A stretch of DNA of 28,584 nt from a virus: positions 1 to 28,584 of IMG/VR virus record IMGVR_UViG_3300027741_000211, one strand, 5' to 3'. Position 1 is the first letter of the stretch. Every line of letters starts with the position of its first letter. A program made the position numbers and the translations under genes. The notes beneath the pieces were generated by a model. The model ran no database searches, was not told the origin of the DNA, and saw only the letters and a list, made by a program, of their open reading frames with translations. Below are positions 1 to 28,584 of the stretch, in pieces.

Positions 1-120
1 AACTTTAAGTTAAAAATAGACAAAGATGGGTCAGAAGACGGCAGCGAACCGGTTGAAAGCGAAGGCATGATCATTAGCGACCGTAACGAGTTAATGAAGA
101 AACTACTCAAGAAAGACTAA
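1..120 (+). CDS. C-terminal fragment of an unknown late gene
   Basis: The window opens inside a reading frame in frame 1 that runs 39 codons to a TAA at 118-120. The visible tail is strongly charged (KIDKDGSEDGSEPVESEG, then a Lys/Leu-rich end). No domain can be named from so little. It lies directly upstream of, and co-directional with, a probable head protein and the terminase, so a structural (neck or head) role is plausible by position only. Its stop codon overlaps the late-promoter-like motif of the next gene. Confidence 0.6.
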   Translation, partial: NFKLKIDKDGSEDGSEPVESEGMIISDRNELMKKLLKKD

Positions 121-123
121 ATA
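116..123 (+). promoter_or_regulatory. Late-promoter-like TAAATA motif
   Basis: ACTAAATA matches 6 of 8 bases of the T4 late promoter TATAAATA and ends 7 nt before the ATG at 131. There is no Shine-Dalgarno sequence between it and the ATG. If it works like a T4 late -10 element, transcription would start at or next to the start codon. Confidence 0.4.
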
Positions 124-130
124 CTGCATT

Positions 131-739
131 ATGACAGACTTTAAACAATATCTAACAGAATCCACTAAAGAATACGACTACAGAATTAAAGTAGCCGGCG
201 ATCTAAGTGAAGATTTTGCAGCTAGATTAGAAACAGCACTAAAAAAATATGAAGTCAAATCATTGTCAAAAGGCAAAAAAACTCCTATACAGGAAGTGCC
301 ATTAGATTTTCCAAATTTAAAAAATACTGCAGTAACTATATTTGAATTAAAAACACTGTATCCAGCATCGGTATTTGAAATGCATTCATACATTGCTGAC
401 TCGATGAGATTACAATTTCCCATGATTGTCGTGAGAAGACCTGGGGAGCCCACAGAACAATATCAAGAAGAAATGAAAACTAAAGAAACTTCAGAATTTA
501 AATCAATGTTACAAGACGTAGAATACAAAGATGCTCCAAAAGTAAAAGCTGACGAAGTGTATGGAGACAAAGCCAATCAAAGTTTATTAAAAGAATTATT
601 AAAGGCAAGAAAAGAAAAAACAGAATTTGCTGCTAAACCCAAGGTGGAGCAGGAAGTACAAAAAAACGAAGGCGATAAAAAAAATACAGGATCGGCTCTT
701 AAACCTTTAAAAGGTAATCCAGATCCAATCAAAAGGTAA
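131..739 (+). CDS. Putative packaged head protein with capsid-targeting-like N-terminus
   Basis: This is a 202-residue charged protein. Residues 1-11 (MTDFKQYLTES) align position by position with the capsid-targeting peptide of T4 internal proteins (MKTYQEFIAEA, from memory): aromatic at 4 and 7, Leu/Ile at 8, Glu at 10, small residue at 11. The L-T-E segment also fits the T4 prohead protease rule of cleavage after Leu/Ile-x-Glu, predicting a cut after residue 10. Residues 15-105 look like a compact mixed alpha/beta domain, while 130-202 is a Lys/Glu-rich, probably disordered tail. It sits just upstream of another virion-like gene and terminase. Function is unknown; a packaged or core protein is the inference. 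Confidence 0.6.
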   Translation: MTDFKQYLTESTKEYDYRIKVAGDLSEDFAARLETALKKYEVKSLSKGKKTPIQEVPLDFPNLKNTAVTIFELKTLYPASVFEMHSYIADSMRLQFPMIVVRRPGEPTEQYQEEMKTKETSEFKSMLQDVEYKDAPKVKADEVYGDKANQSLLKELLKARKEKTEFAAKPKVEQEVQKNEGDKKNTGSALKPLKGNPDPIKR

Positions 740-745
740 TAACTT

Positions 746-1888
746 ATGCACATGATCGACATCTTAACAAGACTTAAACAAATTCAAGAAAATAATCCAA
801 ACCTTAATGTTGGAGATGCAATATCAAACGTTGAGAGAACCAACGGTGCAGTTGCTGAAAAAGCAAAAAATCCATATGCAATCGGAATGGCGGCTGCTAT
901 GAAGAGCACAGGAGATACCCCCCCTCTTAAAAAATCTACAATCACTAAAGCTCATGACATTGCCAAAGGTGTTGAAAAGAACGAAGACGAAATGGACGAA
1001 ACCATGACAAAGAAACATTTTCAACATGTTGCTGATACATTAAAACAAATTGAAGATCCAAAAAAACGTGCAGAATATGCTAAACATCACTCAGCCATAT
1101 TCCAACATTCCAATCCACGCTTCGATCATGCAAAATTCATGAAGGCAGCCGGGGTAGATGAAATGGAAGAAGGACAAGTTAAGGGGTGGTTAATGGACAT
1201 GGAATCAGATGCTGTGGATATGACCAGAGAAGCATTTATTAAGAAACACGGACAATCACAAGCTCATGTGTGGGATAAAGTACACAAAGAAGAAAAAGAA
1301 AATGAAGCAGTGCAAGAAGCAGGCAAAGCAAAACCAGACTTCTTAGATTTTGACAAAGATGGCAACACAAAGGAACCTATGAAAAAAGCTATACAAGATA
1401 AAAAAACTAAAACAAACGAATCGGTTATTATTGCCACAGACAATCCAGCAGAAGCATCTATGATGATGAGATTATTACAATTAGCAGGTGTTAAAACTGT
1501 TGACCAAAGTATGTTAAATCAACCAGAAGTACAAGCCGATGAAGATTATGCCAATACTCCAAATGAAAAAATTCAATCAGTGGACGATTTGGTTAACTCT
1601 AATTCCGGCGGAATCAATAAACAAAAAATTCAAGCCAATCCAAACAACATCGCTGACAATCCATTAGCTATGGGCAAACTTGGTAAAATGTCTGCTCCGG
1701 CAGTGAATATTGGAGAAGGTGAAATTACAGAAGAACAATTGTCAAACAGTCTAAGAGCACAATACGAAAGTTTCAAACAAACATATCAAGAAGCTAGTAA
1801 AGCTAAACCAGACTTCTTAGATGTGGATAAAGATGGCAACAAAACAGAGCCAATGAAAAAGGCCTTTAAAGATAAAGAAAAAAAGTAA
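746..1888 (+). CDS. Unknown virion-type protein with duplicated DxDxDG motif
   Basis: This 380-residue acidic/lysine-rich protein has two near-identical segments at residues 194-220 and 352-380. Each contains KAKPDFLD followed by D-x-D-K-D-G-N and then E-P-M-K-K-A. The spaced aspartates (201/203/205 and 359/361/363, each followed by Gly) look like a calcium-binding EF/dockerin-type loop, although the usual Glu at loop position 12 is not in place. Residues 226-251 are a hydrophobic helical segment with many methionines ending in LLQLAGVK, a motif type also found in the 963-residue protein downstream. The ATG at 746 is favoured over the one at 752 because an AAGG lies 9 nt upstream. Its place between a head-type protein and terminase suggests a virion component; function is unknown. 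Confidence 0.6.
   Translation: MHMIDILTRLKQIQENNPNLNVGDAISNVERTNGAVAEKAKNPYAIGMAAAMKSTGDTPPLKKSTITKAHDIAKGVEKNEDEMDETMTKKHFQHVADTLKQIEDPKKRAEYAKHHSAIFQHSNPRFDHAKFMKAAGVDEMEEGQVKGWLMDMESDAVDMTREAFIKKHGQSQAHVWDKVHKEEKENEAVQEAGKAKPDFLDFDKDGNTKEPMKKAIQDKKTKTNESVIIATDNPAEASMMMRLLQLAGVKTVDQSMLNQPEVQADEDYANTPNEKIQSVDDLVNSNSGGINKQKIQANPNNIADNPLAMGKLGKMSAPAVNIGEGEITEEQLSNSLRAQYESFKQTYQEASKAKPDFLDVDKDGNKTEPMKKAFKDKEKK
1325..1405 (+). repeat. Coding repeat copy 1 (KAKPDFLD-DxDG module)
   Basis: First copy of a roughly 27-codon repeat inside the 380-residue protein. It shares an exact 18-nt block (1331-1348) with copy 2, and the protein similarity extends well beyond it, so it is an old internal duplication rather than a recent slip. 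Confidence 0.75.
1799..1885 (+). repeat. Coding repeat copy 2, at the C-terminus
   Basis: Second copy of the module. The exact 18-nt match is at 1805-1822. It forms the extreme C-terminus of the protein and ends in a lysine-rich tail just before the TAA. Confidence 0.75.
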
Positions 1889-1968
1889 AAATACTTGTAA
1901 AGTTAATAACAACAGGTTAATTTTACCAAACATCCATTATCTATATACGAGCATGTCTTTGTTTTACA

Positions 1969-1976
1969 CTTAAATA
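1969..1976 (+). promoter_or_regulatory. Late-promoter-like motif before terminase
   Basis: CTTAAATA lies in the 94-nt gap 1889-1982 and ends 6 nt before the terminase ATG. No Shine-Dalgarno sequence is visible between 1950 and 1982. I see nothing else convincing in this gap. Confidence 0.4.
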
Positions 1977-1982
1977 ATAGTC

Positions 1983-3578
1983 ATGGCATACATATCATTA
2001 GACAGTGATCAGATAAAAAAAGCACATAAAAAGCACAAATATACTACCGAGCAAGTATTAAAATTAGAGCAGTGCATGGATCCTAAAACAGGGCCTCTTT
2101 ATTTCATGAAAGAATTCATGAGGATACAACATCCGACCAAAGGAGAAATGGCATTTGCTCCATTTCCTTATCAAGAAAGATTGATCGAGAGTTACAATAG
2201 TCACCGATTTTCTATTGCTATGTTACCACGACAAACAGGTAAGACCACGTGTGCTTCGGGTTATCTATTATGGTATGCTATGTTCAAACCCGATTCGCAG
2301 ATACTAATTGCAGCACACAAATATCAAGGAGCATCAGATATTATGAGCAGGGTAAGATATGCTTATGAAATGTTACCGTCATGGATCAAAGCAGGAGTTA
2401 CACAATACAATAGAAATTCTATAGAATTTGATAATGGTTCTAAAATTATGGCAACCACTACCACAGAGAACACAGGTAGAGGTATGTCCCTTTCTTTAAT
2501 ATATTGCGATGAGTTTGCATTCGTTCAACCGCCCGAGAAAGCCAAAGAGTTTTGGACTTCTCTATCTCCTACATTGAGTACAGGAGGTAAATGTTTAATT
2601 ACTTCCACGCCAAACTCAGATGAAGATCAATTTGCATTAATTTGGAAAGAAGCCTGCAAGAGATATGATGAGTACGGCAACGACACCACAGTAGGAACTA
2701 ATGGTTTCTATGCTATGAGAGCTCACTGGTCAGAACACCCAGATCGAGATGAGAAATGGGCCGAACAAGAGAGAAGTCGAATTGGAGAAGAACGATTCCG
2801 TAGAGAGCATGAGTGCGAATTCTTAATTTTCGATGAAACATTAATTTCTAGTATAAAGTTAATGGAGTTAGAAGGCAAAGATCCTATATTGAATATGGGG
2901 CAAGTACGTTGGTGGAAAACACCCATACCAGGCAATGCCTATATGGTAGCACTGGATCCTAGTTTGGGCACAGGAGGAGACTTTGCAGCTATACAGATAT
3001 TTGAATTGCCAAGTTTTGAACAAGTGGGAGAATGGCATAACAACACCACACCTGCCAATCAACAGATTAGAATATTACAAGGCATAACCAAACACATCTA
3101 TGATTCAATCGTAGAAAAAAATCCCACAGAGACTCCCGCAATATATTACAGTATGGAGAATAACACATTAGGTGAAGCAGTGTTATTAAGAGTCATGGAC
3201 ATAGGAGAAGAGAATATTCACGGACAGTTTGTAAGTGAACCCATCAGAAAAGGACATCGTAGAAAATTCCGAAGAGGATTTAACACCACTGCTAAACATA
3301 AAATAGCAGCCTGTACCAAATTTAAAGAGTTAGTAGAAGCAGGCAAAATGAAAATTAATAGCAAACCGTTGATATCGGAGTTAAAAGACTTTGTGGCATC
3401 TGGCATATCATTCAAAGGCAAGCCAGGACAACACGATGACCTAGTGAGTGCTTGTTTATTAATGACTCGTATGATGCAGGTGTTAGCCACATTTGACCCT
3501 AAAATATTTGAAAGATGGACTGATAGAACCACCGAATGGACAGTACCAATGCCTATCTTTGCTAACCTAGGTACGTAA
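1983..3578 (+). CDS. terL: Terminase large subunit (gp17-like)
   Basis: ATP-driven motor and nuclease that pumps concatemeric DNA into the prohead and cuts it. At 531 residues it is close to the usual length for T4-like forms. The N-terminal ATPase domain shows Walker A LPRQTGKTT (81-89), Walker B LIYCDEFAF with acidic D176/E177, and the coupling motif ITSTPN (206-211). The C-terminal RNase H-like nuclease has its acidic residues at D325 (VALDPSLGTGGD), E392 (SMENNTLGEA) and D485/D486 (GQHDDLVSA). All expected catalytic groups are present and there is no intron or frameshift. It should act at the portal vertex. The short preceding TAAATA motif and the neighbouring virion-type genes indicate late expression. 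Confidence 0.97.
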   Translation: MAYISLDSDQIKKAHKKHKYTTEQVLKLEQCMDPKTGPLYFMKEFMRIQHPTKGEMAFAPFPYQERLIESYNSHRFSIAMLPRQTGKTTCASGYLLWYAMFKPDSQILIAAHKYQGASDIMSRVRYAYEMLPSWIKAGVTQYNRNSIEFDNGSKIMATTTTENTGRGMSLSLIYCDEFAFVQPPEKAKEFWTSLSPTLSTGGKCLITSTPNSDEDQFALIWKEACKRYDEYGNDTTVGTNGFYAMRAHWSEHPDRDEKWAEQERSRIGEERFRREHECEFLIFDETLISSIKLMELEGKDPILNMGQVRWWKTPIPGNAYMVALDPSLGTGGDFAAIQIFELPSFEQVGEWHNNTTPANQQIRILQGITKHIYDSIVEKNPTETPAIYYSMENNTLGEAVLLRVMDIGEENIHGQFVSEPIRKGHRRKFRRGFNTTAKHKIAACTKFKELVEAGKMKINSKPLISELKDFVASGISFKGKPGQHDDLVSACLLMTRMMQVLATFDPKIFERWTDRTTEWTVPMPIFANLGT

Positions 3579-3584
3579 TAAATA
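3577..3584 (+). promoter_or_regulatory. Late-promoter-like AATAAATA
   Basis: AATAAATA overlaps the terminase stop codon (3576-3578), matches 7 of 8 bases of TATAAATA and ends 4 nt before the next ATG (3589). No Shine-Dalgarno sequence lies next to that ATG. Confidence 0.42.
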
Positions 3585-3588
3585 CAGT

Positions 3589-6480
3589 ATGATTAAGCCC
3601 AAAACATCACAGGATTTATTCAATAAAATACGCAGCAAGTTCTCTAATATACAACTAGGAGACAGCGAAGGCAACGTAACAGCCGATCCAAAATCAGCAG
3701 TATTTTTTGATTTTGAATTCAGCGAAAATACAGATAATTTTGGTAGAGTAAGCATCAGCATAGCAGACGGAGAGAGCATGAAAGTGTTCTATAACCAAGG
3801 TTTAGTGGAGAAAATTGATGACACATCTAGAGCAGAATGGTATTCATTCCTTAAGGAATTAAAGGATTTTGCAGTAGAACACCAGGTAAGTTTTGATGTA
3901 AGAGACATTACAAAAAGCAACCTTACGCAGCAGGATTTTAAGAATCTTGCAGATACAAACAAAACGGTAAATACAGACAGTATGTCAGAAGAATTAAACA
4001 GAATTACACAACTAGCAGGTATTCCAGTAGCAGAGAGTTTAACTGGAACTAAAAAATCTTCTTATGAAAATCTAGACAAAACAAAATTAATAATCAGACA
4101 TGCAAAACCCGTGGACGAGAACGTACCAGGCTCTCGCAGCAGACAGATTAATAGTCTATATATTGAGAATGAGCAAGGCGAAAGATTTAAGTACCCATTA
4201 AAACATTTAGCAGGTGCAAGAGCAATGGCCCGACATGTGGCTAATAGTGGCGTACCGCATGACGAGTTTGGCAAACATATTATTAAAATGAGTGAACAGA
4301 TTGCTCAACTTAATAGTTTTGCTCGATATGCTACTAACAAAGATCAGTTAAACAACTCAGTAGGTGATATTATAAACAAGAGTAAACTTAAATTAGAGAG
4401 CATGAGAAATTATGTAAAAAATTTAAGCAAGCAAGCACACTATATGAACGCCAAAGAAAGTTTTCAACCTACTACTATCGCTGAATTAGATGATGCCACC
4501 AGAAATAGTCTAAGAGAAAAATTTACATTAAAACATCTTGATGATAAAGTAGAATCGGCCCTACCATTGATTCATTCTATTATGAAAGAATACAATGACA
4601 AAGATGGTGAAATGCCAACACCTGTGGATCATTCAGCAATGGTGCAATCATTCCTTGCTAACCCAGAAAAAAAATTAGTATTAAGAGTAGACCCTGCTGC
4701 TGACAAGATGTTAAAGATAACAAAATTTACAAATAAGAATACTATGTTGAGTTCTATTCTATCAGACATTGCATCAAGAATGTTAACTAGAAACGACGAA
4801 GAAGACAGAATTGCTAACTTTGCTAGCCAGGTAGCCGATGACATGGGCAACGAAGGAGCACCATTCTTCAAACCCAATGAGAATTACACAAGAAATAAAA
4901 AAATTGCAATACAGTTGGCAAAAAGATACATTGATGATTATAAAAAAATGCAACAAGATCCAGCATACGCTGATGAGATAAGACAAGACCCCAGCAAGTT
5001 TGCTCCTAAAAAAGATCGTCAAGGCAAAGCCAAAGGCGAAAGTGAAGAATTTGAAAAATGGGCAAATAGAACAGAATCTAAAGTGAATGAAGGTATTCAT
5101 TCTTTACCAGACGAAGATCATGCTGGTGAACATTTTAGTAAATTAAAAGATGTAATGAGTAAACATTTTCCAGTGGGCAACGAAGCAGTCAATGCTGTAT
5201 CAGTGTTACAGAGTTTAGGATTTGGTGATGATGAGTTATTTGATCAGTTAGGCGAACTAGCAGACCAAGAAGGACCAGATGCCTGTGCTTGTGAGACTGT
5301 TAAGGATTATATCATGAACACCCTATTAAAGAGTCCCAACATACAAAATTATTACACACCAGAACAGATCACAGCACTGCAAGACGCTGCATCTGCTGCG
5401 GATCAAAGAGCAGAGAAAGAGCCAGAAAAACAAACAGAACCGGCCATGGCAGGTCAAGAATCAGTAGCGGAAGCACCTGGCAGACCTATCATGATCGATG
5501 GCAAACAAGTGGACCTAAACACTGTGGAATACGAGATGCAAGATGCCAGTGATAATGTGTACGATTTACAAGATGCTCGATTTACAGATGGCACGGAGTT
5601 GTCTGGAGAGCAGATGGAAAAATTAATGGTTGATATGGACTTCAATGATTGGGTACAGCAAGATTATGCAGAAAGAGGAGCGGATGCAATGCAGGAAGCA
5701 CCGGCAGTGGACACTTCGGACATGACCATGGCAGGCATAGGACACGGAGAAAAAGAAGAAGTGCAACAAATATTAAACAAACACAAAGCAGATTTTGACA
5801 GAGTCAAAGCGGGCGATGAGCTGATGAATCATGACAATTTATACAGTGAATTGTTTTCTTATTACATGAGCAATGGAGAAATGCCGTATGAAGTTGTCAA
5901 AGCTAGACAAGGTGATCCAGAAACATGGCTTATGGATAGATTAGATAGCATGGGATTGTTAGAAACAGTTCAAGAAGAGACACAGGACAGCATCGATGAT
6001 GAGTATAGATTTCGTGATTGGTTAAAAAACACCCACAACAAAGAAGTGCACCAACTGACTCCACAAGAATACACAGTCATATCAAAACAATACAGAGACG
6101 AAAAAAATAAACAAGGCACCAAAACCGAAGGCAACGAGTTTGCCCAGGCAGTGCAAAAAGCCAAAGCAGCTGGTATGAAACCCGGCGACAAGTTTAAAGT
6201 GGCTGACAAGGAATATACACTTAAAGACGCCATAGAACTAGCGGGCCTACAATTGGAAGATTTTGATTTTACCGCGGAGAGCGTGGACGGTGGACCCACT
6301 GTTACACAAATGAGTGATCTTGAATTAGCCAACTTCCTACACACATCTGTGGCAGAAGTTAAAAAAGACAGAGAAGCTGCTGAAGAAGCTGCTGAAGAAT
6401 TAAATCAGAAGTATGCTAGCGATAATGAGTCGGTAAAAGAAAACGAGCTAGATATTATTAAAAGACTATCCGGTATATAA
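3589..6480 (+). CDS. Very large unknown protein, probable virion component
   Basis: A 963-residue, strongly acidic, mostly helical-looking protein with no enzyme motif I recognise. Residues 36-120 may form a small alpha/beta domain (SAVFFDFEF and following). Residues 132-145 carry MSEELNRITQLAGI, and shorter relatives of the L-x-x-I/L-x-x-L-A/S-G pattern recur (AIELAGLQ, and IIKRLSGI at the very C-terminus). A Glu-rich stretch (about residues 600-630) separates globular segments, and the last 60 residues are Ala/Glu coiled-coil-like. No signal peptide or membrane helix is seen. Its position after terminase under a late-like motif suggests a structural or packaged protein. Similar large proteins beside terminase are familiar from marine T4-like phages, but I know of no assigned role. 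Confidence 0.55.
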   Translation: MIKPKTSQDLFNKIRSKFSNIQLGDSEGNVTADPKSAVFFDFEFSENTDNFGRVSISIADGESMKVFYNQGLVEKIDDTSRAEWYSFLKELKDFAVEHQVSFDVRDITKSNLTQQDFKNLADTNKTVNTDSMSEELNRITQLAGIPVAESLTGTKKSSYENLDKTKLIIRHAKPVDENVPGSRSRQINSLYIENEQGERFKYPLKHLAGARAMARHVANSGVPHDEFGKHIIKMSEQIAQLNSFARYATNKDQLNNSVGDIINKSKLKLESMRNYVKNLSKQAHYMNAKESFQPTTIAELDDATRNSLREKFTLKHLDDKVESALPLIHSIMKEYNDKDGEMPTPVDHSAMVQSFLANPEKKLVLRVDPAADKMLKITKFTNKNTMLSSILSDIASRMLTRNDEEDRIANFASQVADDMGNEGAPFFKPNENYTRNKKIAIQLAKRYIDDYKKMQQDPAYADEIRQDPSKFAPKKDRQGKAKGESEEFEKWANRTESKVNEGIHSLPDEDHAGEHFSKLKDVMSKHFPVGNEAVNAVSVLQSLGFGDDELFDQLGELADQEGPDACACETVKDYIMNTLLKSPNIQNYYTPEQITALQDAASAADQRAEKEPEKQTEPAMAGQESVAEAPGRPIMIDGKQVDLNTVEYEMQDASDNVYDLQDARFTDGTELSGEQMEKLMVDMDFNDWVQQDYAERGADAMQEAPAVDTSDMTMAGIGHGEKEEVQQILNKHKADFDRVKAGDELMNHDNLYSELFSYYMSNGEMPYEVVKARQGDPETWLMDRLDSMGLLETVQEETQDSIDDEYRFRDWLKNTHNKEVHQLTPQEYTVISKQYRDEKNKQGTKTEGNEFAQAVQKAKAAGMKPGDKFKVADKEYTLKDAIELAGLQLEDFDFTAESVDGGPTVTQMSDLELANFLHTSVAEVKKDREAAEEAAEELNQKYASDNESVKENELDIIKRLSGI

Positions 6481-6495
6481 TACCAAATTCCCCAC

Positions 6496-6524
6496 TAGAC
6501 AACAGATAAATAAGTGTGTATATT
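6496..6524 (+). promoter_or_regulatory. Sigma70-like promoter upstream of gp32
   Basis: TAGACA (6496-6501), a 17-nt spacer, then TATATT (6519-6524): 5 of 6 matches to each of TTGACA and TATAAT at ideal spacing. Transcription would start near 6531, giving a leader of about 60 nt that begins just before the hairpin at 6534-6551. Confidence 0.5.
6505..6512 (+). promoter_or_regulatory. Late-promoter-like GATAAATA upstream of gp32
   Basis: GATAAATA matches 7 of 8 bases of TATAAATA and lies inside the spacer of the sigma70-like promoter. Unlike the other copies in this window it is 81 nt from the ATG, so any transcript from it would carry a normal leader. It may give gp32 a second, late transcript. 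Confidence 0.3.
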
Positions 6525-6533
6525 ATTCTTTAT

Positions 6534-6551
6534 GTCTAATATACATTAGGC
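6534..6551 (+). promoter_or_regulatory. Candidate gp32 translational operator hairpin
   Basis: GTCTAAT and ATTAGGC pair over 7 bp (one G-T) with a 4-nt loop ATAC. The segment 6517-6525 is also perfectly complementary to 6537-6545, giving a mutually exclusive 9-bp stem in longer transcripts. After the hairpin comes an A/C-rich stretch with little pairing potential (about 6551-6576), then AGGAGG (6581-6586) and the ATG at 6594. T4 gp32 represses its own translation by nucleating on a 5' structure and covering an unstructured A-rich ribosome site; this layout resembles that. Confidence 0.4.
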
Positions 6552-6593
6552 AAAAAACAAAAACAAACATAGGCACAATAGGAGGCTTACATC

Positions 6594-7589
6594 ATGGCTA
6601 CACTAGCTGAAATAAGAGCGAGATTAAAATCTCAAGAAGTGAATCGCTCCACTTCATCAACAGGCGGCGACAACGCCATCTATCCACACTGGAACATACA
6701 GGAAAATCAAGAAGCAGTAGTGCGTTTCTTACCTGACAAGGATCCAAATAACACTTTTTTCTGGACTGAAAGAGCAATGATCAAATTGCCTTTCGCCGGA
6801 GTTAAAGGACAAGCGGATTCAAGACCGGTGCAAGTACAAGTACCATGCATGGAAATGTATGGAGAAACGTGTCCAGTTCTAACTGAAGTTAGACCCTGGT
6901 TCAAAGACAAGTCAATGGAAGACATGGGCAGAAAATATTGGAAAAAGAAAAGTTATATATTCCAAGGTTTTGTGTTACAAAATCCATTAGCTGATGACAA
7001 AACATCAGAAAATCCAATTAGAAGATTCATTATTGGACCACAAATTTTTAACATAATCAGATCTGCGTTACTAGATCCAGAAATGGAAGAGTTACCAACT
7101 GATTACGTGAGAGGTGTGGATTTCAGAATAACCAAAACATCCAAAGGCGGATATGCTGATTACTCTACTTCTAAATGGAGCAGAAGAGAAAGAGCTCTAG
7201 ACGAAACAGAGAGAGCAGCGCTTGATAAGTTTGGACTGTTTAATCTGAATGACTTCAGACCCAAGAAGCCCACTGATGCAGAAGTAAAAATAATCAAAGA
7301 ATTATTTGAAAAATCTGTAGAAGGGGAGGCGTATGATCTAGAAAAATACGGTCAGTATTTTAGACCAGTAGGTGTATCAGCTATAACAAATAGCTCAACG
7401 CCAGTAAATGGATCAGCGTCAGTAAATGGATCAGTGACAGTATCAACTCCTGTAGAAGGAGAAGCAGTTGTTACCAAAGTAGAATCGGTAAAAGCGGCTC
7501 CTGCTGCGGCAGCACCTCAGCCATCAACTGATAGTGCTAAAAGAGCAGAAGATATCTTGAAATTGATTAGATCAAGACAAAGCAAATAA
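6594..7589 (+). CDS. gp32: Single-stranded DNA-binding protein (gp32-like)
   Basis: Coats single-stranded DNA during replication and recombination and loads UvsX with UvsY. It has 331 residues against about 300 in T4. The basic N-terminus (residues 1-20) fits the cooperativity domain. The core (about 28-260) is rich in aromatic and basic residues (YPHWNIQENQEAVVRFLP, PWFKDKSMEDMGRKYWKKKSY), as expected of the OB fold. Only C85 and C93 remain where T4 has a His-Cys3 zinc site, so zinc may not be bound. Residues 262-315 are a low-complexity Ser/Thr/Val/Ala linker. The C-terminus ends EDILKLIRSRQSK, not the acidic tail of T4. The start has a consensus AGGAGG. uvsX follows in the same direction. 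Confidence 0.88.
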   Translation: MATLAEIRARLKSQEVNRSTSSTGGDNAIYPHWNIQENQEAVVRFLPDKDPNNTFFWTERAMIKLPFAGVKGQADSRPVQVQVPCMEMYGETCPVLTEVRPWFKDKSMEDMGRKYWKKKSYIFQGFVLQNPLADDKTSENPIRRFIIGPQIFNIIRSALLDPEMEELPTDYVRGVDFRITKTSKGGYADYSTSKWSRRERALDETERAALDKFGLFNLNDFRPKKPTDAEVKIIKELFEKSVEGEAYDLEKYGQYFRPVGVSAITNSSTPVNGSASVNGSVTVSTPVEGEAVVTKVESVKAAPAAAAPQPSTDSAKRAEDILKLIRSRQSK

Positions 7590-7640
7590 CACTAATTTCC
7601 CTTTTGGCTCCAGTATTGACACTGGAGCCAATTAGTGTTA
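7587..7640 (+). terminator. Two-tier hairpin between gp32 and uvsX
   Basis: A perfect 11-bp stem (7604-7614 with 7621-7631, loop ATTGAC) sits on a second 9-bp stem (7587-7595 with 7632-7640), with the unpaired bases 7596-7603 bulged on the 5' side. The outer stem begins in the gp32 stop codon. No run of T follows, so it may be a factor-dependent terminator, an mRNA 3'-end stabiliser or a processing site rather than a classical intrinsic terminator. It overlaps the promoter of uvsX. Confidence 0.6.
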
Positions 7641-7644
7641 ATAT
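7616..7644 (+). promoter_or_regulatory. Sigma70-like promoter of uvsX
   Basis: A perfect -35 TTGACA (7616-7621) lies in the loop and first 3' stem base of the hairpin. After a 17-nt spacer comes TAATAT (7639-7644), 4 of 6 to TATAAT. The start site would be near 7651, about 14 nt before the ATG. An AGGAA at about 7653-7657 then serves as ribosome site. Confidence 0.5.
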
Positions 7645-7664
7645 AAGAACATAGGAATAAAAAA

Positions 7665-8738
7665 ATGACAAAAGTATTTGACGCAACAAAGTTTAGAAAA
7701 AGTATTACAAAATCAATTCAAGGGCTAGGTTTAGGATTTAATGATCCTACGGATTGGATATCTACAGGTAACTACGCATTAAATTATTTAATATCCGGAG
7801 ATTTTAACAAAGGTATTCCGTTAGGTAAAGTATCTGTACTAGCAGGAGAATCAGGAGCAGGGAAATCTTATATAGCATCAGGTAACATAATCAAGAATGC
7901 ACAAGCACAAGGTATCTATGTAATATTAATTGATACTGAGAATGCTCTAGATGAAGCATGGCTTAAAGCATTAGGGGTAGACACAGATGAAAAGAAACTA
8001 TTAAAATTAAGTCTTTCCATGGTGGATGATGTGGCTAAAACCATATCAGAATTTATGAAAGGGTACAGAGAAGAAAACCCAGATAATAAAGAAACTGCTC
8101 CTAAAATTTTATTTGTGATAGATTCGTTGGGTATGTTATTAACACCAACTGATGTAAATCAATTTGAAGCAGGAGAAATGAAAGGTGATTTAGGTAGAAA
8201 ACCTAAAGCTCTAACATCGTTGGTTAGAAATTGCGTGAACATGTTTGGTTCTTGGAATGTGGGCATGGTGTGTACTAATCACACGTATGCTTCACAGGAT
8301 ATGTTTGACCCAGATGATAAAATATCAGGAGGCCAAGGATTTATCTATGCATCGTCTATTGTAATTGCAATGAAAAAATTAAAATTAAAAGAAGACGAAT
8401 CTGGTAATAAAATTACTGAAGTGAGAGGTATTCGAGCAGCTTGTAAAGTTATGAAGACTCGATATGCTAAACCATTTGAAAGTGTACAAGTTAAGATTCC
8501 CTATGACACTGGCATGGATCCGTATTCTGGCTTAGTTGACTTGTTTGAAAAACAAGGAGTAATAGTACAATCAGGCAACAGATTAAAATACATAGACAGC
8601 AAAGGCAAAGAACATCTAGAATATAGAAAAGATTGGGATGGAGATAAATTAACAATGATAATGAATGATTATCAAAATGTTAAAAAGACAGAACCAAAAG
8701 AAGAGATTGAAAAAGAAACTAAAAAAGAAAAAAAATAA
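7665..8738 (+). CDS. uvsX: UvsX-type RecA-like recombinase
   Basis: Forms filaments on single-stranded DNA and catalyses strand invasion for recombination-dependent replication, helped by gp32 and UvsY. At 357 residues it is slightly shorter than T4 UvsX (about 390). Walker A is GESGAGKS (61-68); LIDTEN (88-93) carries the probable catalytic Glu/Asp region; Walker B is LFVIDS (149-154). GDLGRKPKAL (about 175-185) and NHTYASQDMFDPDDKISGGQGF (split over about 205-227) match the DNA-binding loop and sensor region of the family. The C-terminus (about 338-357) is a Lys/Glu-rich tail. It has its own promoter and an AGGAA ribosome site. The UvsY-like gene lies two small genes downstream. Confidence 0.95.
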   Translation: MTKVFDATKFRKSITKSIQGLGLGFNDPTDWISTGNYALNYLISGDFNKGIPLGKVSVLAGESGAGKSYIASGNIIKNAQAQGIYVILIDTENALDEAWLKALGVDTDEKKLLKLSLSMVDDVAKTISEFMKGYREENPDNKETAPKILFVIDSLGMLLTPTDVNQFEAGEMKGDLGRKPKALTSLVRNCVNMFGSWNVGMVCTNHTYASQDMFDPDDKISGGQGFIYASSIVIAMKKLKLKEDESGNKITEVRGIRAACKVMKTRYAKPFESVQVKIPYDTGMDPYSGLVDLFEKQGVIVQSGNRLKYIDSKGKEHLEYRKDWDGDKLTMIMNDYQNVKKTEPKEEIEKETKKEKK

Positions 8739-8741
8739 AGA

Positions 8742-8791
8742 AATAAAAGGATACTATTGCCGGTTTGGCAGCAATACTTGGGTCTTTTATT
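8742..8791 (+). promoter_or_regulatory. Nested inverted repeat after uvsX
   Basis: AATAAAAG (8742-8749) pairs perfectly with CTTTTATT (8784-8791), and inside it TATTGC (8755-8760) pairs with GCAATA (8771-8776) around a 10-nt loop. The internal bulges are GATAC (with an extra base) and CTTGGGT. The structure fills almost the whole gap and ends 7 nt before the next ATG, so it could be a terminator/processing site for uvsX or control translation of the small gene. The 3' arm contains a TTTT run but no longer U tract. Confidence 0.45.
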
Positions 8792-8798
8792 ATAAAAA

Positions 8799-9008
8799 AT
8801 GAAAAAGAAAATAAAAAAGATAAAAGCAAAAGTAGTAACAGTTGATCCTGCTCAATCATTCTATAATGATGTGGAAAAATTACATGAGAAAGTAAAAACT
8901 TTAGAATTAGGAAAATATTCACCTTTAGTGATTGCTGTTGAATCATTAAAACAAAAAGTTATAGATTTTAAAGAGAGACCAGGAATAACAACAATAAAAC
9001 AGAAATAA
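8799..9008 (+). CDS. Small basic protein of unknown function
   Basis: A 69-residue protein with a Lys-rich start (MKKKIKKIKAK), a helical middle (DVEKLHEKVKTLELGKYSPLVIAVESLKQKV) and a basic end. No clear Shine-Dalgarno sequence is near the ATG, which lies just after the nested inverted repeat. Tight co-directional packing between uvsX and the next small gene supports it being real. I do not recognise the family. A role with the recombination proteins is only positional inference. Confidence 0.55.
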   Translation: MKKKIKKIKAKVVTVDPAQSFYNDVEKLHEKVKTLELGKYSPLVIAVESLKQKVIDFKERPGITTIKQK

Positions 9009-9010
9009 AC

Positions 9011-9235
9011 ATGCAAGACTTTACACACGAAGAAATAGAGCAAATATGGAATTCAATCAGCCACTATGTGCCTGATAGACAGAAGGTGGACTGTGCTGTA
9101 GACTATATCAAAACATTAGTAGACATCGGTGTTCCTACCAAAGTAATCAAATCCTCTGGGGAGTATGATGAAAAATTAGAAGCAGCTATCGAGAGCGTGT
9201 TTGACGAAGAAGAAGAAGACGGATACGACGAATAA
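9011..9235 (+). CDS. Small acidic protein of unknown function
   Basis: A 74-residue protein, helical (HEEIEQIWNSISHYVPDR) with a strongly acidic C-terminus (VFDEEEEDGYDE). It starts 2 nt after the previous stop and its stop overlaps the next start (TAATG), so translation is probably coupled to the UvsY-like gene. The central part (CAVDYIKTLVDIGVPTKVIK) may be a helical hairpin. The acid tail could mimic DNA or contact gp32 or UvsX, but this is speculation. Confidence 0.65.
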   Translation: MQDFTHEEIEQIWNSISHYVPDRQKVDCAVDYIKTLVDIGVPTKVIKSSGEYDEKLEAAIESVFDEEEEDGYDE

Positions 9236-9693
9236 TGAGCTGGTATACTAAAGTAAGTCAGGATATCGGATTAATACCTGATTGTATAAAATATTTTGAT
9301 CAAGAATTAGAAGCAGCACGCAAAGAAATATATATATTTGGAAACTTAGAAAAATCTGCAGCATCGCTACCAGGAATAGTAGAACATCGATTTAATCAAT
9401 TGCAAGAAATAGAAGCAATATTAGAGTATCTTAATATAGAGAATAGAAGATTAAGATCAAGAACGTTTAAAAAATTTTTAGAAAATTATAACAGAGCATT
9501 AACATCTAGAGATGCCGACAAATATGTGGATGGAGAATCCGATGTGGTTGATATGGAAAAAATAATCAATGAATTTGCTTTATTAAGAAATAAATGGTTA
9601 GGTATAACCAAAGGTTTAGATCAAAAACAATGGCAGTTAACTAACATAGTTAAACTCAGAGTGGCTGGTATGGAAGATGCCACAATCAGATAG
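9235..9693 (+). CDS. uvsY: UvsY-like recombination mediator
   Basis: A 152-residue, largely helical protein next to uvsX, about the length of T4 UvsY (137). In T4 UvsY is a ring that displaces gp32 and loads UvsX. Visible similarities to T4 UvsY are in pattern rather than identity: an Arg-rich helix followed by a tyrosine and Asp-rich loop (RTFKKFLENYNRALTSRDAD), a DMEKIINEFALLRNKW segment, and a final helix ending KLRVAGMEDATIR. Its ATG overlaps the preceding stop and its 3' end overlaps the next gene by 17 nt. Gene order adds most of the confidence. Confidence 0.65.
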   Translation: MSWYTKVSQDIGLIPDCIKYFDQELEAARKEIYIFGNLEKSAASLPGIVEHRFNQLQEIEAILEYLNIENRRLRSRTFKKFLENYNRALTSRDADKYVDGESDVVDMEKIINEFALLRNKWLGITKGLDQKQWQLTNIVKLRVAGMEDATIR

Positions 9694-10270
9694 AATAATA
9701 CTCACAGACGTTGACGGTGTACTATTGGAATGGGAAGACCATTTTAGTAAATGGATGGCGACCAAAGGATTCCCGCAACTAGAAAACACAGATCACGAGT
9801 ATGATATGAGCATTCGATACGGCATACATAGAGATCTTTCGAGAGAACTAATTAGAGAATTTAATAAGAGTGCATGGATGAGTACACAATCACCTATGCC
9901 TGATGCACAAACTTGGGTAAAATTATTGCATGCAGAAGGTTGGACATTCATACCTATAACATCACAAACATCAGATATACCGGCACAGGAATTAAGAAAA
10001 AAAAGATTAGCAGAACTGTTTGGCGATACTGTATTCTCAAATTTTTTTATATTAGAAACAGGAGATCATAAAGATGCAGCACTGGCAGAATTCCACGGCA
10101 CAAATTTATGGTGGGTGGAAGACAAATGGACCAATGCTAAAAAAGGTTTAGAATACGGTTTGAGGCCATTATTGTATAATCATGATTACAACCAGAGTTT
10201 AGAAGATGAAAATATCATACGAGTAAATAACTGGCAACACATACATAAAATTATACATGGAAAAAAATAA
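9677..10270 (+). CDS. HAD-superfamily phosphatase
   Basis: A 197-residue hydrolase. HAD motif I is LTDVDGVL (nucleophile D11, acid/base D13); motif II is ITSQT (T95 or S96) after a hydrophobic strand; K132 in GDHKD may be the motif III lysine; the acidic motif IV is VEDKWTN (E148, D149). The cap region (about 20-85) is rich in aromatic residues. Substrate is not visible; nucleotidase-like or sugar/polyol phosphatase roles are both possible. It overlaps the UvsY-like gene and the following kinase fusion, so it links the recombination block to the carbohydrate region. A tryptophan-rich segment LWWVEDKW is distinctive. Confidence 0.82.
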   Translation: MPQSDRIILTDVDGVLLEWEDHFSKWMATKGFPQLENTDHEYDMSIRYGIHRDLSRELIREFNKSAWMSTQSPMPDAQTWVKLLHAEGWTFIPITSQTSDIPAQELRKKRLAELFGDTVFSNFFILETGDHKDAALAEFHGTNLWWVEDKWTNAKKGLEYGLRPLLYNHDYNQSLEDENIIRVNNWQHIHKIIHGKK

Positions 10271-11036
10271 AAAAATATTAGTAATGGGATTACCAGGATC
10301 GGGTAAAAGTTATCTCTCTGATAAACTAGCGACCTTACTAGGTGCTGTGTGGTTAAATGCGGATCGAGTAAGAACAGAAGCCAACGATTGGGATTTTTCA
10401 CCCGAGGGCAGAACAAGACAAGCAGAACGGATGAAACACCTAGCACAAGAAGGATTAGACCGCGGCAAACACGTGATTGCAGACTTTGTTTGTCCTACAG
10501 AAAAAACTAGACAGGACTTTGATGCCGATTATACTGTGTGGGTAGACACCATTAAAGAAGGACGTTTTGAAGATACTAATAAGATGTTTGTACCTCCTGC
10601 AGAATATGATTTTCGAGTGCCTACACAAAATGCCGAATTGTGGGCTATAAGAATAGCAGATGAACTACAAGAATATGTTTGGGATAATCGTCGACCCACT
10701 GCTCAGATGTTGGGCAGATGGCAACCATGGCACGAAGGACATCAAGCTCTATTTGAAGAGATCGTTAAAAAAACAGGACAAGTAAATATACAGGTGAGAG
10801 ATGTACAGGGTGTGGGAGATAATCCTTTTGATTTTGAAACAGTTAAGAAGAATATAGAACAAGCATTACAATTTTATAAAAATAGAATTCAAGTCACTCT
10901 AGTGCCAAATATAACTAATATTTGTTATGGTAGAGGAGTTGGTTATAAAATAGAAGAAATTATTTTGTCAGAAAATATACAAAAAATCTCTGCTACGGAT
11001 ATTAGAAAAAAAATGAGAGATGAAGGAAAATTATGA
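10257..11036 (+). CDS. APS kinase-like / nucleotidylyltransferase fusion
   Basis: A 259-residue two-domain protein. Residues 1-140 are a P-loop kinase: Walker A GLPGSGKS (11-18), LNADRVRTEANDWDFS (33-48) in the place of the substrate loop of adenylylsulfate kinases, then VIADFVCPTEKTR (73-85) and a VWVDT strand (94-98). Residues about 150-259 are an HxGH-superfamily nucleotidylyltransferase: GRWQPWHEGH (153-162) and the C-terminal ISATDIR (244-250). The domain order recalls animal PAPS synthase (kinase then sulfurylase), but the second domain is only about 110 residues, so it is a minimal transferase of unknown acceptor. It overlaps the HAD gene by 14 nt and the next glycosyltransferase by 4 nt (ATGA). 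Confidence 0.75.
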   Translation: MEKNKKILVMGLPGSGKSYLSDKLATLLGAVWLNADRVRTEANDWDFSPEGRTRQAERMKHLAQEGLDRGKHVIADFVCPTEKTRQDFDADYTVWVDTIKEGRFEDTNKMFVPPAEYDFRVPTQNAELWAIRIADELQEYVWDNRRPTAQMLGRWQPWHEGHQALFEEIVKKTGQVNIQVRDVQGVGDNPFDFETVKKNIEQALQFYKNRIQVTLVPNITNICYGRGVGYKIEEIILSENIQKISATDIRKKMRDEGKL

Positions 11037-11707
11037 AAGTATATGTAGGTTATGATCCTCGTGAAGATATCACATATCAAGTGTGTGAACATTCAATAAA
11101 ACGTAGAAATAAAGATACCGAAGTAGAGCCTTTGAAAATGAAAACTCTTAGAGAAGCTGGGATCTATACCAGGGAGATAGATAAATTAGCCAGCACAGAA
11201 TTTACATTTACGAGATTTTTTATACCGTATCTACAAAATTATCAAGGCTGGGCAGTGTTCTGTGACTGTGATTTTGTTTGGAGAATAGATGTTGATGAAT
11301 TAAAACAATACTGTGATGACAGCAAAGCAGTGGTTTGCGTACAACATGATTACACTCCAGAAGAAGGGGTCAAGATGGACGGGCAGATGCAACTGGTTTA
11401 TCCTAGAAAGAATTGGAGCTCTATGGTATTATGGAACTGCGCTCATCCCAAAAATCGAATATTAACCCCAGAACTGCTGAATCAAGAAACAGGCAAGTTC
11501 CTGCATAGATTCAGCTGGTTGGAAGATTCTGACATAGGATCTTTACCACACGAATATAATTGGTTAGTGGGCTGGTACAAAGAACCTCAAGATGGTGCCC
11601 CAAAAATATTACATTATACCGAAGGTGGCCCATGGTTTGAAAATTATAGAGATTGCGAGTATAGTGATATATGGAAAAAAGAATTAATTAATCTTTTTTC
11701 AGCATGA
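11033..11707 (+). CDS. GT-A fold glycosyltransferase (GT8-like)
   Basis: A 224-residue probable transferase. VYVGYDPRED opens the fold, and the D-x-D metal/nucleotide-sugar motif is FCDCDF (D78, D80). A C-terminal HYTEGGPWF with H204 matches the second metal ligand seen in GT8 enzymes. An inserted QMQLVYPRKNWSSMVLWNC segment (split over 119-136) follows the usual acceptor-loop position. No membrane segment. It starts by ATGA overlap with the kinase fusion, so the two are co-translated. Acceptor and sugar are unknown. Confidence 0.82.
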   Translation: MKVYVGYDPREDITYQVCEHSIKRRNKDTEVEPLKMKTLREAGIYTREIDKLASTEFTFTRFFIPYLQNYQGWAVFCDCDFVWRIDVDELKQYCDDSKAVVCVQHDYTPEEGVKMDGQMQLVYPRKNWSSMVLWNCAHPKNRILTPELLNQETGKFLHRFSWLEDSDIGSLPHEYNWLVGWYKEPQDGAPKILHYTEGGPWFENYRDCEYSDIWKKELINLFSA

Positions 11708-11714
11708 TTAAATA
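11707..11714 (+). promoter_or_regulatory. Late-promoter-like motif opening the nucleotide-sugar unit
   Basis: ATTAAATA overlaps the end of the upstream glycosyltransferase gene and ends 7 nt before the ATG at 11722. There is no Shine-Dalgarno sequence in the 14-nt gap. It may start a late transcript covering the next five or more coupled genes. Confidence 0.38.
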
Positions 11715-11721
11715 ACTGGCA

Positions 11722-12174
11722 ATGCTATTAATTTCACACCGCGGTAATATTTCCGGACCTCGACCAAAACTAGAGAACACAATTGCTTACATAGAACAGG
11801 CAATTGATCAAGGGTTTGACGTTGAGATAGATGTTTGTAAATGGGATGGAGAATATTTCTATCTAGGGCATGACGAGCCCGGAGAGGCCGTGTCGCCTAG
11901 CTGGTTTTATTTTAAACCTGTATGGGCACATGCCAAAGACCACACAGCATTGAACGAATTGGTCAAAAGAGGAATACACTGTTTCTGGCACAACACCGAT
12001 AGATACACATTAACCAGCGAAGGATATATCTGGGCGCACCCAGGAGAACCGGGTGGAGAAAATTGTATCTGTGTTCATCCAGAACAACGTGAAGACTGGA
12101 AAGAATTTGCAGGAATATGCTCGGACAATGTAGAACATTACAAGGAACTATATGATAAAATTAATAATTCTTGA
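11722..12174 (+). CDS. Short GDPD-like phosphodiesterase
   Basis: A 150-residue protein with the active-site signature of glycerophosphodiester phosphodiesterases: ISHRGN (H6, R7), LENT (E18, N19), the metal pair VEIDV (E35, D37) and LGHDEP (H50). Family members are usually 230-300 residue TIM barrels; this one ends after roughly half to two thirds of that, with an odd WHNTDRYT segment near residue 89. It may be a minimal active form or have lost activity. In full enzymes the reaction releases glycerol-3-phosphate from glycerophosphodiesters. It overlaps the next gene by 23 nt. Confidence 0.75.
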   Translation: MLLISHRGNISGPRPKLENTIAYIEQAIDQGFDVEIDVCKWDGEYFYLGHDEPGEAVSPSWFYFKPVWAHAKDHTALNELVKRGIHCFWHNTDRYTLTSEGYIWAHPGEPGGENCICVHPEQREDWKEFAGICSDNVEHYKELYDKINNS

Positions 12175-12688
12175 TGTAGATGGTGTGTTAACCGATGGTA
12201 AAAAATATTACGATCGTCCTGGAAATGTTGTGATGAAAACATTCTGTGATAAGGATTGGACAGCAATTAAAAGATTTAAAGCATTAGGAATTCACATTAT
12301 TTTTCTTACAGGAGATCCTTTTAATGAAGCAATCGCAAAAAATAGAAATATAGAAGTTATTGTAAATAGAAAAAACGGTAAACACAAAGATAAAGGTGAT
12401 TACGTAGAAGATATTTGTAAAAAATATAAAATAAACACAAATGAAATTGTTTTTGTAGGAGATGACATTTTTGATATAGGTATAATGAATAAAGTAAAAT
12501 ATAGTTACTGTCCAGGAGATGCACCAAAAGAGGTACAAGAAATTGCTAATGTATTAGACAAAAACGGAGGACAAAATTGTGTAATGTCGTTGTTCGACCA
12601 ATTAAAAGAAGAAAAATTATTACCTAACTTTAAACTACAAGAACATATTGATAATGTATATAAATTAGATATTAAGGAAAAATTTTAA
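12152..12688 (+). CDS. KdsC-like HAD sugar phosphatase
   Basis: A 178-residue C0-type HAD phosphatase (no large cap), close to KdsC length. Motif I is LDVDGVLTDG (D8, D10), motif II FLTGD (T53), a lysine-rich segment 75-82 supplies motif III, and motif IV is FVGDDIFDIGIMN (D104, D105). YCPGDAPKEVQEIA and a GG near 139-140 match the KdsC/GmhB-type C-terminal half. KdsC removes phosphate from KDO-8-phosphate; related enzymes dephosphorylate other sugar phosphates. Here the next two genes supply kinase, nucleotidyltransferase and isomerase, so removal of the distal phosphate from a sugar 1,x-bisphosphate is the likely step. An AAGGAA lies about 6 nt before the ATG. The stop overlaps the next start (TAATG). 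Confidence 0.88.
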   Translation: MIKLIILDVDGVLTDGKKYYDRPGNVVMKTFCDKDWTAIKRFKALGIHIIFLTGDPFNEAIAKNRNIEVIVNRKNGKHKDKGDYVEDICKKYKINTNEIVFVGDDIFDIGIMNKVKYSYCPGDAPKEVQEIANVLDKNGGQNCVMSLFDQLKEEKLLPNFKLQEHIDNVYKLDIKEKF

Positions 12689-13365
12689 TGTATGATATAA
12701 CGTTATACGGACATCTAACAGTTGACAGAATATTTGACGGCTTTGTTGAAAAGAAGTCTTTGGGTGCAATGGCTAACATGTGGAGAACGTTTAAAAAAAT
12801 TTCTCCAAATCTAAATATTGGTATGTGTCCCACATCAATAGGAGAAGCAATAATATACATTGATAGAGATTCATCAACACGTTTTTCAAATTTTGTTAAT
12901 GATATTAAAACACAAACACCAATAATAAAAGAATCAAAAATATCTCATGCACTTTATATTAATAAATTAAACGATACCACTTGGATTAAAAATCTTAAAG
13001 GTACTGTAAGTGCGGACGTATGTGCAGGCAGTAAAGTAGATGTAGAACTTTTAAAAAATATAGATTATCTTTTTATTTCCGACGAAGATGCTTTTGCTGA
13101 TGTAAAAACAATGGCAAAATTAACAAGAGGTTATGTAATTTTACATTCTAATAAATCTAGTATAATATCTAATGGTCAGAAAGAATCAACATATATACTT
13201 GATGAGAACCTATATATACTAAAAAGTAATGTATTAGGAGCAGGAGATATGTTCGCAAGTATTTTTTTAAAATGTATTCTAGAAGGAAAATCTATAGAAC
13301 AATGCCAACAGGAAGCACACGAATCAACAAGTAAATTAATAAAATTAGAAAATGAAAAAATATAA
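12688..13365 (+). CDS. PfkB/ribokinase-family sugar kinase
   Basis: A 225-residue kinase, shorter than most PfkB proteins (about 300). The N-terminal YGHLTVDRI (7-15) is the typical first strand and substrate-contacting segment. DYLFISDEDA (126-135) matches the N-x-x-E region where the family binds metal and phosphate. GAGD (184-187) with following MFASIFLKCILEG is the C-terminal PfkB signature, D187 being the expected catalytic base. The family includes the HldE kinase domain, which phosphorylates heptose-7-phosphate at C1. The gene is coupled by TAATG to the phosphatase and overlaps the nucleotidyltransferase fusion by 14 nt. Base composition is visibly more A+T-rich than the replication genes. 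Confidence 0.85.
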   Translation: MYDITLYGHLTVDRIFDGFVEKKSLGAMANMWRTFKKISPNLNIGMCPTSIGEAIIYIDRDSSTRFSNFVNDIKTQTPIIKESKISHALYINKLNDTTWIKNLKGTVSADVCAGSKVDVELLKNIDYLFISDEDAFADVKTMAKLTRGYVILHSNKSSIISNGQKESTYILDENLYILKSNVLGAGDMFASIFLKCILEGKSIEQCQQEAHESTSKLIKLENEKI

Positions 13366-14506
13366 TTTATTATTACCGATAGCAGGCAAAGCACAAAGAT
13401 TCATTGATGCTGGTTATACAATGCCAAAGTCACTGATTCTTGCAGGAAATAAACATGTTATTGATTGGGCAGTAGAATCTGTAAATATAGAAAATTGTAA
13501 CTTAATATTCATTGTAAGAATAGATCACATATATAATTTTTCAATTGATAAAATTTTAAAAAAAAAATTTGGAGAAGATATTTCTATAGTAATTGTAGAC
13601 AAAGTTACTAAAGGAGCTCTTGAGACTTGCACGCTAGCAGAACAACATATAGATAACAACCTACCATTAATCATTTATACTCCAGACGTTTATTTTAATC
13701 CAGTTTTTAATCCAGAATCAATAACAGATGATGCCGACGGATTTCTTTTAACTTTTACTGCTAATAGTCCAGATCATAGTTATTCTGAATATGATGCCGA
13801 CGGTATTGTAGCTAAAGTTGTTGAAAAAGAAGTTATATCAACAGAAGCCAACGTTGGTTTATATCATTTCCGCACAGGTAAAATATTTTTAAAATATGCT
13901 AAAGAAGCAATTGATAAAAACATGTTGATTAAAAATGAATTTTATATTGCTCCTATATATAATCTTTTGATTAGAGATGGTTTAAAAATAAAAGCTGCTA
14001 ACACAGAAAAAATGCACGTTTTAGGTACACCTACACAGTTTGAGTTTTTTGTAGATAAAGTTATCAATAGGTTCAGCAGTAAACCTATTGCATTAGGTAG
14101 TGATCATTCTGGATATGAGCTAAAAGAACAGGCTAAAGTGGTTTTATCAGAATTAGGAATTGAATATATAGATGTTGGCACATACACAGACAAAGCCTGC
14201 GATTATGCTGACTATGTTTTACAAGTTACTAATTTAATAAACAAAAATAATTGTAGTCATGGTATTAGTTTTTGTAGATCAGGGCAAGGAGCAAATATAT
14301 GCGCTAACAAAGTAAAAGGAATAATATCTGGGCTGTGTTTTGACGAATATACCATTGAATATGCTGTTAAACACAATTGTTGTAATCATTTTGCAATACC
14401 ATCTAAGTATGTAGATAAAGAAAAATTTAAATTAATGATCAATGTGCTTTTAAAAACATCTTTTGATGGGGGTAGACATTTTACAAGATTATTTAAATTG
14501 TTATGA
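13352..14506 (+). CDS. Sugar nucleotidyltransferase-RpiB isomerase fusion
   Basis: A 384-residue bifunctional protein. Residues 1-240 are a RmlA/GlmU-type nucleotidyltransferase: LLLPIAGKAQRF (6-17) at the nucleotide loop, MPKSLI with K26, the metal aspartate D112 in IIYTPDVYF, and VGLYHF (168-173). Residues 245-384 are a ribose-5-phosphate isomerase B/LacAB-type domain: GSDHSGYELK (249-258), CRSGQGANICANK with catalytic-type C308, and HN at 341-342. The spacing from C308 to H341 is 33, as I recall for Cys66-His99 of E. coli RpiB. The usual CGTG loop is CRSG, so substrate preference may differ. The preceding genes give a kinase and phosphatase. It overlaps the next gene by ATGA. Confidence 0.85.
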   Translation: MKKYNLLLPIAGKAQRFIDAGYTMPKSLILAGNKHVIDWAVESVNIENCNLIFIVRIDHIYNFSIDKILKKKFGEDISIVIVDKVTKGALETCTLAEQHIDNNLPLIIYTPDVYFNPVFNPESITDDADGFLLTFTANSPDHSYSEYDADGIVAKVVEKEVISTEANVGLYHFRTGKIFLKYAKEAIDKNMLIKNEFYIAPIYNLLIRDGLKIKAANTEKMHVLGTPTQFEFFVDKVINRFSSKPIALGSDHSGYELKEQAKVVLSELGIEYIDVGTYTDKACDYADYVLQVTNLINKNNCSHGISFCRSGQGANICANKVKGIISGLCFDEYTIEYAVKHNCCNHFAIPSKYVDKEKFKLMINVLLKTSFDGGRHFTRLFKLL

Positions 14507-15225
14507 CCATAGCAGTATGCGTTTCAGGAATATCTAGCAGAGTACCCGAATATAAAAAAGTTATAGAATTACAAAAAAAAGTATTTCCTTATGAATTCTT
14601 TTTCCAACAATGGAAAGGTTATCCCAAGCCCGATTTTGAGAATTGTCTTTTTACGCAAGAACCCACGTGGGATTATCATGTTATTACAGAAGCAAAAGTA
14701 AAACCAGAATGTAAAATATATGAAAGATATATAGGACCAAGAGGAAAAATAAAACGTAAAGGATTAGGATCACAATTTAGATATTCTGCAAATCAAATTA
14801 TTTCACATGCACAACTAGTAGATAGTCTTCCAGCAGAATATACACATATAATTAAATGTAGGTTTGATACATTAGTATCAACAAAAGTAAATTTTCAAAA
14901 ATATATTGACATGCTGTTGGATGGATGGAATATAGGTTTTTATACAAGTGGTAAAAATAACCCAACCCCAGAACACACATTAATAGAATATGATCACACA
15001 GGACCTAGATGTAAATGGCGTTTGTTTGATCATCTATTATTTCATCCTAGAGAAAGATTAAAAAATGTTTTTGAAATGAAAGAAAAAAAAGAATTACTTG
15101 GAGCAGAATGGGGGTGGTATCAATTGCTAGTACATCAGTGGGGGGATTTAAAATATAAAAATATAAGTGGTGGAGAGTCTTTAGTTAAATGTACGCAACA
15201 TCCGTTACAATGGGATAGCTTTTAA
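14503..15225 (+). CDS. Putative glycosyltransferase, tandem copy A
   Basis: A 240-residue protein with a Rossmann-like start (MTIAVCVSGISSRVPEYKK) and a central IIKCRFDTLVST with R-x-D at 120-122, followed by a conserved WGWYQLL (about 204-210) and a C-terminal PLQWDSF. The R-x-D strand context resembles WavE-type and other poorly characterised glycan-synthesis proteins, so a glycosyltransferase role is likely but not proven. The next gene is a clear paralogue. It starts by ATGA overlap with the nucleotidyltransferase-RpiB fusion, which suggests it may use that enzyme's activated sugar. Confidence 0.6.
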   Translation: MTIAVCVSGISSRVPEYKKVIELQKKVFPYEFFFQQWKGYPKPDFENCLFTQEPTWDYHVITEAKVKPECKIYERYIGPRGKIKRKGLGSQFRYSANQIISHAQLVDSLPAEYTHIIKCRFDTLVSTKVNFQKYIDMLLDGWNIGFYTSGKNNPTPEHTLIEYDHTGPRCKWRLFDHLLFHPRERLKNVFEMKEKKELLGAEWGWYQLLVHQWGDLKYKNISGGESLVKCTQHPLQWDSF

Positions 15226-15266
15226 AATAATAATTATTAAATTAAAAAAGATAGGATATAAAAATA

Positions 15267-15992
15267 ATGACAATAGCAGTATGCGTGAGTGGAATATCAA
15301 GCCTTGTTCCTGAATATAAAAAAGTATTAGAACAAGCGAAGAAGGTATTTCCCTATGATTTTTTCTACCAACAATGGGATGGTTTTCCCAAGCCCGAAGT
15401 AGATAATTGTTTATATGTACCAGAACCTACATGGGATTATCATGTAGTAAGAGATGTCAAAATAAAACCCAATTGTGATATATATCTTCGCAGCGTTGCA
15501 AAAATAAAACGTAATTTAGAAAAATTTAAACAATTTCAACATTCTGCTAATCAGCAGCTAGGACATTATTATCTAGTAGAGTCCTTGCCAGAAAAATACA
15601 CAAAAATTATTAGAATGAGATTTGATTCTATTGTTTCGACCAAAATAGACTATGAAAAATATCTTAAAATGTTGGATGAAAATCATACAGTAGGATGGGG
15701 TTCTAAACTTGGCAAAGATTGTCCTGGACCGGGCACAGACAAAGACGTTGAAATAAGAAACAATAACGGAATTAGATGCCGTTGGCAAGTGTATGATCAA
15801 CTTATATTTCATAACAGATCGCGATTAAAAAATGTTTTAGAATTAAAAAAACAACAACAGCTTAATGGCAGCGAGTGGGGATGGTATCAAATACTACATC
15901 ATCAATGGGGAGATTTAAAATATTGTAATATACTAGGAGGAGTCTCGTTAGTGAAAGCCACACAACAACCATTACAATGGGACAAATTTTAA
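15267..15992 (+). CDS. Putative glycosyltransferase, tandem copy B
   Basis: A 241-residue paralogue of the gene just upstream: the two share MTIAVCVSGISS, F-x-QQW, EPTWDYHV, IIxxRFDxxVSTK, RCxWxxxDxLxFHxRxRLKNV, EWGWYQ and PLQWDxF. R-F-D is at 118-120. The 41-nt gap holds an ATAGGAT ribosome site. Clear divergence between copies (basic loop at 76-90, middle loop at about 150) argues for an old duplication with possible split in sugar or acceptor. The 3' end faces a minus-strand gene only 10 nt away. Confidence 0.6.
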   Translation: MTIAVCVSGISSLVPEYKKVLEQAKKVFPYDFFYQQWDGFPKPEVDNCLYVPEPTWDYHVVRDVKIKPNCDIYLRSVAKIKRNLEKFKQFQHSANQQLGHYYLVESLPEKYTKIIRMRFDSIVSTKIDYEKYLKMLDENHTVGWGSKLGKDCPGPGTDKDVEIRNNNGIRCRWQVYDQLIFHNRSRLKNVLELKKQQQLNGSEWGWYQILHHQWGDLKYCNILGGVSLVKATQQPLQWDKF

Positions 15993-16002
15993 AATTTTTT
16001 AA

Positions 16003-16815
16003 TTATAATATTTTAATGTCTTTTAAAATACTGACAGCCGCACCATTGGCAAATTCCAGAGGAGTAAATTGTTGATATGCTAAAGAATATAACCACTGGG
16101 TAGGATCAATATAAAATGGATCTTCTATTTCGGATAGGCTTCCAGATGCCATTGGCCAAGCAAAACTTTTTGGATCGCTAAAAACTGGCACACCTTCTAA
16201 TGTTGCTTCTATTGCGCTGATACTACAACTAGTCACACATGCCCATGCGTTCTGTAACTCTTGTTCTATAGGTACATCAGCCACAGCAGGACCAGATGTA
16301 CCAAACTTTCTAGGTTTTTCTCTTATCTTGATAGGTCGATCGGTATATTTTTTTATTTCTTTTATAGTGTCTTCTAACCAGTTAGTTTTTTTAAGATATA
16401 CATGTATACCCACACTGCTAGGACAAATAAGAATATATTCTCCTTGATTTGTATCTCTTGTTTTAATTTTTAAATTAAATCGATTAAATCTATCCGAAGG
16501 ACAATCTCTCCAATATCTAGCATGTATTTGTTTTTTACAAATTCTCCAATAATGATTGTCTTCTTTTAAATTATTATTATCAAATCTTCCAAAATAAGGA
16601 GTATCTGTGAACCAATAATCTAAATCTTTTTGTTCTAATTGATGTATAAGATCGATATTATTATTGACAAATCCCCAAAACATTGCTGGAGATTCTGCCG
16701 TCTTTTCTAGATTACTGTTTATTTTAACTTCTTCGGGCCAGTACTTTTTAATACCATTAAATATTTCCCAACATTTACTTTTGGTATTTTCTAAAGGTGC
16801 GTATATGTTTAACAT
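16003..16815 (-). CDS. KpsC/KpsS-like GT-B glycosyltransferase, paralogue 1
   Basis: A 270-residue minus-strand protein. The C-terminal half carries a pattern shared with three other genes of this window: a TDRPIKIR strand (158-165), ACVTSCSISAIEATLEGVPVF (split over 192-212), then SEIEDPFY, DPTQWLYSLAYQQFTPLEF and a Gly-Ala end. This resembles the donor-binding domain of Kdo transferases KpsC/KpsS and CDP-glycerol glycerophosphotransferases. The N-terminal half matches the gene at 17681 (YWFTDTPYFGR against FYFMDRPYWGE, and R-x-C/T-K motifs). No membrane segment. It lies 62 nt downstream of another minus-strand glycosyltransferase. Confidence 0.68.
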   Translation of the reverse strand: MLNIYAPLENTKSKCWEIFNGIKKYWPEEVKINSNLEKTAESPAMFWGFVNNNIDLIHQLEQKDLDYWFTDTPYFGRFDNNNLKEDNHYWRICKKQIHARYWRDCPSDRFNRFNLKIKTRDTNQGEYILICPSSVGIHVYLKKTNWLEDTIKEIKKYTDRPIKIREKPRKFGTSGPAVADVPIEQELQNAWACVTSCSISAIEATLEGVPVFSDPKSFAWPMASGSLSEIEDPFYIDPTQWLYSLAYQQFTPLEFANGAAVSILKDIKIL

Positions 16816-16877
16816 TTATATTATTTTATAGTATAATTATTAAAAGAACAACGGTAGTAAAAACCGTATTAACAACA

Positions 16878-17633
16878 TTAAATAATTTTTAAAACCGATA
16901 GATCTACTGATACTTCGGGGTATATTGTTTGTAGAACTTGCCAAATTTGTGTTCCTCTTCTGTGTTTTTTACCTCCAGCACAATGTAAAAAATAAATGTC
17001 ATTATAGTTAAATTTTTCTCCATTATTTTTATGATTCCATTGTTCACTCATATCTTCGTAAGCAACCTCGCTTTTAATAATACAATAATTTAAAAACATT
17101 CCGTCATCTATCTTGTTATCAGATAAATTTTTATAATCACTAATATAAGGTAACATCTGTTCTGAAGATGTTTTATTAAGCATGAATACTCCTGGCTGTA
17201 TACTTTTTTTTGCTATTAACTCACCCGGGATGTCAGACAACAATGGATTATTATGTGTTAACTTTTTAGCACTGTTTCCGTCGTTCAAACGAAATTTTAA
17301 ATAAGCTGCTCCTTTAAATGTTTCAAGATTATTGTATTTTTCAAATATATTTGGCGCATGTGGCAGAGCGAAAACATCACTGTCTACATATAATATTTGA
17401 TCATATTTGTCCCACCATGAGCGATCTGTCCATAGATCAAATCTTTCCCATGTTGGATGTTTAAATCCTAATTTAGGTTTGGTAATTTTAATATAATCTA
17501 TACCATGTTTTTTACAATATACTTGAAAACTATGACTAGAATACTGCTCTGCAGGACTGGCATAGAGATTATTGAAATTTGGTTGAGTATATAGTTTGGT
17601 ATCTATATAATATTGGATTATGAGATTCTTCAT
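16878..17633 (-). CDS. GT-A fold glycosyltransferase (GT8-like)
   Basis: A 251-residue minus-strand protein. The D-x-D motif is LYVDSDVFAL (D84, D86), preceded by a typical RFDLWTDRSWWDKYDQI helix-strand. The second metal-binding segment is YFLHCAGGKKH near residue 214-224. A motif GVFMLNK around 148-154 resembles the acceptor-side strand of GT8 proteins. The 62-nt gap to the next minus-strand gene holds only A/T-rich sequence. It diverges from the gene at 17681 with a 47-nt shared upstream region. Confidence 0.8.
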   Translation of the reverse strand: MKNLIIQYYIDTKLYTQPNFNNLYASPAEQYSSHSFQVYCKKHGIDYIKITKPKLGFKHPTWERFDLWTDRSWWDKYDQILYVDSDVFALPHAPNIFEKYNNLETFKGAAYLKFRLNDGNSAKKLTHNNPLLSDIPGELIAKKSIQPGVFMLNKTSSEQMLPYISDYKNLSDNKIDDGMFLNYCIIKSEVAYEDMSEQWNHKNNGEKFNYNDIYFLHCAGGKKHRRGTQIWQVLQTIYPEVSVDLSVLKII

Positions 17634-17644
17634 GGCAATCTTTA

Positions 17645-17652
17645 TATTTAAG
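17645..17652 (-). promoter_or_regulatory. Late-promoter-like motif on the minus strand
   Basis: Read on the minus strand this is CTTAAATA, identical to the motif before terminase. It ends 11 nt before the ATG of the minus-strand glycosyltransferase (17633). The rest of the divergent gap 17634-17680 is A/T-rich, and I see no clear ribosome site for the plus-strand gene at 17681. Confidence 0.3.
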
Positions 17653-17680
17653 CCGTAAAAAAATAAAATAATTAATAACG

Positions 17681-18496
17681 ATGATATATCTCAGTAAAAC
17701 CAACCGACCCGCCACAGAGAAATACATAACATGGGCGCAGCAAGGTTTACCAGGATCAAAGATTTTACCATACGATCAAGTGATACAACAACAAGATGCT
17801 GACAAAGTTGTATTAATGGGAATATTGAGAGGCACAAATATGGTGTATCAGTGGGCTCTAAAAAATAAGATTGATTTTTATTTCATGGATCGTCCTTACT
17901 GGGGAGAGAGTCGAAATAATCCTTATCTAATGAGAATAACCAAAAACAGTCATACAAAAAATTATTTAGAATCTAGACCAGATGACCGTTTTAAAAAATA
18001 TTTTCCATTTGACATAGAACCATGGAAAAAGAGTGGTCGCAAAATTGTAATATGTCCTCCTACACACAGCATGGCAGTTATGTTTGAACAAGAAGATTGG
18101 TTATCTAAAACTTTAAAAACTTTACGAGCAAATACTGATCGAGAGATAGTTGTGAGAAATAAAGGATATAATCCAGACAGCAAAATAGATGAGTTAGGTC
18201 GACTAATGCCAGGACCTAACGACAACGAAGACACAGCAACACCAATTGATTGGAATGACGCACATGCTATAGTAACATTTAATAGTAATATAACCATAGA
18301 AGCCACAGCAAGAGGCATACCTGTGTACACAGATGTTATGAATTCGTGTGCGCCTATAGCAGAGCACGATTTTTCAAAAATAGAAACACCTCGATATGCA
18401 GACAGAGAGCCTTGTTATTATTCTCTAGCATACGGACAATTCTCAGCTGAAGAAATGCAAAATGGGTGGGCATGGAGGATATTAGATGAAAGTTGA
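17681..18496 (+). CDS. KpsC/KpsS-like GT-B glycosyltransferase, paralogue 2
   Basis: A 271-residue homologue, on the opposite strand, of the protein at 16003-16815. Shared features are FYFMDRPYWGE, SRPDDRFKKYFPF, IVICPPTHSMAVMF, NTDREIVVR (151-159), HAIVTFNSNITIEATARGIPVY (split over 195-216), then KIETPRYADRE and YYSLAYGQFSAEEMQNGWAW. The N-S-x-x-x-x-E-A context followed by G-I/V-P-V is the donor-phosphate pocket of the family. The next gene overlaps by 11 nt and is a more distant member. Substrates are unknown; capsule, LPS or teichoic-type polymer transfer are all possible. Confidence 0.7.
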   Translation: MIYLSKTNRPATEKYITWAQQGLPGSKILPYDQVIQQQDADKVVLMGILRGTNMVYQWALKNKIDFYFMDRPYWGESRNNPYLMRITKNSHTKNYLESRPDDRFKKYFPFDIEPWKKSGRKIVICPPTHSMAVMFEQEDWLSKTLKTLRANTDREIVVRNKGYNPDSKIDELGRLMPGPNDNEDTATPIDWNDAHAIVTFNSNITIEATARGIPVYTDVMNSCAPIAEHDFSKIETPRYADREPCYYSLAYGQFSAEEMQNGWAWRILDES

Positions 18497-19469
18497 AATA
18501 TTTAGAAGGACAGTAAAAGATAGACGTCGAGGAGCCAGCTGGGAATTATTACAACACATGGCCGAAGGTATAAAAAAATCTGGTGACGAACCCGTGATTG
18601 TTAATGAAGCTCTCACAGGAGAGTGGCGCCAAGATGAAATGGAACCCACGGCACCAATTGGTTGTATGTTTGGTTACGGTGGTGACAAACAGATGCATCA
18701 CACCAAAGGCAGAAGGAGAGATCTTGTAGAGCGTGCCAAAAAGAAAGGTATCTATATTATCACATTTGACGGGGGTCTACTGAGCAGTTTTGGAAACACA
18801 GTGGATCATCCTAAACATCACTGGAGAGTGGCTCTATATTCTCCCATGAACAATGGAAATTTTTTATCAGATAACTCTCTGCCAGATCGTTGGGAAATGA
18901 TGAAAAGTTTATGGAATATTAAGAACGAGCCATGGAGGAAATCTAATCCAGAGGATCCAATACTGTTTGTATTACAACCTAAAGACAACTGGAGCATGAA
19001 TGAGTTAGATCCAATCGATTGGTTCAATGGAGTTTATAAAACACTGAGATCATTAACTTCTAGAAAATTTTTAGTAAGACCTCATCCTAATCATATGGCA
19101 GCAATAGCAGAAAGAGCAAAAGAATTTCCTAGTGATGTTGAGTTAGTGATAGGCCCTAAGTTTTTTTCTGGAGATAATAAAAAATTTTATAGATTCAATT
19201 TTCAAGAAGCAATTGCTAATTGTCATGCCGTGGTTACACACAATTCAACTGCCAGCACAGACAGTTGTGTGAGGGGCATACCCACATTTTGTACATCAGA
19301 TCTAGCAATATGTTGGACTGTGGCTAACAAAGACTTAACCAAAATAGAATCACCTGAATATCCTGATAGAACACAATGGTTGAATGACTTAGGATATAAA
19401 ATGTGGACCACAGAAGAAATTAAAGATGGCACAGTGTTTCGTAGATTCAAACAGAGAGTAGGATTATAA
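18486..19469 (+). CDS. KpsC/KpsS-like GT-B glycosyltransferase, paralogue 3
   Basis: A 327-residue member with a longer N-terminal half. Recognisable C-terminal blocks are FLVRPHPNHMA (about 196-206), CHAVVTHNSTASTDSCVRGIP (split over about 246-266) and KIESPEYPDRTQWLNDLGY, then WTTEEIKDG. VRPHP is the classic phosphate-contacting motif of the Kdo/glycerophosphate transferase fold. The N-terminal half (GCMFGYGG, IITFDGGLLSSFG) looks like an acceptor Rossmann domain. The start has a strong GGAGG 7 nt before the ATG, inside the previous gene. AsnB follows 1 nt downstream. Confidence 0.7.
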   Translation: MKVEIFRRTVKDRRRGASWELLQHMAEGIKKSGDEPVIVNEALTGEWRQDEMEPTAPIGCMFGYGGDKQMHHTKGRRRDLVERAKKKGIYIITFDGGLLSSFGNTVDHPKHHWRVALYSPMNNGNFLSDNSLPDRWEMMKSLWNIKNEPWRKSNPEDPILFVLQPKDNWSMNELDPIDWFNGVYKTLRSLTSRKFLVRPHPNHMAAIAERAKEFPSDVELVIGPKFFSGDNKKFYRFNFQEAIANCHAVVTHNSTASTDSCVRGIPTFCTSDLAICWTVANKDLTKIESPEYPDRTQWLNDLGYKMWTTEEIKDGTVFRRFKQRVGL

Positions 19470-19470
19470 T

Positions 19471-21189
19471 ATGTGTGGCATATATGGTATAACCAAACGA
19501 GACAGAGAATTTGTAGAAAAGTACATAAAGATTTGCGAACATCGAGGACCAGATGGACACGATATATGGAACGATGACTATGTTACTCTAGGACACAATC
19601 TTTTAAGCATAACAGATCAGCCCACAGTTTCTCATCAACCGTGGCGTACCGAGCGAGGCAACATATTAATCTATAATGGAGAGATCTTTAACTATTTTGA
19701 TCTAATAAAAAAATATACAGAATTTAAACCCAAGACCACATGTGACACAGAATTACTAGCATGGGGATTGGATCACTATGGTGAAAAATTTGTTGAGTAT
19801 ATTGATAGTATGCACGCCTTTGCTTATTATGATACTCAAACAAGACAACTGATATTAAGTCGAGACCACGCCGGAGTCAAACCTTTGTACTATGCCGAGA
19901 CAGCAGAAGGATTAATATTTGGTTCTGAAATAAAAGGCATGCTGGATCGAGTGCCTAACTCTAGAAAGATAGATCAGTTGGCAATCAGTTGTATGAGTCT
20001 CACAGGTATTAATGCCACTAGAAACACATTCTTTTCCAACATAAAACAACTGATGCCAGGAGAAACAATCATATACGACTGCACAAATAAAAGAATAAAA
20101 TCATCAGAAAGAATCTATATCACTCCTAGATCTAATTCTTCTTTTGATCCTGCAGAGTTTAGAGACAAAGTTAAAAAGACTGTGCAGATGTGCAGCATAG
20201 GACGAAGACAGATGGGGGTATTCCTCAGCGGAGGATTAGACAGCGGTGTGATTGCTTATGAGATGATGCAGCTACACGGAAACGTGAATACATTTACTAA
20301 TCGAATGAACCCTAATATTATAACAGACGAAGATCATAACAGCGATGCTGCTTGTGCAAAAATATTAGCCGAAAAAGAAAAGTTTAATCATACAGAAGTT
20401 GTGATTACTCCTGGAGATGTTATTGCAGCATGGGATAACAGTATCTACTTCATGGAGCAGCCTGTATATAATCCTAGCATGAGCATGTACTATCATACCA
20501 ATTGTAAATTATCTGAAGCAGGTACAATCATAACCATGGCAGGAGATATGGGCGATGAGATATTAGGGGGATATCCAAAGTATTGGAAGATGAAAGATGA
20601 AAAATTTAATTCGTGGAGCAGCATAATAGACAAGTGGTTGCAAAGAATAAAAAAACCACTAGTGGTAGGAGTACCAACTCTGCCAGCGCCTGTATTGAGA
20701 GACGAATTAATAAAATTATATCCTGATACTTTATGGAATCCAGCAGATCCGGTAGCATCTTATATGGCTCTTGATTGTGTGGCACAAGCACCAAACGAAT
20801 TCTTTGCTAGAAATGACAAGTATGGCATGGCAGTTGGTATGGAAGGTCGCTTTCCTTTAACCACAAAAATGTTTATGCAATACTGTCTAAACATACCAAC
20901 TAGTAATAAAATAGGAAAAGATAAACACGAGACTAAACTATTAACCAAACTTGCCTACAAAGGATTACTGCCAGATGCTATAATCAATAAAACAAAAACT
21001 GGGTGGACTGTGCCAATTGGACAGTGGTTAACTATGGGTACTAATAAAAACCTAAAAAACTTTTATATAAACAGCATGGGAGAAAAATCCACATTAAATC
21101 GAGTTACAGTGAGTCAAAAAGCAGGCAAAGCACTGGTTCCTGCATGGGTAATGCAAGACTGGATAAAAAAATATCAAATGACTTATTAA
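19471..21189 (+). CDS. asnB: Glutamine-dependent asparagine synthetase-type amidotransferase
   Basis: At 572 residues it is full length for the AsnB family. After removal of Met1 the N-terminal nucleophile is C2 (MCGIYGI). HRGPDG (24-29), the YNGEIFN loop (68-74) and D92 complete the class II glutaminase site. The synthetase domain has the PPi loop FLSGGLDSG (251-259) and a later GDMGDEILGGY. Reaction: ATP-dependent transfer of glutamine nitrogen to a carboxylate. In glycan clusters, relatives of AsnB amidate sugar uronates (for example WbpS-type proteins), so a sugar acid is at least as likely a substrate as aspartate here. It lies between glycosyltransferases. Late-type TAAATA follows its stop. 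Confidence 0.93.
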   Translation: MCGIYGITKRDREFVEKYIKICEHRGPDGHDIWNDDYVTLGHNLLSITDQPTVSHQPWRTERGNILIYNGEIFNYFDLIKKYTEFKPKTTCDTELLAWGLDHYGEKFVEYIDSMHAFAYYDTQTRQLILSRDHAGVKPLYYAETAEGLIFGSEIKGMLDRVPNSRKIDQLAISCMSLTGINATRNTFFSNIKQLMPGETIIYDCTNKRIKSSERIYITPRSNSSFDPAEFRDKVKKTVQMCSIGRRQMGVFLSGGLDSGVIAYEMMQLHGNVNTFTNRMNPNIITDEDHNSDAACAKILAEKEKFNHTEVVITPGDVIAAWDNSIYFMEQPVYNPSMSMYYHTNCKLSEAGTIITMAGDMGDEILGGYPKYWKMKDEKFNSWSSIIDKWLQRIKKPLVVGVPTLPAPVLRDELIKLYPDTLWNPADPVASYMALDCVAQAPNEFFARNDKYGMAVGMEGRFPLTTKMFMQYCLNIPTSNKIGKDKHETKLLTKLAYKGLLPDAIINKTKTGWTVPIGQWLTMGTNKNLKNFYINSMGEKSTLNRVTVSQKAGKALVPAWVMQDWIKKYQMTY

Positions 21190-21197
21190 ATTAAATA
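21190..21197 (+). promoter_or_regulatory. Late-promoter-like motif
   Basis: ATTAAATA begins at the asnB stop and ends 4 nt before the ATG at 21202. There is no Shine-Dalgarno sequence in the 12-nt gap. Confidence 0.38.
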
Positions 21198-21201
21198 GAA
21201 T

Positions 21202-22110
21202 ATGAAGATCAAAGTAATCACTTCGTACAAGCCAGGCACATGGGGAGAATATTCCGGCAGAGGAATACAAAGTATAGCAGACCAGTGGCCGAAAGAAGTA
21301 GATTTAATAGTTTACCTTGAAGAATCCAAGCCCGATTATGATCATCCTAGAATACAGTGGATAGACCTTAATGCTGCTGAACCAACTCTTGTTAATTTTA
21401 AAAATAAACATAAGAATGATCCCGTAGCTTGTGGAGAATTGCAAGAAATATTGGGAGGAGTTAGAAGATCTGCAGCACTAGAAAAGCAAGGAGGATTAGA
21501 TAAAAATAAAGGATCTTATCTATGGGATGCTGTTAGATTTAGCAATAAAGTTTTTTGTGTGGTTAATGCTATTAAAAATTCTAAAGAATACGATTATATT
21601 ATTTGGGTAGATGCTGATACATTTACGTTTAGACCTATCCCAATAGAATTTCTTGAGAATCTTTTACCCAAAAAAACCATGGTTACATATCTAGGCAGAG
21701 AAAGAGTCGCACTTAACGATGGAGGCAAATATCCAGAATGTGGTTTTGTCGGATATAATTTGCAACATCCTAACATACAAGAATTTATTGCAGAATGGGA
21801 AAAATTATACATCAGCGATGAACTCTTTAAATTGCTAGAATGGCATGATAGTTTTGTATTTTGGCAGTTGGTAAAACAGTTTCAAAAAAAATACAACATC
21901 TCAGTGAATGATATAGGTTATGCTAAAAATGTAAAAGGACATCATGTTTTTGTTAACAGTGAATTAGGTCTTTACATGGATCATATGAAAGGCAAAAGAA
22001 AAAAATTAGGCAGCAGTGCTAAAAACGATTTAAGACCTCCCATGAAAGATTCTCCAGCAAATATACAGGAAATTGATTATTGGAAAAAGGCTCCTCCTGT
22101 ATTAAAATGA
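21202..22110 (+). CDS. GT-A fold glycosyltransferase
   Basis: A 302-residue protein. YDYIIWVDADTFTF supplies the D-x-D (D137, D139). ECGFVGYNLQHPN (about 179-191) is the acceptor-side strand, and WHDSFVFWQLV (about 214-224) supplies a catalytic-region Asp as in GT8/GT-A families. A late MDHMKGKRKK segment (about 259-268) gives the possible third metal ligand His. N-terminal VITSYKPGTWGEYSGRG is typical of the first strand and nucleotide loop. It overlaps the next gene by ATGA. Sugar donor is unknown. Confidence 0.8.
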   Translation: MKIKVITSYKPGTWGEYSGRGIQSIADQWPKEVDLIVYLEESKPDYDHPRIQWIDLNAAEPTLVNFKNKHKNDPVACGELQEILGGVRRSAALEKQGGLDKNKGSYLWDAVRFSNKVFCVVNAIKNSKEYDYIIWVDADTFTFRPIPIEFLENLLPKKTMVTYLGRERVALNDGGKYPECGFVGYNLQHPNIQEFIAEWEKLYISDELFKLLEWHDSFVFWQLVKQFQKKYNISVNDIGYAKNVKGHHVFVNSELGLYMDHMKGKRKKLGSSAKNDLRPPMKDSPANIQEIDYWKKAPPVLK

Positions 22111-22982
22111 AAATATCTATATTTCCACAATTTGGTAGTTTAAATTCTAAACCTGTATTTGATGCGTTGATTAGACATTTAAAAGAAAAAAATGAAAAAA
22201 TATATATCAACGAGGATCGAGATTGCGATGTGGCAATAATCTGGTCTGTGTTATGGGCCGGGCGAATGGCAAAAAATTTATCAATATGGGAAAAGTTTAG
22301 AGCAAATAATAAACCAGTAGTGGTACTTGAAGTGGGAGGACTAAAGCGTAATCTTACATGGAAAATAGGAATTAATGGGATCAATAGAGATGCAGATTTT
22401 GCAAACCAGGAGTTTGATAGCAATAGATGGCCCCTTTTTAATTTAGAGATGCAACCATGGAGAAAAGACGGTGAGCACGTAATAATATGTGGACAACATG
22501 ATAATAGTCAGCAGTGGGCAGGCAAGCCGTTGATGTCAACATGGATAGTGAAACAGATTGAAGAAATTAGAAAATACACAGATAGAGAAATTATAGTAAG
22601 ACCACATCCTAGAAATCTTTTTCAAATAGATTGTAAACAATTTAAAAATGTAAAATTAATAGTGCCAAAATATGATAACAAAACCTACGATGATACAGAC
22701 TATAAAAAAATATTAAAAGATGCATGGGCAGTTGTTAATTATTCCTCTAATCCAGGTATAGAATCTGTTTTGAACGGCAAGCCTGTTTTTGTGAGCGAGT
22801 CAAGCCTGTGTTATGAAATTGGTAACAATGATCTATCAAAAATTGAAAATCCAAATATGCCGGATAGACAAAATTGGGCTAATAAATTATCTTATACAGA
22901 ATGGACCACACAAGAAATTAGAGATGGGTTGCCATGGCAAAGAATTAGAAAAAGATTGGAAGAAAAATACATCAAATCATGA
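22107..22982 (+). CDS. KpsC/KpsS-like GT-B glycosyltransferase, paralogue 4
   Basis: A 291-residue protein. The ATG at 22107 is preferred over an upstream TTG (22080) because it overlaps the previous stop as ATGA and gives a natural first strand (MKISIFPQFG). The C-terminal half has REIIVRPHPRNLF, AWAVVNYSSNPGIESVLNGKP (split), KIENPNMPDRQNWANKLSY and WTTQEIRDGLPWQRIRKRL, closest to the paralogue at 18486. The N-terminal half (CDVAIIWSVLWAGRM, VVVLEVGGLKR) is a Rossmann acceptor domain. It overlaps the next gene by 4 nt. Confidence 0.7.
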   Translation: MKISIFPQFGSLNSKPVFDALIRHLKEKNEKIYINEDRDCDVAIIWSVLWAGRMAKNLSIWEKFRANNKPVVVLEVGGLKRNLTWKIGINGINRDADFANQEFDSNRWPLFNLEMQPWRKDGEHVIICGQHDNSQQWAGKPLMSTWIVKQIEEIRKYTDREIIVRPHPRNLFQIDCKQFKNVKLIVPKYDNKTYDDTDYKKILKDAWAVVNYSSNPGIESVLNGKPVFVSESSLCYEIGNNDLSKIENPNMPDRQNWANKLSYTEWTTQEIRDGLPWQRIRKRLEEKYIKS

Positions 22983-23722
22983 AAAATATAAAATATAATC
23001 ATAATCGAGAGATACCACCTATAGAATGGCAACCATACACAGGAGAGACCGTTGTGGTAAAAACTATAATACGTGGAGGTAAAAAAATACAAGAAACCGC
23101 TTTCTATGAAGATAAAGTTAAAGCAGTGCCGCAAGGTAATGCTTACGTTATTGGTAATGGTCCGTCTAGAAAAGAGTTTGATCTTACTCTCCTTAAAAAT
23201 ACAGGACAGATATATGGATGTAACGCTCTATATAGAGATTTTGATCCTACTTTCCTATTCATGGTAGACAGTAAAATGAGCAAAGCTATTATAGATGACC
23301 ACGTTTATGAAAAATGCGTGTGTTACGCTCCTTCATTGGAAGTTAATCGTTCTGGAGGAAAATTAAATCTTATACCCAACAGTCCTCACTGGGTGTCTGG
23401 ATCTTCTGCTATGTGGACGGCATGTGTGCATGGTCATAAAAATATCTATCTTATTGGTTTTGATTTTCGAGAATATGGGCAAGGACAGCTTAATAATATC
23501 TATCAAGATACACCTTGTTATGGGGAAAGGAACAGTGATACCGTATTTGAAGGATGGCTCAGCCAGTTCCGAACATTAATAAAACAAAGACCCTATTGTC
23601 AATTTACTGTGGTGCATGATAATCCTCCAAATTTTTTGAATCATTTGCAGACAGGCACAGATTTAAAAAATACTAGATTGATGACTTATGAGGAATTTAC
23701 AAAGAAAGTCCTAAACCAATAA
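22979..23722 (+). CDS. GT42/DUF115-like putative glycan transferase
   Basis: A 247-residue protein. YVIGNGPSRKEFDLTLL (56-72) matches the nucleotide-binding start shared by GT42 sialyltransferases (Campylobacter CstI/II) and DUF115/Maf proteins, and CNALYRDFDPTFLFMVD (81-97) fits the following strand. SGSSAMWTACVHGHKNIYLIGFDF (split over 140-163) matches their S-G-x-x-x-x-x-A-x-x-x-G-x-K-x-I-Y-L-x-G-x-D-F block. I could not place the CstII catalytic histidine with confidence. Transfer of a nonulosonic acid or of another charged group is possible; function is inferred. Its 3' end overlaps the convergent SprT-like gene by 26 nt. Confidence 0.55.
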   Translation: MKNIKYNHNREIPPIEWQPYTGETVVVKTIIRGGKKIQETAFYEDKVKAVPQGNAYVIGNGPSRKEFDLTLLKNTGQIYGCNALYRDFDPTFLFMVDSKMSKAIIDDHVYEKCVCYAPSLEVNRSGGKLNLIPNSPHWVSGSSAMWTACVHGHKNIYLIGFDFREYGQGQLNNIYQDTPCYGERNSDTVFEGWLSQFRTLIKQRPYCQFTVVHDNPPNFLNHLQTGTDLKNTRLMTYEEFTKKVLNQ

Positions 23723-24101
23723 ATTTAAATCTTGGTCTAAAACTATAGAATATACTGTTGTGATTGCCACTGTCTTTTTTTAATCCCATTTGGTATAGGT
23801 GAATCATCTCATGGGCTAGTGTTTCTATAAAATCTCTTTTGGTATTATATTTTTTTAACATTTCTAACTCAAATCTGTTAGGATTTTTGTCTGGATAAGC
23901 ACACACTTGCCCCATTGCTTGCTTCAACCATTTTTTGATTATAATTTTGTCAAAATTAGGCAATTGGTTATCAAACACTGCCCCATTGATGTAACGAAAC
24001 CACAGATCTATAGCACGTCTACTGGTAAGATACGGACCCCGATTATTGAGTGTTTCCACTTGTATCTTACGTCTTAATTTTAATGCTCTTTTTCTTCTCA
24101 T
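23697..24101 (-). CDS. SprT-like zinc metallopeptidase
   Basis: A 134-residue minus-strand protein with the zincin motif AHEMIH (H97, E98, H101) and a downstream third ligand in GNHNSIF (H114), the arrangement of SprT/Spartan proteases. The N-terminal half (RAIDLWFRYINGAVFDNQLPNFDKI) matches the usual helix before the active site. Spartan degrades DNA-protein crosslinks in eukaryotes; bacterial SprT is poorly known. The N-terminus is very basic (MRRKRALKLRRK), which could bind DNA. The start has GGAG 6 nt upstream. It is convergent with the preceding gene and divergent from the uvsW unit, so it is transcribed alone. Confidence 0.85.
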   Translation of the reverse strand: MRRKRALKLRRKIQVETLNNRGPYLTSRRAIDLWFRYINGAVFDNQLPNFDKIIIKKWLKQAMGQVCAYPDKNPNRFELEMLKKYNTKRDFIETLAHEMIHLYQMGLKKDSGNHNSIFYSFRPRFKFIGLGLSL

Positions 24102-24117
24102 AAAAGCTCCAACACTG

Positions 24118-24145
24118 TTGACTTTTTCGTCCTTTGTGCTATACT
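24118..24145 (+). promoter_or_regulatory. Sigma70-like promoter of the uvsW unit
   Basis: TTGACT (24118-24123), 16-nt spacer, TATACT (24140-24145): 5 of 6 to each consensus hexamer. Start would be near 24152, 9 nt before the ATG at 24161. This also argues against the upstream TTG at 24134 as the start, because it would place the -10 element inside the gene. Confidence 0.6.
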
Positions 24146-24160
24146 GTAATTATCTTAAAA

Positions 24161-25495
24161 ATGACAAACTCAACCACACCGCTTCGTAAGCTAGAATCCA
24201 TGGAGTCCGCAATTAGAATTTTAGCCTATAATACTGGCGGTATTTTTCAGAATTCCGGAGTGCATGACAAAGATTTTAAAACCATACAGAGTCTTGCAGA
24301 TGCTCCTTATGCTTGGACAGAAAAACAAGGAAATTTAGCCACAATGTTTCTTAAGAGATATAAAACACTGCTAGATAAATTTGGGTTTGATACCGATGAA
24401 TTAATAAACAGCCCACACTATGATCAACCTTTCCGGGTGATTAATTTTGAAAAAAGTATAGATACCTACATTGCTGAGGATGGTAAAGAAATATTAGAGA
24501 TGCGATTTCCGTATAATGAAAAAATTATAGCATTGATAAGATGTCTTAAAAAGAAGACACAAGAATTGGTTCCCATGTTGTATGACGGCGAGACTAAAAA
24601 ATGGACCATGAATTATACCGATACCGTGTGTTATTATGCTTCGCTGATTGCTGTGAGGTACGATTTTAAAATACTGAAAACAAAAATACTAAATGATTAC
24701 GAGGAAATTAAACAAGAAAAGAAACAGTACCGTCCTATTATAGCCGATATAGAAGATAACTCTATAAAATTAATTAATGCTCCAATTTCTTTAAATGAGT
24801 ATTGGCAAGAACATTGCCAATCTTTATTGTATCTCAAACAAAGAGATCGACTGAAACAGCTTAATTTACATTACATAAGAAACAATGCCAGACCTGCTGC
24901 TACATTATCTGAACGTATAGCTTTCTCAATGAATAAAAATTTATTTGTAGATCGTAAACTCTATGACAAAAAAACGCTGCTCGAAGCAATTATAGAGCTA
25001 GATGATTTTCCTGCTCTATGTCCATATGGAGGAAGCATATACACCTTAGATGAAATTCTTGATTTTCAAAATTGGCTGGAAGCATTTGACTCTGTGGGTA
25101 TAAGCAAGGAACATATTGCGTTTGGCTTTGACTTTGATCGTCCTATAAATGTAGAAGATAGCAACGACACTGATCAAATCCCTACGCCGGATCTTATATA
25201 TGGAGAAAATACTTCTAAGGAAGAACGATTAAAAATGCACAAGAGATGGGAAGAAATATATCACCTCAGTACCTCTAATCGTAAAATTATGCCAGCAACT
25301 AAAATTATATTTGTTAGAAATAAGATACCAAGAACACTGCTGAAATCTGGTTTAAAACCAAAATTAGCATTTATGTTACAGGATAATCCCAACTGGCCCG
25401 TGTCGACCAGTACGCTAGACAAGTTGGTTGAAAGTTTGCCGAAAAGATTGTATTATATGAGTCAACTGCCCTCGGGTAATGTACAATCTATATGA
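24161..25495 (+). CDS. Unknown protein coupled to UvsW, possible HARP-like module
   Basis: A 444-residue protein starting at the ATG 24161. Residues 47-75 (DAPYAWTEKQGNLATMFLKRY and following) form a helical segment. Residues about 112-170 read MRFPYNEKIIALIRCLKKK, then YDGETKKWTMNYTD: the pattern of a strand, a helix, and Y/W-rich turn with E-T-K-x-W resembles the HARP domain that steers SNF2-type annealing helicases to forked DNA. The C-terminal third (TKIIFVRNKIPRTLLKSGLKPK, then SLPKRLYYMSQLP) has no motif I can name. It overlaps uvsW by 4 nt (ATGA), so a partner of UvsW or fork-binding factor is the best guess. No Walker motif is present. Confidence 0.6.
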   Translation: MTNSTTPLRKLESMESAIRILAYNTGGIFQNSGVHDKDFKTIQSLADAPYAWTEKQGNLATMFLKRYKTLLDKFGFDTDELINSPHYDQPFRVINFEKSIDTYIAEDGKEILEMRFPYNEKIIALIRCLKKKTQELVPMLYDGETKKWTMNYTDTVCYYASLIAVRYDFKILKTKILNDYEEIKQEKKQYRPIIADIEDNSIKLINAPISLNEYWQEHCQSLLYLKQRDRLKQLNLHYIRNNARPAATLSERIAFSMNKNLFVDRKLYDKKTLLEAIIELDDFPALCPYGGSIYTLDEILDFQNWLEAFDSVGISKEHIAFGFDFDRPINVEDSNDTDQIPTPDLIYGENTSKEERLKMHKRWEEIYHLSTSNRKIMPATKIIFVRNKIPRTLLKSGLKPKLAFMLQDNPNWPVSTSTLDKLVESLPKRLYYMSQLPSGNVQSI

Positions 25496-26961
25496 GCTCA
25501 TGCAAACTGGTAATCAAAGACGAGGTAAACGTTAAATTTGAAAATCTTTCTTTAGAACACAGAAAATCCCTCAGTAATAAATTCAAATTTGAGATACCTT
25601 ATGCTCGACATCTACCAGCAGTGAAACTGGGTAGGTGGGATGGCAAAGTCAGTTTCTTTGGATTGGGTGGCAACACCTATCTGGCTCTGGTGGGAGAAAT
25701 ACTACCCATCTTGGAAAATGCAGGAGTGTATGTGGAATTAGAAGATCAACGAACACCACGCAATTTTGAATTTAAATTAATAGATGAAAATTATCTATCT
25801 GATATCAACTGGCCCGGGAATCATCCTTGTGCTGGACAAGCTATAACTCTAAGAGATTATCAAGTGGAAACCATAAACAAATTTCTAGAGAATCCTCAAT
25901 GTATTCAAGAGATTGCCACAGGAGCAGGCAAAACGATTGTCACTGCGGCTCTGTGTAGATTAGTTGAAAATTACGGACGTACTTTAACTATTGTGCCAAA
26001 TAAAAGTCTTGTTACACAAACAGAAGAAGATTTTTTGGCTTGTAATCTGGACGTAGGAGTATACTATGGAGACCGAAAAGAATTAGGCAGACATAACACA
26101 ATTGCTACTTGGCAATCATTAAACATACTGGAAAAGAAAAGCCGTGATGATGAAACCACAGCTTTCCTTGAAGCCATAGAAAATATTAATACTGTTATAG
26201 TGGATGAGGTGCATATGGCCAAGGCCGACGTGTTAAAAAGAATGCTCACTGGCCCATTTGCTCGATGCGGCATACGTTGGGGACTTACAGGCACAGTACC
26301 AAAAGCAGATTATGAATTTTATGGATTAAGATGCAGCATAGGAGAAGTAACCAACAAGATAGCAGCTAAAGAACTACAAGCCAAAGGAGTATTGGCCAAC
26401 TGTAATGTAAATGTTCTACAAACCCAAGACCACCCGGAATTTAAAAATTATCAAGAAGAATTAAAATGGTTAACCACTGATGAAACCCGAATGTCATGGA
26501 TCGCAAAAACCATTGCAGACATTGCAACCACAGGCAATACAATGATTCTAGTGGATAGAATATCTGCTGGCGAATTGTTAGAAAAGAAAATACCAGATAG
26601 TGTGTTTATATCTGGGTCTACAAAAAATACTGAAAGAAAAGAACACTATGATGAAGTTTCTACGGCACAGCACAAAGTTATTATTGCTACCTATGGTGTG
26701 GCTGCTGTGGGAATAAACATACCTAGGATCTTTAATTTGGTATTAATAGAACCTGGTAAGAGCTTCGTGCGTGTGATACAGAGCATCGGTAGAGGCATTA
26801 GAAAAGCAGAAGATAAAGATCACGTTAACATTTGGGATATAACTTCCAGTTGTAAATTTGCAAAAAGACATCTTGGACAAAGAAAAAAGTTTTACAAAGA
26901 GGCCAATTATCCGTATAATATAGAAAAGATAGATTATGAAAATCCTTACATTAGAAAATAA
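25492..26961 (+). CDS. uvsW: UvsW-like superfamily 2 helicase
   Basis: ATP-dependent helicase that branch-migrates recombination intermediates and unwinds R-loops in T4. 489 residues against 503 in T4 UvsW. N-terminal residues 1-90 form the UvsW-specific domain (with LPAVKLGRWDGKVSFF). Helicase motifs: Q-type TLRDYQ (119-124), motif I ATGAGKT (142-148), motif II DEVH (228-231), motif III TGT (256-258), motif V-region YGVAAVGINIP (391-401) and motif VI QSIGRGIRK (420-428). All catalytic residues are present. It starts by ATGA overlap with the gene before it, and its end overlaps the next gene by 26 nt. Confidence 0.95.
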   Translation: MSSCKLVIKDEVNVKFENLSLEHRKSLSNKFKFEIPYARHLPAVKLGRWDGKVSFFGLGGNTYLALVGEILPILENAGVYVELEDQRTPRNFEFKLIDENYLSDINWPGNHPCAGQAITLRDYQVETINKFLENPQCIQEIATGAGKTIVTAALCRLVENYGRTLTIVPNKSLVTQTEEDFLACNLDVGVYYGDRKELGRHNTIATWQSLNILEKKSRDDETTAFLEAIENINTVIVDEVHMAKADVLKRMLTGPFARCGIRWGLTGTVPKADYEFYGLRCSIGEVTNKIAAKELQAKGVLANCNVNVLQTQDHPEFKNYQEELKWLTTDETRMSWIAKTIADIATTGNTMILVDRISAGELLEKKIPDSVFISGSTKNTERKEHYDEVSTAQHKVIIATYGVAAVGINIPRIFNLVLIEPGKSFVRVIQSIGRGIRKAEDKDHVNIWDITSSCKFAKRHLGQRKKFYKEANYPYNIEKIDYENPYIRK

Positions 26962-27439
26962 GACCTATATATTAGAAAAGATTCCAGAATATGTAGACGA
27001 CAAATTGAGATTTGCAGTATTAGATAATTCAAATCCAGCCGATCCGGATTATTTCTTTATACCATTAATATTCCTAGAATCGTTTAATGCTCCAGCAGCA
27101 GTGTTACAGATAGGACAGTATAAGATTAAAATGCCACTGGATTGGAAGATGATTATAGGAGATCCTGAGCAGGGAGAATTACATGTGTTACCATTGACCA
27201 GTCTGAATGATCGAGGATTTAGAGCATTTATGTTCAATCCTATAACAGATTCTAAACCTACATTTGCAGATGTGGATATCGTGGACATATATCAAGAGGT
27301 CAAATGGTATTTCCCTAAAATTAAATCAGGTCAGATATTAGCAGTACCTCTTACAGATGATGATAATCCACCGTGTGCGTATTTCGTCAAAGATATATCT
27401 AGGCAGTCAGAATTTATGGATTACGGGTCAGTATGGTAA
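26936..27439 (+). CDS. Conserved-looking phage protein of unknown function
   Basis: A 167-residue protein, acidic and rich in Pro, Asp and aromatic residues. MPLDWKMIIGD, EVLPLTS-like HVLPLTSLNDRGF, the DIVDIYQEVKWYFPKIKSGQ segment (about 120-139) and VPLTDDDNPPCAYFVKDIS are the most distinctive parts. I recall similar proteins in marine T4-like phages near uvsW or clamp-loader genes, always without a known function. No enzyme motif, signal peptide or membrane segment is visible. It is nested between uvsW and the methyltransferase with overlaps on both sides (26 and 7 nt), pointing to co-translation. Confidence 0.65.
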   Translation: MKILTLENKTYILEKIPEYVDDKLRFAVLDNSNPADPDYFFIPLIFLESFNAPAAVLQIGQYKIKMPLDWKMIIGDPEQGELHVLPLTSLNDRGFRAFMFNPITDSKPTFADVDIVDIYQEVKWYFPKIKSGQILAVPLTDDDNPPCAYFVKDISRQSEFMDYGSVW

Positions 27440-28068
27440 AAATAGCAGATTGGCATTGGCCGGTAGACAACGATAATTTAATACCTATAGGTAAAGAATA
27501 TCAAAAAAAATACAGAGATGCTATACTTAAATTTCTTAAAGATAATAATTGTAAATTTAGAAACTGTTGTGACGTTGGTGCTCACACTGGTATTTGGAGT
27601 ATCGATTTTATTGAACATTTCAAGTGGGTATACGCATTTGAACCAATTAAAGAATTAAGATCGTGTTATGAAAAAAATATTACTAAAAAAAATTATACCT
27701 TATATCCATTTGGTTTAGGAAATTCAAACGAAGATATTTTATTTTTATATAATCCAGAAAATAGTGGAGGCACTCAAGTTAATTCTCAGGGAAATTACAA
27801 AGCATCAATAAAAAGATTAGACGAGTTATCGCTACAAAATATAGATTATATTAAAATAGATGCAGAAGCATACGAATTAGAAATATTAAAAGGAGCAACA
27901 AAATTATTAACAGAACAATCTCCAATTATTCATTTAGAAATGAAACTAGATACTTTGTCTAGATTTAATCTAAGCAAAAATGATATTAGACAATGGTTAG
28001 CTAATTTTAATTATAAACAAGCATTAAAAATAGCTAACGAATTTGTATTCATAAAAAGTGAACAATAG
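27433..28068 (+). CDS. FkbM-family methyltransferase
   Basis: A 211-residue S-adenosylmethionine-dependent methyltransferase. SAM motif I is CDVGAHTGIWS (46-56); the acidic end of strand 2 is FEP with E70; KIDAEAYELEILKGA (141-155) is the FkbM signature, followed by PIIHLEM (164-170). FkbM proteins O-methylate sugars and natural products, so a link to the carbohydrate genes is likely. Yet it lies inside the second replication block, and its more A+T-rich codon use (runs of AAA, AAT, ATA) resembles 12150-14500 rather than uvsW. It probably arrived separately. No membrane segment. Confidence 0.85.
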   Translation: MVKIADWHWPVDNDNLIPIGKEYQKKYRDAILKFLKDNNCKFRNCCDVGAHTGIWSIDFIEHFKWVYAFEPIKELRSCYEKNITKKNYTLYPFGLGNSNEDILFLYNPENSGGTQVNSQGNYKASIKRLDELSLQNIDYIKIDAEAYELEILKGATKLLTEQSPIIHLEMKLDTLSRFNLSKNDIRQWLANFNYKQALKIANEFVFIKSEQ

Positions 28069-28071
28069 TTT

Positions 28072-28314
28072 ATGATAAAAAGAAAAGATAATGTTGTCAA
28101 GATGAAAGCGCCGGTATTAATGATCCCAGACGAGCATGATCAAGAAATACCTGTGTTAATGAATCGACATTATATCGACTGGATCATGGCTCATGCCAAG
28201 AAAAAGAAATTAAGCATACAAGGTTATCAATTAAACGGTAAGAACATAGAGATAACTTTCAAGAATCCTAAACATGCATCAATATTTGCTTTAACGTGGA
28301 AAGAAGATGAGTGA
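28072..28314 (+). CDS. Small basic protein of unknown function
   Basis: An 80-residue protein: a PVLMIPDEHDQEIPVLMN segment, a helix (HYIDWIMAHAKKKK) and a C-terminal strand-rich part (LSIQGYQLNGKNIEITF, then HASIFALTW). No good ribosome site precedes the ATG at 28072; the internal ATG at 28102 (residue 11) would keep the ordered part and is a possible true start. The stop overlaps the following gene by 8 nt. I do not recognise a family. Confidence 0.6.
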   Translation: MIKRKDNVVKMKAPVLMIPDEHDQEIPVLMNRHYIDWIMAHAKKKKLSIQGYQLNGKNIEITFKNPKHASIFALTWKEDE

Positions 28315-28584
28315 AAAGAAAAAATTTTTTGAATTAAGGAATGGCATGAAAGCCATAGACTTTCGTAATAAAGATTATTATGATAGGATTGATGATCATG
28401 AGAGATCTTTGTATAGTCCTTACATGATCATGCGTTATGCGTCTGCTGTATCCGGAGAAAGATTTTTCCAAGAGCACTACGTAGAAATGATCAACGAATT
28501 TGTTAACAAACATCTGTTTACATTAAGCAGCAAACATAAAAAACTCTGTTGGCAGTTAACCTCCATGTGTGGAGGATTAAAACA
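28307..28584 (+). CDS. Start of a gp62-like clamp-loader small subunit (partial)
   Basis: A frame opening at ATG 28307, with GGAAAG about 5 nt upstream, continues past the window end (92 codons visible). It begins MSEKKKFFELRNG. Residues 31-70 (RSLYSPYMIMRYASAVSGERFF and on to EFVNKHLFTL) show the Y-S-P-[FY]-[ML]-x-x-R helix typical, to my memory, of gp62-like small clamp-loader subunits of marine T4-like phages. In T4 gp62 works with gp44 to load the gp45 sliding clamp. Position beyond uvsW in a replication block agrees. A gp44-like gene just past the window would confirm it. Confidence 0.5.
   Translation, partial: MSEKKKFFELRNGMKAIDFRNKDYYDRIDDHERSLYSPYMIMRYASAVSGERFFQEHYVEMINEFVNKHLFTLSSKHKKLCWQLTSMCGGLK

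Follow-up and report, generated by a model that had tools for sequence, protein, structure and literature searches.

What would a phage do with four sugar-handling enzyme families packed into three overlapping genes? The question is raised by a viral stretch of 28,584 nucleotides (IMG/VR record IMGVR_UViG_3300027741_000211, hereafter the window), in which a sequence-only reading had seen a KdsC-like HAD phosphatase, a PfkB sugar kinase, a sugar-1-phosphate nucleotidyltransferase (NTase) and an RpiB-type aldose-ketose isomerase, and had proposed that together they convert a ketose phosphate into an NDP-sugar via a 1,x-bisphosphate. Our results uphold the three overlapping genes and the four families, with coordinates, profiles, residues of the active sites and two structure models of high confidence all in agreement. 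They also make it probable that these genes belong to a cassette that phages share horizontally and that, during infection, provides a nucleotide-activated monosaccharide which glycosyltransferases encoded nearby add to a glycan. The most likely target glycan is that of the host cell surface.

Results

Table 1. Features of the cassette and adjoining genes in the window
Feature	Position	Strand	Basis
GDPD-like short protein, 150 aa	11722..12174	+	Motifs, weak PDB profile match, linkage
KdsC-like HAD sugar-phosphate phosphatase, 178 aa	12152..12688	+	TIGR01670, PDB profiles, HAD motifs
Minimal PfkB (ribokinase-family) sugar kinase, 225 aa	12688..13365	+	PF00294, AF2, Foldseek, GAGD
Fused NTase-RpiB protein, 384 aa	13352..14506	+	Single ORF; AF2 pLDDT 90.4
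GT-A-fold sugar-1-phosphate NTase domain, residues 3-235	13358..14056	+	4evw_A profile, Foldseek, invariant residues
RpiB/LacAB-type aldose-ketose isomerase domain, residues 246-383	14087..14500	+	PF02502, TIGR00689, catalytic residues
Putative glycosyltransferase (family GTa), 240 aa	14503..15225	+	Recurrence near cassette; role inferred
GTa-family paralogue of the 14503..15225 protein, 241 aa	15267..15992	+	Sequence relation

The ORFs of the cassette overlap end to start (Table 1), the GDPD-like and HAD genes by 23 bases, and the ORF of the putative glycosyltransferase overlaps the stop codon of the NTase-RpiB gene. The extent first given to the cassette, 12152-14506, is right for its three genes but too narrow, since the overlapping GDPD-like gene upstream belongs to it. 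A UvsY-like gene (9235-9693) and a UvsW-like helicase gene (25492-26961) flank the glycan island that contains the cassette. Between 12 and 18 kb the window has a G+C content of 29-31%, and in its other parts 33-39%; it also encodes AsnB and an FkbM methyltransferase. The window terminase is closest to those of large phages, PA5oct and Phosso among them, whereas the isolated phages that carry the cassette are cyanophages, and this terminase was not found in two contigs with near cassettes (possibly fragments), which suggests that the cassette has moved horizontally between phage lineages.

The HAD protein is nearest to the KdsC/YrbI family yet outside its curated boundary. Against TIGR01670, the KdsC family model, it scores 95.8 bits (2.4e-27), below the curated cut-off of 106.95, and it matches PDB profiles of KdsC/YrbI structures down to 2e-26. 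The GmhB model PRK08942, with its cut-off at 178 bits, scores 21 bits, and the KdsC family is far better, in line with the earlier assignment as KdsC-like. HAD motifs I-IV (DxD, T/S, K, GDD) are present, with D8, D10, K81, D104 and D105 invariant in 29 sequences and T53 as the T/S residue of the window protein.

The product of the next gene is a PfkB kinase of small size, for which the sequence match is weak but the fold of the structure model is clear. Its match to PF00294 (1.6e-5, 24.9 bits) falls just under the gathering cut-off of 25.8, but the AF2 model (pLDDT 92.3) retrieves ribokinase-family structures by Foldseek at about 1e-10, the ydjH ribokinase-family kinase at 6e-11. The protein thus has the fold of the family and its GAGD catalytic motif; residues G26, N30, E133, G184, G186 and D187, the last being the catalytic Asp of GAGD, are invariant in 35 sequences. 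With 225 aa it is far shorter than the solved relatives (about 280-310 aa). Because most PfkB enzymes phosphorylate a hydroxyl other than C1, membership of the family does not prove phosphorylation at C1.

The NTase domain is weakly matched in NCBIfam (1e-6 to 1e-7) and strongly by the structure 4evw_A (profile E 2.3e-29; Foldseek 1e-17). It has the GT-A fold, the glycine-arginine and PK signature and the metal-binding Asp D112 of sugar-1-phosphate NTases, and G12, R16, P25, K26, D112, E158 and K159 are invariant among about 30 relatives. Where RmlA-type enzymes carry a second metal Asp (WxDxGT), the window protein reads MHVLGTP, with no Asp, and the same holds for several bacterial relatives, among them L156; its lack may be a trait of this NTase subfamily. 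Together with the RpiB domain described below, the PfkB and NTase folds were thus confirmed by AF2 and Foldseek, with the catalytic residues kept.

Is this set of genes a unit? Viral contigs scanned with the fusion protein gave 46 loci and with the kinase 76 loci; clustered at 90% PfkB identity together with the loci of isolated phages, they form 35 distinct marine groups. HAD, PfkB and NTase occur together and in the same order in all 35 distinct loci. These include two isolated Synechococcus phages, Bellamy and SynMITS9220M01, in which the trio is annotated as phosphatase, hypothetical protein and phosphatase. Intact ORFs in the same order across 35 diverged loci rule out chance similarity. 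The same two scans in genome contigs gave two matches only, both in contigs of MAGs, one of them apparently the same 15998-base contig that is listed as viral in IMG/VR. The phage PfkB profile, run over 296 genomes of one phylum, retrieved only this 15998-base MAG contig, which is also known as viral, besides two partial matches that are weak (1e-8). No cellular source of the whole cassette was thus found within that phylum.

The last domain, fused to the NTase, is the one for which the earlier claim was that an RpiB-like isomerase replaces GmhA. The profile evidence bears this out: it matches PF02502 at 7.3e-37 and TIGR00689 with 116.9 bits, over the curated cut-off of 88.3, which places it in the RpiB/LacA/LacB family, and its model superimposes on T. 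maritima RpiB (1o1x) with a TM of 0.91. Against the ribose-5-phosphate isomerase B equivalog TIGR01120 it reaches 104.4 bits and fails the cut-off of 138.65. The catalytic residues D9, H10, C66, H99, N100, R133 and R137 (E. coli numbers, here and below) are kept in 29-30 of 30 sequences, while all 30 phage sequences carry, relative to E. coli, C. thermocellum and T. maritima, the swaps G67R and S73N in the catalytic loop and D101C beside the catalytic histidine (T. maritima has N at position 101). None of the three swaps was seen in a small sample of bacterial RpiB, and the CRxGQG form occurred in no bacterial RpiB of one phylum, among the best matches with a readable motif, but only in the viral MAG contig. 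Since these swaps affect the active site region in every phage sequence, the substrate is possibly not the ordinary one, and from the sequence comparison a changed substrate seems likely. Q at position 70 was dropped as a phage signature, being common in bacteria (CGSGQG). An RpiB gene near an NTase gene on a Rhizobium plasmid looks like part of a separate catabolic operon, beside genes for triose-phosphate isomerase and glycerol-3-phosphate dehydrogenase.

RpiB is present in 30 of 34 evaluable loci (one of the 35 is cut by a contig end), and the complete RpiB-bearing relatives also code for it in a single ORF with the NTase. A split transketolase (PF00456, PF02779) directly follows the NTase in 6 of the 34: all four complete loci that lack RpiB have it, and L009 and L113 have both. 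For this distribution a manual Fisher calculation yields about 3e-4, a figure that overstates it since the transketolase loci are interrelated. RpiB and transketolase both belong to pentose-phosphate-type metabolism, which narrows the likely entry substrate without fixing it; ribose-5-phosphate is the sole product common to the canonical forms of both. The two could be auxiliary enzymes of pentose-phosphate metabolism with which the phage obtains more ribose-5-phosphate for nucleotide synthesis, their physical link to the NTase being incidental, and in SynMITS9220M01 genes for glucose-6-phosphate and 6-phosphogluconate dehydrogenase do lie about 5-8 kb upstream, while S-CAM9 has a transaldolase gene. 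We find this very unlikely, given that every locus with RpiB has it fused to the NTase, that the catalytic loop of the phage RpiB has diverged, and that kinase, phosphatase and GDPD would be left without a role.

One further member of the cassette was missed earlier. The GDPD-like gene accompanies the trio in 33 of 35 loci, upstream or downstream depending on the locus; the exceptions are L043, where the contig end cuts it off, and L118. A collection of 50,697 phage records contains 16 matches to it, and all 16 records also contain the NTase. The protein has no GDPD match in Pfam and a weak PDB profile match to the GDPD 7e0v (E 0.0015), and a related cyanophage gene is annotated as glycerophosphoryl diester phosphodiesterase. 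The HRG, EN, ExD and GHD motifs are kept in 28 sequences, with H6, R7, E35, D37, H50 and D51 invariant, so that HRG, the ExD metal ligands and the HD catalytic His of the family are all there, but the third acidic ligand (ExK) and the full-length barrel are not: the window protein has 150 aa and reads HxK (H70, K72). H70 seems to replace the third acidic metal ligand, and with a His at this place the chemistry may differ.

This near-obligate partner is also one argument for another product, in which a sugar acid or a phosphorylated polyol would be activated in place of an ordinary aldose (a CMP-Kdo-like or CDP-polyol-like compound), with the GDPD-like enzyme cutting or exchanging a phosphodiester. 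The HAD is closest to KdsC and KDN-9-P phosphatases of sugar-acid pathways, and the matches by fold include the phosphocholine cytidylyltransferase LicC; however, no Kdo or sialic-acid synthase and no KdsB-type cytidylyltransferase family was found in the cassette, and RpiB and transketolase indicate aldose or ketose phosphates. We regard such a product as unlikely and keep to an activated monosaccharide.

Related genes in bacteria may help to order the reactions. The closest bacterial NTases sit in or near glycan clusters together with a GDPD-like gene and a HAD of the beta-phosphoglucomutase (beta-PGM) family (TIGR02009, 1e-32), often with a cupin and a second NTase (L141, L142, L156-L158), and in the cyanophages B23 and S-CAM9 a HAD of similar look is fused to the NTase, with a GDPD-like gene beside it or near. 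This module, for which we know of no established name, shares with the cassette the NTase family, the GDPD-like partner, a HAD and the setting in glycan clusters (L142, L158, S-CAM9, B23). In contrast to the cassette, it has neither PfkB nor RpiB: a single mutase/phosphatase-family HAD, sometimes fused to the NTase, takes the place of the PfkB and KdsC-like pair, and neither the RpiB fusion nor the transketolase was seen in it. A beta-PGM-type enzyme would convert sugar-6-P to sugar-1-P in one step, although some members of the family are plain phosphatases. By analogy, PfkB and phosphatase could replace the beta-PGM-family HAD for an equal net step, from sugar-x-P to sugar-1-P, and this replacement is the best support, although not proof, for the 1,x-bisphosphate route and its reaction order. 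We therefore take the cassette to be most likely the form that this uncharacterised glycan-precursor module has in phages, yielding an NDP-sugar.

The neighbours of the cassette bear on where that sugar goes. In phage loci they include GT11, GT6, WavE-like, sulfotransferase and epimerase genes, and in most loci proteins of the GTa or GTb family lie within 7 kb (GTa in 11 of 35, GTb in 21 of 35, partly cross-matching); GTb matches DUF7796 only, and the GTa paralogue of the window has no match in Pfam, NCBIfam or phage records. The adjoining GTa protein is a candidate user of the NDP-sugar as glycosyltransferase. The sugar could instead serve hypermodification of the phage DNA rather than a surface glycan, as proposed for arabinosylated hmC in phage RB69, whose SIS isomerase and NTase-like protein have been proposed to make UDP-arabinose (PMC6024577). 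RB69ORF053c is a structural match of our NTase domain (rank 16, E 2.5e-9), and the window phage has T4-type recombination genes. But the neighbours just listed are typical of polysaccharide loci, the bacterial relatives are in or near glycan clusters, and neither a dCMP hydroxymethylase nor a DNA glucosyltransferase family was seen in the window, which makes a DNA target improbable in our judgement and leaves a glycan as the preferred one.

Discussion

What would the cassette make, and how? From what was observed, namely the enzyme families with their folds or motifs and their catalytic residues, and the order in which the genes occur together, we infer reactions, their order, substrate, nucleotide and end use as follows. 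The RpiB domain would isomerise a ketose phosphate to an aldose phosphate, with the split transketolase as an alternative supplier of the sugar phosphate; the small PfkB kinase would phosphorylate C1 to give a 1,x-bisphosphate, from which the KdsC-like HAD would take off the terminal phosphate; and the NTase would join the resulting sugar-1-phosphate to a nucleotide, producing the NDP-sugar. The GDPD-like protein may act on a phosphodiester within the same pathway. A pentose or heptose phosphate is our best single guess for the entry substrate, since RpiB and transketolase act on such sugars or their products. Of the reading proposed earlier, the four families, their catalytic residues, their co-occurrence in many phages and the likeness to heptose-type pathways are supported, but it overlooked the GDPD-like partner and the transketolase alternative; that a simple four-step scheme has no place for the former suggests that it is incomplete.

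If this reading is right, a compact sugar-nucleotide pathway is carried by phages in many marine viral contigs and in at least two isolated cyanophages, where existing annotations call its products phosphatases or hypothetical proteins, and five small proteins, which can be produced and assayed jointly, would offer a direct handle on what the 'LPS islands' of cyanophages make. The near-obligate GDPD-like partner, common to bacterial polysaccharide clusters, would then point to a glycan-precursor step missing from present schemes. More tentatively, and with considerable doubt, phages may have put together a pathway of their own to a rare NDP-sugar made neither by their hosts nor by known pathways. 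In it, the isomerase fused to the NTase would have an RpiB pocket turned to a new use, the anomeric kinase would be a miniature PfkB specific to phages, the phosphatase would be KdsC-like, transketolase would serve as an interchangeable input, and the shortened GDPD would act at a new step; the resulting glycan would alter the surface of the infected cell.

Several known systems resemble the cassette. In the lincosamide octose pathway (LmbR, LmbN, LmbP, LmbK, LmbO) a carbon-transfer enzyme, an isomerase, an anomeric kinase, a HAD phosphatase and an NTase act in series, but these are a transaldolase, a GmhA-like isomerase, a GHMP kinase and a GmhB-like phosphatase. That no described pathway has the combination found here had been stated before, and our searches of open-access text, which gave no description of it, did not contradict the statement. 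The supply of an NDP-sugar by a phage is not new as an idea: the proposed UDP-arabinose module of RB69 (ORF53_52c, ORF055c) likewise pairs a phage-encoded NTase-like protein with an aldose/ketose-phosphate isomerase (PMC6024577), although this isomerase is of the SIS type, the role is in DNA modification and the companion domains are others. Another parallel is the ADP-/GDP-D-glycero-manno-heptose pathway (GmhA, HldA/HldE, GmhB, HldE-C or HddC), which uses, as the cassette does, an isomerase, a PfkB-type kinase, a HAD phosphatase and an NTase. Its isomerase GmhA is of the SIS type, for which the cassette proteins gave no match among Pfam and NCBIfam profiles, and where it has GmhB and HldA/HldE the cassette has a KdsC-like HAD and another kinase, an NTase fused to the isomerase and a GDPD-like partner. 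Strict membership is ruled out by the RpiB-type isomerase and by a phosphatase that is not of the GmhB type, and it is plausible, by analogy, that the cassette works like a heptose-type NDP-sugar pathway without being a member of it.

Genes around the cassette

G+C content is 29–31% at positions 12001–18000, compared with 33–39% over the rest of the window, a pattern as for a recently acquired island. Upstream of the proposed sugar-nucleotide cassette, the two-domain protein shows weak NMNAT/cytidylyltransferase matches, and possibly is a bifunctional enzyme of the NAD- or CDP-alcohol type. Members of the phrog_420 protein's family (cluster 43) precede the cassette in two further loci as well. 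Downstream, four related-looking proteins have in common a region E...G(V/I/K)PVF/Y...(E)(N/D/S)P...W near the C terminus and, judged by eye, appear to resemble KpsS/glycosyltransferase-B-like enzymes; they gave no family match where searched. Among them lies a complete glutamine-dependent asparagine-synthetase-like enzyme, and enzymes of this type are frequent in polysaccharide loci.

Features around the cassette
Position	Strand	Product	Family or motif
9677–10270		HAD-like N-terminal start	phrog_420; DVDGVLL
10257–11036		P-loop kinase, then nucleotidylyltransferase-like domain	phrog_10255
16003–16815	-	Putative glycosyltransferase-like	
17681–18496		Putative glycosyltransferase-like	
18486–19469		Putative glycosyltransferase-like	
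19471–21189		Asparagine-synthetase-like	PF00733 + PF13537; phrog_16728
22080–22982		Putative glycosyltransferase-like	
23697–24101	-	Small protein	AHEMIHLYQ, a zinc-metallopeptidase-type (SprT-like) motif

Nucleotidyltransferase fusions

Tandem fusions of two sugar-1-phosphate nucleotidyltransferases (NTases), about 525–550 aa long and common to cyanophages and bacteria, were found in the compared loci L003 (11223–12797), L007 (6995–8563), L144 and L145. With the class II aldolase and glycerophosphodiester phosphodiesterase-like (GDPD-like) genes close to them, they constitute a second module, related to the cassette. Structurally, the NTase-RpiB model is matched best by the BFVD entry A0A2H4UUJ1 from Bodo saltans virus, annotated as glycosyltransferase/phospholipase. 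Judged from this description alone, the giant-virus protein may join an NTase to a GDPD/PLC-like domain; such a fusion would be in favour of the pairing of NTase and GDPD-like proteins.
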